A DNA stretch of 64,000 nt, taken from contig JAKPDW010000091.1 in NCBI GenBank assembly GCA_029552245.1, positions 1 through 64,000 on the forward strand. Reading direction: 5' to 3'. The translations under genes were made by a program, and so were the position numbers. The notes under the pieces are model-generated. The model had not been told where the DNA came from. It searched no databases and worked only from the letters and a program-made list of their open reading frames with translations. This stretch comes from Deltaproteobacteria bacterium. Lineage in GTDB: Bacteria > Desulfobacterota > Desulfomonilia > UBA1062. Of this stretch, positions 1 to 64,000 are shown in pieces (within the stretch, counting starts at the first letter, position 1; the number at the start of each line of letters is the position of its first letter).

Positions 1-161
1 GGCGCCTTGTCTATCTGATCGTACGCCACGTACTCGCTCAAACCCCTCTTCGCCAAATGCTTCGTGATCGCCGCCGTCAACGTCGTCTTCCCATGATCTA
101 TATGACCAATCGTCCCCACGTTCACGTGCGGCTTCGTCCTCTTGAACGTCTCCTTAGCCAT
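1..161 (-). CDS. tuf: Elongation factor Tu, N-terminal fragment (runs off the window)
   Basis: This is the start of translation elongation factor Tu, the GTPase that carries aminoacyl-tRNA to the ribosome. Only the first 53 codons lie in the window. The product begins [20 protein letters not shown] and continues into the G1/P-loop GHIDHGKT, which is diagnostic. The ATG is preceded by a purine-rich stretch (GGGGGAAGTT on the coding strand). Four tRNA genes lie directly upstream on the same strand, the arrangement known for tufB in many proteobacteria, so tRNAs and tuf are probably co-transcribed. Third codon positions are often T or G (several TTG Leu, GAT, CAT codons), whereas neighbouring genes favour CTC/CTG, GAC and CAC. 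Confidence 0.95.
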
Positions 162-226
162 GAACTTCCCCCTTCTCTCTTCTTCTCTAGAATGTTCTTT
201 CCGTCCGTTCTCTCGTTCTTATCAGG

Positions 227-304
227 TGGAGCCCACGCCCGGGATCGAACCGGGGAAACCTCTTCCTTACCAAGGAAGTGCTCTACCTACTGAGCTACGT
301 GGGC
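227..304 (-). tRNA. tRNA-Thr (anticodon GGT), CCA encoded
   Basis: The minus strand folds into a cloverleaf with acceptor stem GCCCACG/CGTGGGC, D-arm with AGCTCAG, anticodon stem CTTCC/GGAAG enclosing loop TTGGTAA (anticodon GGT), and T-arm CCCGG-TTCGATC-CCGGG. The 3' CCA is encoded (complement of 227-229). It is the last tRNA before tuf. Confidence 0.95.
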
Positions 305-333
305 GCGCTCCACGGCAACATGAAGGGATGGAA

Positions 334-410
334 TGGAGCGGGAAACGGGATTCGAACCCGCGACCCTCAGCTTGGAAGGCTGATGCTCTAGCCAACTGAG
401 CTACTCCCGC
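334..410 (-). tRNA. tRNA-Gly (anticodon TCC), CCA encoded
   Basis: Cloverleaf on the minus strand with acceptor stem GCGGGAG, D-arm AGCTCAGTTGGCTAGAGC, anticodon loop CTTCCAA giving anticodon TCC, and T-arm around GGTTCGAATCC. The CCA end is encoded. It is third in the Thr-Tyr-Gly-Thr cluster that leads into tuf. Confidence 0.95.
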
Positions 411-472
411 ATCTACTCGTGAGGATTGTGCAGTCATCAGCGACTCACGTCTCCTGCAATCCCTCGCTCAAC

Positions 473-557
473 TGGTGGAGGGGGGAGGATTCGAACCTCC
501 GTAGGCTTCGCCGGCAGATTTACAGTCTGCTCCCTTTGGCCGCTCGGGAACCCCTCC
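473..557 (-). tRNA. tRNA-Tyr (anticodon GTA), type II with long variable arm
   Basis: The 85-nt minus-strand gene has acceptor stem GGAGGGG, anticodon stem GCAGA/TCTGC around CTGTAAA (anticodon GTA), a long variable arm (CCGGCGAAGCC region), T-loop TTCGAAT and an encoded CCA. The class II shape fits bacterial tRNA-Tyr. Second gene of the cluster. Confidence 0.95.
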
Positions 558-571
558 CGGTCGTTCTCTCA

Positions 572-647
572 TGGAGCTGGAGATGGGACTCGAACCCGCA
601 ACCTGCTGATTACAAATCAGCTGCTCTACCCATTGAGCTACTCCAGC
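572..647 (-). tRNA. tRNA-Thr (anticodon TGT), CCA encoded
   Basis: First gene of the tRNA cluster. Acceptor stem GCTGGAG, anticodon stem GCTGA/TCAGC around loop TTTGTAA (anticodon TGT), T-arm with GGTTCGAGTCC, encoded CCA. With tRNA-Thr(GGT) it gives two threonine isoacceptors in one transcript. Confidence 0.95.
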
Positions 648-683
648 GCTCCAGGCACACCCATAGCTTGGCGCACCAGGTGT

Positions 684-712
684 GTCTATCCCAAGCCCCT
701 TGGAAAAGTCAA
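684..712 (-). promoter_or_regulatory. Sigma-70 type promoter of the tRNA-tuf operon
   Basis: On the minus strand TTGACT (707-712) is followed, 17 bases later, by ATAGAC (684-689), about 37 bases before the 5' end of the first tRNA. The -35 matches the consensus at five of six positions; the -10 is poor. The position suits a stable-RNA promoter. Confidence 0.55.
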
Positions 713-824
713 GAGCCAAAAACCGACCTGAAAAGCGGATCACCCTCGTGCCTCGGGGCCCATCCCGCCCCATCGCCCATGGACGCCGAGGTAGTCCGAG
801 GCGGCCTTCGGGCCGGAGAAAGAT

Positions 825-987
825 ACCGCCCGGGCGCCCATGGATACCGGTTTTGGCGGGGTGATTGGGTATGCGGACGACACATGTGGGCCCATGTTCG
901 TCCTTGACTCCCGTTCGTGCCCCCACGAGTTCGTGTGTGGGTGCCGGGAACCCCTCCGCACGCAGGGCACCGCCCGGGCGCCCATGG
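825..987. repeat. Pair of 19-nt direct repeats
   Basis: Exact copies at 825-843 and 969-987, 144 bases apart, in non-coding DNA. Each contains nested palindromes (CCCGGG, GGCGCC, CCATGG), so each could form a hairpin or bind a dimeric protein. No function is assignable. Confidence 0.6.
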
Positions 988-1104
988 GCACCTAACACCC
1001 AGGCCTTTCCCGCCTGTGTGCGTCCACGCGCCTTTTCGGCCTGCCCGCCGAAGGCGGTCCTTATCCCGTTGATTCCCCTACCCCCCTGTGTTAACACAAT
1101 CTCC

Positions 1105-1821
1105 ATGCAGAAACGGCTCAACCACGTGGCCATCATCATGGATGGAAACGGGAGGTGGGCGCAACAGCAGGGGCTGTCGCGGCTCAAGGGACACGAGATG
1201 GGCGCGAGGGCCGCAAAGAGGGTGGTGCAGCTCGCGAAAGACCGCTCGATCCCCTTCCTCACGCTCTACGCCTTCTCTTCCGAGAACTGGGCCCGGCCGC
1301 AAGACGAGGTCGAAGGCCTGTTCAACCTCCTCGAGCGCTTCATCGCCGAGGAGATCGACGAGCTCAACGAAAGCGGCGTCCGTATACGCGTCATCGGGGA
1401 CATGAGCCGCTTCTCGGACCACCTTCGAGGCACCATCCAGCGAACCATGGACCTCACCCGGGACAACGAGGCGCTCAACCTCGCCATCGCCCTGAACTAC
1501 GGCGGCCGGGACGAGATCGTCAGGTGCACGAGAAGGCTCCTGGAGCAGGGTGTGAAACCCGATTCCGTAACCGAGGAGACGATCTCGGGCATGCTCGACA
1601 CCTCCTTCATGCCGGACCCCGACCTCCTGATCCGGACCGGGGGGGAGTGGCGCATCAGCAACTTCCTCCTGTGGCAGCTCGCCTACACGGAGATCTACTT
1701 CACGCACACGCTCTGGCCCGACTTCGGCGCCGAAGAGCTGGACCGGGCGATCCAGTGGTACATGGGCAGGCAGAGGAGGTTCGGCAGAACACCGGAACAG
1801 GTGAGGGGGGAAGACCGATGA
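1105..1821 (+). CDS. uppS: Isoprenyl transferase (undecaprenyl diphosphate synthase)
   Basis: Cis-prenyltransferase that condenses farnesyl diphosphate with isopentenyl diphosphate to make the C55 lipid carrier precursor for peptidoglycan and O-antigen. The 238-residue product has normal length. The substrate motif HVAIIMDGNGRW lies at residues 7-18 with the catalytic Asp at 13. The conserved C-terminal block starts at Arg177 (RTGGEWRISNFLLWQ); many homologues have Ser in place of the first Gly. The ATG at 1105 was chosen because the homology begins right after it and nothing upstream looks coding; no strong ribosome binding site is visible. Its stop overlaps the cdsA start (ATGA), so it heads a five-gene envelope operon. 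Confidence 0.95.
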   Translation: MQKRLNHVAIIMDGNGRWAQQQGLSRLKGHEMGARAAKRVVQLAKDRSIPFLTLYAFSSENWARPQDEVEGLFNLLERFIAEEIDELNESGVRIRVIGDMSRFSDHLRGTIQRTMDLTRDNEALNLAIALNYGGRDEIVRCTRRLLEQGVKPDSVTEETISGMLDTSFMPDPDLLIRTGGEWRISNFLLWQLAYTEIYFTHTLWPDFGAEELDRAIQWYMGRQRRFGRTPEQVRGEDR

Positions 1822-2645
1822 CGAGAATCCTTGCCGCGCTTGTCCTCATCGTCGTGCTCGCCGTCCCGGCGGTCTTCGGCCCGGCATGGGTCCTGGCGAT
1901 CCTCGCCGCGATCGTGATCCCCATGTGCATGCACGAGTTCTTCCGCGTGGCCATAGGCCCCGACGCGAGGATCCTCGGCTGGATCTCCATCGCCTCTTCC
2001 TTCCCGTACGTCCTGTTCGCCTACCGGGGTGACCCGCTCGCCTGCATCCTCACCGTGGGAGTGGCCTGCACGGCCCTCATGGCGGCCTCGCTGATCCTGT
2101 ACGAACGCTCGCGTCTCAAGGCGGCCGACCTCGCGTACGCGATGTCCGGCCTCCTCTACCCCATGGCCCTCATCGGTTTCTGGGTCCTCTTGAGGGTGGC
2201 GCAAGACGGCAGGTTCTGGATGATCTTCGGCCTGGTGAGCGTCTTCGCCTCGGACGTCGGCGCATACTACGCCGGCCGGAGCCTGGGCAGGCGCAAGATC
2301 GCGCCCAGGCTCAGCCCCAAGAAGACCGTGGAGGGGTTCATAGGCGGCGTGTTCCTCGCCATGATCCTCGGGTACGCATCCTCCCTGGTCTACTCCCTGG
2401 CGAGCGAGGCGATAGGCGTGGACACGCTCTCGAGGGCCTACCCGTGGTGGGTGCTGGTCTCCATGTCCGCGTGCATAGCAGCACTTGACCTCGCCGGCGA
2501 CCTGACGGCCTCCCTGTTCAAGCGGGAATTCCAGATCAAGGACCTCGGCACGCTCATCCCGGGTCACGGCGGGATGCTCGACCGCATGGACGGCATCATC
2601 CCCGTGGGTTGCCTCCTCTACATCGCATCCAGGGTCGTGACCTAG
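1818..2645 (+). CDS. cdsA: Phosphatidate cytidylyltransferase (CDP-diglyceride synthase)
   Basis: Integral membrane enzyme that makes CDP-diacylglycerol from phosphatidic acid and CTP, the branch point of phospholipid synthesis. The 275-residue product is hydrophobic throughout, with about seven or eight predicted membrane segments. It ends in the CDS family signature at about residues 232-256: SLFKR, then KDLG, then PGHGGMLDRMD. The start overlaps the uppS stop by ATGA, with GGGGGGAAG just upstream as ribosome binding site. The dxr ATG follows directly after its TAG stop, so translation is probably coupled along uppS-cdsA-dxr-rseP. Confidence 0.95.
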   Translation: MTRILAALVLIVVLAVPAVFGPAWVLAILAAIVIPMCMHEFFRVAIGPDARILGWISIASSFPYVLFAYRGDPLACILTVGVACTALMAASLILYERSRLKAADLAYAMSGLLYPMALIGFWVLLRVAQDGRFWMIFGLVSVFASDVGAYYAGRSLGRRKIAPRLSPKKTVEGFIGGVFLAMILGYASSLVYSLASEAIGVDTLSRAYPWWVLVSMSACIAALDLAGDLTASLFKREFQIKDLGTLIPGHGGMLDRMDGIIPVGCLLYIASRVVT

Positions 2646-3773
2646 ATGAAGCGGGTTGCCGTCCTGGGGTCCACGGGGTCCATAGGCGAGTCCGCCCTCG
2701 ACGTGATCCGCATGAGGCCGGACAGGTTCGTGCTCGTCGGCCTGGCCTCCGGCGGCAACGTGGAGCGCATCCTGGAGCAGGCCCTCGCCTTCGGCGTGGA
2801 GATCGTGGGCCTCGCCAGGCCGAAGGGCCCGATACCACCAGGAATCGAGGTGATCACCGGCGAGAACGCCGCCTCGGAGGTCCTCAGGCGCTCGAGGCCG
2901 GACATCGTGGTCAACGGCATAACGGGTGCTTCCGGCTTTCTGCCTTCCCTGGAGGCGGTGCGCATGGGGTCGGTGCTGGCGCTGGCCAACAAGGAATCCC
3001 TGGTGGTGGGGGGGAAATTCCTCACCGAGGAGGCGGCGGCGCACGGATCGGTCATCGTCCCGGTGGATTCCGAGCATTCGGCCGTGTTCCAGTGCCTCTC
3101 CGGCGAGCCGCGGGAGGCGGTTCGACGCATCGTGCTCACCGCTTCGGGCGGGCCCTTCAGGGACCGCCCCAGGGAAACCTTCGGGGCCATAACCCCCCAA
3201 GAGGCGCTCAACCACCCGACCTGGCGCATGGGAAGACGCATCACCGTGGATTCGGCGACGCTCATGAACAAAGGCCTGGAGATGATCGAGGCGTGCTGGC
3301 TCTTCGGCGTGAGCATGGACATGGTCGAGGTGGTCGTCCACCCCCAGAGCATCGTGCACTCGATGGTGGAGTTCTCGGACTCGAGCATCAAGGCGCAGCT
3401 CGGCCTTCCCGACATGCGCACTGCCATAGCGTATGCCCTCTCCTGGCCGGACCGCCTGGACCTGCCCCTCGGCCGCCTCTCGTTCAGGGCGCCTTTGGCC
3501 CTCGAGTTCCTGCCGCCGGACGAGGAAAAGTTCCCTGCGCTGTCGGTGGCGAAGAAGGCCATGGAAAGGCCGGAGGTGCTGCCCTGCGTCATGAACGCCG
3601 CCGACGAGGTGGCCGTGGAGGCCTTCCTCTCCGGCAGGATACGCTTCGACGAGATCGTCGCGCTCGTGAAAAAGACCATGGACATGTTCGGTGCGTTCAA
3701 GGTAGAAACCCCGGATGAACTCGTCGAGCTCGACAGGCAGGCAAGAAAGGCACTAGAGGCAATGCTGGCATGA
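2646..3773 (+). CDS. dxr: 1-deoxy-D-xylulose 5-phosphate reductoisomerase
   Basis: NADPH-dependent enzyme of the non-mevalonate isoprenoid pathway that converts DXP to MEP, supplying the building blocks that UppS uses two genes upstream. The 375-residue product is of normal length. The nucleotide-binding GSTGSIG lies at residues 8-14. The metal ligands sit in VPVDSEH (Asp141, Glu143), and MNKGLEMIEA follows as a further conserved active-site segment. The ATG abuts the cdsA stop codon with no gap. The stop overlaps the rseP start (ATGA-type junction), consistent with one operon. Confidence 0.96.
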   Translation: MKRVAVLGSTGSIGESALDVIRMRPDRFVLVGLASGGNVERILEQALAFGVEIVGLARPKGPIPPGIEVITGENAASEVLRRSRPDIVVNGITGASGFLPSLEAVRMGSVLALANKESLVVGGKFLTEEAAAHGSVIVPVDSEHSAVFQCLSGEPREAVRRIVLTASGGPFRDRPRETFGAITPQEALNHPTWRMGRRITVDSATLMNKGLEMIEACWLFGVSMDMVEVVVHPQSIVHSMVEFSDSSIKAQLGLPDMRTAIAYALSWPDRLDLPLGRLSFRAPLALEFLPPDEEKFPALSVAKKAMERPEVLPCVMNAADEVAVEAFLSGRIRFDEIVALVKKTMDMFGAFKVETPDELVELDRQARKALEAMLA

Positions 3774-4843
3774 TCACGATCCTCGCCTTCGTCATCGTCC
3801 TCGGTATCCTCATATTCATCCACGAACTCGGCCACTTCCTGGCGGCCAAGGCGAGCGGCGTGGGTGTCTTGAGGTTCTCCCTCGGCTTCGGTCCCGCCGT
3901 TGTCAGGAAGAGGATCGGCGAGACCGAGTACCAGGTGGCCGCCTTCCCGCTCGGCGGCTACGTCAAGATGCTGGGGGAGGACCCTGAGGACAAAGACCGG
4001 GTCACGCACATAGACAAGCGTCGTTCGTTCGCCCACAAGAGGCTTTGGGTCAAGGCGGCCATCGTCTTCGCAGGCCCCCTGTTCAACGTGCTCCTCGCCG
4101 TTGTCGTGTACACGGCGATCGCATGGACGGGCGTCCCCTACCTCCTCCCGGTGATAGGCGAGGTGCAGAAGGGGTCGCCTGCGGACAAGGCCGGGTTCCT
4201 CCCCGGTGACCTGATACGATCGATAGCCGGGGTGCCCGTGGACGAGTGGGAAGACGTCGCCCTTGTCCTCAATGACACAGGCGGGTCTCACGTGGTGAGG
4301 GTCGAGGTGGTGAGGGAAGAGAGGGTCTTCGTGCTCAACGTCCGGCCGGAGATGCAGAAGGCCAAGAACATCTTCGGCGAGGAGATCGTCAGGCCGATGA
4401 TCGGGATCACCGCGTCCGACAAGACCTCGCTGAAGCGTTACGGCGTCTTCGGGGGCGTCTCATACGGGGTCTCGCAGTGCTACCGCATCGTGAAGCTCAC
4501 GGCCGTGGCGTTCTCGAAGATGGTGAAAGGCACCCTGAGCGTCAAGGAGAGCCTCGGCGGCCCCATCCTCATAGCCCAGGTCTCGGGCCAGACCTTCAAG
4601 GCGGGTTTCCTGCCCTTCGTGTCCCTCATCGCCTTCATCAGCATCAACCTGGCCATCATCAACCTGCTGCCCATCCCGGTCCTCGACGGCGGGCACCTCC
4701 TCCTCTTCCTCATCGAGGGAGTGACCGGCAAGCCTGTCGAGGGGAGACCCCGCGAGGTCGCCCAGCAGATCGGGCTCTTCATCCTCGTCATGATCATGCT
4801 GTTCGCCTTCTACAACGATATCGTCCGCATCTTCAGGGGCTAG
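3770..4843 (+). CDS. rseP: Site-2 protease RseP (membrane zinc metalloprotease)
   Basis: Intramembrane zinc protease that, in well-studied relatives, cleaves anti-sigma factors to activate envelope-stress sigma factors and clears signal peptides. The 357-residue product has the HExxH zinc motif HELGH at residues 18-22 in the first membrane helix. A single PDZ domain follows (around VQKGSPADKAGFLPGDLI). The second active-site motif NLLPIPVLDGGH lies in a C-terminal helix, followed by a last membrane segment. One PDZ domain rather than two is common outside gammaproteobacteria. The dxr-rseP junction overlaps by four bases. Confidence 0.94.
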   Translation: MITILAFVIVLGILIFIHELGHFLAAKASGVGVLRFSLGFGPAVVRKRIGETEYQVAAFPLGGYVKMLGEDPEDKDRVTHIDKRRSFAHKRLWVKAAIVFAGPLFNVLLAVVVYTAIAWTGVPYLLPVIGEVQKGSPADKAGFLPGDLIRSIAGVPVDEWEDVALVLNDTGGSHVVRVEVVREERVFVLNVRPEMQKAKNIFGEEIVRPMIGITASDKTSLKRYGVFGGVSYGVSQCYRIVKLTAVAFSKMVKGTLSVKESLGGPILIAQVSGQTFKAGFLPFVSLIAFISINLAIINLLPIPVLDGGHLLLFLIEGVTGKPVEGRPREVAQQIGLFILVMIMLFAFYNDIVRIFRG

Positions 4844-4847
4844 GCGC

Positions 4848-5546
4848 ATGAAGGTCCTCGGCCTGGACACGTCGACGACGCACATCAGCGTCGCCGTGTG
4901 CATCGACGGCGACACGGCCTGCGAGATCGGCTTCGAGACCGGATCCGGCCACGCCGGCATCATCCTGAGCGTCGTGGACGAGGTTCTCCGCAGGTCGGGC
5001 ACACGCAAGGAAGACCTTGAGATGATCGCGGTGGGTCTCGGGCCCGGGTCCTTCACCGGGCTGCGCATCGGCATCGCCACGGCGAAAGGGCTCGCGGCAT
5101 CCCTGGGATGCGCCGTCGCCGGCGTCCTGAGCCTGGACGCGCTGGCCTTTGGTGCACTGCCGAGCCCTCTGCCCGTGGTGACCGTGGTGGATGCGAGGAA
5201 GGGCGAGGTGTTCTGTGCCGTGTACGACACGCACGGCACGCGCTTGATGGGACCTGCGAACGTGACGCCCGAGGAGGCTGCAAGGCTCGCGGAAGGACCA
5301 GCCCTGTTCGTGGGCAACGCCTGCGCACCGTACCGGGGGATCTTCTCCGGGGCGCTCGGAGACCTCTACGTCGAGGCGCCCGGGCACCTCCGGCACCCGC
5401 GGGCCTCGGTGGTCGCGGCCTTGGGCGTAAAGGCCGCTTCCAGCGGGTCCGGCCTCGAGATCATGCCGGTCTACGTGCGGGAGTCGGACGCGGCGCTCTC
5501 CCTCCAGAGGCGATCGGCGAAGCCAAGGGGGGCCCCCCGAGGCTGA
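4848..5546 (+). CDS. tsaB: tRNA threonylcarbamoyladenosine synthesis protein TsaB
   Basis: Non-catalytic partner of TsaD in making the t6A modification at position 37 of ANN-decoding tRNAs. The 232-residue ASKHA-fold protein starts MKVLGLDTSTTHISVAVC, the usual first nucleotide-fold strand. It carries the glycine-rich GLGPGSFTGLRIGIATAKGLA about 65 residues in. The C-terminal third is variable, as in the family. It follows rseP after four bases with the start ATG preceded by GGGGCTAGGC. It is the last gene of the operon; a strong inverted repeat follows at 5553-5582. Confidence 0.92.
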   Translation: MKVLGLDTSTTHISVAVCIDGDTACEIGFETGSGHAGIILSVVDEVLRRSGTRKEDLEMIAVGLGPGSFTGLRIGIATAKGLAASLGCAVAGVLSLDALAFGALPSPLPVVTVVDARKGEVFCAVYDTHGTRLMGPANVTPEEAARLAEGPALFVGNACAPYRGIFSGALGDLYVEAPGHLRHPRASVVAALGVKAASSGSGLEIMPVYVRESDAALSLQRRSAKPRGAPRG

Positions 5547-5552
5547 GCCGCA

Positions 5553-5582
5553 AGGGGAGGCCCGGCAACGGGCGGCTCCCCT
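5553..5582. terminator. Hairpin between convergent genes, likely bidirectional terminator
   Basis: AGGGGAG plus GCCCG pairs with CGGGC plus CTCCCCT across a GCAA loop, with a two-base GG bulge. This 12-bp stem sits between tsaB and the convergent lipoprotein gene. There is no long T tract, so termination may be intrinsic but weak, or Rho-assisted. Confidence 0.5.
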
Positions 5583-5635
5583 CGGGCGTATCCCGGCCGG
5601 CCTCGAGACCCGCCAGACACCCCCGGTTCAAGGAT

Positions 5636-6124
5636 TCAAAAGAGGTCGACGGCCGCCTTGCGGGCCGCCTCGACCCACGCCTGCACGTCGCCCGAGGGCG
5701 CGGTCTTGGACGCGGTCCTCACCACGCGACCCGTCTCCACGTCCACCCTCCTGAGGTCCAGCCTCATGGTGGGGCCCACGACCATGTACGCGCCGAAGAC
5801 CATCTCGCGCGCACCCGTTATCCTGCCCACGCGGAGCCTTGTCTCGTCGTCGGCGAGTTGCGACGACCCGAGCCTGAGCTCCTCGAGGACAGCCACGAGC
5901 CTCTCGCGCTCCACCACCTCGACGCCCTGCGCCCCCAGTACATCGATGATCGCCCCCGAGAGGATCTCGCCCATGCCCGGCATCGAGAATCGCGAGGGAG
6001 ACAGGTTCTCCACGTCCCACACCGCGACGGCCGGGGCCTCGCTCCCTGCCGTGTCCACGGATGCGCAGGAGGCGAGCGAAGCGGCAAGAACCGCCCAGAG
6101 AACGGCGACGGAGAGCCGCGACAT
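5636..6124 (-). CDS. Small CsgG/FlgO-like lipoprotein
   Basis: Exported lipoprotein of 162 residues. A short hydrophobic signal ends in a clean lipobox LASC with the lipidated Cys at residue 20. The mature part has the pattern of CsgG/TolB-N type periplasmic domains: AVWDVENLS, a segment VVERERLVAVLEELRLGSSQL and MVFGAYMVVGPTMRLDLRRVDVETG. The middle is clearly paralogous to a stretch of the upstream gene product (LLDRLLEELNLGSSEL... LLDTET), so one probably arose from the other. Three bases separate it from that gene, placing it last in the T6SS kinase-phosphatase block. Function unknown; an outer-membrane-facing adaptor is one possibility. Confidence 0.75.
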   Translation of the reverse strand: MSRLSVAVLWAVLAASLASCASVDTAGSEAPAVAVWDVENLSPSRFSMPGMGEILSGAIIDVLGAQGVEVVERERLVAVLEELRLGSSQLADDETRLRVGRITGAREMVFGAYMVVGPTMRLDLRRVDVETGRVVRTASKTAPSGDVQAWVEAARKAAVDLF

Positions 6125-6127
6125 GCC

Positions 6128-8077
6128 TCAACCCTTGCCGAGCGCCTGCGGCGCCTTCTCCACGATCTTGTCCTCCCTCGCAAGGGGCCTGTCCGAGGAG
6201 ATCACCCGACACCACGAGAGCCCGGGCTCCACCCTCACCACCTCGAGGACTCCAACAACCTTGGGCGTGCCCTTGAGCTTCCTCCCCTTGAACTCGATCT
6301 GCGGGCCCTCTTCCAGGACCTCGAACCTCGTGCCCTGGACCACGCCCTGGTCGGACCCGAGATTGATCATGACCTCGTCGCCCTTGACCTCGACCACGTA
6401 GGCCCTCAACGGGTATTCCCTCACGAGGGTCTCCAGGATCTGCCTGTTCAGCTTGAAGACGTCCTGCTGGTCGGGCGCGCCCGTGGGGAGCCTCAGCGTG
6501 ATGACCTTGGCCACGGAGGTCGTCTCGGTGTCGAGGAGCCGCATGGTCACGACGGCACCGCCGCCCAGGTTGACGATGCTCCCGGTGGCGAGAACCCTCG
6601 CCGCCAGCACCCGGCCGAGCCGCAGAGCGGTATCTCCGTCGGCGAGCTCGGAGGACCCCAGGTTCAGCTCCTCGAGGAGCCTGTCGAGGAGCACGCGGTC
6701 CACCACCTTGACCCTCCCCGAGGCCTTGAGGTTCTCGGCGAGCTGCGCCGTCAGCACGATCGACATGCCGTCACGCTCCGAGAGCATGCCCTGTTCCTGG
6801 AAATCCACGAAACCGAGCACCATGGGCGGCGAGGTCCACGTGTCCTCCCGGGCGGGGGCTCTCTTCTGTTCGCGGAACCTCTGGGAGAGCTCCTTCACGA
6901 GCCTGTCCACCCTCTCCCTGCGCTTCTCGTCCTTCTGGTATTCCATCATCTCCATGGCCCGGGCCGCGAGGATCCTCGTCCAGTCGTCCCGGACGCCCGT
7001 CGCCTGTCCCTCACGGTAGGCGTCCAGCGCCTTGTCCCACCTGCCCTCCTTCTCGTACGCGAGACCTTTGTTGGCCATGGCTTCCACGTAGTACGGGTCG
7101 AGGGTCACGGCCTTCTCGTAGAGTTCCCGGGAGGTCTTGTAATCCTTCACGCTCGCATGGAGACGGCCCAGCTTGTTGTACGCGAGGGCCTTCTGGAACA
7201 TGTCCGTGTCGGGTTTCTTGGTCGCGGCCTCGTACTCCTTCATCGCCTCGCTCTTCTTGTTCCTGGCGTAGAGGACGTCGGCCTTCACCACGTGCGCATA
7301 CCCCCTCTCGGGCGCCATGCGCTCGACCTGGGACGCGAGCTCGAACGCCTTGTCGGTCTCTCCCCTGTGCGCGTAGACCGCGGCGAGTCCTTCCTTGCCC
7401 AGGACCTCGGCCTTGCCCTTGCCCCTGGCGAGTTCGGCAAAGGTCTTCTCCGCCTGGTCGACCCGCCCGGCCTTGAGCGCCGCATACCCCTTCACCGCCA
7501 GGGCCTTCTCCCCGCCCGGCCCAGTCTTGGCCGCCGCGTCTCCCAAGGCCATGGCGAGATCGGTGTCTTTCTGCTGGAGCTTCCTCTCCGCGAGCCGCGT
7601 GAGCATCACGGCCATGGACTTGCCCCCGCCCTGGATCACGTCCAGCACCTTGAGGCCGGGGCCCAGGATGTAGACAGAGGGCAGGATCTGTCGGGCTCCG
7701 TAGGCATCGCCGACGCCGGCGGTGTCGAGGAGCACGGGGAAGCCGGGCCTCGTCCTGTTCACGAAATCCTGGGCCTTGGGCATGGCCGAGGCGGTGACGC
7801 CCCACACGGTCAGGTCGGCCTTCCTGTACCTCTTCGCGATCCCGTCCAGGCTCAAGAGACCCTCCTGCGAGGGCCTCGAGGAGGCGTCGAAGAAGTACAG
7901 GACCAGCATCGGGCTTTTCTCCATGGAAGCGAGGCTGTAGACCTTTCCGTCGAGCCCTTTCAGCGAGAACAGCGGTGCCTTGCCTCCCTCCTGGACGGCG
8001 GAGGCATCCCCCGGCCGGGCCGCGAGGAACATGGCCGCCGCGGCGATGCAGACGTAGACCCTCATGGTATGTCTCAT
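6128..8077 (-). CDS. Exported multidomain protein: cysteine-less redoxin, TPR repeats, CsgG/FlgO-like domain
   Basis: 649 residues with a signal peptide (cleavage likely after ASA at 27). Residues about 30-170 have the thioredoxin/AhpC-like fold pattern, but the expected CxxC after LYFFDASS is Ser67-Arg-Pro-Ser70, so it cannot be a normal redox enzyme. Several TPR units follow (for example AYNKLGRLHASVKDYKTSRELYEKA). Next comes a CsgG/FlgO-like domain similar to the downstream lipoprotein, then a C-terminal module with an INLGSDQGVVQGTRFEV pattern like FlgT C-terminal domains. The ATG at 8077 is chosen because GGAGG lies six bases before it. It follows the Ser/Thr kinase gene. Probably a periplasmic scaffold; function unknown. 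Confidence 0.7.
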   Translation of the reverse strand: MRHTMRVYVCIAAAAMFLAARPGDASAVQEGGKAPLFSLKGLDGKVYSLASMEKSPMLVLYFFDASSRPSQEGLLSLDGIAKRYRKADLTVWGVTASAMPKAQDFVNRTRPGFPVLLDTAGVGDAYGARQILPSVYILGPGLKVLDVIQGGGKSMAVMLTRLAERKLQQKDTDLAMALGDAAAKTGPGGEKALAVKGYAALKAGRVDQAEKTFAELARGKGKAEVLGKEGLAAVYAHRGETDKAFELASQVERMAPERGYAHVVKADVLYARNKKSEAMKEYEAATKKPDTDMFQKALAYNKLGRLHASVKDYKTSRELYEKAVTLDPYYVEAMANKGLAYEKEGRWDKALDAYREGQATGVRDDWTRILAARAMEMMEYQKDEKRRERVDRLVKELSQRFREQKRAPAREDTWTSPPMVLGFVDFQEQGMLSERDGMSIVLTAQLAENLKASGRVKVVDRVLLDRLLEELNLGSSELADGDTALRLGRVLAARVLATGSIVNLGGGAVVTMRLLDTETTSVAKVITLRLPTGAPDQQDVFKLNRQILETLVREYPLRAYVVEVKGDEVMINLGSDQGVVQGTRFEVLEEGPQIEFKGRKLKGTPKVVGVLEVVRVEPGLSWCRVISSDRPLAREDKIVEKAPQALGKG

Positions 8078-8161
8078 CTCATCCCTCCTTGCCCCCGCCA
8101 TGCCGGCGCGGGGCCGTAAACGACCGAAGAAACCCCATCCCTTCACCGCCTCACTCCGCCG

Positions 8162-9322
8162 TCACTCAGCGGAGGGCACCAGTTCCACCTTCAAGGGGGT
8201 GGATGATCCCCGCTGCGCCTGGACCACCGCTTCCCACTCGTAGTACCCCGGCATGCTGAGCCGCACCTCGTGGGAGCCCTCGGACACCTTCACGCGGGCC
8301 GGCGTCTTCCCCCCGAACCTGCCGTCCACGTAAACCTGTGCGCCTTCCGGGACGCTCTCGACCCGGAGGTCGGCCGTCTCCACGGGCGCCTTGCTGACGG
8401 TGGCCCGATACAGGAGGATCCCTCCCAGGACGAGGCAGGCGACGGCGACCACAGCCGCGGCCGCAATGGTCCGCCTGTGCCGGGGACGGGGCGCGGCGCC
8501 GGGCGCGCTCGTCCGGCCCGCGAGGAACCCCCCGAGCTCGCGTGCCAGCGCCGAGCCCGTCTGGAAGCGTTCTGCAGGGTCCTTGGCCAGGCACTTCATC
8601 ACGATGCCCGAGAATGCGCCTCGGGTCTCGGGGTTCATGGCGTCCAGGGCCTCGGGTTCGCTGGACGTTATCGCGTGGAAGACCGAGGCCAGGTCGGCCC
8701 CCTTGAACGGCCTCGTACCCGAGGCGAGCTCGTAGAGGATCACCCCCAGCGAGAAGATGTCCGACCTGCCGTCCACCTTCTTGCCCATGACCTGCTCCGG
8801 CGACATGTAGTTGGGGGTCCCGAGGATCTCTCCCGCCTGGGTCTGGGAACCGGCCTCAGGGTCCTCGATGTGGGCGATGCCGAAATCGGTGAGCTTCACC
8901 GTGCCGTCCGGGCTCACGATGATGTTCTGCGGCTTGACGTCCCTGTGCACGATGCCCCTGCCGTGGGCGTAGTCCAGGCATCGGGCGATCTGGGCCCCGA
9001 TTCCCGCGATGTCTTCGAGGCGGAGCGTCCTCTTCGCCGCGTACACGTTGAGGGGTTCGCCCTCGAGCAGTTCCATGGCGATGTAGACGGTCCCGTGATC
9101 CTCCCCCACGTCGTGGACGGTCACCACGTTCGGGTGCGACATGCGGCCGATGGCCCTCGCCTCCCTGAGGAAGCGCCTGACGAAGTCCTCGCTTTCGACC
9201 CTGTCCGGCCTGAGCACCTTCAGCGCTATGTCCCGCCCGATCTGCGGGTCCCGGGCCAGGTACACCATGCCCATGGAGCCCCTGCCGATCTCCCTTATGA
9301 TCTCGTACCTCCCGTAGTTCAA
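8162..9322 (-). CDS. Serine/threonine protein kinase with C-terminal PEGA domain (PpkA-like role)
   Basis: Hanks-type kinase of 386 residues. Glycine loop at 13-20, ATP-binding Lys35, catalytic Asp128 in HRDVKPQN, metal-binding Asp146 in DFG, and an activation segment rich in Thr/Ser ending in YMSPEQ. A single membrane helix follows at about 285-310, then an exported PEGA domain (LRVESVPEGAQVYVDGRFGGKTP). The start is TTG, supported by AAGGAG seven bases upstream and by homology starting at once. It lacks the von Willebrand domain of Pseudomonas PpkA. With the PP2C phosphatase two genes upstream and the nearby Fha it makes a T6SS threonine-phosphorylation pathway (inference from context). Confidence 0.92.
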   Translation of the reverse strand: MNYGRYEIIREIGRGSMGMVYLARDPQIGRDIALKVLRPDRVESEDFVRRFLREARAIGRMSHPNVVTVHDVGEDHGTVYIAMELLEGEPLNVYAAKRTLRLEDIAGIGAQIARCLDYAHGRGIVHRDVKPQNIIVSPDGTVKLTDFGIAHIEDPEAGSQTQAGEILGTPNYMSPEQVMGKKVDGRSDIFSLGVILYELASGTRPFKGADLASVFHAITSSEPEALDAMNPETRGAFSGIVMKCLAKDPAERFQTGSALARELGGFLAGRTSAPGAAPRPRHRRTIAAAAVVAVACLVLGGILLYRATVSKAPVETADLRVESVPEGAQVYVDGRFGGKTPARVKVSEGSHEVRLSMPGYYEWEAVVQAQRGSSTPLKVELVPSAE

Positions 9323-9323
9323 C

Positions 9324-10256
9324 TCACCGCTCCTTCACGAACTCGATCACGGTGTCCATGGGGATGACGAGCCCCATCCTCCTCTCGGGCTTCACCCTCC
9401 CCTGCACGACCCCCACGAGCGCTCCCGCGGCGTCGAAGACTGGGCTCCCGCTGCTGCCCGGTGAAACCGGCATGCGCACCTGGACGAACACCCTCCCGTT
9501 GACGAGCCTCGGGGGGCCGCTCACCGTCCCCGCATTGATGGTCAACCCGTTCAAGCCGGGACAGCCCACCGAGTAGACCTGCTCTCCCTCGAGGACCGCG
9601 CCGCGCCTTCCGCCGAGTTCGACGGCCGGCCCCGGCTTCCCGGGGCAGTCTATGAGCGCGAGGTCCCTCTCGTAATCCACCTTGACGAGAACCCCCCTGG
9701 CTCTCCCGCCGCTTGCGGTGGTGATCGTGATCTCTTCGGGGTTCCTGAGCAGGTGCGCAGTGCACAGGACGAGGCCGCCGTCGTCGACCACGAACCCGCT
9801 CAGCTGGATCGGCCCGCCTCTGACCTTCGCGAGGATGCAGACCGTGGACGCCGAGCGTCGCCTCACCTCTTCCGGGATCGTATTGGCCTGGTACTCTCTT
9901 GTCCCTCCGACCGTCTCTTCGTAGGCGTCGAGGAACGACCAGAGATCCTGGGCCCACGGTCCCCCCTCCGGCGCCGCGACCTCGGTGGCGAGCGGGGAGT
10001 GGTGCACCAGGACGATCCGCCGGGCGGTCCCCTTCCTCGTTGCGACCAGTTCCACGGACTGTCCCCGCTCGGTGCGCACGACCTCGTGGCCTGACCGGGC
10101 GAGCCAATCGGTTATCGCCTTTTCCGCCTCGAGCCGCGGGACCTGCACGACCCTCGTGAGGGCCAGGCCGTGCGCCTCAGGAGGGGGGCACGTCACCGGG
10201 GCGAGGGCGAGGAGGGCGACGCACAGCACCACGGGTATCCTCGGGCCCGGCCTCAC
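9324..10256 (-). CDS. Exported trypsin-like serine protease
   Basis: 310 residues. A signal-like hydrophobic segment lies at residues 7-23 and ends in Cys23 (a possible but atypical lipobox). An N-terminal domain of about 100 residues not recognised here follows, then a chymotrypsin-fold protease domain. The triad is visible: His168 in LCTAHLL, Asp198 in YERDLALIDC, Ser269 in SPGSSGSPVFD. There is no PDZ domain, unlike DegP. The GTG start overlaps the phosphatase stop as GTGA, and its own stop lies two bases before the kinase start codon, so the three genes are translationally coupled. A protease inside a kinase-phosphatase operon suggests cleavage of a periplasmic signalling partner, but the substrate is unknown. 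Confidence 0.85.
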   Translation of the reverse strand: MRPGPRIPVVLCVALLALAPVTCPPPEAHGLALTRVVQVPRLEAEKAITDWLARSGHEVVRTERGQSVELVATRKGTARRIVLVHHSPLATEVAAPEGGPWAQDLWSFLDAYEETVGGTREYQANTIPEEVRRRSASTVCILAKVRGGPIQLSGFVVDDGGLVLCTAHLLRNPEEITITTASGGRARGVLVKVDYERDLALIDCPGKPGPAVELGGRRGAVLEGEQVYSVGCPGLNGLTINAGTVSGPPRLVNGRVFVQVRMPVSPGSSGSPVFDAAGALVGVVQGRVKPERRMGLVIPMDTVIEFVKER

Positions 10257-10975
10257 GGCAACACCACCGCCAGGACCACGGTAACGTTGTCTTTGCCGCC
10301 CGCCCTGTTCGCACGGTCCACGAGATCCCGCGCCATGTCGTCGAGACGACGAGGCGGACTCAGGCAGGCCGCTATCTCCACGTCCTCGATCATATCGGTC
10401 AGCCCGTCGGAGCACAACAGGAAGATGTCGCCAGGCCTCGCTTTCCCCTTCAGGATGTCGACCTCGAGATCGCGCTTGATCCCCACCGCCCTGAGGATCA
10501 CGTGGCGCATGGGATGCACCCTGGCTTGCTCCGCCGTTATCGCCTTGCTGTCCACCTGTGACTGGACGAGCGAGTGGTCCACGGTGAGCTGACGGAGCTC
10601 CCCATCCCTGAACCTGTACGTCCGGCTGTCTCCCACGTGGCCGATGACCACCGTGTCCCCGCGAACGGCGAGGATCTCGGCGGTACAGCCCATGCCCGAG
10701 CATTCGGGGTGACTCCCCGCATGGTCGAGGATCCGGCCGTTGGCGAGGAAGAAGGCGTTCTTCACCAGGTCTTCCGCGACGCCGAGGGGGTCGGCCCGGC
10801 CGAACACCTCGAGTGCGGCATCCATGAAGAAGGCGCTCGCGACCTCCCCGGCGGCCGCCCCCCCCATGCCGTCCGCCACCGTGCACATGCCGAGGTCCTC
10901 GCGGACGAGGAAGGCGTCCTCGTTGGACGAACGCCTCATCCCCACGTGCGTAAGGCCTCGAGCCTCGATCCTCAC
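10253..10975 (-). CDS. PP2C-family serine/threonine phosphatase (PppA-like, T6SS)
   Basis: 240-residue metal-dependent phosphatase. PP2C motifs in order: RSSNEDAFLV, VADGMGGAAAGEVAS with metal-binding Asp, VVIGHVGDSRTYRFRDGEL, DHSLV, LCSDGLTD and GGKDNVTVVLAVV. It should reverse threonine phosphorylation by the kinase encoded downstream, as PppA does for PpkA in known T6SS loci (family knowledge). The start is GTG, with GAGG upstream and homology beginning immediately after (THVGMRRSSNED). It is divergent from fha, with about 100 bases between the two start codons. Confidence 0.92.
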   Translation of the reverse strand: MRIEARGLTHVGMRRSSNEDAFLVREDLGMCTVADGMGGAAAGEVASAFFMDAALEVFGRADPLGVAEDLVKNAFFLANGRILDHAGSHPECSGMGCTAEILAVRGDTVVIGHVGDSRTYRFRDGELRQLTVDHSLVQSQVDSKAITAEQARVHPMRHVILRAVGIKRDLEVDILKGKARPGDIFLLCSDGLTDMIEDVEIAACLSPPRRLDDMARDLVDRANRAGGKDNVTVVLAVVLP

Positions 10976-11024
10976 AGGGCCCCCTCCGCCCTCTTCAACC
11001 CGTCCCCGCCGCGGGCCCTTCCCC

Positions 11025-11053
11025 TTGACATGCCCTGTGCGAGCCGGTATTCA
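11025..11053 (+). promoter_or_regulatory. Sigma-70 type promoter of fha
   Basis: Perfect -35 TTGACA (11025-11030), 17-base spacer, -10 TATTCA (11048-11053). Transcription would start near 11060, too late for the ATG at 11062 to have a leader. This supports the ATG at 11080. Confidence 0.7.
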
Positions 11054-11079
11054 CCTTCGGTATGAGGGAGATCCCGGTC

Positions 11080-11988
11080 ATGAAGGTGCGGCTCGTCCAC
11101 ATCCAGGGCCCGCTTGCAGGCCAGATCCAGGAGTTTACCGAGCCATCCATCAGCATCGGGAGACACCCTTCCTGCCAGGTGACGTTCCCGGCCGATCTCA
11201 AGACCGTCTCCCGGACGCACGCCCTCATCGTGCGCGAGGGAAACCGCTGCAAGCTCATCGACAAGAGCACCAACGGGACGTTCGTCAACGGCAGGAGGGT
11301 CCAAGGCGAGGTCTTCCTCAAGGACGGCGACGTGATCATGTTCACCGACGGCGGGCCCAAGGTGAGCTTCCTCGCGGAACTCGTGGACGCCGCGCCCCCC
11401 CGCCCACCGACGCCGCCCGAGAGCACGGACGCGGCTTTTGGACGCCAGGAGGCCGCGGCCCAAGCCCAAGGCACGCCCGCGCGCGGCGCGCAGGCCCCCG
11501 CCCCCCGGCAGGGGCCGCCACCCTCCGTGCCCCAGGCGCCTGCAGGTGAGGCGCCCCGGGTCGGCAAGGTCCAGGTCCCCCTCATCGTCCAGTACGGGCC
11601 GTCGGTCCGCACGTTCAGGGAGGTGCCCGTCACGATCGGCTCCGCGCCGGATGCGGACCTCGTCATGGCCCACGCGGGCATGGCCCCGCGCCATGTCATG
11701 ATCTTCTCGAGCGGGGGCGCCTACTGGGTCAAGGACCTCACGGGCAGGGGCATGGTGACCATCAACGGCAGGCCGGTCGTCACCGAGGCGCAGATGAACT
11801 CCATGGACCTCGTGTCCCTCGGCCCCGGCCTCCCCACCTTCAAGTACCTCGGCGAGGGGAGGCTCGCGGAGATCGAGCAGGAGCCCGCCCACAAACCGGA
11901 GACGAGAGAGGCGCACACGCAGCCGCAAGACGCGCCCAAGCCCGTCAAGAAACCCCAGAAGTCCATCTTCGACATATTCAAGCGCTGA
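11080..11988 (+). CDS. FHA-domain protein (T6SS Fha-like phosphothreonine reader)
   Basis: 302 residues. A canonical forkhead-associated domain occupies residues 1-100, with the phosphothreonine-binding residues in place: Gly27-Arg28, Ser44, His47 and Asn65 (GRH, SRTHA, STNGTF). A Pro/Ala-rich linker (about 110-165) leads to a second, degenerate FHA-like domain (IGSAPDADLV, PRHVMI, TINGRPV), and a basic tail ends IFDIFKR. The ATG at 11080 has GGGAG nine bases before it and fits the promoter; an in-frame ATG at 11062 does not. It is convergent with the VgrG-side operon and divergent from the phosphatase. Unlike typical TagH/Fha it has no helical C-terminal domain; a candidate for that part is encoded separately at 36026-36769. 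Confidence 0.88.
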   Translation: MKVRLVHIQGPLAGQIQEFTEPSISIGRHPSCQVTFPADLKTVSRTHALIVREGNRCKLIDKSTNGTFVNGRRVQGEVFLKDGDVIMFTDGGPKVSFLAELVDAAPPRPPTPPESTDAAFGRQEAAAQAQGTPARGAQAPAPRQGPPPSVPQAPAGEAPRVGKVQVPLIVQYGPSVRTFREVPVTIGSAPDADLVMAHAGMAPRHVMIFSSGGAYWVKDLTGRGMVTINGRPVVTEAQMNSMDLVSLGPGLPTFKYLGEGRLAEIEQEPAHKPETREAHTQPQDAPKPVKKPQKSIFDIFKR

Positions 11989-12002
11989 CACGCCCTTGCC
12001 CC

Positions 12003-12413
12003 TCAACAGTTCATGAGGATCCTCTCGCCCTCGATCCTCACGTCGTCGTTCGCCCGGACGTTCACATCGCCGAGCTCGGCCTCGATGGTGTGCGTCCTCG
12101 CCCTGATGGACAGGTCGCCTTCCACCTTCACCGCCGCGTCCCCTCCCGTGCTCAGGGAGATCCCATCGCGTGCGTTCAGGGCGAGGCTGCCGGCGCTGAT
12201 GGAGAGATCGCCGTCGGTCTCGATCGTGATGCAGGCACCCTCGAGGTGGAGGACAGGCCCCCTGTCGGTCAGGGTGATCGTGAGTCTCACCCCGCCGTCA
12301 GGCCCGGTCACGGTGATCCTGTCCGAGTTTCCCTCCCTGGTCAGGACGAGCCGACGACCTTCCTCGAGGTCTATCACCCTGGCCATGGCCGACGCCTTCT
12401 TTCGTGGGGCCAT
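12003..12413 (-). CDS. Small VgrG-tail-like protein of the T6SS operon
   Basis: 136 residues with no signal or membrane segment. A short basic N-terminus (MAPRKKASAMAR) leads into alternating polar/hydrophobic strands (ITVTGPDGGVRLTITLTDRG, LSISAGSLALNARDGISL, VNVRANDDVRI), the pattern of the gp5-like triple beta-helix at the end of VgrG. It ends in MNC, much as the neighbouring VgrG ends in NNC. GAGGAGGG lies just before the ATG, and 10 bases separate it from the vgrG stop. It may cap or extend the VgrG spike, or be a free beta-helix adaptor. No family name can be given with confidence. Confidence 0.7.
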   Translation of the reverse strand: MAPRKKASAMARVIDLEEGRRLVLTREGNSDRITVTGPDGGVRLTITLTDRGPVLHLEGACITIETDGDLSISAGSLALNARDGISLSTGGDAAVKVEGDLSIRARTHTIEAELGDVNVRANDDVRIEGERILMNC

Positions 12414-12423
12414 CGTACCCTCC

Positions 12424-14556
12424 TCAACAGTTGTTCTTGATCATGGACCCGGTGAGCGTGATCATCCCTCCCGTGGTGAGGCTGATGCCGGAAGCGCCGA
12501 TCTCCACCGAGGAGCCGCCCGCGTTCAGGGTGATGGAGGTGCCGCTCGCGGTTATCTGCCCGGAGGCGTCCACCGTGACGACCCACCCACCGCTGGTGAT
12601 GGTGACCTTGCTGCCCGCCTGGAGTTCGATCCCGCCCGAGGCGTCCGCCCCCATGTTCCCACCCACGCGCATCACGCAATCGCCGCCTGAGGCCACGCTC
12701 CACTTCCCGCCGATGTTCTCCTCGCACGCACCCGAGATGTCCGCCTGTCGGGACCCGGACACGGACTCCGTGACCCCCCCGTCCACCACCACCTTCAATC
12801 CGCCCTCGATGGTGCGCGACTCGCCGCCCGTCACCTGCACGGTGCGGCCCTGGGCCACGGTGAGCTTCTCCCCCTGCTGGATGGTCCTCGTGCACGTCCG
12901 GGTCACCGTGATGGTCTCCGATCCCCTCACCGTCAGGCTGCGGTCGTTGCCGACGGTCACGGAATCGTTGTTTCCGACCGTTGTGCCCCTGTTGTGCTCG
13001 ACCACGACGTTGTGGTCCTTCTGCGCGTGGATGTAGACCTCCTCCTCCCCCTTCTTGTCCTCGAAGCGGATCTCGTTGGAGCCGCCGCCTCCCGGCGTGG
13101 AGTTTGACTTCAGCGTGCTCTTCGTCTTCTGGTCCGGGAGGGTGTACGGCGGGGTGTTCGCCGCGTTGTAGACGCTGCCGATGATTATCGGCCGGTCCGG
13201 GTCACCCTCGACGAACCCCACGATCACCTCGTGGCCGATCCTCGGGATCCACACGGCGCCCCAGCCCTGGCCGGCCCAGACCTGGCCCACGCGGATGAAG
13301 CATGTGGTCTCCTCGTTCCTGAGGCCCTCGCGGTCCCAGGGGAACTGGACCTTCACCCTCCCGTGCTCGTCGGTGTAGATCTCCTCGCCCGGAGGCCCGG
13401 TGACCGTGGCCGTCTGCACGCCTTGAACCACGGGTTTCGGGGTGAGCCGAAGGGGCCTGAATGCGACTCCGTGGGGAATGCACGTGAAGGTGTTCGTGTA
13501 CGACGCCTCGGGTGCGGACCCCGTGAGCTCCACGGGTTCCCTCGCCTCGTGCTCCACATCCACGAGGACGTACGGCCTGCCGTTCATCTCCTTGCGGTGG
13601 TAGTCCTCGAGCGTGAACCTGTATCCGCTCGAGAACGTCCTGCAGTTGCCCACACCGTGGAGTTTCGTGACCTGGGCCTCCTCGGCCTGCATGCGGAGCT
13701 CTGCGTAGCGCTCGCCGTCCGCCCTCGTCCCGTACCGCCCGGGGAAATCGTACACCTCCCGCTTGCCCGTCCCCACCTCGATGCTCGTCGGCATCTCCAC
13801 CAGCAAATCGGTGCTCGGCATGAGGTAGTTGTAGTCGGTGGTCACGTAGGAGGCGATCCTGATCTCCTCGCCCCAGCCCAGGTGCGTGATCACGTCCTCG
13901 GCCTGCACCGCTTCTGCCCCCTTGTCGAGCAGGCATCTCACCGTGGACTGGACCGGGCAGTCCCTGTGGGCGTCCGGCGAGTCGGCCATGACGAGCACGT
14001 GCCGCGAGCGCTCGTGCTCGAAGAAGTAGAAGATACCCTCTTCCTCGAGGAGCCTGCTCACGAAGTCGAGGTCGCTCTCGTGGTACTGCACGCAGTACTC
14101 CCTCTTCGCATACGAACCGGTCAGCCTGAACTCGTAGTGGGAGAACTTCCACTCACCGAAGACCTGCTCCACGATCTGGACCACGTCCTTCTTCTGGAAG
14201 ATCCTCGAGTTCATGGATTTCGAGAGGAGCCACGTCCAGGGGACCAAGACCGCCGTGTAGGTGGCCATGTGCATGAGCCGCTCCGGGCCCTCGGGGACGC
14301 CCAGGCGTTCCTGCCTGAACCTCGATATGACGCCGTTGATCGGCCTCGTCTCGTCCTGGGCGAGCCTCACGAACACGGTCGCGCCCTTTCCGATGAGCGC
14401 CCTCGGGTCGATGGACGTGTCCTCGGAGACGAGGGTGAGCTCGAAGGAAAACGGCACCGATATGCCCTCCCTTCCCCTGAACGAGGTGAGCGCGAAGACA
14501 TCGGGGCCCAGGGGGGTCTCGATCGAGAGCATGCGGTTCTCCTGGCTGAAACTCAT
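12424..14556 (-). CDS. vgrG: Type VI secretion spike protein VgrG
   Basis: 710-residue trimeric spike protein that sits on Hcp and is expelled with it. The N-terminal half is gp27-like (VPFSFELTLVSED, YCVQYHESDLDFVSRLLEEEGIFYFFEH). The gp5-like OB domain follows (VTGPPGEEIYTDEHGRVKVQFPWD) with WVPRIGHEV-type sequence (WIPRIGHEVIVGFVEGDPDRPIIIGS). A long repetitive beta-helix (VTVGNDRSLTV, TVRGSETITV and similar) ends in MIKNNC. No enzymatic extension is seen, so it is a structural VgrG that needs a separate tip or cargo. The ATG is clear. DUF2169 and PAAR-like genes upstream probably help load the tip. Confidence 0.96.
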   Translation of the reverse strand: MSFSQENRMLSIETPLGPDVFALTSFRGREGISVPFSFELTLVSEDTSIDPRALIGKGATVFVRLAQDETRPINGVISRFRQERLGVPEGPERLMHMATYTAVLVPWTWLLSKSMNSRIFQKKDVVQIVEQVFGEWKFSHYEFRLTGSYAKREYCVQYHESDLDFVSRLLEEEGIFYFFEHERSRHVLVMADSPDAHRDCPVQSTVRCLLDKGAEAVQAEDVITHLGWGEEIRIASYVTTDYNYLMPSTDLLVEMPTSIEVGTGKREVYDFPGRYGTRADGERYAELRMQAEEAQVTKLHGVGNCRTFSSGYRFTLEDYHRKEMNGRPYVLVDVEHEAREPVELTGSAPEASYTNTFTCIPHGVAFRPLRLTPKPVVQGVQTATVTGPPGEEIYTDEHGRVKVQFPWDREGLRNEETTCFIRVGQVWAGQGWGAVWIPRIGHEVIVGFVEGDPDRPIIIGSVYNAANTPPYTLPDQKTKSTLKSNSTPGGGGSNEIRFEDKKGEEEVYIHAQKDHNVVVEHNRGTTVGNNDSVTVGNDRSLTVRGSETITVTRTCTRTIQQGEKLTVAQGRTVQVTGGESRTIEGGLKVVVDGGVTESVSGSRQADISGACEENIGGKWSVASGGDCVMRVGGNMGADASGGIELQAGSKVTITSGGWVVTVDASGQITASGTSITLNAGGSSVEIGASGISLTTGGMITLTGSMIKNNC

Positions 14557-14584
14557 GGGTTCACTCCTTTGTACGGCTTTGTCT

Positions 14585-15742
14585 TCACGGCCACTCGGCC
14601 ATGAAAGGCATTCCTGCGAGCTCCTGGGGCAGGTACGGCCTGAGCGCAGGCGCGCTTCCCCGCCACACGATGCAGACCCTGTCCCGGTCGGGCTCGATCA
14701 CCACGGTGTGCATGACCACGTCCGTCCGGTTCAACCTGCCGTTCCTCGCGTCCGCAAACAGGCGAGGGGCCTTCTTCGGGAGCCGTATGCGCATCGTTTC
14801 CCGCCCCGGGTGCATGTTGCCGAGCAGGATCTCCTCCCCGCCCACGAGGTAGGGTACGCTCAGCCCCGGTGAGGCGCCCGAGGCGAGCAGGAATGCACCG
14901 TGCGCATCGACGGTCCTGTCCTTGACGACCCATGCGGGGACGAGGCCCCTGTCCACCTCCGCGAACACCGCCGCCGCCTCGTCGTGATCAGGCACGATCC
15001 CGGCGCACGCGATGCGGGGGAACCACCCGTAGTCGTACCAGTCCATCGCCTGGGGCAGAGGCATGAGCGGCCACCTGAGGTGATCCTGCACGCAGAGCCT
15101 CTCGGGCGTCAGGGGGTCCTGCGGGTCCTCGAGGTTCGGCAGCCTGAGCGCCTCGACGGCCCTCCCGTCCTTCTCGATGAGGTAACCCGTGCCGCAGGGG
15201 TTGCGCGGGTAGAGAAACGGGCTCGCCATGTCGAGATCGCACTCCCCCGGGTCGACGGCGCCGTGCAGGGCCAGGAACGGGTTTCCGCGCGTCCGCTCCG
15301 CCGCATGGTCCCTGCCTCCGTAGGCGTGCGTGTACGAGAGGGGGACCTTGTCCACGGGCTCAGGCTCGGAAAACACGATCTTCCCGGCAGGGTCCAGCGT
15401 GCAGCTCCTGTCACCCACCACGAGGACCCGCTTCTCCCTGCCGGCGACGCTCACCCCGGCGATGAACCTCCTCCTCCCATGGCCGTAGGCGTGCCCCTTG
15501 ATCACCACGTCCGTGGAGAGCTTGTAGGGGTAGATGTCGATGTCGTGGACGAGCAGGCCCTTGACGGACCCGTCGGCAACGGGTCTCGTGTTGAGCGGCT
15601 CCTGCTCGGGCATCGGCTCGAGGGACCCGTCCTTCCCGACGGCATAGGCGACCTTGAGCACCACCGACAAGATGAACCCTCCCTGGGGGTCCCTTCCCGA
15701 CAGCTGCATCGCGCACGGCGCGGGGGATGTGAGGACGGGCAC
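14585..15742 (-). CDS. DUF2169 family T6SS accessory protein (VgrG-proximal copy)
   Basis: 385-residue protein of the DUF2169 family, which occurs next to vgrG and PAAR-like genes and is thought to act as a loading adaptor (family knowledge). The family hallmark LSYTHAYGGRDHAAERTRGNPF is at about residues 136-157, followed by a Gly/Pro-rich turn (NPCGTGYLIEKDG) and LPNLEDPQDPLTP. It has no signal peptide or membrane segment. The start is GTG with GGGAGG close upstream. A second member of the family lies two genes away with the PAAR-like gene between them. The two are too divergent to be a recent duplication. Confidence 0.85.
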   Translation of the reverse strand: MPVLTSPAPCAMQLSGRDPQGGFILSVVLKVAYAVGKDGSLEPMPEQEPLNTRPVADGSVKGLLVHDIDIYPYKLSTDVVIKGHAYGHGRRRFIAGVSVAGREKRVLVVGDRSCTLDPAGKIVFSEPEPVDKVPLSYTHAYGGRDHAAERTRGNPFLALHGAVDPGECDLDMASPFLYPRNPCGTGYLIEKDGRAVEALRLPNLEDPQDPLTPERLCVQDHLRWPLMPLPQAMDWYDYGWFPRIACAGIVPDHDEAAAVFAEVDRGLVPAWVVKDRTVDAHGAFLLASGASPGLSVPYLVGGEEILLGNMHPGRETMRIRLPKKAPRLFADARNGRLNRTDVVMHTVVIEPDRDRVCIVWRGSAPALRPYLPQELAGMPFMAEWP

Positions 15743-15751
15743 GGTCCCTCC

Positions 15752-16648
15752 CTAGTACGCCCCGGTCTGCCCGGCACCGCCAGTCGAGCCGCCGTGCTCG
15801 TCGACGCCGGGGTTGCTCAGGTAGTTCGTGACGGCCTCGGCCTGCCTTCCCAAGAGCGTCGGCAGACCGAACGTGGAAGCGTCCATGCCCATGGGCCCGC
15901 CCATGAAGAAACCCGTGACGGCGTTGGCCAGGTTGCCCGATCTCGCTGGCAACGCGCTGAAGTAGGCCGCCGCGGATACACGCTGCGACTGCACCAGCTG
16001 CCGGGCCGCCTCGTTTATCATGTTCCCCGGCACACCCCCCCTGCTCCTGAGCAGGGCCTTCGCCGCCTGCTTGGAGAGGACCTGGGGTGCGAACCTGCCG
16101 AGGAGGTAGCTCGCGTAAGGCTCTATCAACTCTCCCGCCTTGTTCCCAAGCCAGTTGAGGATGGACTGCACGATGAAGTCCGCCGCCATGGCTTGAAAGC
16201 CGTTGAGGATGTCCGCGAGGCTCATGTCCACGTACACCGTGGTGAGCGCGAGTGCGAGCCCGGTGGGCGTGGGCACGGGGGTCCCGCAGTCGAGGTTCGG
16301 GTTCGTGTTCCCGAGGAGGGCCGCGGCGATGCGCTCCCCGTTCGACTGGATGTTCGCGGGCCCGAAGTACGACTTCGACGAGCTGAAGGCGATGTCGAGG
16401 GGCAGGGTCTGCGAGGGGGGGCCGACGTGCGGGATGCCCGGCCCCACGTCCGTGGGCGCCTGCATGGTGAACCCCAACCCCTGCTGGGTGTGCGTGGTCG
16501 CGTAGCGCGACGTGAGCCCGGTCCCGACCATGACCGCCATGGTCTTGTACGGTGCGGGCGTAGGAGCGGGGGACGGCGACCCCGGCGGCCAGGGTATGTG
16601 GTAATCCACCCCCATGACCGGGTGCCAGTGCTTCAGGACCGCGAACAC
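15752..16648 (-). CDS. PAAR-like candidate / T6SS cargo protein of unknown function
   Basis: 298 residues, flanked by two DUF2169 genes and upstream of vgrG, the usual place for a PAAR or PAAR-like (DUF4150) tip protein. The N-terminus is rich in Pro, His and Gly (HWHPVMGVDYHIPWPPGSPSP), then GIPHVGPPSQTLPLDIAF and TPVPTPTGLAL, consistent with a compact beta tip. From about residue 140 it is helical and alanine-rich (FQAMAADFIVQSILNWLG), ending in a Gly-rich tail. I cannot match it firmly to a PAAR family. The C-terminal part could be an effector or a chaperone-binding region. Start is GTG; the ribosome binding site is unclear (GGGGGG six bases upstream). Confidence 0.65.
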   Translation of the reverse strand: MFAVLKHWHPVMGVDYHIPWPPGSPSPAPTPAPYKTMAVMVGTGLTSRYATTHTQQGLGFTMQAPTDVGPGIPHVGPPSQTLPLDIAFSSSKSYFGPANIQSNGERIAAALLGNTNPNLDCGTPVPTPTGLALALTTVYVDMSLADILNGFQAMAADFIVQSILNWLGNKAGELIEPYASYLLGRFAPQVLSKQAAKALLRSRGGVPGNMINEAARQLVQSQRVSAAAYFSALPARSGNLANAVTGFFMGGPMGMDASTFGLPTLLGRQAEAVTNYLSNPGVDEHGGSTGGAGQTGAY

Positions 16649-16753
16649 GGCGCGCCCCCCCGGCCCGCGTGAGCCTTCGAACGGTATCCTCGGCCTCTTT
16701 CTCCCACAGGTCCTCCCCTTCCGTGCGCCCTCACGAGCACCGCAGGCCCCTCT

Positions 16754-17728
16754 TCACGAGACCACGCCCGGCTCGTAGACGAGCTCGCACGATCTCTTCT
16801 CGTGGGGGGTGAAGACGTACCTGAAGGGATACCGGTACGTGAGGAACACCCTCTCGAGATCGACCTCGACCCCCACCTGTGCGACGGCCGGCTCCCTCAT
16901 CGCCTCGTGCGCGCCGATGGCGACCCTCACGCCCAGGCCGGAAGGCGGGATCGTGAACTCCAGGGACCTCCCGGGGAGCATGCCCCTGATGCGCACGCGG
17001 TCTCCCGGCAGCACGCGCGGGGCCACCATGGCCGGGAAGGCGGAGTTGAAGAGGGTCGGCTTGATCTCGGTGAGGGCGCCGGTCTTCTCGTCGAAGACAA
17101 GGGACTGCTCGAGCCTGGGGCCGAACGCCATGCCGCAGCATGCGACGCCCACGGGCTCCGGCCTGTCGTCCCACCTGGAGATGAGACGCCCCTTCTCCTC
17201 GATGTTCGGAAGCTCGCCGCCTTCCGCGTTCTTCTCGTCGACATAGAACCCCTTGCCCAAGGGGTTGGCGGGGTAAGGGACGTCGAGGCCGTCCCAGGTG
17301 TCCTTGCCCCCGTAGGCGTGTTCGAGGGTGAGCGGGATCTCGGAAAACGGGGCGGGCGGGGAGGCGACGAGGGACCCCTTGACCTTCCTCCACACGCGGC
17401 GTCCGAAGACCACGATGGAATACGTGAACGAGGACCCCACCTCGACGGACACCTCCATGACCCCCGTCTCCGGGCGGTGAGGCCTGGCGCTGCCGAACGC
17501 GAAGACGTCGACCCCGCCCGTGTAGAACACCTCGTCCGAGTCCATGGGCCCGTACGGGCCCTCCCACGGCTCCGCCGACACCCGCCACACCTGCTCGGGG
17601 GCCGCCTTCAGCGTGCCGTCGACGATCGAGTAGGTCACCCGGCAGACCACGGAGGCGAAGAGGCGCCTGTCATCCACCACCCCCCTGAAGAGCATCGCCG
17701 GGAAAGGGGTCGAGTTCGTAAGAAGCAT
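16754..17728 (-). CDS. DUF2169 family T6SS accessory protein (ClpV-proximal copy)
   Basis: 324 residues. Begins MLLTNSTPFPAMLFRGVVDD, as members of this family do, and carries the hallmark LTLEHAYGGKDTWDG followed by YPANPLGKGF. No signal peptide or membrane helix. It starts eight bases after the clpV stop and precedes the PAAR-like gene by about 105 bases. By analogy with the family it may help mount a tip protein or cargo on VgrG. Having two family members around one tip gene suggests either two cargo specificities or a heteromeric adaptor. Confidence 0.85.
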   Translation of the reverse strand: MLLTNSTPFPAMLFRGVVDDRRLFASVVCRVTYSIVDGTLKAAPEQVWRVSAEPWEGPYGPMDSDEVFYTGGVDVFAFGSARPHRPETGVMEVSVEVGSSFTYSIVVFGRRVWRKVKGSLVASPPAPFSEIPLTLEHAYGGKDTWDGLDVPYPANPLGKGFYVDEKNAEGGELPNIEEKGRLISRWDDRPEPVGVACCGMAFGPRLEQSLVFDEKTGALTEIKPTLFNSAFPAMVAPRVLPGDRVRIRGMLPGRSLEFTIPPSGLGVRVAIGAHEAMREPAVAQVGVEVDLERVFLTYRYPFRYVFTPHEKRSCELVYEPGVVS

Positions 17729-17736
17729 GTCTCGGG

Positions 17737-20364
17737 CTAAACGATCTCGTACACGAAGCCCGACCCCTCGAGGCCGACCCTCACGCGCTCGATGCTCTCA
17801 CCCCTCGCCATGCGCGCGAGGATCTCCCGGGACATGTCGGGCAGGAGCGTGTTGGTGAGGATGTGGTCCACGTTGCGTGCGCCGCTGTCCACCTCGGTGC
17901 AGCGGCCCGCGATCGCGTCCACCAGCTCCTCAGCGTACTCGAAGAGCACCTTGCGGTTTTCCATCATGCGCGTCTTGATGCGTTCGAGCTTGAGGGACAC
18001 GATGAGCCTCATGATGTCGTCGGTGATGGGGTAGAACGGCACGATCTTCATCCGTCCCAGGAACGCCGGCTTGAAGTGCTTGAGGAGCTCGGGCCTGACG
18101 AGCTCCACGAGCGCCTCGGGGGAAGGCCTCGTCTCCTCGTCGGCGCACGCCTTCATGATGAGGTCGGTGCCCACGTTCGAGGTCAGGATGATGAGGGTGT
18201 TCCTGAAGTCGATCTCGCGTCCCTCGCCGTCCTCCATCCTCCCCTTGTCGAAGACCTGGTAGAAGAGCTCGAGGACGTCGGGGTGGGCCTTCTCCACCTC
18301 GTCGAGGAGAACCACGCTGTAAGGCCTCCTCCTGACGGCCTCGGTGAGGACGCCGCCCTCGCCGTACCCCACGTAGCCGGGGGGCGACCCCTTCAGGCTC
18401 GAGACCGTGTGGGCCTCCTGGTACTCGGACATGTTGATGGTGATCACGTTCTCCTCCCCGCCGTAGAGGAGCTCGGAGATCGCGAGGGCCGTTTCCGTCT
18501 TCCCCACGCCGCTCGTCCCCACGAACATGAAGACCGCCGTGGGCTTGGAGGGGTCCTCCATCCCGGCGTGAGCGGTCTGGACCATCTGGGCGACGGCCCT
18601 CAGGGCATGGTCCTGGCCCACGATGCGTTTCTTGAGGAGGTTCTCCATGTCGAGCACGGTCTGTATCTCGTCAGCCATCATCCTGCCCACCGGGATCCCC
18701 GTCCAGCCGGAGATCACCTCGGAGACGGTCTGGCCGGTGACCTCGATGAAGACGAGGGGATCGCCGCCCTGGGCCTTCGCGAGGTCCTTCTCGAGCTCCT
18801 TGAGCTCCTTCTGCCTTTTCGCCAGTTCCTTGTCCTTCGGGTCGCGATCGTGTATCTCGCGGATGGCGCTGCGGCACTCGATGACCTTTCGGGCCGCCTC
18901 CAGCTCCGCCTTCCACTTCACGTCCAACTGCGCGAGGCGTTTCTCGGTGTCCTTGAGCTCCTGCTTGAGCGCCTTGATCTTCTCCGTGTGGTCGGCGCCC
19001 GTGAGCGTCTCCTTTTCGAGCGCCCTGAGCTCTCCCTTGATGTGGGTTATCCGGCGGTTCGCCTCCTCGAGGGCAGGGGGGCTCGTGGTCAGGCCGATGG
19101 CGACGCGCGCGCACGCGGTGTCGAGCACGCTCACCGCCTTGTCGGGCAACTGCCTGCCGGAGATGTAGCGGTGCGAGAGCTTGACGGCGGCTTCCAGGGC
19201 CTCGTCAGTTATGGTCACCTTGTGGTGGTTCTCCAAGAACGGCGCTATGCCGCGCATCATGACGCAGGTCTTCTCCTCGTCGGGCTCCTCCACCTTGATC
19301 ACCTGGAACCTGCGCGCCAGGGCGGCGTCCTTCTCGAAGTACTTCTTGTACTCCGCCCAGGTCGTCGCTGCTATGGTCCGGAGCTCCCCCCTGGCCAGCG
19401 CGGGCTTCAGGAGGTTGGCGGCGTCGCCCATGCCGGCCGCGCCCCCCGCGCCTATGAGGGTGTGCGCCTCGTCTATGAACATGATGATGGGCTTGGGGGA
19501 GGCCTTCACCTCGTTGATGACCGACTTGAGTCGGTTCTCGAACTCGCCCTTGACCCCCGCCCCGGCCTGCAGGAGACCGAGGTCCAGGGAACGGATATCG
19601 ACATCCCTGAGCGCAGGGGGCACGTCCCCCTGGGCCACCCTCATGGCGAACCCCTCGACCACGGCCGTCTTCCCGACACCCGCCTCACCGGTGAGGATGG
19701 GGTTGTTCTGCCGGCGCCGGATGAGGATGTCGACCATCTGCCGTATCTCGAAGTCCCTCCCGAGGACAGGGTCTATCCTGCCGGACCTGGCGAGTTCCGT
19801 GAGGTTCACGGTGTAGAGGTCCAGGGCCCTGGTCCCACCGGTTACGGCGGGTTCCGCCGCCGGGCCTTGCGCCGCGGGCATGGCACCGGCGTCCTCGGAA
19901 GACCCCCTCACGATGTCCGGGAGCGATTCCTCGAGCGCCTGTGCCTTTATCTTGGCGAGCGAGGCGCTCTCGGACGCGAGCATGCGGCCGGTCTGCTCGT
20001 TCCTGAAGAGGGCCAGCACGATGTGCCCGGAACGGATGCGGTCTTGCGCGAAATCGATGGACGCGACCATCCACGCGTCTTCGATCATCTTCGGTATCCG
20101 CGGCGAGAAGACGGGGGTACGGGCGTTGCCCGTCTTGAACTCCTCCATGGCGCGCGTGAGATCGGCCCTGAGCCTGTCCCCGTTGATCTCGAAGCGGCTT
20201 AGTATCCGGTGGAGGTCCGTGTCCTTGAGGTCCAGGAGCTTGAGGAGGAAGTGCTCGATGTCCACCTCGTAGTGGGTCTGGGACATGCACAGGCCGGCCG
20301 CCGATTCGAGGGCGGACCTGCAGGTAGGGTTGAGCTTTCCGATCAGGGTCTTCAAGTTCGACAC
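17737..20364 (-). CDS. clpV: T6SS sheath-recycling AAA+ ATPase ClpV (TssH)
   Basis: 875-residue Clp/Hsp100 ATPase that disassembles the contracted TssB-TssC sheath in the cytoplasm. N-terminal Clp repeat domain at about 1-150, first AAA+ module with GEAGVGKT and VLDTACARV region, middle coiled-coil domain (about 410-525, ELKDTEKRLAQLDVKWKAELE), and second AAA+ module with GTSGVGKTETALA, then a D2-small domain. The N-domain opens LKTLIGKLNPTCRSALESAAGLC, more like ClpV than ClpB. Start is GTG with AAGGAGG ten bases upstream. It lies downstream of tssG after a 148-base gap. Confidence 0.96.
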   Translation of the reverse strand: MSNLKTLIGKLNPTCRSALESAAGLCMSQTHYEVDIEHFLLKLLDLKDTDLHRILSRFEINGDRLRADLTRAMEEFKTGNARTPVFSPRIPKMIEDAWMVASIDFAQDRIRSGHIVLALFRNEQTGRMLASESASLAKIKAQALEESLPDIVRGSSEDAGAMPAAQGPAAEPAVTGGTRALDLYTVNLTELARSGRIDPVLGRDFEIRQMVDILIRRRQNNPILTGEAGVGKTAVVEGFAMRVAQGDVPPALRDVDIRSLDLGLLQAGAGVKGEFENRLKSVINEVKASPKPIIMFIDEAHTLIGAGGAAGMGDAANLLKPALARGELRTIAATTWAEYKKYFEKDAALARRFQVIKVEEPDEEKTCVMMRGIAPFLENHHKVTITDEALEAAVKLSHRYISGRQLPDKAVSVLDTACARVAIGLTTSPPALEEANRRITHIKGELRALEKETLTGADHTEKIKALKQELKDTEKRLAQLDVKWKAELEAARKVIECRSAIREIHDRDPKDKELAKRQKELKELEKDLAKAQGGDPLVFIEVTGQTVSEVISGWTGIPVGRMMADEIQTVLDMENLLKKRIVGQDHALRAVAQMVQTAHAGMEDPSKPTAVFMFVGTSGVGKTETALAISELLYGGEENVITINMSEYQEAHTVSSLKGSPPGYVGYGEGGVLTEAVRRRPYSVVLLDEVEKAHPDVLELFYQVFDKGRMEDGEGREIDFRNTLIILTSNVGTDLIMKACADEETRPSPEALVELVRPELLKHFKPAFLGRMKIVPFYPITDDIMRLIVSLKLERIKTRMMENRKVLFEYAEELVDAIAGRCTEVDSGARNVDHILTNTLLPDMSREILARMARGESIERVRVGLEGSGFVYEIV

Positions 20365-20512
20365 GGTCTGGTGACCTCCTTTCTTTTAAGGACAACCGCC
20401 CGGGCGACCACACATGGCAGCCTCACCACAGAATCAAGTGCGGGACCGGCGGCGCCCCTCCTCTCGCCTGGCCGATCGCGGGAAGACACCCTTCGGGTGC
20501 CGTGCACCCCCT

Positions 20513-21526
20513 TCATACCGATGAGGCCGGTAGGGCCTGGCGCTCCCCGACGATGACGAAGACGTCCTCGGCATGGGGTCTCCCAGGCGCCTTGAGCCAG
20601 CTCGTCATGCCCAGCCTCGAACCGGAGCCGAGCACGCACGGCGGCACCTCGCGCCTGTCCAGGATGACCTTGAGATCGAACTCATACTCGGGGCCCACCT
20701 TGAACCTCACGAGCGAGAACACCCTGGGGAGCATGGCGCCCCCGGGCAAGAACCGGGTGAACTCGTCATACCCCATGGGGCCGAGGTGCACCCTGAAAAA
20801 GCCCGAGGCGTCCCTCGCGTACCCCCCGGCCAGCGCGTCCACCCCGAGGGTGCAGCACGCCTGGCCGAGCCTGGTGGTGTCGTCTCGGTCCACCTCCACG
20901 GTTCGCTCGACGAACTGTTCCACCTCGACGGGCACCCCGGTGAGATAGCCCACCGCCGACTCCACGGACCACGCATTGGCAACCCTCGTCCCCATGATGC
21001 CGGCGTGGAAGATGATCGTCTCGATCACTGGGCCCTCGAGGCCGGGGTCGCCGCCCGTCGCGAGCCCGAGCAGGCTCATGAGACACCCGGTGAGCCTGTC
21101 CGGTTTCCCGGGGTCGTGGTTCTCGCAGAGGCGGGTCCTCTTCCAGGCGAGATAGAACAGGGTGACGAGCCGGTGGTGAAAGATGTCGAGGAACGCCGCC
21201 ATGGCCCCGTCCTTCTGCCTGAGGCGCTCGAGCGCGAGTTCCGTGTACCAGTGGGGAAGCACGCCCGAGGGCCCCACGAGGCCCATGAAGGTGACCTCCA
21301 TCTCGGGGGGCGACCCATCCCCGCCGGGCTCCAGCGACGCTATCTCCGAGGCGGGGAAGACCAGCGAGGGCCTTACCTTGAACCGCACCGGTTCCCTCGC
21401 AGGGCTCGCCTCTGTGCCCAGCCCGCCGGGTCTCCCCGAAAAGAGCTCCAGGAGGTGCACCGCCTCGAAGAACGAGAAGTGCCCGGGCCTTGCAAAGAGC
21501 CTTTCCCCTATGGTCATGTCGCTCAT
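20513..21526 (-). CDS. tssG: T6SS baseplate protein TssG
   Basis: 337-residue wedge component of the T6SS baseplate that works with TssF, TssE and TssK. The product begins MSDMTIGERLFARPGHFSFFEAVHLLE, the standard TssG N-terminus, and continues with VRFKVRPSLVFPASEI and VTFMGLVGPSGVLPHWYTE, both typical of the family. The ATG overlaps the tssF stop (ATGA). The length is normal. ClpV follows in the same direction, with 148 non-coding bases between the two. Confidence 0.95.
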   Translation of the reverse strand: MSDMTIGERLFARPGHFSFFEAVHLLELFSGRPGGLGTEASPAREPVRFKVRPSLVFPASEIASLEPGGDGSPPEMEVTFMGLVGPSGVLPHWYTELALERLRQKDGAMAAFLDIFHHRLVTLFYLAWKRTRLCENHDPGKPDRLTGCLMSLLGLATGGDPGLEGPVIETIIFHAGIMGTRVANAWSVESAVGYLTGVPVEVEQFVERTVEVDRDDTTRLGQACCTLGVDALAGGYARDASGFFRVHLGPMGYDEFTRFLPGGAMLPRVFSLVRFKVGPEYEFDLKVILDRREVPPCVLGSGSRLGMTSWLKAPGRPHAEDVFVIVGERQALPASSV

Positions 21527-23319
21527 GCGAGGATCCTGTTGCCGTTCCTTGGCGGCCAGAGCCTCACGGCCCCCCTCCTCTGCAGGGAGAGGGCCTCGAG
21601 CTGAACGAACGAGTTGATGGAGACGTAGTGGGCGAGGAACCGTTCGAGGACGCTCGCGAGGAGGAACATGCTCGAGCCCACGAACTTGTCCTCGTCGAAG
21701 GTCACGCGGACCAGCAGGCCGCGGCAGAACGACCCCTTCACGCGCCTGGTCACGTGGCGGGTGTCGAGGCCGACGATGCCGCTTATCTGCTGGCGTGTCG
21801 ACGGGGAGTCCTCGAAGTCGTACAGGCTGAGGATCTCCTTCAACGGGTCCGCCCCGCCCGAGACGAGAGAGAGGTGGTTCAGGCTCAGGTGGGAGATGAG
21901 CCTCCATTGGAGGGCCCCTTGAAGCCCTGGCCTCCTCGTCTGGGTCGGTTTCACCAGGCAGGAGATCCTTGCGAGGGGCGCCGGCGACTCCATGGTGAAG
22001 TCGCCCGAGGGGTCGCCGAAGGGCAGCCTGCCGGGCAGGTCGCGGTTGGTGCACACCGTCGAGACGGTGACGGTCTCGACACCAGGGTCCGCGGGGGACA
22101 GGGCGGCGTCCGTGAAGCTCAGGTACACGTCGGTCCCGTTGTCGCCCTTTCGCGGGGACGGCACCCTCCTCATGTGCCAGAACACCTGCGGCCCCTCGTG
22201 CGCCTCGTGGTGGCTCAGGCTGTAGAGGGGGCGGATCTCGAGGGTCCGGGAAGGGTCGGTGGCGGCCGCGCTCACCACCCGCTCGACGTGGTATACCTCG
22301 GTCGCGTCCTGCCTTCGAAGGTCAGGGATGACCCTGTACTCGGTGGACCTCCTGTCCAGCCGGATCGGCTCCGCGGTCTTCCTGAAGAGGTTCACGGCGG
22401 GCGCCGCGTTGAGACAGAAGGTGTCGGCGTCTATGACGATGCCGGGCGGCACCGGCCTGTCGATGGATATCCTGATCTCGAAGGCGGTTCCGTGGAGGCC
22501 CTGGAGCGCGGACGAAAGCCCCGCGATATCGAAGAACAGGTACTTCTCGGGGAAGGTGAAGTACTCGAGGAGCCTCAGGTAGCCGGGGAACGACCTCGGG
22601 GTCGCAGGGATGAGGGCCTCGTCGTCCTCGAACCCCACCTGCTTCAGGCTCCCGGGGGGGAGCTGGAAAGCGGCGGGGGACCCCCCGCTCCCGAGGCCAT
22701 GGATCTCCAGGGCCGTGACGTGGTTGAACAGGAGCTCGTACAGGGCGAACACGCTCTGGTGGGACCCGTTCAGGTAGAACCTGAGCTTGTCCGCCTGGAT
22801 CCTCGAGACGTCGATGGCGTTGAGGGTCTCGAGCCCGATGGAGATGTCCTGCCTGGCGCCCTGCGCCATGCGCCTGGGTTCCTGGACCCCAGCCTGCCTG
22901 ACCTCGACGGGCAGGATCGTGACGGGAAAGGCCACCGCGAACTGGCACGCCGCTCCTCCCACAGGCTTGGAGTAGAGCTGCGTCCCCTTCTCCACGACGA
23001 ACCCCGGAGGCCCCACGGTCTGCTTGACGGGGTCGAACCTCACCACCGTCATGGACGGGATGGGGTTGATGTAGTGGGGATGGAGGATGTGGAAGAGGGA
23101 TTCCGTGATCTCGGGGAAACCGTCGTCGATTTTCCGGTGTATGCGGCCGGCGATGAGCGCGAACGCCTCGATGAGCCTCTCGGTGTGCGGGTCCTCGCAC
23201 CTGTCCGGCTCGAGCAGCAACCTCCCCGCGATCTTCGGGTACTTCCGGGCGAACTGCGCGCCCATCTCGCGGAGGAAGCTCAGTTCACGCTCGTAGTAGC
23301 GAAGCAGGGTGTCGTCCAC
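21523..23319 (-). CDS. tssF: T6SS baseplate protein TssF
   Basis: 598-residue baseplate wedge protein. Its N-terminus matches the family well: LLRYYERELSFLREMGAQFARKYPKIAGRL, then DPHTERLIEAFALIAGRIHRKIDDGFPEITESLFHILHPHY. The C-terminal end shows the usual VRVTFDEDKFVGSSMFLLASVLERFLAHYVSINSF block. Start is GTG, six bases after the tssE stop. It overlaps tssG by four bases, so tssE-tssF-tssG are made together in a fixed ratio. Confidence 0.96.
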   Translation of the reverse strand: MDDTLLRYYERELSFLREMGAQFARKYPKIAGRLLLEPDRCEDPHTERLIEAFALIAGRIHRKIDDGFPEITESLFHILHPHYINPIPSMTVVRFDPVKQTVGPPGFVVEKGTQLYSKPVGGAACQFAVAFPVTILPVEVRQAGVQEPRRMAQGARQDISIGLETLNAIDVSRIQADKLRFYLNGSHQSVFALYELLFNHVTALEIHGLGSGGSPAAFQLPPGSLKQVGFEDDEALIPATPRSFPGYLRLLEYFTFPEKYLFFDIAGLSSALQGLHGTAFEIRISIDRPVPPGIVIDADTFCLNAAPAVNLFRKTAEPIRLDRRSTEYRVIPDLRRQDATEVYHVERVVSAAATDPSRTLEIRPLYSLSHHEAHEGPQVFWHMRRVPSPRKGDNGTDVYLSFTDAALSPADPGVETVTVSTVCTNRDLPGRLPFGDPSGDFTMESPAPLARISCLVKPTQTRRPGLQGALQWRLISHLSLNHLSLVSGGADPLKEILSLYDFEDSPSTRQQISGIVGLDTRHVTRRVKGSFCRGLLVRVTFDEDKFVGSSMFLLASVLERFLAHYVSINSFVQLEALSLQRRGAVRLWPPRNGNRILA

Positions 23320-23325
23320 GGCGCG

Positions 23326-23799
23326 TCACCTCGAGATGGTATACTGGCTCCTGTTGATGTCGAAGAGCGTGTCGAACTGCACGGGCTCCTTTTCCGGCTC
23401 CACCACGATGAGCGCCGTTATCCTGAACCTGAGGCTGTGGCCCTTCTGCTCGGCCTCCAGGTGGACCTTCACGTTTCTGAGCCTGGGCTCGAACACGGCG
23501 ATGGCCCGCTCGATGTCCTGCCTGAGGGACTTGCGGACGGCGGCGCTCCTGGGACTGAGCGAGGTGTAATCCCTGATCCCGTACACGAACACGCTGCGGC
23601 CGACCTCCTTGAAGGAGGCGTCCGGGAACTCCACGGTGCACCTCGTGTTGAGGAGGTTTTCCAGGTCCCGCACGACCAGCTCCCTGACCCTGCGCATGTC
23701 GAGCAGTCGCCTGGGCACAGGCTCGAAAGACACCTCCGGCTCTTCATCCACCAGCCTGTCGAGCACCGAGGCGAGGAGGTTCTCTTCAGAGGGCCGCAC
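23326..23799 (-). CDS. tssE: T6SS baseplate protein TssE (gp25-like)
   Basis: 157-residue homologue of phage T4 gp25 that helps start sheath assembly at the baseplate. Core of the fold: RVRELVVRDLENLLNTRCTV and YGIRDYTSLSPRS, then LRQDIERAIAVFEPRLRNVKV with the conserved EPRL motif. Start is GTG with AAGGAG four bases upstream. It lies 332 bases after hcp with a strong inverted repeat in between and only six bases before tssF. Confidence 0.95.
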   Translation of the reverse strand: MRPSEENLLASVLDRLVDEEPEVSFEPVPRRLLDMRRVRELVVRDLENLLNTRCTVEFPDASFKEVGRSVFVYGIRDYTSLSPRSAAVRKSLRQDIERAIAVFEPRLRNVKVHLEAEQKGHSLRFRITALIVVEPEKEPVQFDTLFDINRSQYTISR

Positions 23800-24131
23800 A
23801 ACGCTCCTTTCGAACTCGGCGGATACCCCGCGCCCGATGGGCTCCCTCGGTCCGGATGCCGGGTACCGCCTGGGGGCTCGATCCCGTTCTCGGAAAGGAC
23901 CTCATGGGAGACCTGGAGGCCGGCTTTTCGCCGGGGTACCGGCCTCCATGCCCACCGGTTTCCCGGAGACGGCGGCGAGCCGACCGGTTCGAACGCACCC
24001 GCCGGCCTCCGGCCTGTCCCCTGGAAGCCCTCCCGCCCATGTCAGCGGTGCCCCGTCTCCACCAGGGAGAGGGCCCCGGGGGCGGAGAGGATCACCCGAA
24101 GGACATCCCGCGACCTCTGAGGGATTCCCCG
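23800..24131. other. Spacer between hcp and tssE with inverted repeat
   Basis: No coding region could be supported. It contains the 9-bp inverted repeat GGAGGCCGG/CCGGCCTCC at 23915-23947 with a 15-base loop, plus several shorter palindromes (ACCGGT). Because hcp is normally needed in large excess over baseplate genes, this may be an attenuator or an mRNA-stabilising end for hcp (inference). Confidence 0.45.
23915..23947 (-). terminator. Inverted repeat downstream of hcp, possible attenuator
   Basis: Perfect 9-bp stem GGAGGCCGG/CCGGCCTCC with a 15-base loop, about 190 bases after the hcp stop on the minus strand. No T tract follows. It may partly terminate transcription or protect the hcp mRNA end. 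Confidence 0.35.
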
Positions 24132-24629
24132 TCACGCGCCCTTGTTCGCGATGAGGTCCCACTGGGCCTTGACATCGCCCTTGGGCTTGCCGGTCGCGTG
24201 GTCGGTCTCGGTGTAGATCCACTCGATCTTCCCGTAGTTGAACGAGACCTCCTCCAAGGGGAGCGTCTCGCCGCCCTTGGAGGTGCCGGTCGGCACCACG
24301 GAGCTCACGATCACGTCGGTAAGCTTGTACTCCATGTACTTCTGCTTGTCTCCGGCCGCCCTGCAGAGCTCGAGCTTCACCTCCTTGATGTGCGTGCCGT
24401 TGCAGCAGTACAGGGCGAGCTTGGGCGAGGCCTTGTCGAGGGCCTTGACCACGACGAAGTCGCTGTGGTTGCACCTCTCGGCCGACCGGGCGCCCCCGCT
24501 GCTGGCCGAGGCGGTCGCCGGCTGCGATATGCCGTGGCGATAGGAGAGGATCTCGATCCAGTCCTTGTGCTTGTCGTCCGTGCTCTCACCCGGGATACCG
24601 TCGATCTTGAGAAACGCATCGAATGCCAT
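24132..24629 (-). CDS. hcp: T6SS inner tube protein Hcp
   Basis: 165-residue Hcp, the subunit of the hexameric rings that stack into the expelled tube. The product opens MAFDAFLKIDGIPGES and has the family segments WIEILSYRHGISQP, DFVVVKALDKASPKLALYCCNG, and the C-terminal VSFNYGKIEWIYTE followed by a short basic end. AAGGAGG lies nine bases before the ATG, the strongest ribosome binding site in the operon, consistent with high expression. Gaps of 217 bases upstream and 332 bases downstream set it apart. No T6SS effector domain is fused to it. Confidence 0.97.
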   Translation of the reverse strand: MAFDAFLKIDGIPGESTDDKHKDWIEILSYRHGISQPATASASSGGARSAERCNHSDFVVVKALDKASPKLALYCCNGTHIKEVKLELCRAAGDKQKYMEYKLTDVIVSSVVPTGTSKGGETLPLEEVSFNYGKIEWIYTETDHATGKPKGDVKAQWDLIANKGA

Positions 24630-24846
24630 GGGTACGTACCTCCTTGCATTTTGTATGAACGGGGTCCCATCTCACCGAATGCTCTATCACCAGGCCCCCC
24701 TCCCGTCCTCAATGGGGAGAGGGGGATGTCCCCTGGACCGCTCGGCCCGCTTCCCTCTGGAAAAGGGTCTTCGGCTTTTTGCACCTCGATCACCGAGGCG
24801 CACCTGCATGAGCGACCTTTCCTTCAGAGGGCGGCCCCCTTCGCGG

Positions 24847-26346
24847 TCATCCCTTTGCCGGCGGCGGGAGATCGGCCACCAGCCTGAGGCTCACCGAGAG
24901 CTCGTCGAGCTGGTAGTGCGGCTTGAGGAAGGCCACGGCCCTGTAACAGCCGGGCTTCCCCGGTATCTCCACGACCTCGACCCTGGCCTCCCTGAGGGGA
25001 TAGCTGGCCTTGATCTCCTGCCCCGCGCTGTCGTCCAAGAGCACGTACTTGCTGATCCACCTGTTCAGGAAGTCCTCGGCGTCCTTGCGGGTCATGAAGC
25101 TGCCGATCTTGTCGCGCATGATGGACTTCATGTAGTGGGCGAACCTGGACACCGCGAGTATGTACTGCAGCTGCGCCGACAGGCGCGCGTTCGCGTTGGC
25201 CGCGTCCGTGTCGTAGGCCTTCGGCTTGTTGACGGTCTGGGTGCTGAAGAACGCGGCGTAGTCCGTCCCCTTGCAATGAACGAGCGGGATGAAGCCCAGG
25301 TCGGCGAGCTCCTTTTCCCTGCGGTCCGTGATCGCGATCTCGGTCGGGCACTTGAGCGCAACGTCCCCCTCGTCGGTCTTGAAGGTGTGCACGGGCAAGC
25401 CCTGCACGAGGCCCCCTCCCTCGACCCCCCTGATCGCCGCCGTCCAGTGGTACTTGGCGAAGGCGTCCGTGAGCCGAGAGGCCAGTGCGTAGGCGGCGTT
25501 GCCCCACAGATACTTGTCGTGCTCCGCCCCTGTGACGTCTTCCTCGAAGTCGAAGGCCTCGACCGGGACGTTGGCCGAACCGTAGGGCAGCCTCATGAGC
25601 ACGTGGGGCAGGGTGAGGGCCACGTACCGGGAATCCTCGGTTTCGCGGAACGACCTCCATTTGGCGTACTCCACCCCCTGGAAGATCTTCGCGAGGTCCC
25701 TGGGCTGGCCCAGCTCGGTGAAGCTGTCGAGGTTGAACATCTGGGGGGACGCGGCCGAGATGAACGGGGCGTGCGCCGCGGCCGCCACCTGGGAGATCTT
25801 CTCGAGCAGCGAGAGGTCCTGGGGGGTGTTCCCGAACTCGTAATCGCCGACGAGGGCGCCGTAGGAGGCCCCGCCGAACATGCCGAACTCCTCCTCGTAG
25901 ACCTTCTTGAACAGGGTCGACTGGTCGAACTCGGTCGCCTTCTCCATGTCCTTGAGGAGTTCGGCCTTCGTCGCGTTCATGACCCTGATCTTGAGCTTCT
26001 CGCCCGTCTCGCTCTGGTTCACCAGGTAGAACAGGCCGCGCCAGGAAGACTCGAGCCTCTGGAAGTCCGGGTGGTGCATGATCTCGTTCAACTGGTCGGA
26101 TATGAGCCTGTCGATCTGGGCGATCCGGGCCGTGATCATGGCCTCGGTGTCCTTCGACACGGCCATGGCCCCTTCCATGACCTGGCTCACGAACTCCGCG
26201 ATGAGGTCCCTGGCGTGTTCCCGCTGGGCCTCGTCGCGCGCCATGCGGCCCTGCTCTATGATCCGGTCGAGAAGGCTCTTCTCCTCGACGACCTCTTGAG
26301 CGGCCGGAGCTTGTTCCTTCTTCGGGTCCTTCTCAGCCATGGGCAT
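24847..26346 (-). CDS. tssC: T6SS contractile sheath large subunit TssC (VipB)
   Basis: 499-residue large sheath subunit that co-assembles with TssB around the Hcp tube. EvpB-family landmarks: LNEIMHHPDFQRLESSWRGL, GGASYGALVGDYEFGN, then FISAASPQMFN and LPYGSANVPVEAFDFEE, and a C-terminal VSRFAHYMKSIMRDKIG. Two ATG codons two codons apart (26346 and 26340) are possible; GAGGGG suits either. It follows tssB by six bases, so a roughly equal output of the two subunits is expected. Confidence 0.96.
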   Translation of the reverse strand: MPMAEKDPKKEQAPAAQEVVEEKSLLDRIIEQGRMARDEAQREHARDLIAEFVSQVMEGAMAVSKDTEAMITARIAQIDRLISDQLNEIMHHPDFQRLESSWRGLFYLVNQSETGEKLKIRVMNATKAELLKDMEKATEFDQSTLFKKVYEEEFGMFGGASYGALVGDYEFGNTPQDLSLLEKISQVAAAAHAPFISAASPQMFNLDSFTELGQPRDLAKIFQGVEYAKWRSFRETEDSRYVALTLPHVLMRLPYGSANVPVEAFDFEEDVTGAEHDKYLWGNAAYALASRLTDAFAKYHWTAAIRGVEGGGLVQGLPVHTFKTDEGDVALKCPTEIAITDRREKELADLGFIPLVHCKGTDYAAFFSTQTVNKPKAYDTDAANANARLSAQLQYILAVSRFAHYMKSIMRDKIGSFMTRKDAEDFLNRWISKYVLLDDSAGQEIKASYPLREARVEVVEIPGKPGCYRAVAFLKPHYQLDELSVSLRLVADLPPPAKG

Positions 26347-26352
26347 CCCCCC

Positions 26353-26874
26353 TCACTCTTTCTTTTCCTCTGCCGGGACCCCCGCCTCCTTCCCCAGCTT
26401 CTGCAGGGAGTCCGTGCTCGAGATGACCTCCTGGAGCAGTTCGTCCAGCCTGTCGTTGCCATCGAGCCTGTTCAGGAGGTCGGCGAGCCTCCTCCTGGCC
26501 TCGACGAGCTTGCGGAGCGGCTGTACCTGTTGCGCCACCCGCTCGGGGTGGAAATCGTCCATGGACCTGAACCTGAGGTCCACGGCTATCTGCGAACCGT
26601 CGCCGGTCAGCTTGTTATCCACCCTGAAAGACACCCTCGGTTTCATCCCCTCGAGCACCTTGTTGAAGTTGTCGCGGTCGATCTCGATGAACTTCCGCTC
26701 CTTCAGCCTCGGCAGAGGCTCATCGGGCTTGCCCGAGAAGTCCCCCAGGACGCCGACGACGAACGGGATCTCCTTCATCTCTATGGAGTCACCGATCTCC
26801 ACGTCGTAGGTGATCTGCACCCTGGGCGCCCTCACCCTGTCGAGGGTATGCTGCAGACTCTCCTTCTTTGCCAT
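26353..26874 (-). CDS. tssB: T6SS contractile sheath small subunit TssB (VipA)
   Basis: 173-residue small sheath subunit. Typical features: RVRAPRVQITYDVEIGD near the N-terminus, IPFVVGVLGDFSG, KFIEIDRDNFNKVL, VDLRFRSMDDFHPERVAQQV and a helical C-terminus with LRKLVEARRRLADLLNRLDGND. In known systems ClpV recognises a helix in the partner TssC. The ATG is three bases from the tssA stop, and tssC follows directly. Confidence 0.96.
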   Translation of the reverse strand: MAKKESLQHTLDRVRAPRVQITYDVEIGDSIEMKEIPFVVGVLGDFSGKPDEPLPRLKERKFIEIDRDNFNKVLEGMKPRVSFRVDNKLTGDGSQIAVDLRFRSMDDFHPERVAQQVQPLRKLVEARRRLADLLNRLDGNDRLDELLQEVISSTDSLQKLGKEAGVPAEEKKE

Positions 26875-26877
26875 GGG

Positions 26878-28257
26878 TCACCCTCCTTTCTTATACGCCA
26901 GAGCCTTGGTGATGTCCAAGGAACACAGCTTGGGGAAGAGCTCGTTGTCCGCTCTCGCCCTGTCCTCCTCGCTCGCGCCCTCTCCCGTGAGGCAGAGGTA
27001 GTACGCCTCGATGACTTCCGCGATCCACAAAGGGGACTCCCACCGCTCGAGATTCAGCTCCGAGATCAGTCCGTAGAGTTCCTCCACGATGGGCCTCGCG
27101 ATGTCCGGCCGGTTCGCCGTGAGGGCGAGCTTGGCCATCAGGAGCCGGTATCGGTTTTTCTGCCTCGGGGATGGCGCGCTCGCCGATGCGGCGAGGAGCT
27201 GGGCCAAGGCCGCGTTGATACCGCCGGCCTCCAGCGTCTGGCGGGCCGCCTGCCAGAGCGCCTCCTCCTGTGACGCCGAGTCCGAGAAGACCTGGAAGGG
27301 CGCGGCGGGCTGGACGCCCATGCCGTCAGAGCCGGCCTGGGCCTGTGCACGCACGGCCTGCGCTTTTCTGCCCGTGCCGCCCTGCACCGGCTGTTGCCGC
27401 TGCCCTGCAGCGGCATCCTCCCCCTGCCGGGCCTCCCGCCGCCCAGGGTCGTCCTTTCCCCCCTTGTCCTTGAGGAACTGGGCCACGAGCCTCGAGCAGT
27501 CCTCGATCGCCTTCTTCAGGTCGGAGAGCTTGGGGGCCTCGTTCCCGAACCTCTCGTCCACGACCCTGTCGAGCCTCCCGAACGCCTCGAGCGTCGCGTC
27601 GATGCTGTCCGACAGGCGGATGTAGAACTCCCTGGACGAGCGCGCCACCGCCTCGTCGAAGGTCTCGGCGGCGATCCTGCCCTCGGCCAGCTGTTCCTGG
27701 CGAAGGCGCATCTTGTTCTCGTCGGTGTCCCCCCACTGGTTCTTGGTGTCCTTCTCGTAACCCACCTGCCTGGACTCCTGCCACCTGTTCCAGGAAAAGC
27801 CCTCCGCCGGGCCCGAGTCCGTCAGCGGGATCTCCCTGACCACGAGTGACAGCTTGTCGTTGAGGAATTCGAGGGGCGCGCTGCGGTACTCGAGGTCGCC
27901 GTCCTCGGCCAGGGGATACAGGGTGTCCCAGAAGTTCTCGAGCAAGCCGGCCAGGAGGTCCAGGCCACAGGCCAAACCTTCGAATCCCTGCCTCCGCATG
28001 AGGCCTTCCGTGAGCCACACCGCGAGCTGGAGGTCCTTCGTCTTGGTGGCGAGGGCCTCGCGGGCCGTCTCGACCACCAGGGCCCAGTCGGCGCGCTTGG
28101 GCTCGCGCTGCCAGTCGCCCTGGTTGAGCATGTCGTCGGCGCGCCTGGCCTCCTTGATGCGGTCATACACCTCGCTGTACCGCAGGTCCCCGCCGGAGGG
28201 GTTCCCGCCGTCGATAGGCTTCAGCAGGAGCTCTACTTCAGGCGTCCTTCCCGCCAT
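26878..28257 (-). CDS. tssA: T6SS cap protein TssA (ImpA N-terminal family)
   Basis: 459-residue TssA that primes and caps sheath-tube growth. The ImpA N-terminal domain covers about 1-150: PIDGGNPSGGDLRYSEVYDRIKEARR, DWALVVETAREALATKTKDL and LLENFWDTLYPLAEDG are diagnostic. A Gln/Ala/Gly-rich linker (about 270-320) leads to a VasJ-like C-terminal domain (LWQAARQTLEAGGINAALAQLL to ELNLERWESPLWIAEV). Its ATG lies inside the end of tagJ, overlapping by 20 bases. Confidence 0.94.
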   Translation of the reverse strand: MAGRTPEVELLLKPIDGGNPSGGDLRYSEVYDRIKEARRADDMLNQGDWQREPKRADWALVVETAREALATKTKDLQLAVWLTEGLMRRQGFEGLACGLDLLAGLLENFWDTLYPLAEDGDLEYRSAPLEFLNDKLSLVVREIPLTDSGPAEGFSWNRWQESRQVGYEKDTKNQWGDTDENKMRLRQEQLAEGRIAAETFDEAVARSSREFYIRLSDSIDATLEAFGRLDRVVDERFGNEAPKLSDLKKAIEDCSRLVAQFLKDKGGKDDPGRREARQGEDAAAGQRQQPVQGGTGRKAQAVRAQAQAGSDGMGVQPAAPFQVFSDSASQEEALWQAARQTLEAGGINAALAQLLAASASAPSPRQKNRYRLLMAKLALTANRPDIARPIVEELYGLISELNLERWESPLWIAEVIEAYYLCLTGEGASEEDRARADNELFPKLCSLDITKALAYKKGG

Positions 28258-29053
28258 GTCCCTCCACCTCCATGGTAAACTCCCCGGTCCTGATGTCGAG
28301 GAGAGCCACTTCCCTGTCCCCTGCCTGGTATACGTGCTGCCCCACCCCCATGGACAACCCTCCGCAGATCCGTTCCCAGGTGGTCTTCCTCCCGAGCCTG
28401 GCCTCGTCGTCGCCGAGGCTCGACGTATCGGGGTAGGTCACCGGCAGGTAACACCTGAGCGAGAGCCCTTCCCATGTCACGATATCGGCGCCCGCCCAGA
28501 TGAGGTCGAAGGACGAGGCGGGCTCGGCAAGGACGATCTCACGGATCGCTTCGAAGGGGACCCACACGTACCTGTCGTGCACGAAGGCCTCGAGGAAGGC
28601 GTACAGGCGTGCGTCCGTTTCCGTGAAGTCGGAGAAAGGCTCGCCGTTGATCGTCCCCGACACCCTCGGCCGGGCGCTGTCGATGCGCCCGAGCAGTTCC
28701 CTCGCGCCGGTCTCGTCGCGCTCCTTGAGCGCATCCAGGTACGCGAGATACTCCTCGATGTAAGGCGGCACACCGGGTACGACGGGAGGCGCCTTCCACT
28801 CCCCGATCACCTCGCGCCTCTCGAGCTCCGCCTTGGTTATGTCCATGAAGGCGGACACCCCGGCGTGTGCGCCGCCGGCGGGGGCGATCATCTCCAGGTG
28901 GCGGGCGGCCTTCTCCCACTCGCCCAAGAGGGCCAGGACCTGGAAGAGGAGGGTCCGGGCGCGCGTGTCCCCGGGCCTCTGCTTCACCTCCTCGATCAGC
29001 ACCGAGCGGGCCTCGCCGAGGCGAGCCTCCCTGATGAGCTCCTTCACGGTCAT
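28238..29053 (-). CDS. tagJ: T6SS accessory protein TagJ (ImpE family)
   Basis: 271-residue ImpE/TagJ protein, known in some systems to bind TssB and assist sheath handling. N-terminal helical repeats (LIREARLGEARSVLIEEVKQRPGDTRARTLLFQ) resemble TPRs, and the rest is the ImpE-specific domain (GTINGEPFSDFTETDARLYAF, YVWVPFEAIREIVLAEP, DLIWAGADI). The ATG has AGAGGATG about 11 bases upstream. It is the first gene after a promoter-like sequence at 29099-29126, so a second transcript may cover tagJ-tssA-tssB-tssC-hcp. It overlaps tssA by 20 bases. Confidence 0.92.
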   Translation of the reverse strand: MTVKELIREARLGEARSVLIEEVKQRPGDTRARTLLFQVLALLGEWEKAARHLEMIAPAGGAHAGVSAFMDITKAELERREVIGEWKAPPVVPGVPPYIEEYLAYLDALKERDETGARELLGRIDSARPRVSGTINGEPFSDFTETDARLYAFLEAFVHDRYVWVPFEAIREIVLAEPASSFDLIWAGADIVTWEGLSLRCYLPVTYPDTSSLGDDEARLGRKTTWERICGGLSMGVGQHVYQAGDREVALLDIRTGEFTMEVEGHGGKDA

Positions 29054-29098
29054 GACAAATACATCCTCTGTCTTTTCCCTACCATATCCACTTGGCGA

Positions 29099-29126
29099 AT
29101 GATAGCTTCGCGTCGGCCCGGATCAA
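29099..29126 (-). promoter_or_regulatory. Internal sigma-70 type promoter upstream of tagJ
   Basis: On the minus strand TTGATC (29121-29126), 16-base spacer, TATCAT (29099-29104; five of six consensus bases). It lies about 45 bases before the tagJ ATG in a 149-base gap after tagF. It could raise tube and sheath expression above that of the membrane complex. Confidence 0.55.
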
Positions 29127-29202
29127 GACCGCCCGTCCCCACCCAACGACGCCGACAGCCGGATGACCGCGCCCCCTGGCCTTCGGGGCCGGAGAGCCCG
29201 CC

Positions 29203-29913
29203 TCAGGGAGCGCCAGCGCATACCTTGCCGCCCGCGCACACGTTCCACAGGCGCACGAAATCTCTCTCCACCAGGCCCCTCTCGAAGGCCGCGACCTCGG
29301 CGGCATCATATGACCCGCCCATGAAGACCGCCTCGGGCGGCCTCGATGCACTGCGCCGTATGTCCTCGAGCGCATGGACGAGCTCTTCCCTGTCCCCGGC
29401 GCCGCAGCCGAGCCGGACGGTGTACATCCCCCCCGTGTGCACCACGGGCGACCTCGCCCCGGCCTGGCCTGCCCTCGGGTGAGCCTCTGCGGGAGGGGGC
29501 CCGTCCCACCCGCAGGCTGCATCGAGCGCCTCTTCCATCTCGGGGAGGGCCGAGTATGTCCTCGAACAGGCGAATTCCACGCGCGACCAGGATCCCTCGA
29601 GACCGAGGGCCGTCTCCACCCAGTTGCTGTCCCACCGGGCGGCGCGGCCGGGAATCACCACGGCGAGCGGGAAGGTCCTCCCCACGCTGTCGCAGCTGTC
29701 TCTCACGAGCCCCCAGACGATGCCGCCGAAGGCATCGCCACGGCAGACGAACCTCCACGAGCAGGGCGCATGCAGGGCGCCTGCCGCCTCTCGGAGGTAC
29801 CGCTCGTACCCACCCTCGACCCATGCGAGGATCCTTTCGGCCACTCCCCCCGCCTTGCCCAGGGCCACGAAATCCTTCGACACAGGGTGCTTCCCGAAGG
29901 CCGCCCAGCCCAT
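29203..29913 (-). CDS. tagF: T6SS-associated protein TagF (ImpM)
   Basis: 236-residue TagF-domain protein. In Pseudomonas TagF represses T6SS activity post-translationally, opposite to the threonine-phosphorylation pathway (family knowledge). The hallmark start is WAAFGKHPVSKDFVALG (usually GKLPSHGDFV in relatives), followed by CSWRFVCRGDAFGGIVWGLVRDSCDSVGRTFPLAVV, which matches the conserved core. Unlike the Pseudomonas fusion it carries no PP2C domain; the phosphatase is a separate gene at 10253-10975. The ATG has GGAGGGG upstream and lies 14 bases after the tssM stop. Confidence 0.93.
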   Translation of the reverse strand: MGWAAFGKHPVSKDFVALGKAGGVAERILAWVEGGYERYLREAAGALHAPCSWRFVCRGDAFGGIVWGLVRDSCDSVGRTFPLAVVIPGRAARWDSNWVETALGLEGSWSRVEFACSRTYSALPEMEEALDAACGWDGPPPAEAHPRAGQAGARSPVVHTGGMYTVRLGCGAGDREELVHALEDIRRSASRPPEAVFMGGSYDAAEVAAFERGLVERDFVRLWNVCAGGKVCAGAP

Positions 29914-29927
29914 GCGGGCCCCTCCCC

Positions 29928-32900
29928 TCACCTCCAGGGGCACCTCGCGATGGTCACCGGCAGGGTACTCGGCTGCCCCATCACCGGCTTCGCCTGGCTG
30001 ATCACCGCCTGGTGACCGCTGAAACGGTACTGGACCTTTATGTACCGTATGCCCATGGACTTGAGGGCGTTTTCCTCCCTCGGGAAATCCTGCGGGGTGA
30101 AGGTCCTCGCGCCGCCTTTGAACTCGAGGAGGAACTTGGCGAACGCGTCCTGCCCCGTGTAGGTCTTCGTGAGGACGAGGTTGCCCACCTCGATCGAGAA
30201 GGTCACGCCGGCGCACCGCTGAGGTGACCACATGAGGGTCTTGGTCGCAGGGTAGTTCATGTTCACGAAGACCTGCTGGGAGTCCATGCACTGGACGGCA
30301 AGCCTCGTCGCGTGGGGCTGGACCCTTGCACTGTCGTTGGCCTCGGTGGGATACCCCGTCACGCTCACGGGCACGTCGGATGCGGCGCCCGCGAGCGAGG
30401 CGACGCTCAGGCCGACCCTGGCGCGGGAGAAGAAGTCGAGGAAGGAGGCCTCGAAGGGCAGCGTCCTGCCGAGCACCTCCCTCGGGTAGAAACCGCGCCT
30501 TACGTCCCTGCCCACGAAGGGTGCGGCGGGCCCCTTGATGAACTTGGTCGCCAGGCCGTCGGGAGCGAACAGGACCTGGTTGAGCTGCATGCTGTCGGCG
30601 ATGCCCTGGGCGTCTGCGAGCACGTCTTTCTCCCACACCTCCTGGAGATAGCAGGCCGCCTCCTGGCACGTGTACTGCCAGAGGAAATCGAGCGGGCCGC
30701 CGATGAGCGCCAGGGTCTCCCTGTCGATGCCGCTCGCCTGCGCGTACCTGTCGAGGGCCGCCTTGGCCGCATAGAAGGGGGAAGCCGTGTTGTCCTCGCC
30801 GAACATCACCGACGCCGACTGGTAGGCCTTGGCCCTCGAGACGGAGACGGAAGCCGAGATCTTCGCCAGGGCGGCCTCGTACTCCCTGAGCGCCTTGGCC
30901 GACTCGACGTGGGGGCCCGCCGCGTCGGTCCCGCCTTCCCCGCCCATGCTCGCCTGGAGCTTTTCCTTGAGCCTGGCGGCCGCCTCGGCGGCCTTCGACA
31001 CCGAGCCTGCGCCCGTGAGCCTCGAGGAGAGCTCCCTGTCCTCCTGGTAGCGGAACAGGCCCTGGATCCACGCCGGCCTGTCCCCGTCGCCGATCGACCT
31101 CGCCTCCTCGACCATGCGTGCCAGCAGGGCCTGGTAGGGGCCGCTCCGGGTCGCCATCTTCGAGGCGCTCTCCCTCCACCGGGCGGCGTCCTTCAGGCCC
31201 GATGCACCCTTCGGGAAGTGCACGGCGAAGGTGTGCCAGGCCTCCATGCAGTCCTTCCGGTAGGCGGCCAGGAAGGCCTCCTTGCGCGACGCGAAGGGGG
31301 CGTCGGCGCCGAGCACGGTGTCGAGGTCCGCGAGGAGCTCTCGCACGAGGGCCCTCCCCTCCTTCGTATAGGCGGGGTCGACGGACGCCTGGAACGCATC
31401 GGGTTTCTGCTCTCCCCAGAAGTCCTCGAACGTGACCTTCTTGTCGGCATTGCCGGCATTCACCCACTTCACGAGCCAGTCCAGGCTGGACGACCGCTTC
31501 ACGGCCTTCACGAGCATCGACTCCAGGACCCGGGCCTCCCTCGCGAGCTTCTCTTCGTCCTCCCACTGCACGCGCTGGAGGTAGAGCTCAGACAGGGTCG
31601 CCGCCTGATCCCGGGAGAGCCCTGTATCACCGGCCATCATGAGAAAGGACCCGGCGTTCTTGTGCACGTCTCCGCCCTGGGTCCTCTCCCGGATGAGCTT
31701 GATGCGCCCCAGGATGGAGATGATGTAGTCTCCCAGGGTCTCGTCGGTGGCGTCCAGCGACTCTATGGAGGCCGCCATCCTGGCGTCGTGGTTCCTGAGG
31801 AACCGCTCGTCGAACAGGGAACAGAAGCGCGCCTTGAGCCGCTGTTCCACCTCGATGCTCTCGTCGAGCCCGAACCTCGGTATCCACCAGCCGCTGTTCC
31901 TCTCGTGGATCGCGGACACGGCGTCTCTGTATCTGGAGAGCGTGAGCACATCCGCCGACGGCTCACCGGAAAACTCGACGGCCCTCGTGGAGGATGCGGG
32001 CACCGACCGTATCGCCGAGAGATTCTTCACGAACGAAAAGCTCAAAAGGCCCGAGAGACCGATCCCGAAGGCGAGCCATGCCATCAGGGCGAGGTTGAGG
32101 GTCGTCCTCTGCCAGGCGAGCGCCCTCCTGGTCGGCGCCGCGAGTCCCCTGTCCGCCGGCAGGACTTTGGCGAAGAAGTCGTGCAAGAACAGCCCCCTGT
32201 TCGTCCCCGGCAGCACCTCTGCCTGCGAGACGAGCCCCAGGGCCTTGAGGAAGTGCGAGTAGGGCGCCCCCTCCTGTCGCCCGCTGCTGAAATAGACCCC
32301 CCTGAGGAGGGGGGTTTCCTGGTACGGGTTCTCCTGGAATGCGCCCCTCACGTAGGCCGCAAGGCCGGTCTTCATCCTCGAGAACTCCTCGGGGAACAAC
32401 AGGAGCGCGGGATCGGCCCCCGAGATCCCCTGGTCGTGGAGCGCGATCAGCCTCAGGTACCTGAGCCTCTCCACGAGCGCCTCGAGGGCGCGGTCCACGA
32501 ACGACGCGCAGTCCTCCCCGGGGTCCTTCTTGACCATGCCGAAGGCCTGCTTGAGCGCCTCCTCGTCGAGCCGGTCGCAGAACCTCGTCATGCCCTGAAC
32601 GAGGTCGCACTTGCTCACGAGCACGTAGACGGGAAAGACGCTCCCGAGCGACCGCATGAGCTCGTCCATGCGTCTCCTGATCTGCCGCGCCTCCTCCTCG
32701 AGTTCCTCGGGGGACGCGCCGAGGATCCTGTCCGCCGCGATGGTCACCACGAGGCCGCTGAGCGGCTCCCTCCTCCGGTACCTCGCGAGGAGCCCCAGAA
32801 AGCGCTGCCATTCCTCGAGGTCCCTGCCCTCGTCCACGGGGATGGCGTACCTGCCGGCCGTGTCGAGGATGACGGCCTGCTCGAAGAACCACCAGTCGCA

Positions 32901-33370
32901 GTTCCTGGTACCCGAGACACCCTGGACCCGGTGGGCCTCGGCGAACGGCGAAGACAGGCGTGCGCTCTTGATGGCCGTGTCTTGCCCGAGCCGCTCTCGC
33001 CTATCACCATGTACCAGGGCAGCACATAGAGCGGGTTTCCGAGCTTCCTCAAGTGCGACGCCCTGAGGGCGCCGACAGCCTGCCTGAACTTCTCCTGGAG
33101 CTCGGTCCTCCTCCTTCGCTCCTCGTCCTCGAGACCCCTGACGGCCTCCTCGTCCTGGGCGACGATGCTGCTCACGAAGCGTTCCTCGCGCCTTCTCAGG
33201 ACGATCTGTCTCGCGAAGACGACCGCCGTGGCGATGCCCGCCATGACGAGGAGGATGAAGAACCCCACCCAGAGCGGCCAGGCAAGGACGAGCACGACGC
33301 CGAAGGCAAGCGTGACCGCCGCGAGGACCGCAAAGACCGCTATAACCGCCGAGATGATCTTCTTCATCAT
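29928..33370 (-). CDS. tssM: T6SS inner-membrane protein TssM (IcmF), frameshifted in this sequence
   Basis: About 1147 residues once corrected, a normal TssM length. It spans the inner membrane and joins TssL and TssJ to form the trans-envelope channel. Two N-terminal membrane helices (about 4-27 and 32-52), a cytoplasmic GTPase-like domain with P-loop GESGSGKT at about 123-130, switch motif DTAGRY, a third helix (LALMAWLAFGIGLSGLLSF) and a large periplasmic part ending in the IcmF C-terminal domain. Just after GKT the frame breaks: the sequence reads GACACGGCC where GACCACGGCC restores TAIKSARL. One C is missing near 32978-32983. The ATG at 33370 overlaps the tssL stop. The surrounding genes are intact. 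Confidence 0.93.
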
Positions 33371-34038
33371 GGCCTGGGGGTGAAGAGCGCGTCGGCGACG
33401 TTCCCGAGCACGAAGGAGTAGACGACGGCGAGCACGACGAACAGCACCACGGGGACCGCCGCGACCGCGGCGGTCAGAATCAAGGGCAACCCCCGTCCCG
33501 CCCCCTTCCGGGACGGGGCCTCGCCGGTCGGGTAGGCCTCGGGGAACAAGGCCTGGGACGAAAGCTGCGGCGTTCCGAGTGAGCTGCCGGTGAGCACCTT
33601 GAGGTTCGAGGTCTTGAGCTGGTCGAGCAGGAAACGGTCCTCCTCCCTGACGAAACGGCCCATGAAGCCCATGGCGAGGCACAGGTAGTACACCTCCCGG
33701 GCCTCTCTCTGGTGCACGCCGAGGCCGCCCAGCCTCTCGAAGAAGAGTTCCCCCGCGTTCGTCGTCTGGTAGAACCTGAGCTGGAGCGGTTCCTTCATCC
33801 ACAGCTGCCGGTGTTCCCACGAGGAGTTCATGATCGTCTCGTCGATCCAGGCGCACACCGCGAAGCAGGCGGCGTCGTAATCCTCCTGCGGGAAGGACGA
33901 CGCCTGCGCCCTGCTCTGCGTGATGAGCCCGAGGATCTTCTGCCTGACCACATCGTAGTCGAACCGCTGGCCGGACGGGTCCCTAAGGAAGTAGACCACG
34001 TAGGCCACGGTGTCCATGAACGCGTCGCTCAGGTGCAT
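33367..34038 (-). CDS. tssL: T6SS inner-membrane protein TssL (DotU family)
   Basis: 223 residues: a cytoplasmic DotU helical domain and one C-terminal membrane helix (GLPLILTAAVAAVPVVLFVVLAVVYS region). Family features: YVVYFLRDPSGQRFDYDVVRQKIL, then YDAACFAVCAWIDETIMNSSW, FYQTTNAGELFFERL and LEVYYLCLAMGFMGRF-like sequence. It recruits the baseplate through TssK. No peptidoglycan-binding OmpA domain is fused, so anchoring to the cell wall may rest on another protein. Overlaps tssM by four bases and follows tssK by four. Confidence 0.95.
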   Translation of the reverse strand: MHLSDAFMDTVAYVVYFLRDPSGQRFDYDVVRQKILGLITQSRAQASSFPQEDYDAACFAVCAWIDETIMNSSWEHRQLWMKEPLQLRFYQTTNAGELFFERLGGLGVHQREAREVYYLCLAMGFMGRFVREEDRFLLDQLKTSNLKVLTGSSLGTPQLSSQALFPEAYPTGEAPSRKGAGRGLPLILTAAVAAVPVVLFVVLAVVYSFVLGNVADALFTPRP

Positions 34039-34042
34039 GATA

Positions 34043-35422
34043 TCACCCCCTCCTCACCACCATGAGTTCCACCTTGAGGTCCTCGGGCGCCGCGTCCCAG
34101 AACAGGGCGACGTTCTTCGCCGCCGCCACGGATGCCCACTGGTCCGAATGGTGGTCGACCTGGAAGTAGAGCGCCCCGCTCTTCCTCGGGAGCTCCTGCG
34201 GCGGCCTGTCGAGGTATGTCAGGCCGGCTCCCGGCAGCGCCCTGGCGATGAGCAGGGGGAGCCCCTGGCGCGAGCCCAGCTTGGCGCCGGTGATCAGGGC
34301 GCGTACCACCTTGGCGGCGTCCGCCTCGGTCTGGACCATGAGGAAGAACCGGTTCCTGCCCTCGAAGACCTCGGGCGGGAGTTCGGAAGAGAAGTAGGTC
34401 CCGTCGTAGGCGAGCCCGAACACGTAGTCGGGCCCGGCGGTGATCGCGTCCAAGAGCGCCGCCGCCAGGACGCCCGCCCTGCCGAAACAGCCCGCGAGGT
34501 CGAGGTGGTCGTATCCGGGCAGGGCCTGCCCCCCGTCCAGCTCGCCTACGACGGAGCACCGTTCCGAGAACGTGGAGAGCTCCCCGACGAGTTCTCTCAA
34601 GACCCCGTAGACGACCCACGGGTGGGTGGGGGTCTCGAGGAGGTGGGAGAGCCTCGGGATGAAGCGGTTGAGCGAGCGCAGGGCCAGGAGGTAGACCATG
34701 TCCCTGGAACCGAACTCCGCGGTGTGGACGCCGCGGTCGCGCTTGTAGCCCTCCAACTGGAACCCCCTCGACGCGATGAGGTCGCGGATGTCCCTGATCA
34801 TCCGCACGAGCGCCTGCGATGCCTCGCACGTGACGCTCGGGGGGATGAAGTCCTCGGACACCACGACCTCTTCCCCCCTCCTCTCGAGCCTGGCCACGGG
34901 AATGGTCTCGTACTCGCCGAAGAAGTCCTTCTCCGTTTCCCACAGGATCTTCAGCACGTAGGTCATCCTCGTGACCTGCGCGGGGGGCCCGTCGAGGTGG
35001 AGATCGACGCACTCGACGGGCGCCTCGTCGGCGACGAACCGCGTGTTCAACCCGGCCGACGGCGGCTCTTTCCGCCTCTCGGTCACGTTCGGGCCCATGC
35101 GGTTGAACCTGCGCAGGCCGAGGTAGACGTTCAAGGGCCTTCCCCCGTCCTTCCAGGCGTCCTCGAACGAGCGGGGCTCGACCACCGCGTTGCCCGGGAC
35201 CACGGCGTACGTCGCGTCGGGGAAGATGAACTCCCCGGAGTCTATGTGGAACCTGCCCGTGCCCAGCGAGGCCGCCCTGATGTCCATCCTGGCGACACCC
35301 CACGCGTGCGGGGAGAGGTAGCGGTACACGGGCCAGAGGAGAGAGGAGTGGTAAAGGTCGGCGAGCTGGAAGTGCTGCGGCTGGAGGAACAGCCCCTGGT
35401 GCCACAAGAGAGGTCTTTCCAT
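34043..35422 (-). CDS. tssK: T6SS baseplate-membrane connector TssK
   Basis: 459-residue TssK trimer subunit linking baseplate to the TssL-TssM complex. The N-terminal shell domain is typical: LLWHQGLFLQPQHFQLAD (usually W.EGmfLrPQHFQ). The C-terminal part has YLDRPPQELPRKSGALYFQVD, equivalent to the conserved P-P-x-I-P segment near the receptor-like head domain. AAGGAGAAGG seven bases before the ATG is a strong ribosome binding site. It lies 67 bases after tssJ. Confidence 0.95.
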   Translation of the reverse strand: MERPLLWHQGLFLQPQHFQLADLYHSSLLWPVYRYLSPHAWGVARMDIRAASLGTGRFHIDSGEFIFPDATYAVVPGNAVVEPRSFEDAWKDGGRPLNVYLGLRRFNRMGPNVTERRKEPPSAGLNTRFVADEAPVECVDLHLDGPPAQVTRMTYVLKILWETEKDFFGEYETIPVARLERRGEEVVVSEDFIPPSVTCEASQALVRMIRDIRDLIASRGFQLEGYKRDRGVHTAEFGSRDMVYLLALRSLNRFIPRLSHLLETPTHPWVVYGVLRELVGELSTFSERCSVVGELDGGQALPGYDHLDLAGCFGRAGVLAAALLDAITAGPDYVFGLAYDGTYFSSELPPEVFEGRNRFFLMVQTEADAAKVVRALITGAKLGSRQGLPLLIARALPGAGLTYLDRPPQELPRKSGALYFQVDHHSDQWASVAAAKNVALFWDAAPEDLKVELMVVRRG

Positions 35423-35489
35423 CGGATGTCCTTCTCCTTTTGTGTAAGGTGGGGGTCTTTCTCCCCTTGCGGGGCACGAAACGCCGGGT

Positions 35490-36023
35490 TCACTTCGAAG
35501 GCGGCGGATCCTCGAGGTTCCTGGCGCCGAGCACGAGGTTCACGCTCAGCCTGCCGGGCTTCCTGACCTTCGAGAGCCACAGGAACCCCCTGCGTTCGGT
35601 CACCTCGGGTATCCGGTATATTCTCGTGATCTTGCCGCGCTCCAGCGCATAGTACCCGGCCACGATCCCCACGTACCTGGCCCCCTCGGCCCTGTCCAAC
35701 TTCACGGTCACGTCCTTGCCGGGATAGGCCACCACCTGCTTGCACACCGAGACCGTCTGCGGGTCGAACGCCTGGCACTCGAGGAGCCGGTAGAGCCCGT
35801 CCCTGCTCCCGGCGAGCTGTTCGAAGGCGTTGGGGCTGCTCAACTGGTACACGCAGAGGACCAGGGCGTGCGCCTTCTTGTCCTTGAAGTTGAGGTTCCT
35901 GTCGGCCGTGAGATGCAGCTCGAGGGCGTCCTTCTCGTAGTCCCACCTCACTTGGGCCGGGCCCGAGGCGCACGACCACGCACAAAGGGCCGCCGCGATC
36001 GCAAGGCATGCCGTTCTCTTCAT
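35490..36023 (-). CDS. tssJ: T6SS outer-membrane lipoprotein TssJ
   Basis: 177-residue lipoprotein that tethers TssM to the outer membrane. The signal peptide ends in AWSC with the lipid-carrying Cys at residue 18. The mature domain has the transthyretin-like pattern of the family: LHLTADRNLNFKDKKAHALVLCVYQLSSPNAFEQL, a DVTVKLDRAEGARYVGIVAGYY strand pair, and an R-K turn before LSVNLVLG. The ATG at 36023 was chosen because the signal peptide begins there and the stop of the preceding gene lies three bases upstream. Confidence 0.92.
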   Translation of the reverse strand: MKRTACLAIAAALCAWSCASGPAQVRWDYEKDALELHLTADRNLNFKDKKAHALVLCVYQLSSPNAFEQLAGSRDGLYRLLECQAFDPQTVSVCKQVVAYPGKDVTVKLDRAEGARYVGIVAGYYALERGKITRIYRIPEVTERRGFLWLSKVRKPGRLSVNLVLGARNLEDPPPSK

Positions 36024-36025
36024 CG

Positions 36026-36769
36026 TCACCCCCCGTGGTGCTCGAGGAATCTGAGGCAATTCTTCTCGAATTGCCTCTGGAAGTCCAGCATGAATCGGTC
36101 CGACTCGAACCACCTCCTGACCCGGGCGTACGCGTCCTCGTACGCCTCGAACGCCTGCGCCTTCTTGAGAGGCCCTATGGCGAGCCCGCCCTTGGCCGCG
36201 TCCATGGCGGCCGGGTCGAGCTCGGCCATGATGAACCCTGCGAGGGCCTTCGCCGCCTCGCGCGACGCAGCGGCTGCGGCCAGGAAGGCCTTCTTGATGG
36301 CGCCTATGTACTCCTCCACGGTGGGGGCGCCCTCGAGCCCCTGGACCGCGGCTCCCACGATCCCCCTGATGGTCTCGTTGCCGCCGGGCGCGGCCCCGAG
36401 TTCCCCGTGGATGGCGCCCACGATCTCGTTGAGCGCCTTGAAGACCGAACCAAGCGCGTCCGAGAGCCTTGCCACCAGCTCGCCGGGTTCGATCGAGTCC
36501 ACGTCGAGGTCTTTACCCAGGAGGGCCCCGATGATCTCGGACCGACTCAGCACACCGAGGCCGGCCTGGCCCTTGCCCCATGAGCGGAAACGCCCCTCGA
36601 GCGCCTCGAGCGCACCCAGCCTCTCGCCAGGGGCGAGGTGCGCGAGTCTCGAGGCGAGCAACGCCTCCATCCTGGGCCGGGCATGTGCGGGGTCTTCCGC
36701 ATAGATGGCGCGCAGCTCGTCTTCGAGCCCGGCGAGGGTGTCGTTCAGGTCTGGGCGGGGCTCCGTCAT
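36026..36769 (-). CDS. T6SS protein resembling the helical C-terminal domain of TagH/Fha
   Basis: 247 residues, acidic at the N-terminus and mainly helical. No FHA domain, signal peptide or membrane segment. The C-terminal 80 residues (FIMAELDPAAMDAA, then AFEAYEDAYARVRRWFESD, DFQRQFEKNCLRFLEHH) resemble the end of TagH/Fha proteins, where an F.P..LE element precedes a helix with Y.E.Y..I. and DFQ..F...F. This is pattern similarity by eye, not a search result. The start overlaps the ETV-motif gene stop as ATGA. Together with the FHA-only protein at 11080-11988 it may be a split Fha. Confidence 0.6.
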   Translation of the reverse strand: MTEPRPDLNDTLAGLEDELRAIYAEDPAHARPRMEALLASRLAHLAPGERLGALEALEGRFRSWGKGQAGLGVLSRSEIIGALLGKDLDVDSIEPGELVARLSDALGSVFKALNEIVGAIHGELGAAPGGNETIRGIVGAAVQGLEGAPTVEEYIGAIKKAFLAAAAASREAAKALAGFIMAELDPAAMDAAKGGLAIGPLKKAQAFEAYEDAYARVRRWFESDRFMLDFQRQFEKNCLRFLEHHGG

Positions 36770-39302
36770 GGTTTCCTGGGCTTGATGATCACGGTCTCCT
36801 CGAGGCCTTCCCCTTCGGCAGGCCTGTCCCCTTGGCCGGTGTCTCTTCCCTTTACGCTTTTCTCCCGGTCACCCGGTCCCACGGGCTGGGGTTCCCCGCT
36901 TCCACCCGGGACATCTCCGCCTGCTGCCCCACCCTTTCCGCCCGCCGCATCCGCCGGCCCACGGGGCTCGGCTTGGTGACCGGAGCGGGCTGAACGCCCG
37001 CCGATGACCACGGTCTCGTCGAGCCCGGGGGTCTCCCCTGGGCCATCCACGCTCGGCGCTCTCTGCGGCGCCCCCGCCGTCTGGGTGCCGCCCGGTTCGA
37101 GGCTGGGGCGCCCGCCTTCACGACCGGGCCCGCCCACGAAAGAGGCGGCTCCTAGGGCGTCGTCCCCTTGTCGCACAGGGGTCTTCGAGGCCTCGAACCC
37201 CCCTTCGGCGACACGCCCCACGATCACGGTCTCGTCGAGGTCGCTCTCCGTCACGGGACCTGTGCCGAGCCCGGCCGCAGCAACGGATCCATCGACCCCG
37301 TCACGCCTTGCGCCGGCCGGCTGCACCGTTCGAGGGGCTCCTGCCGCGTCCGCCGGGACGGGTCTCCCCCCCTCACGAGGTGTCCCTCCACCGCCGGCGG
37401 GAAGCCCCGCAGGCGCCCCGGCAGCGGGGGACGGCCCGGCCGCCATGGTCTCGTCAAGCCCGCTTTCCTGGATAATATCGGGTTTCGGGAGGTCGACCCG
37501 GGGAGACGACCTCACGATCACGGTCTCGGTGCTGAAGTCGTCTCCCTTCGGGGGCTCACCGAGCAGGACGCCGCCTGCGGCGCCTGCCCCCCTCCCCATC
37601 GCCTCTCCACCGGATGCGGCCGCGAGGGTGGCGTCGAGATCGGCATGCGCACCCTCAGCCGCCGCCCTCGGGCCCCCGGCCTCGGTCTCGATTCCTCCCC
37701 AGGCCGCACCCGCACCCCGACGCCTCCGGCCCACGCAGACCTGATCTCCCCGAGAATGGCCGCTATCTCCGAATCGGCGGCGTGATCGACGGTTCGCCCC
37801 CTTCCTGGAGACGGGATGTCCCCGAGGCTCGCGGCCACCCCCCTCACGAGCGAGCGGCGGAGATCGTCGACGAGGAGACCGCATTCCTCCACGAACGCGT
37901 CCCGCGGGAACTCCGGCCCGGCCGAGAGGAGAGACCATCCGAGCTTCAGCGCCCGTTCCCACAACGGCATCCAGAACGCCTCGACGCCGGCCTTCTCCCA
38001 GAAGACGTTGCCTGCGTCCAGCAGGGGGTTTTCGGCGGCCAATCTCCCATCCGAGGCCATGCGCACCAAGGCATCGTGCAGGGCAGGCCTTCCGACCTCC
38101 TTGCTCGAGATGCAGGCGTCGAACCAGAGCAGGCCCAGGAGGCTGATGTCCCGGACCTGCGATGCGGGCAGCATCGATGATGTGGGTCTCGGGTGCACCC
38201 CGAGGGAGGCGAGCCGGTAGTGCCAGAGGGTTGCGAGCCTGGGCTGCCCGGCGGGAAGGTGCAGCCAGACCTGCTCGAGCCCGGGCGGGTAGACGGATGA
38301 GGGCTTCCCTTCCAGGGGTGCCAGCGCCAGGGCGGCCACGTCCCTCATGAGCGAGACCTTCAAGAGGAGGGTCTCTGCGAACCTGCCGGGCCCGTCTTCG
38401 ACCAGGTGCAGGCCCCCCTCGAAGGACACGGCCTTCTCGACGAGCTCCTTTCGTATCCTCTGCCCCCTCTTCGCGAGGCGTTCGCAGACCTGTGAGACCG
38501 GGGCCCCGCTTGCGAGCGCGAGGAAGTCCTCTGCCACGATATTCGCATCGGGAAGCACGAACAGGCGGAAGGGGTAGAACGACACCGGGACGATCCTCCG
38601 GGTGACCTCCCCGCCGCCGTGGCAGGCGGAGCGCTCGGCACACGAGGCGCATGGGTTCCCTGCGGCGTCGAGAACGGCCATGCCCGCCACGACATCCTCG
38701 ACACCGGATACGCAGGGAGGGTCGTCCACGCGCCTGTGGGCGGCGTAGAAACGGCCTCGGCCTTCTCCGAGGCATTGCCTGCAGGCGAGGTACCGCTCGA
38801 GGCTCATCGAGTAGGACGGGAGCCGGGCCTCGTCCAGGACCCTGTCGTCCGTTACGAGCTCGAGGGCCCTCCCGCACGCAGGGCACAGGGGGCTCGCGAA
38901 GCGCCCGGTGCGGGTGCAGACGAACAGCGGCCCCATGGCGGCTCGGTCCGTGCCGCCGACCTGCCGTGAAGCGAGGGGGACGAGCTGGCCCCTGTCCCTC
39001 ATCCATTCGTAGACCTCGAGGAAGGCCTCGTCCACCTCCGGGTTGGATACGCCCGGGGTCTCGTGCGCCCACAAGGGGTGGTCGTCGGCCGTCATCACCA
39101 GGAGAACCCTCGCCACCTCGCCGCCGGCGTCGCTCACGACCCGTCCCGGGAGCGTACGGGTCCCCGACGACCGGTCCTCCAGGGCAACGAGTGCGAGGTC
39201 GGGCCGTGACCCGATGTCAACCCTCTCGCCCCAGGTCTGGATCCTCAGGGAGAACGGCGCCTCTGGGTTCTCGAGGTACGGGACAAGGGAACGCGTCTTC
39301 AT
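36766..39302 (-). CDS. First protein of the T6SS operon: zinc-type cysteines and a tail of ETV[IV] motifs, frameshifted
   Basis: About 845 residues once corrected; family not recognised. Residues 1-300 hold three cysteine clusters (CPACG, CRQC, CASCAERSACHGG) that could bind zinc. Residues about 300-520 are helical. The last 300 residues are disordered-looking (Gly, Pro, Ala, Asp) and carry five short motifs: STETVIV, LDETMAA, LDETVIV, LDETVVI and LEETVII, the last ending the protein. Four fit pThr-x-x-[I/V], the FHA preference. The frame shifts near 37690-37740 and one added base joins the two parts. Downstream translation is supported by the ATGA overlap with the next gene. The ATG has GGAG upstream and lies about 105 bases after the operon promoter. 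Confidence 0.7.
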
Positions 39303-39413
39303 GGGGCAAAGCTCCGCTCAGAAGGGTGAAAGGTGCTCGTGGTTGCGCAACACGCCGTGCTCGTGGTGCAGGAAAGGTATATCATCCACGCATTTCAATA
39401 CATTACAGTCTGG

Positions 39414-39442
39414 ACTCTATAACCAGGCACCTCGGTTGTCAA
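39414..39442 (-). promoter_or_regulatory. Main T6SS operon promoter (sigma-70 type)
   Basis: Minus strand: perfect -35 TTGACA (39437-39442), 17-base spacer, -10 TAGAGT (39414-39419; four of six). The predicted start is near 39407, leaving a leader of about 105 bases before the ATG at 39302. Confidence 0.65.
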
Positions 39443-39558
39443 GCGCCCTGTCCCTTTCTTTCCGTAACCGACGCCTGATTCTTTGGCGCCGCCTCGCAGG
39501 CAACAGGTGTGCGTTTCATGGGTCTGTGCTAGAGTATGTGCCGGATGCCCCCCGCTGC

Positions 39559-39587
39559 TTGACCCCGTGCCGCACGGGCGGTGCAAT
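39559..39587 (+). promoter_or_regulatory. Promoter of the TolB-like/clostripain gene pair
   Basis: TTGACC (39559-39564), 17-base spacer, TGCAAT (39582-39587; four of six). It lies about 20 bases before the ATG at 39609 and points away from the T6SS promoter. Confidence 0.45.
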
Positions 39588-39608
39588 GAGTCTCGGAGGG
39601 AGTGATGG

Positions 39609-40682
39609 ATGAGGGTGCGATGTGAGAAAGGGGCTCTCGAGAAGGTTTCACTGCGCGTCTTTGCGCTCGCGGCGCTGTGCGCCGCATGCATCTCTCCGGG
39701 CGCCCGCCTCCACGCCGCAGAGACACGGGAAGGCGGCGGGGCGTTCACGCTCGAGCGGTTCGTCGAGGCCGTATCGGCGCCCCTCGAGCTGCTCTTCCGA
39801 CCGACAGGCCCCGCGGCCCGGAACGTCCGGAAGGGGCCCGTGCCCGGGAGGATCCTCTTCGCTTCGAACAAGGACGCCACACAGGCCGTGTACCTCTGCG
39901 AGGGCGGCAGGGTGACCATGATCTGCACGAACGGCGCCGACCCCTCGTGGTCCCCGGACGGGACGTTCTTCGTGTGCAGGCCCACCGCTTCAAGCGTATC
40001 GTGGGACCTGGCCTTGGTGGACACCTCGGGCAGGCTGATCAGGCTCCTCAAGCCGTTCGGAAACGGGAGCGCCACCCAGGCGAGGTTCGCGGGCAGGGAC
40101 CCATCGGCCATCTATTTCAGGGCGAGAAGAGACCTCTACACCCCTGGCGCCCTCTACCGGCTCGACCTCGCCACCGAGAAGGTCACGGCCGTGAGCTTCA
40201 TGGCCATGAGTTCCTTCGACGTCTCGCCGGACGGTTCGTCCATCGTCTGCGCAGCGCCCATGGACGAGGCCGCGCCCACCTCGAAAGACTGTCTCTGGAT
40301 CATGGACGCATCCGGTGCGCACGCGAGACCGCTCGGAAACACGAGCGGGGCCTCGTGTCCCGCCTTCTCGCCCGATGGGGCGAGGGTAGCGTATGCCTGC
40401 CCCGACAAGGCGAGCCTCGTCACCCAGATCCACATCCTCGACCTGGAAGGGCTTCGGCAGCAAAGGGTGACCTCGAGCCCGTACCCCAAGAACAGGCCGT
40501 CATGGTCGCCCGACGGGAAGATCCTGTGCTGCGAAGCGCAGGTGGACACGGACGGTCCCGCAGCGACCGTGATCTTCGCGGTGAACGCGGACGGGACGGA
40601 TGAGGGCATGCTCGGATGCTCGTCAGCGCCCTCGACGGGCGGACCGGCAAGGGCGTCGTGCCCGTCGTTCTCCCCGAGGTAG
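39609..40682 (+). CDS. Exported TolB-like beta-propeller protein
   Basis: 357 residues with an N-terminal hydrophobic export signal (about 13-31) containing Cys24 and Cys27; the lipobox is atypical, so lipidation is uncertain. The rest is a series of TolB/WD40-like blades: GRILFASNKDATQAVYLCEGG, then PSWSPDGTFFVCRPTASS, FDVSPDGSSIVCAAP, PAFSPDGARVAYACPD and PSWSPDGKILCCEAQV. Such propellers bind protein or glycan partners in the periplasm. GGAGGG lies eight bases before the ATG. The clostripain-like gene starts eight bases after its stop, so the two are co-expressed. Not part of the Tol-Pal cluster, so not named tolB. Confidence 0.8.
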   Translation: MRVRCEKGALEKVSLRVFALAALCAACISPGARLHAAETREGGGAFTLERFVEAVSAPLELLFRPTGPAARNVRKGPVPGRILFASNKDATQAVYLCEGGRVTMICTNGADPSWSPDGTFFVCRPTASSVSWDLALVDTSGRLIRLLKPFGNGSATQARFAGRDPSAIYFRARRDLYTPGALYRLDLATEKVTAVSFMAMSSFDVSPDGSSIVCAAPMDEAAPTSKDCLWIMDASGAHARPLGNTSGASCPAFSPDGARVAYACPDKASLVTQIHILDLEGLRQQRVTSSPYPKNRPSWSPDGKILCCEAQVDTDGPAATVIFAVNADGTDEGMLGCSSAPSTGGPARASCPSFSPR

Positions 40683-40689
40683 ACGGGCC

Positions 40690-41982
40690 GTGAACCACCG
40701 GGTGGACATCCCGCACTTAAGCCCCACGCACCCGGGGCGCCGCCTCGCCTCTTTCTTCCTTGCGCTCGCAACGCTCGCTTTCGCGTGGGGGTGTTCTTCC
40801 TCGGGCGGAACAGGCTCAGACGCCGCCAAAGAGGCGGCCTGGACCGTCATGGTCTACATGGCCGCGGACAACGACCTCTGGAGTGCGGGCATCGCCGACA
40901 TCAACGAGATGGAGGCCGTGGGCTCGTCGATCGACGTGAACGTGGTGGTGCAGGCGGAGTTCAAGAGGGCATACCCGGAAGGCGCCCCGGGAAACGCCGT
41001 CAGGGGGCTGGTGACCCCTGATGACGACCTGCTCGCGATCTCGAGCAGGCTCTCCGACATCGGCAGAAAGGACATGAGCGACCCCGAGACCCTCCTCGAC
41101 TTCATCGCCTGGGCGAAGGAATCGTACCCTGCCAAGAGGTACGCCCTCGTCATCTGGAACCACGGAAACGGCTGGAAGGATGGCGACGCTCGCCCCCTGG
41201 GATCCAGGGGCGTGATCCTGGACGACTCCTCGGGGTCATCCCTCATGTCGCTGCCTGAACTGGCGCAGGCGCTGGCCCTCAGCGGCGTCCGCCTCGACCT
41301 CGTCGACTTCGACGCGTGCTACATGGCCATGTACGAGGTGGCGTACGAACTCGCCGACTTGAGCGGCTATCTCGCGTTCTCGGAGGATACGACCCCGGCG
41401 GACGGCAACCCCTACACGGAGATCCTCTGGGGTCTTTCGCTGAACCCGGACATGGACGGGCGAGAGCTGGCCATGCTCGTGGTCTCGGAATACCGGAGGT
41501 GCTACGGAACGCCCCCGGCGACGAGGGCGACCAAGTCCGCCTTCGACCTGTCCCTGGCCCCCCTCCTCCATGCGTCGATCACCTCCCTTGCCGGCACGAT
41601 CATGTCCGGGTCCGACAGGGGAGCAGACCTCATCGGCCTCGCCCGGGAAAGTTCCGTCCACTGCTCGGGCAAGAGATACTACCATGACCTGGGCTCGTTC
41701 CTGGACGCCCTCTCCTCTGCCTCCACGCCGGGTGTCGTCCGGGAAGCGGCCCTCAGGTGCAGGCAGACCCTGCAGCTCGCCGTGATCGACAGCACCTCGA
41801 TCTCGGTCTCCGACAGCGACCCGGCGCTCGGGATGTGCGGCCTGTCCATCTACCTGCCGGAGGCCGACGAGGCGACCCAGGAGGACTTGTCCCTCTACGG
41901 AGAGCTCGCGTGCAACAGGGACAGGGCCGAGGGGGGTGAGACGTGGGCCGATCTCCTCTCCGCGGTCCTCTTGGGCAGGTAG
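40690..41982 (+). CDS. Clostripain-family (C11) cysteine peptidase lipoprotein
   Basis: 430 residues. The GTG at 40690 gives a signal peptide ending in the lipobox AWGC with the lipidated Cys at 35. The catalytic domain follows: WTVMVYMAADNDLW at the start, catalytic His in LVIWNHGNGW and catalytic Cys in LVDFDACYMAMYEVAYEL, both standard for the C11 fold. C11 enzymes usually cut after Arg and often self-activate (family knowledge). GAGG lies ten bases before the start. It follows the TolB-like gene by eight bases. A surface or periplasmic protease paired with a propeller protein; the substrate is unknown. Confidence 0.88.
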   Translation: MNHRVDIPHLSPTHPGRRLASFFLALATLAFAWGCSSSGGTGSDAAKEAAWTVMVYMAADNDLWSAGIADINEMEAVGSSIDVNVVVQAEFKRAYPEGAPGNAVRGLVTPDDDLLAISSRLSDIGRKDMSDPETLLDFIAWAKESYPAKRYALVIWNHGNGWKDGDARPLGSRGVILDDSSGSSLMSLPELAQALALSGVRLDLVDFDACYMAMYEVAYELADLSGYLAFSEDTTPADGNPYTEILWGLSLNPDMDGRELAMLVVSEYRRCYGTPPATRATKSAFDLSLAPLLHASITSLAGTIMSGSDRGADLIGLARESSVHCSGKRYYHDLGSFLDALSSASTPGVVREAALRCRQTLQLAVIDSTSISVSDSDPALGMCGLSIYLPEADEATQEDLSLYGELACNRDRAEGGETWADLLSAVLLGR

Positions 41983-42140
41983 GGGGGGTTTGGGGCGGTT
42001 GCCTTCGGCCGCGCGCAGGATGTACCGAACGTCCCGAAGAACCCGATTCCCTTGCGCCGGGCAAGGTCTTCCTGGTACCCTTGAAGCATCGACGGCCCCT
42101 GGTGCATGCGGGGCCTGAATCACGATCGAGGGGGGGAGCG

Positions 42141-42449
42141 ATGATCACCGTGATTGCGACCATGAGGGCGAAGAAGGGCGCCGAGGCCGAGGTGGAAGAC
42201 GCCCTGAGGGAGATGACGGGCAAGGTTGCCGGAGAGGAGGGCACCCTCGAGTACGTGCTCCACCGCTCCGTGAAGGACCCCTGCCTGTTCGTCATGTACG
42301 AGAGGTACCGCGACAAGGATGCCCTGGCATCGCACAGCTCGAGCCCGCACTTCCTCAAGCTCCTGGAACGGATAGGACCGGCGATCGACGGCCAGCCCTC
42401 GATCGAGATCCTCGGGGAGATCGCCCGCGCCCACCGCACAGCCACCTGA
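42141..42449 (+). CDS. Small antibiotic biosynthesis monooxygenase (ABM) domain protein
   Basis: 102-residue ferredoxin-like alpha/beta protein of the ABM/YgiN type. Pattern: MITVIATMRAKKGAEAEVEDALREM, then EEGTLEYVLHRSVKDPCLFVMYERYRDKDALASHSSSPHF, with the His-x-x-Ser-x-HF signature near the middle. Family members act as quinol or heme-related monooxygenases or are dimeric proteins of unknown function. GGGGGGAGCG lies right before the ATG. It stands alone, 158 bases after the peptidase gene and convergent with pabBC; a strong hairpin lies between. Confidence 0.85.
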   Translation: MITVIATMRAKKGAEAEVEDALREMTGKVAGEEGTLEYVLHRSVKDPCLFVMYERYRDKDALASHSSSPHFLKLLERIGPAIDGQPSIEILGEIARAHRTAT

Positions 42450-42461
42450 GAAAACGACCCT

Positions 42462-42484
42462 GCCGTCCCCCGTCCGGGGGCGGC
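42462..42484. terminator. Bidirectional terminator-like hairpin
   Basis: GCCG-T-CCCCC pairs with GGGGG-CGGC around a short GTCC loop, between two convergent genes (ends at 42449 and 42515). A GC-rich nine-pair stem with a single-base bulge and no T run. Confidence 0.5.
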
Positions 42485-42514
42485 CCTGTCCGCACCACGG
42501 GAGGTCCGGGATCA

Positions 42515-44290
42515 TCAGGCGCCGTGTCCGTCGACCACGACGGGGTACATCCCCCTGACCGAGTTCACGAGAAAGACCCTCTCGGCCTCGAGGAGCTCTT
42601 GGACGGTTATGGGCCGCTCCCGTGCGAGGGAGTTCTCGAGCATCCACTGCCTGAAGGTGCCCGGCAGGAGGCCGCAGTCCACGGGGGGGGTGACGAGCCC
42701 GCCGTCGATGCGGGCGACCACGTTGGCCCTGGTGGACTCGGTGACGTACCCGCCATGGTTGTACAGCACCACGTCGTCGTAACTCGCCGCCTCGGCGAGG
42801 GCTTCCTCGTAGACGCGCCTCCTCGTGGTCTTGTGGTAGAGGAACGGGTCGTGCCTGTCCACGGGTCTGCGCGCGAGGCAGACCCGCTCGGGGGTTTCCT
42901 TGCTCGCGGGCGTGAACCGAGCCGTCTCCGTCTCCACGTCCCCGTCTTCGCCGACGAGCAGCCTCACCCGCATCGGGGTGTCACCGAAGGACGAGGCCAG
43001 GGTCTCGAGCCGTTCACGGAGCCGGAGGGGATCCTGCGGGAAGCCGAAGTGCTCGGCGGACGCCGCGAGGCGGGCGAGGTGGTGGTCCAGGAGCCCGTAG
43101 CCTCGGCCGGGTACCCACAGCATGGTCTCCAGGAGCTTGAACGGGCGCGCCGCATCAGCGAGCACCAGGGATTTGGCCATGCACTCCGACCACTCCGCCT
43201 CCATCGACGAGTCCCACACGACACCTCCGCCCACGCCGTACTCCGCCTGCCCGAGGCGCCTGTCTACGAGGAGGGTCCTGATCGCCACGCTGAACCTGGC
43301 CTTTCTCCCGGGACCACACCAGCCAATGGCGCCGGTGTAGATACGCCTGCGGGACCTCTCCGCCACGCGGATGATCTCCATCGACCTCTTCTTGGGGGCC
43401 CCGGTGATGGACGCGGGGGGAAAGAGCGCGGCGAGGATGTCGCGGAGCGGGGAACGCGTGCGCGCCCTGACCGTGGAGGTGAGCTGCCAGACCGTGGGGT
43501 AGCGCTCGAGGGTGAACAGGGCCGGGACCTCGACGCTCCCGGGCCGCGCCACCTTGCCCATGTCGTTACGGACCATGTCCACAATCATCAGGTTCTCGGC
43601 CCGCTCCTTCGGCGAGGAGAGCAGCGCTCCCGCGGCCGATACATCCCGGGCCGGGTCTTTGTCCCTCGGCGCCGTCCCCTTCATGGGCCTCGACTCGAGG
43701 AGGTCGCCCTCGAGCGAGAAGAACAGCTCCGGCGACGCGCTCAGAACGGCCCAGTCCTCTGTCAGCACGAACGCGCCGTAATCGCCGTGGCCGGGCGCGA
43801 ACATCGCGAAGAACCGCCAGGGGTCGTCCTCGAAGGCGCCCCTCAGCCTGAAGGTGTAGTTCACCTGGTAGACGTCCCCCTGTTCGAGGTGCTTCCTGAT
43901 GAGGCCGAAGGCCTCTCCGTATGCTTCTTTCGAGATCTCCGGCCGGAGGGACATGCCGGTGCAGGGCCTCAGCGGCACGGAGAAGAGTCCCTGCGCATCC
44001 CCGGGGTCCCGGTAGAGGGCGAACCAGAGGGCCGGGAAGGCGTCGTCCCCGTGCACGGGCAGAAGGGGGTCGAACCCGCTGGACGCCTCGTAGGAGATCA
44101 TGCAGACGGCGTTGAGGCCCCGCGTTTCCACCTCGCGCTCCATGAGGGCGAGCCCCTCGGGGACGTCCCCGGCATCATCGACCGTCACCACGGCCACCGG
44201 GTCATGGAAGTGCAGCCAGCGCCCCGTGTACGCGTCCCTCACGACCGCCTCGTTCACTGCGACCGCACCCGATTCCCCCGCACGCCTCAT
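42515..44290 (-). CDS. pabB: Aminodeoxychorismate synthase component I fused to aminodeoxychorismate lyase
   Basis: 591-residue PabB-PabC fusion for p-aminobenzoate and so folate synthesis. The PabB part (about 1-340) has the chorismate-binding motifs EQGDVYQVNYTFRL, MKGTAPRD, AENLMIVDMVRND and PASITGAPKKRSMEII, then YTGAIGW. The PabC part (about 350-591) is a PLP fold IV lyase with a likely PLP Lys in FLYHKTTRR and the conserved E-ST-AN-V motif. The glutaminase PabA is not in the window. It follows pdxT by 12 bases, so a PLP-dependent lyase is co-transcribed with PLP synthase genes. Confidence 0.92.
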   Translation of the reverse strand: MRRAGESGAVAVNEAVVRDAYTGRWLHFHDPVAVVTVDDAGDVPEGLALMEREVETRGLNAVCMISYEASSGFDPLLPVHGDDAFPALWFALYRDPGDAQGLFSVPLRPCTGMSLRPEISKEAYGEAFGLIRKHLEQGDVYQVNYTFRLRGAFEDDPWRFFAMFAPGHGDYGAFVLTEDWAVLSASPELFFSLEGDLLESRPMKGTAPRDKDPARDVSAAGALLSSPKERAENLMIVDMVRNDMGKVARPGSVEVPALFTLERYPTVWQLTSTVRARTRSPLRDILAALFPPASITGAPKKRSMEIIRVAERSRRRIYTGAIGWCGPGRKARFSVAIRTLLVDRRLGQAEYGVGGGVVWDSSMEAEWSECMAKSLVLADAARPFKLLETMLWVPGRGYGLLDHHLARLAASAEHFGFPQDPLRLRERLETLASSFGDTPMRVRLLVGEDGDVETETARFTPASKETPERVCLARRPVDRHDPFLYHKTTRRRVYEEALAEAASYDDVVLYNHGGYVTESTRANVVARIDGGLVTPPVDCGLLPGTFRQWMLENSLARERPITVQELLEAERVFLVNSVRGMYPVVVDGHGA

Positions 44291-44302
44291 CGTCGGCCCC
44301 CG

Positions 44303-44884
44303 TCACGCCCCTTCCATCGAACCGCCCCGGCGAGGCGGGGAGGCCACCATGGACGCGAAGTACGAGGTGAACGGCTCACCACCCGCGAGCTCCGGGTGGA
44401 AGGTCGTCAGCAGGAGGTTCTTCCACCTGAGCGCCACGATCTCGTCCCCGAGCCTGCAGAGCACGGAGGCATCCCTAGGCGCGTCCACGATCCTCGGCGC
44501 CCTGATGAACACGAGGGGGACATCCCCCTCGGCGATCGACGTCCTCGCCATCACCACGCGGCTGTAGACCTGCGGCCCGTAGGCGTTCCGCTCCACGCGC
44601 ACACCGGCGACGTCCCAGGGCCCACCCTTGGCCAGGAGCACGACGCCGGCGCACGTGCCCCAGACAGGGATGCAGCGCTCGATGAGATCCATGACCGGTT
44701 CCACGAGGCCCGACGAGGCGACGAGCCTCTTGATGGCCGTGCTCTCGCCGCCCGGGATCACGAGCCCGGCGATGCCGTCGAGGTCTGCAGGGGTACGTAC
44801 CAGCCTGCACCCGAGCGCCGTCTTCTCGAGGCATGAGCGATGCTCCGCGTAGTCCCCCTGCAGAGCGAGAATGCCTATCACCAT
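44303..44884 (-). CDS. pdxT: Pyridoxal 5'-phosphate synthase glutaminase subunit PdxT
   Basis: 193-residue class I glutaminase that feeds ammonia to PdxS. Features: IGILALQGDYAEH, GLVIPGGESTAIKRL, the nucleophile Cys in PVWGTCAGVVLLAKG, and the His-x-Glu pair in TTFHPEL near the C-terminus. All catalytic residues are present. The ATG overlaps the pdxS stop as TGATG; a GTG one codon upstream is an alternative. The C-terminus (ASPPRRGGSMEGA) extends a little past the core. Confidence 0.94.
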   Translation of the reverse strand: MVIGILALQGDYAEHRSCLEKTALGCRLVRTPADLDGIAGLVIPGGESTAIKRLVASSGLVEPVMDLIERCIPVWGTCAGVVLLAKGGPWDVAGVRVERNAYGPQVYSRVVMARTSIAEGDVPLVFIRAPRIVDAPRDASVLCRLGDEIVALRWKNLLLTTFHPELAGGEPFTSYFASMVASPPRRGGSMEGA

Positions 44885-45768
44885 CACCGCCCCCTGAGTG
44901 CGAGCCTGTCCTTGTCCGGCATCCCCCTCACGTCGATGCCGTGCATGAGGGCGCCCAGCCCCGAAGAAACCCGCGCCACCCAGGCGGGGTCGTCCGCGTG
45001 CGCCACCGCCTCCACGATGGCATGCGCGAGGCGAGGAGGGTTTTCCGAGGTGAAGATGCCCGAGCCGACAAACACCCCCTGGGCCCCCAGGTGCACCATG
45101 AGGGCAGCGTCCGCGGGGCTCGCGATACCGCCGGCTGCAAAATTGACCACGGGGAGCCGCCCTTGTCGCCGTATCTCGATGAGGGTGTCGAGCGGCGAGC
45201 CTATGGTCTCGGCGTATGCGGGAACTTCCTCGTCGCTCATGCCGAGGAGCCGATCGAGATCCCTCTGCACCGCCCTCATGTGTCGCACCGCCTCCACCAC
45301 GTCGCCCGTCCCGGCCTCACCCTTCGTCCTGATCATGCTGGCCCCCTCCGAGATCCGCCTGGCCGCTTCCCCCAGATCCCGTGCGCCGCAGACGAAAGGG
45401 ACCCGAAACGCCCTCTTGTCTATGTGGTGTTCCTCGTCCGCGGGCGTCAACACCTCGCTCTCGTCGATGAAGTCCACCTCGAGCGCCTCGAGGACACGCG
45501 CCTCCATGAAGTGCCCGATCCTCACCTTGGCCATGACAGGGATGCTCACCGCCTCCTTGATCCCCAGGACAATCTCCGGGTCGGTCATCCGGGCGACCCC
45601 GCCTGCGGCGCGTATGTGCGCGGGCACCCGCTCGAGCGCCATGACGGCCACCGCCCCCGCGTCCTCTGCGATGCGCGCCTGCTCCACGTTCGTGACGTCC
45701 ATGATCACGCCGCCCACCAGCATCGTGGCGAGCCCCCTGTTGACCATGACGCGATCGTCCTGCTCCAT
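44884..45768 (-). CDS. pdxS: Pyridoxal 5'-phosphate synthase subunit PdxS
   Basis: 294-residue TIM-barrel PLP synthase that builds PLP from ribose 5-phosphate, glyceraldehyde 3-phosphate and ammonia from PdxT. Highly conserved landmarks: [40 protein letters not shown], the catalytic Lys in [24 protein letters not shown], and [18 protein letters not shown] with the phosphate-binding glycines. ATG 45768 is preferred over a GTG three codons upstream because GGGGG is well placed and the length fits the family. The promoter region overlaps a 24-bp palindrome that faces the regulator gene. Confidence 0.96.
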
Positions 45769-45783
45769 GACTCCCACCCCCTG

Positions 45784-45819
45784 GTCAATTGTTATATAAC
45801 AATTGACTTTTTGTTATAT
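45784..45819. promoter_or_regulatory. Palindromic operator between pdxS and the MocR-type regulator
   Basis: A perfect 24-bp palindrome spans 45784-45807 (half-site GTCAATTGTTAT). Its core TTGTTATAT recurs as a direct repeat at 45811-45819, 22 bases on, two helical turns away. It is far more AT-rich than its surroundings. TTGACT at 45803-45808 could be the -35 of the regulator gene, and both divergent promoters would be covered. A binding site for the adjacent regulator is the natural reading. Confidence 0.75.
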
Positions 45820-45861
45820 GAATGTTACACGTCTGTTCATGCCAGTCAAGGGGCGACCTGC

Positions 45862-47097
45862 ATGAAGCACGTAGAACTCGCGCTCAAGCTCGCGGAGGAG
45901 ATCTCGGGCCTGGAAGGGACGGGAGCGAGGCTGCCGACGGTCCGCGAGGTGGCCCGGAGGGAGGGGGTGAGCCTCGTCACGGCACAGAGGGCGTACAGGC
46001 ATCTCTCCGACCTCGGGATCGTCGTCTCGAGGAGGGGTTCGGGCACCTTCGCGGCCGAGCCTATCGGACGCGGACCCATCGACCTGTGCGGCATCCGGGT
46101 GGGAGAGGAACAGCTGAGATGGGTCCTGCCGTATCTCAGGGGTGACCTCGACGGGCTGTGCACGTACGACCCGCCCGAGGGCTACGGGCCGCTCAGGGAG
46201 TCCGCGGGGGCCTGGCTCGCCAGGATGGGCGTCAGGGGGGACCCGATCGTCACCTCAGGCAGCCAGCAGGCCATCTTCCTCGTCGGGATGGCCTGCCTCA
46301 AGCAAGGCGACGTCGTGGTGGTCGAGGAACCCGGCTACCAGGGTGCCGCACGGATCTTCAGGTCACTCGGGGCCTCGGTGAGGGCGGTCCCGTACCTCGC
46401 CCACCCCCGGGATGTGGACGCCTTGGCCGCCCTCGAGCCGAGACTCTTCTACACGATGCCCCAGGGACACATCCCCACGGGCGCCACCATGCCAGCCGAA
46501 GTCCGCCTTCGGCTCCTCGAAAGGGCGGCAGGATCGGGTTTCCTCGTGGTCGAGGACGACCCCTTCTCGGATATCCTGGGCGTGTCCCCCCTCAAGTCCA
46601 TGGACGAGCAGGAGGTGGTCGTCCACCTGAGAAGCCTTTCGAACATCCTGGGTCCGGGCCTCCGCATGGGTATCACGGTCGCCCCGCGCGCGATGCGCGA
46701 CCGTCTCGTGCAGCTCAAGGAGATCAACGACCTCTCGATCTCGGGCGTGCTGCAGAGGATCCTCTGCGCGATCTTCTCGTCGGACGCCTTCGCCGGACAC
46801 CTGCGAGCCCTTGCCAAGGAGTTGCCCCTTCGCAGGGACACGGCCCGGGACATCCTCGGACAGGCCACTCAAGGGGCGTGCCTCTGGCTCCACACCCCTG
46901 TACCCGCACGCCTGTTCGCCGAACAGCTCGAGGCGCGCGGGGTGAGGGTCACGCCGGGAGACATCTACGGTCCAGGGTGGACCCAGCATGTCCGCATATC
47001 GCTCCTCGGGCCCCGCCCCGAGGAGCTCAAGAGAGGGCTCGAGATCGTGCGCGACCACCTCGGCCGCGCACGCCAGCCGGGCCTCACCGAGTTCTGA
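45862..47097 (+). CDS. MocR/GabR-type regulator, PdxR-like, lacking the PLP lysine
   Basis: 411 residues. N-terminal GntR winged helix (about 1-70: LPTVREVARREGVSLVTAQRAYRHLSDLGIVVSRRGSGTFA) joined to a fold-type I aminotransferase-like domain (GYGPLRESAGAWLARMGV, VTSGSQQAIFLVGMACLKQGD, VEEPGYQGA, VVEDDPFSDI). The segment normally reading S-x-S-K, whose Lys forms the Schiff base with PLP, is SLSNILGPGLRMG: Asn261 (codon AAC at 46642-46644) replaces Lys. Start ATG with AAGGGG eight bases upstream. Being divergent from pdxST and next to the palindrome, it probably controls vitamin B6 synthesis, perhaps binding PLP non-covalently. Confidence 0.85.
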   Translation: MKHVELALKLAEEISGLEGTGARLPTVREVARREGVSLVTAQRAYRHLSDLGIVVSRRGSGTFAAEPIGRGPIDLCGIRVGEEQLRWVLPYLRGDLDGLCTYDPPEGYGPLRESAGAWLARMGVRGDPIVTSGSQQAIFLVGMACLKQGDVVVVEEPGYQGAARIFRSLGASVRAVPYLAHPRDVDALAALEPRLFYTMPQGHIPTGATMPAEVRLRLLERAAGSGFLVVEDDPFSDILGVSPLKSMDEQEVVVHLRSLSNILGPGLRMGITVAPRAMRDRLVQLKEINDLSISGVLQRILCAIFSSDAFAGHLRALAKELPLRRDTARDILGQATQGACLWLHTPVPARLFAEQLEARGVRVTPGDIYGPGWTQHVRISLLGPRPEELKRGLEIVRDHLGRARQPGLTEF

Positions 47098-47416
47098 GCT
47101 CGAGGCCGGCTTCAGGCGCCGTCCTCGAGACGCTCCTCCGCACCTCGACTCCTCCCGCCCGCCAAGGCCAACCGGCCTTGGGAGTTCTTCCGTCCGTTTC
47201 CCGGGGACACGGCCCGAGGCCGCTTGCCTTTGGGACCGCCGAAGGCCGCGTGCTCCTTTCCAGGTCTCGGCGACATCCCTGGGCAGGGGCATCCCCGAGC
47301 GTGAACCGGGGGCATTCCCGGGAGCGCAGGTCACGCCTGCCGCGACGAGAGGATCGGTGAGGCGCCTCCAGCCGCGAAGGTGGCGCAAGGCGCCCGCTGC
47401 ATGGTAAGGGACGACC
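47098..47416. other. Spacer between the MocR-type regulator gene and sfsA
   Basis: 319 bases without a supportable gene. Apart from the hairpin at 47162-47181 and a 7-bp CTCGAGG/CCTCGAG inverted repeat just after the stop, I see no repeat or clear promoter. Confidence 0.45.
47162..47181 (+). terminator. Likely terminator after the MocR-type regulator gene
   Basis: Perfect 8-bp stem CCAAGGCC/GGCCTTGG with an AACC loop, 65 bases after the stop, followed by the pyrimidine-rich TTCTTCCGTCC. Confidence 0.45.
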
Positions 47417-48130
47417 ATGCAGGAGCCGTTGTACCCCTGGCCGGAACTCACCAGGGGGATCCTCATCGAGAGACAGAAGACCTTCACGGCACGTGTCCTG
47501 CTGGACGACGGCAGCCTCGTAAGGGCGCACTGCCCGAATACGGGCAGGATGCTCACGTGCTCGGAGCCTCTCAGGCCGGTGTACCTCGCCCACTCGACCA
47601 ACCCGGGCCGCTCCACGAGCCATACCTGGGAGATGATCGAGATGCCGGGCTCCCTCGTGGTGGTCGACACCATGGTCGCCAACAGGCTCGCCTTGGCCGC
47701 CGTCTGCAGGGGGCGGGTCCCCGAGCTCGCCTGCTACGAGACGGCACGGCCGGAGGTCGCTTTTCACGGCCGTTCGCGGTTCGACCTCCTGCTGGAAGCG
47801 CCGGGCAAGCCCGGCTGCATCGTGGAAGTCAAGAGTTCGACGCTCGTGGAGGACGGGGTCGCCATGTTCCCGGACGCCGTCTCCAAGCGCGCCTTGGCCC
47901 ACGTGGAGGAGCTGGGACGGATGGGACGCCTGGGGTTCAGGACAGTGATGCTGTTCTTGATCATGCGCAACGACGCCCTCGCCTTCAGGCCTGCGTCCCA
48001 CGTCGACCCCGCCTTCTGCAGGGCGCTCTCTGCCGCCCTGGGCGACGGCCTCGAGGTCATGGCCTACCGTGCAGACGTCGGTCTTGCAGGCGTATCCATG
48101 GGCCACAGGGTGCCTGTCCAGCCGTGGTGA
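47417..48130 (+). CDS. sfsA: SfsA family protein (DNA/RNA nuclease SfsA homologue)
   Basis: 237-residue SfsA protein. The N-terminal OB-like part has FTARVLLDDGSLVRAHCPNTGRM, the family hallmark, and LAHSTNPGRSTSHTWEMIE. The C-terminal nuclease-like fold contains RFDLLLE, the acidic-lysine motif CIVEVKSSTLVEDGVAMFPDAVSKRALAHV, resembling the PD-(D/E)XK core, and VMLFLIMRNDA. Called sugar fermentation stimulation protein for historical reasons; the true role is not settled. The ATG is preceded by GTAAGGGACGACC. It is followed by about 210 non-coding bases. Confidence 0.9.
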   Translation: MQEPLYPWPELTRGILIERQKTFTARVLLDDGSLVRAHCPNTGRMLTCSEPLRPVYLAHSTNPGRSTSHTWEMIEMPGSLVVVDTMVANRLALAAVCRGRVPELACYETARPEVAFHGRSRFDLLLEAPGKPGCIVEVKSSTLVEDGVAMFPDAVSKRALAHVEELGRMGRLGFRTVMLFLIMRNDALAFRPASHVDPAFCRALSAALGDGLEVMAYRADVGLAGVSMGHRVPVQPW

Positions 48131-48339
48131 GCAGGCATCGATCCTGCATGAAACCCGTCGGCCGGGAAAGGGGCGCAAGCGACGCCCGCCCCGTCGCACC
48201 CGGGCTTCCCGCCATGGAGTGCGTCACCCGGTGGCGACGACCGGGTGGAAGACGCCCCGGCCGGAATCCGTGTAAAGGAACCGAATGGCTTGAAAAAAGG
48301 CCGGCTGCATCCTAATGAGAGAGAGGAAGGTGAACGGCC

Positions 48340-48801
48340 ATGAAGAAGCCCGCATGGACACCGAGCAAGGACGAAGCCCTGGCCGGCGGCGAGGGTGCCC
48401 GCCGGAAAGACCCGGCTCAGCGTCTTGCCCGAGTAAAGGACGCCCCAAGGAATTTCTTCCTGGAGATCGCGCACTCCCTCATGGACAAGAACAGGGGCAG
48501 GGTCAGCACGTACTACTGCGCCAACCCGGCCTGCAGGGTCACGTTCTTCGATGCGTCCCTGGGGTATGCCTGCCCGGAGTGCGGCGCCTTCGGCATCATC
48601 AGCCGGTACGTGAGCGACACGTGCACCCAGGACCCGGCCGGCAGGCAGGTCGTGGGCTGCATCGACTCCATCGGCCGTCTCTTCTGTTCGGCATGCGCCA
48701 CACAGTACGACCTGTTCCAGGACGCGAGCATGCTCGTCTTCTCGGACAGCCTGCCCCACGCGCGGCAATCCTGCGACGCATGCAGGGGACGCCTGACCTG
48801 A
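48340..48801 (+). CDS. Hypothetical zinc-ribbon protein
   Basis: 153 residues, no signal peptide or membrane segment. The N-terminal 40 residues are charged and probably disordered. After that come paired cysteines: YYCANPACRVTF with YACPECGAF (one zinc ribbon), then LFCSACATQYD with SCDACRGRL (a second), with two isolated cysteines (CTQDP, VGCIDS) between. The pattern suits a structural, nucleic-acid or protein-binding ribbon. GGAAGGTG lies seven bases before the ATG and a hairpin follows the stop, so the gene looks real and monocistronic. No family recognised. Confidence 0.7.
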   Translation: MKKPAWTPSKDEALAGGEGARRKDPAQRLARVKDAPRNFFLEIAHSLMDKNRGRVSTYYCANPACRVTFFDASLGYACPECGAFGIISRYVSDTCTQDPAGRQVVGCIDSIGRLFCSACATQYDLFQDASMLVFSDSLPHARQSCDACRGRLT

Positions 48802-48825
48802 GGGCGCCACGTGGGGCGGCGCCCT
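48801..48825 (+). terminator. Hairpin at the end of the zinc-ribbon gene
   Basis: AGGGCGCC/GGCGCCCT, a perfect 8-bp stem with a 9-base loop, starting at the stop codon. No T tract follows, so it may also act as a 3' mRNA stabiliser. Confidence 0.4.
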
Positions 48826-49238
48826 GACCACGAAGAAGTGGCGGATGGGCGATCTCCACTCGTGAGGCGGCCATACTATCGAGGCCTTCAGGCACACCTC
48901 GCTCGGGTGGGATGGATGACCGCTTAGGCCGTGTGCACGCCTGCCCGGCCCACCTTCCACCCCGGGCCTGACCGGGGGAGATACCTGCCTTCATGGATTC
49001 CACCGGGACCTGCCTGACCGGGGGACACGGCCCCCGATCGACGCTGTGGGTAGGATGTGACCCCCGACGGAACCGGCACCGCTTTCCATCCCCTGGTGCA
49101 CGAACGGGCAGGCGTTCGCCCCTCCAGGAGCGCGTCTACGCCCCGGCCAGACAACGAGCCGGGACCCCTTCCGGGATACCGGTCCCGTGGATGCTGTGTT
49201 CCTTACCGGTTGATTCTGCAACAGCAGCAAGAGGGGGT

Positions 49239-49276
49239 ACCGGGCCCGGAGAGGCTGCATACCTGCCGGGCCCGGT
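49239..49276. repeat. 11-bp perfect inverted repeat
   Basis: ACCGGGCCCGG at 49239-49249 and its reverse complement at 49266-49276 with a 16-base loop. Each arm is itself nearly palindromic. Confidence 0.65.
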
Positions 49277-49330
49277 GCGCTAGCGCCGCCGGGGCAACCA
49301 TTTGGGGCCTGAATAGGGGTAATTCCCAAA

Positions 49331-49365
49331 CCCCAGGGCCCAAGCGCAGCCGGGGCACCCTGGGG
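49331..49365. repeat. 8-bp inverted repeat upstream of the pseudouridine synthase gene
   Basis: CCCCAGGG (49331-49338) pairs with CCCTGGGG (49358-49365) around 19 bases, about 80 bases before the start codon. Could be a terminator remnant or a leader structure. Confidence 0.5.
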
Positions 49366-49409
49366 TCCCTCGAGGAAGGGGTGCATAACCCGGGCGAGGC
49401 CCGTCACAC

Positions 49410-49438
49410 TGGCAAGGGCATCGCTGTTGCGCTATAAG
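49410..49438 (+). promoter_or_regulatory. Candidate promoter of the pseudouridine synthase gene
   Basis: TGGCAA, 17-base spacer, TATAAG (five of six at -10). The same bases also give a weak sigma-54 match (TGGCA, then GC twelve bases on). A start near 49445 would leave almost no leader. Confidence 0.4.
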
Positions 49439-49447
49439 GCATGACCC

Positions 49448-50179
49448 ATGGACACGATACGCATCAACAGGTTCCTCTCCATGTGCGGGGCCGTCTCGAG
49501 AAGGAAGGCGGACGACCTCGTGAGGTCCGGGAGGGTGAAGATCAACGGCGCGAGAGCCCGGACGGGCGACACCGTGGATCCCGAGAGGGACATCGTCACC
49601 CTCGACGGCAGGAGGGTCCTGCCCCAGCCACAGGTGATCCTCGCGTTCTACAAGCCCAAGAACGTCCTCACCACGCTCAGCGACCCCCAGGGGAGGCCAT
49701 GCCTGGGAGACCTCATACCCGAGCACCTCCGGGGCGTCTTCCCCGTGGGCAGGCTCGATTACGACGCTTCAGGCCTCCTCATCCTCACCAACGACGGAGA
49801 CCTCGCCCATGCCATTCACCACCCGTCGTTCATGGTGCCGAAGACCTACGTGGTGAAGGTGAGGCCGCGCGCCGCCGAGGAGGCGGTCCGGGCGATGGAG
49901 GCGGGCGTGGTCATAGACGGGAAGAAGACGATGCCGGCGCGAGTGAGGGTGGTCCACTCGACCCCCAGGGAATCGATCTTGAACATCACCCTCACCCAGG
50001 GGCTCAAGAACCAGATCAAGCGCATGGCATCGTGCGTCGGCCTGCGGGTCGTGGAGATCAAGCGCACTAGCGTCGGGCCCGTGACCCTGAGGGGCATGGC
50101 GCCGGGCGAGATGCGCCCCTTGAGCGCGCGAGAGGCCAGGGCCCTGCATAACATCCTAAAAAAAGGATATAAACCTTGA
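49448..50179 (+). CDS. rluB: RsuA/RluB-family pseudouridine synthase
   Basis: 243 residues. N-terminal S4 RNA-binding domain (about 1-60: IRINRFLSMCGAVSRRKADDLVRSGRVKING) and a catalytic domain with the catalytic Asp in FPVGRLDYDASGLLILTNDG. The C-terminal RNA-contact motif reads TQGLKNQIKRMASCVG, against the more usual EGRNRQVRRM, a mild divergence. RluB, RluE and RsuA cannot be told apart by eye, so the symbol is tentative. The stop codon TGA forms part of the -35 box of the HU promoter. No ribosome binding site beyond AAGG. Confidence 0.85.
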   Translation: MDTIRINRFLSMCGAVSRRKADDLVRSGRVKINGARARTGDTVDPERDIVTLDGRRVLPQPQVILAFYKPKNVLTTLSDPQGRPCLGDLIPEHLRGVFPVGRLDYDASGLLILTNDGDLAHAIHHPSFMVPKTYVVKVRPRAAEEAVRAMEAGVVIDGKKTMPARVRVVHSTPRESILNITLTQGLKNQIKRMASCVGLRVVEIKRTSVGPVTLRGMAPGEMRPLSAREARALHNILKKGYKP

Positions 50180-50203
50180 CACAGGGTGCGAGTTCCTTAT
50201 AAT
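50176..50203 (+). promoter_or_regulatory. Consensus sigma-70 promoter of the HU-family gene
   Basis: Perfect -35 TTGACA (50176-50181) and perfect -10 TATAAT (50198-50203) with a 16-base spacer. It is the strongest promoter match in the window. The -35 contains the stop codon of the upstream pseudouridine synthase gene. Confidence 0.85.
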
Positions 50204-50240
50204 CATACAGGAACACCAGTTCACCGCGAGGAGGAGACGC

Positions 50241-50525
50241 ATGAACAAGTCGGAACTGATTGAGGAACTCTCCATGCGCATGGCCCTCCACCCCAAGAAG
50301 GCCGAGGCCCTCGTCAACTCGATCCTCAACTCCATGATCAACGCCATGAAGGAGAAGCGTCGCGTGGAGATACGGGGGTTCGGCAGCTTCGTCATGAGAG
50401 ACTACAAGCCATACATCGGCCGCAACCCCAAGAGCGGGGAAAAGATACAGGTCAAGGCCAAGACCCTCCCCTTCTTCAAGGCCGGCAAGGACATGCGGGA
50501 CAGGGTGAACGGCAAGGGCATCTGA
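50241..50525 (+). CDS. HU/IHF-family DNA-binding protein
   Basis: 94-residue histone-like protein that bends and compacts DNA as a dimer. Features: MNKSELIEELSMRMALHPKKAEALVNSILNSMINAM (dimer helices), VEIRGFGSFVMRDYKPYIGRNPKSGEKIQVKAK (beta arms with the tip proline in RNPKSGE), and a short C-terminal helix ending in basic residues. It resembles IHF as much as HU in the arm sequence, so no symbol is given. GAGGAG lies before the ATG and a consensus promoter about 45 bases upstream implies high expression. Confidence 0.93.
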   Translation: MNKSELIEELSMRMALHPKKAEALVNSILNSMINAMKEKRRVEIRGFGSFVMRDYKPYIGRNPKSGEKIQVKAKTLPFFKAGKDMRDRVNGKGI

Positions 50526-50574
50526 GCGAGACCGCCCCTTTCGCAACCGTTTCCCATCGAAGAGCGTCTATATA

Positions 50575-50603
50575 TTGACGCACCTTTCACGTTACGCTAA
50601 AGT
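50575..50603 (+). promoter_or_regulatory. Promoter of the NtrC-type response regulator
   Basis: TTGACG (50575-50580), 17-base spacer, TAAAGT (50598-50603). It ends 15 bases before the ATG at 50618, giving a very short leader. Confidence 0.6.
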
Positions 50604-50617
50604 ACTGTAACAGGACC

Positions 50618-52021
<1,404 letters not shown>

Positions 52022-52255
52022 CCCGGCCGGGCACGGCCGTCTCACGGGCGCATCGAAGCCCTCCTTCCAAGGAAGGGTCTCACATCGTCAGGGTCCCCGC
52101 AGCATGTCCGTCTCACGGGAGCACCGAGGCGCCGCATGTACACCGCGTATCGCATCCCGAGGCAGAAGGGATGCACGGTGTTGTGTGCATACGAGACGGG
52201 CTGCACGGCGGCCTGCCTCACGCTCTCCCCTCTTCTCGGCGCGTGGGATCGGGTG

Positions 52256-52342
52256 CAGGCCGCACGCGCGCGGGTTCGAGGTAACCCGGGATGGTACGGA
52301 CGTATCTGGACAAGTACAGGCCGCACGCGCCCGGGTTCGAGG
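52256..52342. repeat. Pair of 26-nt direct repeats
   Basis: Copies at 52256-52281 and 52317-52342, identical except for one G/C difference. Each begins CAGGCCGCACGCGC and ends GGGTTCGAGG. The end resembles a tRNA T-arm but no cloverleaf forms. Period 61 bases. Confidence 0.6.
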
Positions 52343-52364
52343 CGCGTCGCTTACGTGACCGGGG

Positions 52365-52447
52365 GCCCACGGGCACACGGTCTTTCTTTGGAGACCGGCC
52401 GTGCGCGGTCCAAGAAACCTTACGGCAGCCCACGGGCACACGGTCTT
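52365..52447. repeat. Pair of 20-nt direct repeats
   Basis: GCCCACGGGCACACGGTCTT occurs exactly at 52365-52384 and 52428-52447, a period of 63 bases, close to the 61-base period of the pair just before. The two sets may be degenerate copies of one composite unit. Confidence 0.6.
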
Positions 52448-52533
52448 CCCCCTTTCCGGGTGTCCTGCCCGCAGCACCCCTCGGACAGGGTCCTCCGCCG
52501 GGCCTACCCACCCCGCGGCCGGCGCCGCCGCGA

Positions 52534-52549
52534 TGGCATGAAAGTTGTA
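52534..52549 (+). promoter_or_regulatory. Sigma-54-like promoter candidate upstream of the AMIN/TPR gene
   Basis: TGGCATGAAAGTTGTA: the -24 GG and ten-base spacing fit, but -12 is GT instead of GC. It lies about 47 bases before the ATG at 52596. Confidence 0.35.
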
Positions 52550-52595
52550 TCACCGTGCCTCGGTGAAGATCGAGAACACAACTCGAACCCATGTG

Positions 52596-55226
52596 ATGAA
52601 GATACTCTGCGCCCTGGGGACCGCGGTCTTTCTCCTCCTCGCGGCACGGCCGGGCTTCGGCGCCACGGACGTGATCGTGGGGGGGACGGAGACCAAGACC
52701 CGCGTGGTCATCTACCTCGGGGACAACGATACCATAAGCCCCGAGCTCGAGGCGAAGGATCTAACGCTCTCCGTCAAATTTCCCTACAGGGTGGCCCAGC
52801 CGAGGACCATCTCGGACCGTTTCCTGATCGACACGCTCGTCTTCGACGGGACGAGGGCGACGATCACCATGAAGAAACCCTTCGCACACACCTGGCAACT
52901 CAAGCAGGTTCCGTCCCGCCTCGTCATAGACATCGCCGACCGATCGGGGGGGCGGACGGCAACCCCCTGCGCCCTCAAGCGGGTCGAGTCCTCGCTGAGA
53001 AACGACCGCGCCACGGTATCCCTGGTTCTGGCTGACAACGCCTCAGCCCAGGCCCGGTCGTCCTCTGGGAACAAGGTGGTCGTGCACCTCGAGGGATCCC
53101 CGCCCTGTCCCGACATGGGGCGCCTGTTCGAGAAATCCCCCCTGGTGGAGCTCGCCGGCGTGGTGAGGATGCAGGAGGGGACGGCCTGCATCCTCAGCGT
53201 GCACGAGCCGTACAGGCTCAAGAGGGCGCGAAGGGACGACCTGAGGGGAGCGGTCGTCCTCGAGCTCGCGCCCTCGAAGACCGCATCAAAACGCACAATG
53301 GAGGACCTCGGCCTGAAACTCCTCGAGGCGGGGGACTACGCATCCGCGATCAGCATCCTCGAACCCGTCTCCCCCTCGCTCGGGTTCAGCGGCCTGACCA
53401 CCCTGGCAAGGGCGTACTGGGCGGCATCGTACCCCTACGCCAAGGGCGAGACCGCATCGAAGGCCTTCTCCATCATGGACCGCGCCGTAACCGCTGCTGC
53501 GGCAGGTCCCGAGGCGGAAGCGGCCGCGCTCGAATACTGCTCGTGGCTCGTCGCCTCCGGGAGGACAAAGGACGCCTCGCGCATGCTGGGCGGACTCGAG
53601 GGGTCCTCCGACCCAGCGGTCCGGATCCATGCCATGATCCTCGCCATGGCGGCGTTGAACCGGGACGGGTCGTACGACGACGCCTATGCGCTGTCTCACA
53701 AGCTCTCCTCCCACAAGGACATGCCCGAGAGGCTGAAGGGGCTCTTCCTCGCCACCCTGGCGGACACCCTCCTCGGTCTCAAGGACTTCGCCCGCGCCCA
53801 CGACCAGTACCTCAGGGCCCTCGCCATGGACCCGGGCAGCGCCAGGTCCGACCCGGGCGTCTTCGGGAGGATGGGCGAGGCGGCCCTGAAGATGAACGAC
53901 TTCGCCTCGGCCAGGGTTCACCTGACGGACGCGGTCAACCTCGCAGCCGCGAGCGATCGGCACAGGTTCCTCGTCATGCTCGGCGACGCCTTCTATGAGC
54001 TCGGCGAGAAGGACCGCTCGGCGGCCGCCTTCCTGCAGGCGGAACAGGCCGCGTCCACAACCGGTGAACTCTCCCTGGCCATGCTCAAGAGGGCCCGCAT
54101 CGTGGCGGAGAAGCACACCGACGAGCGTGGGCGGCTTTCCGACAAGGGGTACAACGAGGTCATGGACATCTATGCCTCCATCGAGGAAAACCTCAGGAAG
54201 GACAAGCCCGACGATGCGCTCCTCAGGCTCGTGAAGGTGAGAGAGGCACAGGCCTATGCCCGCCACCAAGAGATCGACCGGGCTCTCGCGACCTACCTCG
54301 AGGTGTGGAAGGGCGGGAAGAGGGACGACGACCTCGGCAGGTACGCACGGGCCGAGGCGATGCGCATCATCATCGAGCAGTGCAGGATATACCACCGTGA
54401 CAACAGGTACGACAAGACGCTCGAGCTCTACCTCAGGTTCAAGGACTCCTTCGTCAAGGACCTCGCGGACGGCCCCACCCTGTTCGTCATGGGCGAGTCC
54501 CTCTACCGGGCCGGCCGCCTGGACGAGGCACGCGACATCCTCGAAAGGTCCACCAGGACCGAGTCCCTGTACAAGGAGCAGGCGTTCTCGCTCCTCTTCT
54601 TCATCGATTACAAGCGCGAGCGCTACCAGGAGGCCCTCCTGTGGAACACGCTCTGCCTCGGGACCTTCCCCAAGGGGAAGGAAGCGACCCTCATGCGGCG
54701 CTGGCGCGGGTTCGCTCTTGTCAAGACGGGCAACATGGACGCCGCGATCCCGTTCCTCGAGGAGGCGACCTCTCCCGACGACCCGTTCGCGCTGAGCGCC
54801 CTCGACACCCTCGCCCAGGTCTACGGGGCGAAGGGGGATTTCCAGAGGCAACAGGGAGCCCTCGACAGGATCGTGGCATTCCACCCGGCCAGGGTGTCCC
54901 CCGTCATCGAGCGCGCCCTGTACTCAAGGGCCGAAGCGAAGATGCGCTCGGGAGACCTGCAAGGGGCGAAGGTCCTCTACGAGACGTTGCTCGAGGCCTA
55001 CCCCCGCTCGCCCAGGGCACACTGGGCCATGTACTCCCTCGCTCGGGTGCAGCTCGCCGAAGGCGACACGGAGGGTGCCAAGGAACGCCTCGAGACGGTC
55101 AAGCGTGTCAGCAGAGACCCGGTGCTCGTCCAGGCGGCCCGCACGGCCATCGACGAGGTCGACCTGGAGAACGACCTGAGGCTGCTCAAGGCATCGGGCA
55201 GCCTCGTCAGAAAGACGGGTGAGTAG
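52596..55226 (+). CDS. Exported AMIN-domain and TPR-repeat protein
   Basis: 876 residues. Signal peptide MKILCALGTAVFLLLAARPGFGA; Cys5 is too early for a lipobox. Residues about 25-230 contain two AMIN-like beta segments (VAQPRTISDRFLIDTLVFDGTRATITMKK, LVIDIADRSG, then VVVHLEGS and VVLELAPSK), a fold that binds cell wall or secretin partners. The remaining 640 residues are about a dozen TPR units, for example FLATLADTLLGLKDFARAHDQYLRALAMDPG. No clear ribosome binding site precedes the ATG. It is coupled to the sigma-54 activator that follows five bases later, so a role in flagellar or envelope assembly is likely but unproven. Confidence 0.75.
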   Translation: MKILCALGTAVFLLLAARPGFGATDVIVGGTETKTRVVIYLGDNDTISPELEAKDLTLSVKFPYRVAQPRTISDRFLIDTLVFDGTRATITMKKPFAHTWQLKQVPSRLVIDIADRSGGRTATPCALKRVESSLRNDRATVSLVLADNASAQARSSSGNKVVVHLEGSPPCPDMGRLFEKSPLVELAGVVRMQEGTACILSVHEPYRLKRARRDDLRGAVVLELAPSKTASKRTMEDLGLKLLEAGDYASAISILEPVSPSLGFSGLTTLARAYWAASYPYAKGETASKAFSIMDRAVTAAAAGPEAEAAALEYCSWLVASGRTKDASRMLGGLEGSSDPAVRIHAMILAMAALNRDGSYDDAYALSHKLSSHKDMPERLKGLFLATLADTLLGLKDFARAHDQYLRALAMDPGSARSDPGVFGRMGEAALKMNDFASARVHLTDAVNLAAASDRHRFLVMLGDAFYELGEKDRSAAAFLQAEQAASTTGELSLAMLKRARIVAEKHTDERGRLSDKGYNEVMDIYASIEENLRKDKPDDALLRLVKVREAQAYARHQEIDRALATYLEVWKGGKRDDDLGRYARAEAMRIIIEQCRIYHRDNRYDKTLELYLRFKDSFVKDLADGPTLFVMGESLYRAGRLDEARDILERSTRTESLYKEQAFSLLFFIDYKRERYQEALLWNTLCLGTFPKGKEATLMRRWRGFALVKTGNMDAAIPFLEEATSPDDPFALSALDTLAQVYGAKGDFQRQQGALDRIVAFHPARVSPVIERALYSRAEAKMRSGDLQGAKVLYETLLEAYPRSPRAHWAMYSLARVQLAEGDTEGAKERLETVKRVSRDPVLVQAARTAIDEVDLENDLRLLKASGSLVRKTGE

Positions 55227-55230
55227 GACC

Positions 55231-56555
55231 ATGGGGATAGCCATTCTCGACTCCGACGCCCAGACCGTGAACCTCATCGCCGAGATCGTGGCTGAGACCG
55301 GCGAGACCCCCCACCCCTTCACCAGCAAGGACCGGTTCCTCGAGCTCGTGGACCCGCACAAGCACTCGATCGCGGTGGTCTCCGAGGAGTTCAAGGACGT
55401 CATCGAAGGGACCAAGCAGGTCTACGACTCGATAGAGATCGTGGGCATAGGGACCTCCGACGGGAACGCCTGCCTCCAGGCGGGCGCGGCGCACTACCTG
55501 AGGAAGCCGTTCAAGGCCGAGGACCTGATGGAGGTCCTCGGTGCCCTGAGGGCCGTCGGGGGCGTCGCGGCGACAAACGGGGAGCCTTCGCTGGTCGCTT
55601 CAGATCCCTCGATGCTCGCCGTACTCGAGACCGTCAGGAAGGTCGCCCCGACCCAGGCCCCCGTGCTCCTCATGGGCGAGTCGGGCACGGGCAAGGAGGT
55701 CGTCGCCCGCACCATCCACGCCCTGAGCAGGCGCAAGGACGGCCCCTATGTCGGCATCAACCTCGCCGCCATCCCGGAATCGCTACTGGAGAGCGAGCTG
55801 TTCGGCTACGAGAAGGGGGCGTTCACCGGCGCGTACGCCACGAGGATCGGCAAATTCGAACAGGCGCACTGCGGCACGATCCTCCTCGACGAGGTCACGG
55901 AGATCGGGTTCGGCCTCCAGGCGAAGCTCCTGAGGGTGCTCCAGGAACGCCAGATCGACAGGGTGGGAGGCAAGGCCCCGATCACGGTGGACTTCCGCGT
56001 CATCTCCACCACCAATCGCGACATCGAGGAGGAGATCAGGGCGGGCAGGTTCCGGCAAGACCTCTTCTACCGCCTGAACGTGATCTCCATCCGCATCCCG
56101 GCCCTCAGGGACCGCCCGGGAGACATCCTGCCGCTTGCCAGGCACTTCGTCGCGAAGGTCGCACACCGCGAGGGCATGAGGGAAAAAAGGCTCTCGGACG
56201 GGGCAAAAGATGCCCTGATGCGCTATCCCTGGCCCGGGAACGTGCGCGAGATGGAAAACGTCATAGAGCGCGCGATGATACTGGCCGACGGGGACACCAT
56301 AACCGAGGATTTCATCCCTTCCCCGAACGGGGCGGCAAGGGCGCCTGGCATCGAGCCGGCCCCGGGGCTGACCATCCAGGAGATGGAGCGCCGGCTCATC
56401 ACCGCCACCCTCGAGAAGGTCGGCGGGAACAGGACAAGGCCGCGACCCTCCTCGGCATCAGCATCAGGACCCTGCGCAACAAGCTCAACGAGTACGCGAG
56501 GGGTAGTCAAAAATCTGACATCTCCGCCTGTGACCTGGACGATCCGACCCCCTAG
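55231..56555 (+). CDS. Sigma-54 activator with degenerate receiver (flagellar regulator type), frameshifted near the end
   Basis: About 441 residues once corrected. The receiver-like N-domain (1-115) lacks the phospho-acceptor: IAVVSEE has Ser51 where Asp is expected, though the Lys in YLRKPFK remains, as in FleQ-type regulators. The AAA+ domain is complete: GESGTGKE, GAFTGA, TILLDEVTEIG, RFRQDLFYRLNV. In the Fis-type helix-turn-helix the frame breaks: GGAACAGGACAAGG lacks a C after GGAC (56434-56436); adding it gives AATLLGISIRTLRNKLNEY and a stop at 56553-56555. It lies directly upstream of the sigma-54 promoter of flgB, its likely target. Confidence 0.87.
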
Positions 56556-56595
56556 GGATCCAGGCCCATCCGTGATTTCCGGGCCCGGGGCCGAC

Positions 56596-56611
56596 TGGTA
56601 CGACAATTGCT
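56596..56611 (+). promoter_or_regulatory. Sigma-54 promoter of the flgB operon
   Basis: TGGTACGACAATTGCT matches the sigma-54 consensus TGGCACGN4TTGCW with one change. GG and GC are separated by exactly ten bases. The start would fall near 56622, and GAGGAGG (56621-56627) serves as ribosome binding site for the ATG at 56634. Confidence 0.75.
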
Positions 56612-56633
56612 TCATCCTGCGAGGAGGACGGTT

Positions 56634-57017
56634 ATGGGCGACATCTTCGGAACGCTGATCAAGGACATCACCGAGCACATGAACTACCGGACCTACCGCC
56701 AGGAGGTGATCTCCGGCAACATCGCCAACGTGAACACGCCGGGGTACAAGGCGAAGGAGGCCCTCTTCGACAGGGAACTCAGGTCGAGGCTGCACCTGGT
56801 TGCGACGAACCCGGCTCACCTGAAGGCCTCCCGGAGCGAACCCCTCTACACCACCGTCGTGGACCCCTACGCCCGGATCGGCAACGACGGCAACACCGTG
56901 GACATCGACCGCGAGATGATGAAGCTGAACCAGAACCACCTCCTGTACAGCGCATCCGCCGAGATCGTCTCCAAGAAACTCGAGGAACTCAAGAACGTCA
57001 TCGGAGGCATGAAGTAA
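56634..57017 (+). CDS. flgB: Flagellar basal-body rod protein FlgB
   Basis: 127-residue proximal rod protein. The N-terminal rod signature is EVISGNIANVNTPGYKAKEALFDREL; the C-terminal helix contains VDIDREMMKLNQNHLLYSASAEIVSKK. GAGGAGG precedes the ATG. The operon starts here, behind a sigma-54 promoter. The TAATG junction couples it to flgC. FlgB-FlgC-FliE form the proximal rod that joins the MS ring to the distal rod. Confidence 0.96.
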   Translation: MGDIFGTLIKDITEHMNYRTYRQEVISGNIANVNTPGYKAKEALFDRELRSRLHLVATNPAHLKASRSEPLYTTVVDPYARIGNDGNTVDIDREMMKLNQNHLLYSASAEIVSKKLEELKNVIGGMK

Positions 57018-57427
57018 TGGATCTCTTCACGGCTATGGACATCAGCGCGAGCGGTATGAGGGCGCAGCGCACGGTCATGAACGTGATCGCGGGCAACATC
57101 GCGAACGCCCGCACCACGAGGACGCCGGAGGGAGGGCCGTACCAGCGCAGGAACGTGATCCTCAGGGAGCGGACCTTCGCGGACGAGCTCTCAGCGCTCT
57201 CGGCGGTGGACGTGGAGGAGATCCGGCAGGACTCCACGCCGGGAGAGAGGGTGTACGAGCCGGGAAACCCCGACGCCGACGAGAACGGCTACGTCACCAT
57301 GCCGAACGTGAACCTCATGGAGGAGATGGTGAACATGATGAACGCGGCCAGGGCCTTCGAGGCGAACTCCGTGGCGGTCAAGGCCCAGAAGGACATGGCC
57401 ATCAAGGCCCTTCAGATCGGGAGGTGA
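57017..57427 (+). CDS. flgC: Flagellar basal-body rod protein FlgC
   Basis: 136 residues, standard for FlgC. N-terminal FTAMDISASGMRAQRTVMNVIAGNIANARTTRTPEGGPYQRR, middle segment GERVYEPGNPDADENGYVTMPNVN, and C-terminal helix MVNMMNAARAFEANSVAVKAQKDMAIKALQIG, all diagnostic. The start overlaps the flgB stop by one base (TAATG) and the stop lies two bases before the fliE ATG. Confidence 0.97.
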   Translation: MDLFTAMDISASGMRAQRTVMNVIAGNIANARTTRTPEGGPYQRRNVILRERTFADELSALSAVDVEEIRQDSTPGERVYEPGNPDADENGYVTMPNVNLMEEMVNMMNAARAFEANSVAVKAQKDMAIKALQIGR

Positions 57428-57429
57428 CC

Positions 57430-57720
57430 ATGCGCATCCAGCACCCAGGATTCACCCTGCCGGGCATCACCCATGAGAAGGCGTCGGGGGGCGACAAACA
57501 GGCATCCGGTTTCGTCGACGCCCTCGAGGGCGCCATAGCATCCACCAACAGCCTCATCAAGGAATCCGAGCAGGCGGCATCGGCGCTCTCCTCGGGGAGC
57601 TCGCCCAACATCCACGAGACCATGATCGCCATGCAGAAGGCTGACATAGCGCTCAGGCTGCTGGTGAGCATGACGAACAAGGTCATCGAGGGATACAACC
57701 AGCTCATACGACTGGGGTGA
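57430..57720 (+). CDS. fliE: Flagellar hook-basal body protein FliE
   Basis: 96-residue adaptor between the FliF ring and the rod. The family core is present: FVDALEGAIASTNSLIKESEQAASAL and the C-terminal HETMIAMQKADIALRLLVSMTNKVIEGYNQLIRLG (usually ...EIMRMQV). GGGAGG five bases upstream of ATG 57430 supports this start over an in-frame GTG at 57424. The fliF ATG follows two bases after the stop. Confidence 0.95.
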   Translation: MRIQHPGFTLPGITHEKASGGDKQASGFVDALEGAIASTNSLIKESEQAASALSSGSSPNIHETMIAMQKADIALRLLVSMTNKVIEGYNQLIRLG

Positions 57721-57722
57721 TC

Positions 57723-59335
57723 ATGAAGAACCTCATCACGCAGCTCACCTCGAAGTTCATGGCCATGAGCATGGCCCAGCGCGTGGGCGCGCTCACGGTC
57801 GCCGCCCTCGCGGTCGCGACCGTCATCGTGAGCTTCATGTGGGCCACGGCGCCCACCTACCAGTACCTGTTCACCGACCTGAACGAACAGGACGCCTCTC
57901 TCGTGGTCCAGCACCTCAAGGAGTCCCGCATCCCGTACAGGCTGGCCAAGGGCGGGTCGGCGGTCATGATACCCGAGAAGGACGTGTACGAGACGAGGCT
58001 CGCGCTCGCATCGCAGGGCATCCCCAAGGGCGGCCTCGGCAGGGGCTTCGCCCTCTTCGACGAAACCAGTTTCTCCTCCTCGGAGTTCGTCCAGAAGATC
58101 AACTACCAGAGGGCCCTCCAGGACGAACTCGCCAACACCATCATGTCGCTGGAGGAGGTGGACTTCGCTCGCGTGCACCTCGCCATGCCCAAGGAGAGCG
58201 TATTCATCGAGGACGAGAAACCGGCGAAGGCCTCCATCGTCATCAAGACCAAGCCCGGCATGCAGATGACCAGGGCAAGGTCAAGGGTATCGTGTACCTC
58301 GTCGAGAAGAGCGTGCGCGGGCTCGACCCCGAGAACATCTCCATCGTGGACACCAACGGCAGGGTGCTCTACGAGGGGAAGAAGGATTCCGACTCCGTGG
58401 TGATGGCGAGTGACCGGCTCGAGTTCAAGAAGGCGGTGGAGAACCAGCTCCAGGATAGGGCCCAGGACCTCCTCGAACGCATCGTGGGCCCGCATGCCGC
58501 GGTGGTGAAGGTCAGCGCGGACGTGAACATGGACATGGTCAAGAGCGTGCAGGACACGTACGACCCGGAGATACACGTGGTGCGCTCCGAGGAACTCAAA
58601 AACACCTCCGCTGCTGGCACCGCCGCCACGCAGGGGGCCGCCGGGACCCCGTCGAACCTGCCGACCGGCAGGGGCGGCCCCGAGGCCGCCCCCGGGGAGG
58701 CCGGCAGGAACGCGGGCAGCATCGTGAGAAACTACGAGATCGGCAGGAACCAGACCGAGAGCATCTTCTCGCCGGGCGAGATCAAGCGCCTGACGGTCTC
58801 CGTGGTCGTGGACGGGACGTACAAGACGGACAAGGACGGCAACAAGCTCTTCGTGGCCAGGCAGGCATCCGAACTGAAAGAGATTGAGAACGCGGTGAAG
58901 AACGCCGTGGGGTTCAACGCGGACAGGGAAGACCTCATCTCTGTCTCGTGCATGCCGTTCGCCCAGGACGAGGTGGACCTCGGCTCCCTATCCAAGGAGA
59001 AGAACAAGGAGCTCATCATGACCGCGGCGAGGTACGCGCTCTTCTTCGTGCTCGTGCTGCTCGTGCTCCTCCTGGTCGTACGTCCCCTCCTCAACTGGCT
59101 CACGAAGTCCGTGAGGGTGGTGGAGCACGTGCATGCCCGAGAGCGGGAGGTGGGCTACGAAGAACCCGCCATGATCGAGGGTTCGGAGGGGGTCCCCCGG
59201 ATAGAGGCCTCGGCCAAGAGCGAGGAGATGAAGCGCGCGGTACAGGGTAAACGCAAGACCATCGAGAACATCACGAAGAACGACATGAACACCGCCACGG
59301 CGGTGGTGAAGACCTGGCTTCAGGAGAGCTCATGA
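57723..59335 (+). CDS. fliF: Flagellar MS-ring protein FliF, frameshifted in this sequence
   Basis: About 537 residues once corrected, a normal length. First membrane helix near residues 20-42 (VGALTVAALAVATVIVSFMW), ring-building domains (QYLFTDLNEQDASLVVQHLKE, YQRALQDELANTIMSLEEVDFARVHLAMP), a variable Gly/Ala-rich loop, second helix (ALFFVLVLLVLLLVVRPLL) and a C-terminal FliG-binding tail. At 58268-58272 the sequence reads ATGACCAGGGC; one more C (ACCCAGGGC) restores MTQGQ-type KVKGIVYLVEKSV. The remaining operon is intact, so a sequence error is likelier than a broken gene. Confidence 0.93.
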
Positions 59336-60351
59336 CGCTGAAAACCAAGAAGATGGACGGCCCGCAGAAGGCCGCGATCTTCCTCATGGCAATGGGTGAC
59401 GACTTCACCCGCGAGGTGATCAAGGGCCTCAACGAGCACGAGGTGACGCTCCTCGGCAGGCGCATGGCCGAGCTGGAGAACGCCACCATACCGGTGGACA
59501 CGGTCAGGACCATCATGGACGAGTTCGAGCAGCTCTCGAACGAGGTCAGCGGTGTCACGGGCCGGGGGTTCACCTACCTCCAGAACGCCCTCGTGGCGGC
59601 GTTCGGCCCCGAAAAGGCCAAGCCGATCCTGGAATCCATATCCCAGGCCATGGACACCGCCGCGTTCTCGTCGCTCAAGTTAGTGGACCCGGGCATCCTG
59701 GCGGACTACCTCAAGGGCGAGCACCCCCAGACCATCGCCCTCGTGCTGGCCCACCTCGACCACCAGAAGGTGGCGCAGGTCATCAAGGAGATGCCCGAAA
59801 AGCTCCAGCCCGAGATCGTCTTCCGCATAGCGAATCTCGGCATGGTGCCCGCCGGGATCATCGAGGACGTCGACGAGGTCCTCAAGAAGGAGATCCAGGC
59901 CATGGGCAGCGTGGAGAGCAAGAGGCTCGGCGGCATAGAGACCGTCGCCGAGATCATGAACCAGCTCGACCACAACACCGAGAACAACATCTTCTCGTCC
60001 CTCGAGGAGATCGACGCGGACCTTGCGGAGAGCATACGCCAGAAGATGTTCGTGTTCGAGGACCTCATCAACATCGACAACAGGGGCATCCAGGCCATCC
60101 TCAAGGAGATCACGAACGAGGACCTGTCTCTTGCCCTCAAGACCGCGAGCGAGGGGCTCAAGTCCCACATCCTCAAGAACATGTCCTCGAGGGCGGCGGA
60201 GATGCTCCTGGAGGACATGGAGGTCATGGGCCCGGTCAAGCTGTCGGACGTGGAGATGGCCCAGCAGAACATCGTGCGCGTGGCGAGGAAACTGGAGGCG
60301 TCCGGCAAGATCGTGATCGGCGGAAAGGGCGGAGAGGATGTCCTCGTCTAA
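59332..60351 (+). CDS. fliG: Flagellar motor switch protein FliG
   Basis: 339 residues, full length. N-terminal domain contacting FliF (GPQKAAIFLMAMGDDFTREVIKGL), middle EHPQTIALVLAHLDHQKVAQVI with the EHPQ motif contacting FliM, and C-terminal torque helix region (IRQKMFVFEDLINIDNRGIQAILKEI) carrying charged residues that face the stator. The ATG overlaps the fliF stop (ATGA). The end overlaps fliH by 14 bases. Confidence 0.97.
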   Translation: MTLKTKKMDGPQKAAIFLMAMGDDFTREVIKGLNEHEVTLLGRRMAELENATIPVDTVRTIMDEFEQLSNEVSGVTGRGFTYLQNALVAAFGPEKAKPILESISQAMDTAAFSSLKLVDPGILADYLKGEHPQTIALVLAHLDHQKVAQVIKEMPEKLQPEIVFRIANLGMVPAGIIEDVDEVLKKEIQAMGSVESKRLGGIETVAEIMNQLDHNTENNIFSSLEEIDADLAESIRQKMFVFEDLINIDNRGIQAILKEITNEDLSLALKTASEGLKSHILKNMSSRAAEMLLEDMEVMGPVKLSDVEMAQQNIVRVARKLEASGKIVIGGKGGEDVLV

Positions 60352-60982
60352 GATCATCAGGGACGACGACCCGAAGAGCTGCACCGTCTCGCCGTACCGC
60401 ATACGCGAGATGGACGCGAAGAGGGTCGTGCAGGACGCGGCCCAGCAGGCCGAGGAGATCATCAAGAAGGCCCGCGCGGAGAAGGAAGCCATAGAGATGG
60501 AGGCCTACCGCAAGGGCCTGGAACAGGGTCAGGCCCAGGGGCAGATGATGGCCGTCAAACGGGTCGAGCCCCTGCTCGAGGCCCTGTCCAAGGCCGTGAG
60601 GGAGATCAAGGACCTGCGCCAGTCCATCGTGGAGACACACAAGGACCAGGTCGTCGAGCTCCTCGTCCTCATGACCGAACGGATCGTGCACCGCATCGTC
60701 ACCCTCGACCCGGACATCGTGCTCGAGACGGTGAAGCAGGCGTGCAACCACGTCGCCGAGGCCGACGAGATACGCATACGGCTTCACCCTTCGGACTTCG
60801 AGTACATCCGCGACATCGAGCGCATCATGGCCCAGAACCTCACGACGACCAACGGCCTGGTCTTCGTCGAGGACTCCACGGTCGGCCGTGGCGGCGTGAT
60901 CCTGGAGACGGCGTTCGGTGAGATCGACGCCACCATACGGTCCCAGATCGACCACATGCGGGAGGTACTCCTGGAGAAATGA
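60338..60982 (+). CDS. fliH: Flagellar export apparatus stator FliH
   Basis: 214-residue peripheral stalk protein that regulates the FliI ATPase, like the b/delta stalk of F-type ATPases. N-terminal region RVVQDAAQQAEEIIKKARAEKEAIEMEAYRKGLEQGQAQGQM has the helical, GxxxG-like repeats of FliH. The C-terminal domain has LLVLMTERIVHRIVTLDPDIVLETVKQA and IRLHPSDFEYI. GGCGGAGAGG directly precedes the ATG, which lies inside the end of fliG. The stop overlaps the fliI start. Confidence 0.93.
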   Translation: MSSSKIIRDDDPKSCTVSPYRIREMDAKRVVQDAAQQAEEIIKKARAEKEAIEMEAYRKGLEQGQAQGQMMAVKRVEPLLEALSKAVREIKDLRQSIVETHKDQVVELLVLMTERIVHRIVTLDPDIVLETVKQACNHVAEADEIRIRLHPSDFEYIRDIERIMAQNLTTTNGLVFVEDSTVGRGGVILETAFGEIDATIRSQIDHMREVLLEK

Positions 60983-62301
60983 CCGACCTGAGCCGCCAGA
61001 TCCTCCAGATCAGGGAACTCGACCCCATCGTGGTCAGGGGCAAGGTCACGAACATCGTCGGCCTCGTCGTCGAGGGCCACGGCCCGGGCAGCGCGATGGG
61101 CGGGATGTGCGAGATCTTCCCGAGATCCAAAGGGGAGTCCGTCATGGCGGAGGTCGTGGGTTTCAGGGACAAGCGCGTGCTCCTCATGCCGCTGGGTGAC
61201 TTGAACGGCATCGGGCCGGGAAGCCTCATCGTGGCGAGAAGGTCCCAGCCCACGGTGAAGGTGGGCCACGGCCTGCTGGGCCGCGTGATAGGCGGCATGG
61301 GCGAACCACTGGACGGGAAGGGCCCGCTTGTCCTCGAGCACGAGCTCCCCCTGTACGGCAACCCCTTCAACCCGCTGAGGAAAAGGCGCATCGAGAAACC
61401 CCTCGAACTCGGCATACGCTCCATCGACGGCCTGCTCACCGTGGGCAAGGGCCAGCGCATGGCCATCATGGCGGGCTCGGGCGTCGGCAAGAGCGTGCTC
61501 CTCGGCATGATCGCCCGCCACACGAAAGCGGATGTGAACGTGATCGCGCTGATCGGGGAGCGGGGACGGGAGGTCAGGGAGTTCCTCGAGAGGGACCTGG
61601 GCGAGGATGGGCTCAGGCGCTCGGTGGTCGTCGCCGCGGTCTCCGACCAGCCGTCGCTCGTGCGCATCCGGGGGGCCTACCTCGCGACCACCATCGCCGA
61701 GTTCTTCCGGGACCAGGGGCAGGACGTCCTGCTCATGATGGACTCGGTGACCAGGTTCGCCATGTCCATGAGGGAGATCGGCCTCGCCGTGGGAGAACCG
61801 CCCACGACCAAGGGGTACACGCCTTCCTGTTTCGCGAGGCTCCCCAAGCTCATGGAGCGCGTCGGGAACACCTCGTCCAGGGGGAGTATCACCGGGCTGT
61901 ACACCGTGCTCGTGGAAGGCGACGATTTCAACGAGCCCGTGGCGGACGCGGTCAGATCCATCGTGGACGGTCACATCGTCCTCTCCCGCGATCTCGCCTC
62001 GCGCGCGCACTACCCCGCAGTGGACATCCTGAGGAGCGTGAGCAGGGTCATGAACGACATCGCGAGCGAGACCCACAAGAAGGCCGCCCGCCGGATCCTG
62101 GCGCTGACCGCCGCCTACGAGGAGGCGAGGGATCACCTCAACATAGGGGCGTACGTCCCCGGTTCCAACAAGGAGATAGACGACGCCGTCAAGCACATAG
62201 ACGCGATCAAGGGGTTCCTCAGGCAGGACATCAACGAGAAATCCCCCCTCGAAGACACCGTGAACAGGATGCTGGCCCTCGCAGGGGATGCCGGCCGTTG
62301 A
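60979..62301 (+). CDS. fliI: Flagellum-specific ATP synthase FliI
   Basis: 440-residue export ATPase related to F1 beta. Walker A in GSGVGKSVLLGMIARHTKA, Walker B region VLLMMDSVTRFAMSMREIGLAVGEPP with its Asp, then the type III ATPase signature GYTPSCFARLPKLMERVGN. The N-terminal beta-barrel (VVRGKVTNIVGLVVEGHGPGSAMGG) and C-terminal helical domain are complete. The ATG overlaps the fliH stop (ATGA). FliJ follows after 13 bases. Confidence 0.97.
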   Translation: MTDLSRQILQIRELDPIVVRGKVTNIVGLVVEGHGPGSAMGGMCEIFPRSKGESVMAEVVGFRDKRVLLMPLGDLNGIGPGSLIVARRSQPTVKVGHGLLGRVIGGMGEPLDGKGPLVLEHELPLYGNPFNPLRKRRIEKPLELGIRSIDGLLTVGKGQRMAIMAGSGVGKSVLLGMIARHTKADVNVIALIGERGREVREFLERDLGEDGLRRSVVVAAVSDQPSLVRIRGAYLATTIAEFFRDQGQDVLLMMDSVTRFAMSMREIGLAVGEPPTTKGYTPSCFARLPKLMERVGNTSSRGSITGLYTVLVEGDDFNEPVADAVRSIVDGHIVLSRDLASRAHYPAVDILRSVSRVMNDIASETHKKAARRILALTAAYEEARDHLNIGAYVPGSNKEIDDAVKHIDAIKGFLRQDINEKSPLEDTVNRMLALAGDAGR

Positions 62302-62314
62302 GCGGGGGCGAGCC

Positions 62315-62755
62315 ATGGCGTTCACCTTCAAGTTCTCCACCCTCCTGAAGGTTCGCAAGATCCAGGAAGACCTGGCAAGGCAGCAGCTGGCCGAGGCCGC
62401 CAGGCAGCTCACCTCGATCCTCGCCCTGAGGTCCCAGGTAGAGGCGAGAAAGGCCCTCCTCTCGGCCGAGCTCCTGGCCGCGATGTCAGACGGGATGAAG
62501 GCCCACGAGGTGAAGGCCGTGTCCGACTACCTGTACCACCTCGAAGAGAGGCTCGTGCGCTTGCAGGACGCCGTCGAGAAGGCCACCAGGCGCGTGGAGG
62601 AAGAGCGGGAGAAGGTGGTGAAGGCTCGCAAGGCCCATAAGGCCATCGAGAGGCTCAGGGAGATCCACCTCGAACGGTACAAGGCCGAACAGGACAGGCT
62701 GGAGATGAACTTCATAGACGAGATCGCGGTCATGGGAGCAGGAGGAAGGGTATGA
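62315..62755 (+). CDS. fliJ: Flagellar export protein FliJ
   Basis: 146-residue coiled-coil protein that sits in the FliI ring like the gamma subunit of F1. It begins FTFKFSTLLKVRKIQEDLARQQLAEA, the typical FliJ start, and is helical to near the end with heptad patterns (LYHLEERLVRLQDAVEKATRRVEEER). ATG 62315 was chosen over an upstream ATG because the FliI stop intervenes and family similarity starts here. It overlaps the next gene by four bases. Confidence 0.9.
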   Translation: MAFTFKFSTLLKVRKIQEDLARQQLAEAARQLTSILALRSQVEARKALLSAELLAAMSDGMKAHEVKAVSDYLYHLEERLVRLQDAVEKATRRVEEEREKVVKARKAHKAIERLREIHLERYKAEQDRLEMNFIDEIAVMGAGGRV

Positions 62756-63318
62756 AGACAAAGATAGTCCTCACGCTGGCGGTGATCAACGGGGTGCTCA
62801 TCGCCCTGTTCTTCTTCATGAAACCGGCGAGGCTCGACGCCCAGAACGAGGAGGCGCAGGTCAAGGCCGCGCAGAAACCCGCACCGGCGATCGCGGTGCA
62901 GGACGCCATGGGGTTCAGCGTCGACGACCGCATCGAGGTGCTCAGGCAGAAAGAGCAACGCTTGAGCGAGCGGGAGGCGCAGCTCAAGGAGCTCGAACGG
63001 CAGATCCAGGAGCGGATCAAGCGGCTCGAGGAGCTCCAGTCGGCCATCCGGAACGACCTGGCGAGCTACCGGGTGGTCAGCCAGGAAAGGGTCAAGCACC
63101 TGGTGAAAATCTACTCGTCCATGAAGCCCACCGCCGCCGCGTCGCTCATGAACAACCTGGAGACGGACGTCGCGGTGGAGGTCTTCCTGGGGATGAAGGG
63201 CGACGTCGCGGGGGGCATCCTCTCGTACATGGACCCCTCGAAGGCCGCTCTCATCACCCAGCGCCTGGTCACGTACCGGGGGAGCACGAAGGCCTCGGCC
63301 GAGACGGAGGCCAGGTAG
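62752..63318 (+). CDS. motE: Flagellar protein MotE-like (MgtE-N-like, coiled coil)
   Basis: 188 residues. One N-terminal membrane helix (about 5-24, VLTLAVINGVLIALFFFM), a long coiled coil (about 62-105, LRQKEQRLSEREAQLKELERQIQERIKRLEEL) and a C-terminal MgtE-N-like domain (LVKIYSSMKPTAAASLMNNL, VFLGMKGDVAGGILSYMDPSKAALI). This architecture and the place right after fliJ match MotE, a periplasmic chaperone for the MotC/stator assembly in alphaproteobacteria and relatives. It overlaps fliJ by four bases. The gene name rests on architecture, not on a search. Confidence 0.8.
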   Translation: MKTKIVLTLAVINGVLIALFFFMKPARLDAQNEEAQVKAAQKPAPAIAVQDAMGFSVDDRIEVLRQKEQRLSEREAQLKELERQIQERIKRLEELQSAIRNDLASYRVVSQERVKHLVKIYSSMKPTAAASLMNNLETDVAVEVFLGMKGDVAGGILSYMDPSKAALITQRLVTYRGSTKASAETEAR

Positions 63319-64000
63319 ACCCCTTTCCCTGCGCGAAGCTCACGTGCCTCGATCCAAGCACATCTGACGACGGCCTACCAAAACGGGCGCGGGGACGTCC
63401 CGGCGCCCCGGACACGACGAGACCCATCCCCTCCGGGTATACGGGGAGAGGGCTATCGCATACGACGACCGTATCCAGGGTGGGCCATCCCTTCCGGGTA
63501 TACGGGGCGGGGGGTGGAGGGGTTCGACGGGCACCTCCTGAACCCACTCCGGCAAGATCCATCCCCTCCAGGACGGGCACAGGCTCAAGAGGCCGCCGAG
63601 GGGCTGTCAGGCGGGTATCGCGAAGGGCATCCCGGCCTTCCCTGTCTCGTCCACACGCATACCGTGAGAACACGCCCCGGGGTGGACATGCAACCCGGCT
63701 TCGCATCGTCCTTGAACGAGACACTCCCCCGCTCTTGAACGGGGGGCTCTGCGCACGCCCGCCCCGGGAAGCCGCCGTCGCGGGCATGTCCGGGCAAGGG
63801 TGACATGGCGCATGTCGGGCGTGATGTGTCTTGCGCATGGGAGAAAGGGCCTTCTTCCGGGGGATGTACGCCATTGCGCCTGTCAGGCCGAGGCAGTCCG
63901 GGTCCGATGATCTCCGGCCGGGCGTTCAGGCGGGAAAGAGCCCCGGCGGCCTCAGGCAGCGGTGTTGACCTTGTCCCTGCCGGGCCGGTCGGCGAACATC
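63319..64000. other. Gene-free end region with short repeats
   Basis: No supportable gene in the last 680 bases. Two 23-nt copies CCATCCC[C/T]TCCGGGTATACGGGG at 63424-63446 and 63485-63507 (period 61 bases) and a shorter third at about 63559 are the only structure seen. A minus-strand open frame ending at 63952 is too short to support. Confidence 0.45.
63424..63507. repeat. Pair of 23-nt direct repeats, 61-base period
   Basis: Copies at 63424-63446 and 63485-63507 differ at one base. The shared core is TCCGGGTATACGGGG. A partial third copy (CCATCCCCTCC) follows near 63559. The period equals that of the repeat pair at 52256-52342, although the sequences differ. Confidence 0.6.

What the first reader, a model, noticed from the sequence alone, without database searches (positions are those of the whole stretch)
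36766..39302. Possible multisite phosphothreonine scaffold at the head of a T6SS operon
The disordered tail of this unknown protein carries five short motifs around 37512-37536 (STETVIV), 37438-37461 (LDETMAA), 37219-37243 (LDETVIV), 37001-37026 (LDETVVI) and 36782-36808 (LEETVII, at the very C-terminus). Four have I or V three residues after the Thr, the known FHA preference pThr-x-x-[I/V]. The same island encodes a Ser/Thr kinase, a PP2C phosphatase and an FHA protein. Inference: the kinase phosphorylates several ETV sites and Fha binds them, making a tunable, multivalent switch for T6SS assembly. A substrate with a repeated motif array is, to my knowledge, not a described part of the threonine-phosphorylation pathway.
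Basis: partly seen in the sequence, partly recalled or inferred. Interest (0 to 1): 0.82.

Follow-up and report, generated by a model that had tools for sequence, protein, structure and literature searches.

The report
Phosphothreonine-motif array on T6SS pseudokinase
At the head of a bacterial harpoon (type VI secretion) operon sits a previously unnamed dead-kinase protein with a floppy tail carrying several near-identical threonine tags, conserved in over 80 genomes, which probably act as a multi-site phosphorylation switch that a partner FHA protein reads to start building the weapon.

Summary
The motif array is real and far from chance. It marks an unnamed protein family at the head of T6SS operons: an N-terminal core that AlphaFold places in the protein-kinase fold (Zn-ribbon insert, catalytic Asp lost) and a disordered tail with usually 3-5 copies of [DE]2-3-L-x-E-T-V-I-[L/I/M]-S-P. 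I collected about 88 genomes in Desulfobacterota, Nitrospirota, Planctomycetes (Brocadia) and others. In 71 complete tails the motif occurs 283 times, against about 3 expected; Ser hardly ever replaces the Thr (290:2). In one genus the pseudokinase is gone and only a helix plus three motifs remain, so the array is the selected part. All 16 near-complete array-bearing genomes encode a Ser/Thr kinase and 15 an FHA protein. The window's genome has exactly one full kinase and one FHA protein, both in this cluster. The gene after the array encodes a Fha/TagH C-terminal-like domain without FHA, so canonical Fha appears split here. Best reading: a multisite pThr scaffold read by the FHA protein. Phosphorylation and binding remain inferred. 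Correction: the window's copy is not one ORF; it is frameshifted near 37.70 kb, and TssM near 32.98 kb.

The parts
37731..39302 (-). Pseudokinase core with Zn-ribbon insert (524 aa, first frame)
   Evidence: AF2 on 67 family sequences pLDDT 86.6, pTM 0.86; VIA Z 14.0 to the IRAK3 pseudokinase, listed 50 entries all protein kinases; invariant Cys 129,140,143,174,177,218,221,227
37734..37784 (-). Terminal helix AIxxILxxIxxKW (window: SEIAAILGEIRSAW), kept even in mini-array proteins
   Evidence: AF2 helix 507-523; retained in L131, L142-L145
37692..37714 (-). Zone of the -1 frameshift between core and tail
   Evidence: codon-usage switch point; no frameshift in relatives; RNA fold no better than shuffles, z 0.26
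36766..37714 (-). Disordered tail with the motif array, second frame
   Evidence: translations; tail of relative L021 has pLDDT about 25-39
37618..37638 (-). Degenerate copy LDATLAA
37513..37533 (-). Motif STETVIV
37438..37458 (-). Degenerate copy LDETMAA
37219..37239 (-). Motif LDETVIV
37003..37023 (-). Motif LDETVVI
36784..36804 (-). C-terminal motif LEETVII
   Evidence: last motif is a median of 14 aa from the C-terminus in the family
36026..36769 (-). T6SS_FHA_C-like protein without FHA domain; start overlaps the array stop (ATGA)
   Evidence: PF20232 E 0.0019, over cut-off in G011; overlap read; follows the array gene in nearly all loci that reach that far
35490..36113 (-). TssJ
   Evidence: PF12790 E 1.2e-19
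34043..35422 (-). TssK
   Evidence: PF05936 E 2.4e-106
33367..34038 (-). TssL/DotU
   Evidence: PF09850 E 1.1e-39
29928..33370 (-). TssM, itself frameshifted near 32978-32987
   Evidence: PF14331; tblastn of relatives' TssM in two frames
8162..9322 (-). Ser/Thr kinase with HRD and DFG, membrane segment and PEGA domain; candidate writer, the only full Pkinase hit in the genome
10253..10975 (-). PP2C phosphatase; candidate eraser
   Evidence: PF13672; extent from ORF
11062..11988 (+). FHA protein: first FHA domain canonical (GR, SRxH, NGT), second degenerate; candidate reader, the only FHA protein found in the genome

Best explanation
The protein is a multisite phosphothreonine scaffold of a T6SS threonine-phosphorylation pathway. 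A Zn-ribbon pseudokinase core probably docks or senses; this is inferred from predicted fold only. A short helix links it to a disordered tail with usually 3-5 equivalent Thr sites. The cluster's membrane Ser/Thr kinase (cytosolic kinase, membrane segment, PEGA domain) phosphorylates the sites and PP2C removes the phosphate. The cluster's FHA protein, whose first FHA domain keeps the pThr-binding residues, binds the phosphorylated copies. With the co-translated Fha-C-like protein this rebuilds from separate parts what canonical Fha/TagH does in one chain: gathering baseplate and membrane-complex parts to start assembly. Several sites would give avidity and a threshold. Shown: the array, its conservation, Thr specificity, operon position, co-occurrence, and the core's predicted kinase fold. 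Inferred: phosphorylation, FHA binding, scaffolding, switch behaviour.
For: Motifs: 283 strict copies in 70 of 71 tails against 3.1 in shuffles, 290 Thr against 2 Ser in that context; 164 in 40 representatives at <=45% identity against 1.9; no strict match in 536 neighbouring proteins of 180,146 aa. Array kept when the core is lost (genus g28, 5 of 5 genomes) or reduced (L108, L114, L115, L122-L126). Core-positive genomes are 12 of 27 TssK-positive and 0 of 220 TssK-negative in the phylum sample (Fisher 2e-13). Full kinases in 10 of 11 array-positive (10 of family f1 plus G044) and 0 of 7 T6SS-negative f1 genomes (p 2.5e-4). In the own genome, one full kinase and one FHA protein, both here. 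Kinase, FHA or PP2C lie beside the array gene in several lineages. Canonical fused Fha sits at the operon head in array-less loci (L136, L137). Fold. The motif resembles mycobacterial Thr phosphosites (PMC7164672). Precedents: TssL pThr14-Fha (PMC3953482), MviN tail pThr-FhaA (PMC12599244), Fha/PpkA condensates (PMC12607579).
Against: No biochemistry was found for any member. Positions +1 and +2 are as conserved as +3 (about 2.9, 2.9 and 2.8 bits), more than FHA recognition alone is expected to need. The Zixibacteria member L128 has the core but no array, although its genome has kinases and FHA domains. G126 (93% complete) has kinase and array but no FHA hit. Two of the window's six copies are degenerate, and its gene and TssM are frameshifted, so this copy may be non-functional.
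Confidence: 0.65

Rival explanations
1. The motif is a phosphorylation-independent short linear motif: the acidic stretch plus T-V-I-L adds as a beta-strand to, or docks into, a T6SS component such as the Fha-C-like protein or a baseplate protein, and the array gives avidity without any phosphate.
For: +1, +2 and +3 are all hydrophobic at about 2.8-2.9 bits each, typical of a buried strand; the array gene overlaps or abuts the Fha-C-like gene; mini-arrays stay beside that gene.
Against: Strict Thr over Ser (290:2) and an invariant Thr beside an otherwise hydrophobic core are hard to explain without a phosphate; strong coupling to kinase, PP2C and FHA genes.
Confidence: 0.2
2. The sites are phosphorylated, but the phosphate breaks a contact (off-switch) or only adds charge; the FHA protein reads something else, for example the kinase itself.
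For: Kinase and phosphatase co-occur; in A. citrulli Fha focus formation did not need the Fha phosphosite although it needed active PpkA (PMC12607579).
Against: Bare charge would tolerate Ser and a variable +3, which is not seen. Only one FHA protein and one clustered multi-copy ligand candidate were found in the own genome.
Confidence: 0.1
3. The tail is low-complexity sequence and the motif a compositional accident or a recent repeat without function.
For: The window tail is Gly/Pro/Ala rich and two of its copies are degenerate.
Against: Conserved across phyla with poorly alignable linkers; about 90-fold over shuffles; kept when the core is lost.
Confidence: 0.01
4. The repeats are processing sites for the Trypsin_2 protease encoded between the kinase and PP2C genes.
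For: The protease gene is conserved in the kinase cluster.
Against: The protease has a hydrophobic N-terminus suggesting export, whereas the array protein lies with cytoplasmic T6SS parts; repeat spacing and the C-terminal copy do not suggest processing. Not tested.
Confidence: 0.03

Closest known systems
T6SS threonine-phosphorylation pathway PpkA/PppA/Fha, incl. A. tumefaciens TssL pThr14-Fha (PMC3953482)
   Same: T6SS-encoded membrane Ser/Thr kinase, PP2C and FHA protein; a pThr ligand in a T6SS protein read by FHA is demonstrated there
   Different: Known ligands are Fha itself or one site in TssL; here a dedicated protein carries usually 3-5 equivalent sites, and FHA and Fha-C domains are on separate proteins
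Mycobacterial MviN(MurJ) pseudokinase-FhaA complex (Gee 2012, as described in PMC12599244 and PMC6180346)
   Same: Pseudokinase whose C-terminal tail is phosphorylated by a Ser/Thr kinase and bound by an FHA domain
   Different: MviN is a lipid-II flippase in cell-wall synthesis; no Zn-ribbon insert and no motif array is described there; the array protein has no Pfam match to it
Fha/TagH condensate scaffold (A. citrulli, PMC12607579)
   Same: Operon position, proposed nucleation of T6SS parts, Fha-C-like domain next door
T7SSb EssB/YukC pseudokinase with FHA-bearing EssC
   Same: A secretion system combining a pseudokinase and FHA domains
   Different: EssB is a membrane protein of another system; no pThr array is known (my knowledge)

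Membership tests
T6SS threonine-phosphorylation pathway | Membrane Ser/Thr kinase encoded with the T6SS | tested here: met
   Kinase 8162-9322 with HRD/DFG and membrane segment
T6SS threonine-phosphorylation pathway | PP2C phosphatase encoded with the T6SS | tested here: met
   PF13672 at 10253-10945; conserved beside the kinase
T6SS threonine-phosphorylation pathway | FHA protein with pThr-binding residues | tested here: met
   First FHA domain of 11062-11988
T6SS threonine-phosphorylation pathway | Fha as one chain, FHA plus T6SS_FHA_C | tested here: not met
   FHA protein and FHA_C-like protein are separate genes here; fused in L136, L137
T6SS threonine-phosphorylation pathway | Kinase-dependent phosphorylation of the ligand | not testable with these tools
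   Needs biochemistry or phosphoproteomics
Fha/TagH family (the array protein itself) | FHA and T6SS_FHA_C domains in the protein | tested here: not met
   No such Pfam domain in any of 10 members
Protein kinase superfamily, pseudokinase | Bilobal protein-kinase fold | tested here: met
   Predicted structure; VIA Z 14.0, 249 residues aligned at 3.8 A, listed 50 entries all kinases. Foldseek alone weak, best E 0.037
Protein kinase superfamily, pseudokinase | Sequence homology to kinases | tested here: inconclusive
   hhalign with the cluster kinases: main family prob 0.1; distant members prob 57 over the alpha-F segment only
Protein kinase superfamily, active kinase | HRD and DFG aspartates | tested here: not met
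   Window has LEQVWLHL and WHYRLASLG in these places; family consensus LSxDxIWV and FWNF
MviN/MurJ family | MurJ flippase domain | tested here: not met
   No Pfam match
MviN/MurJ family | Tail pThr bound by FHA | not testable with these tools
   Needs binding assay

The most novel reading that the evidence does not exclude
A widespread, undescribed branch of the T6SS phosphorylation pathway in which Fha is split and its ligand is a dedicated pseudokinase carrying a pThr array. FHA-array multivalency would nucleate a phase-separated or clustered assembly site whose threshold is set by the number of phosphorylated copies; in one genus it is reduced to a mini-array protein of roughly 110-130 residues.
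Probability: 0.45. Interest if true: 0.85.

Novelty: new variant of a known kind. Interest (0 to 1): 0.78.

Why it matters
How kinase signals trigger T6SS assembly through Fha is still an open question (PMC12607579 calls the detailed mechanism elusive). Here nature separated writer, reader, ligand array and Fha-C domain onto different genes, and even made a small ligand-only version, so each step can be assayed separately. It would also be the first dedicated multivalent FHA ligand I know of in a bacterial secretion system, and a new bacterial pseudokinase family.

Tried and rejected
Pfam and NCBIfam with single members and with ten members: no family. PDB sequence search with the 67-member profile: nothing meaningful. 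First AF2 run with 10 sequences: poor core, mean pLDDT 54.5. Programmed frameshift in the window: no canonical slippery heptamer seen by eye and no RNA structure beyond shuffles; not favoured, not excluded. Internal start at ATG 37597-37599 behind GGAG: possible separate expression of the tail, unproven. Search for other multi-copy arrays in the own genome: 54 scattered single matches against 15 in the reversed control, with a tight cluster only here. A two-FHA bivalent reader: dropped because the second FHA domain is degenerate. Literature: of the papers opened or listed, none describes this protein; the library is open-licence papers only. The phylum survey is a sample of 247 genomes, not a census; kinase and FHA presence was tested in about 30 array-bearing genomes, not in all 77 loci.

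Full report
The observation. But 36766-39302 is not one reading frame. The N-terminal part runs in the frame of ORF 37518-39302 and the tail in that of ORF 36766-39072; codon usage places a -1 shift at 37692-37714. Relatives are read without a shift, as single open frames. There is no RNA structure beyond shuffles at the site. TssM in the same operon also changes frame, near 32980, so I regard these as assembly errors or recent damage; which of the two cannot be told without reads.

The family. The core, searched in relatives and in GTDB genomes, gave 11 genomes of the neighbourhood set and 77 loci (several are the same genomes), with more in a phylum sample and a core-less genus: about 88 distinct genomes by my count, mainly Desulfobacterota, with Nitrospirota, Ca. 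Brocadia, a Deferribacteres bin and Zixibacteria. In nearly every locus that extends far enough the order is [array protein]-[Fha-C-like]-TssJ-TssK-TssL-TssM-TagF. In the window the cluster continues through TssA-H, VgrG and DUF2169 genes to the FHA, PP2C, protease and kinase genes.

The array. In 71 complete tails the pattern [EDKQAS]T[VIML][IVLM][ILMV] occurs 283 times, in 70 of 71 tails, against 3.1 expected from shuffled tails. The one tail without it, L105, is cut by an in-frame stop with its motifs behind it. The consensus is acidic at -7 to -4, L/I/V/M at -3, E (or K) at -1, T, V, I, L/I/M, S, P. The same context with Ser occurs twice against 290 with Thr. Copies are spaced by a median of 30 residues and the last is a median of 14 residues from the C-terminus. 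Restricting to 40 representatives at no more than 45% identity leaves 164 motifs against 1.9 expected. The stricter form is absent from 536 other proteins of these neighbourhoods.

The core. With 67 sequences AlphaFold gives a confident model (pLDDT 86.6, pTM 0.86). Foldseek's own E-values are weak (best 0.037, a pseudokinase), but structural realignment gives Z 14.0 to the IRAK3 pseudokinase with 249 residues at 3.8 A, and the listed 50 entries are all protein kinases. Eight invariant cysteines form a Zn-ribbon-like insert. The catalytic-loop and DFG aspartates are missing in the window protein. Sequence profiles do not link the main family to the cluster kinases; distant members L128-L130 keep kinase-like traces such as HLDL/HLNLRPEN and DLYSLGMLL. 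I therefore call it a predicted pseudokinase.

The array is the selected part. In genus g28 (5 of 5 genomes) the core is gone and a protein of roughly 110-130 residues remains: the terminal helix AIHRILVKILEKWR plus three motifs, at the same operon position. Eight other loci have lost much of the C-lobe yet keep the motifs.

Company. The window's genome (99% complete) has a single full Pkinase match and a single FHA protein, both in this cluster. The kinase keeps HRD and DFG and has a membrane segment and PEGA domain; the first FHA domain keeps GR, SRxH and NGT, the second does not. In the phylum sample all 12 core-positive genomes are TssK-positive (27 of 247). By my tally, 16 of 16 array-bearing genomes at 90% completeness or more have a full kinase and 15 of 16 an FHA domain (exception G126). 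T6SS-negative members of the family have no full kinase (0 of 7 against 10 of 11). T6SS-positive genomes without the array protein either have a canonical one-chain Fha at the operon head (G165, G168, by position also G186), an FHA protein there (G167), no FHA at all (G081, G121, G162), or FHA and kinase elsewhere with no array in the stretches read (G067, G174). G246 was not followed further. So array protein plus Fha-C-like protein stand where Fha stands in canonical clusters. The link of the Fha-C-like protein to PF20232 is itself weak (E 0.0019 in the window, over cut-off only in G011; profile comparison E 0.014).

How it most likely works. The kinase writes and PP2C erases phosphate on the tail threonines; the FHA protein reads them; together with the Fha-C-like partner this concentrates T6SS parts at an assembly site. 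Each single step has a precedent: FHA reads pThr14 of TssL in A. tumefaciens (PMC3953482), an FHA protein reads the phosphorylated tail of the MviN pseudokinase (PMC12599244, PMC6180346), Fha and PpkA form condensates that recruit T6SS parts (PMC12607579), and mycobacterial phosphosites share the acidic upstream and hydrophobic +3 pattern (PMC7164672). What is new is the dedicated repeated ligand on a pseudokinase and the split of Fha. No step of phosphorylation or binding has been shown for this family.

Limits. Most genomes are metagenome bins, so absences are weak. L128 has the core without the array. Hydrophobic +1 and +2 could reflect kinase preference or a strand-forming contact and leave a phosphorylation-independent motif as the main rival.

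Noticed in passing
window 32978-32987 (-): TssM of the window is frameshifted relative to relatives: N-terminal ~130 aa in another frame. Two frameshifts in one operon suggest assembly error or a decaying T6SS.
   Followed up: partly
L040:10699-12186 and L032:10214-11713: Proteins with an N-terminal FHA domain and a lytic transglycosylase SLT domain beside the kinase or FHA genes of T6SS relatives: an FHA-read cell-wall enzyme would be unusual.
   Followed up: partly
window 5636-10256; same genes in relatives: Trypsin_2 protease, a thioredoxin-TPR-CsgG protein and a CsgG-like protein are conserved with the kinase in nearly all relatives with that region; role in the pathway unknown.
   Followed up: no
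L036, L043, L146 next to the FHA gene: An extra TssC-like gene (~520 aa) directly follows the FHA gene in several relatives.
   Followed up: no
L105 about 1918: An in-frame stop at the first motif of the array in this relative, with the remaining motifs intact behind it.
   Followed up: yes
window 14585-17695: Two DUF2169 genes flank an unknown gene (15752-16648) between ClpV and VgrG, probably effector-loading adaptors.
   Followed up: no
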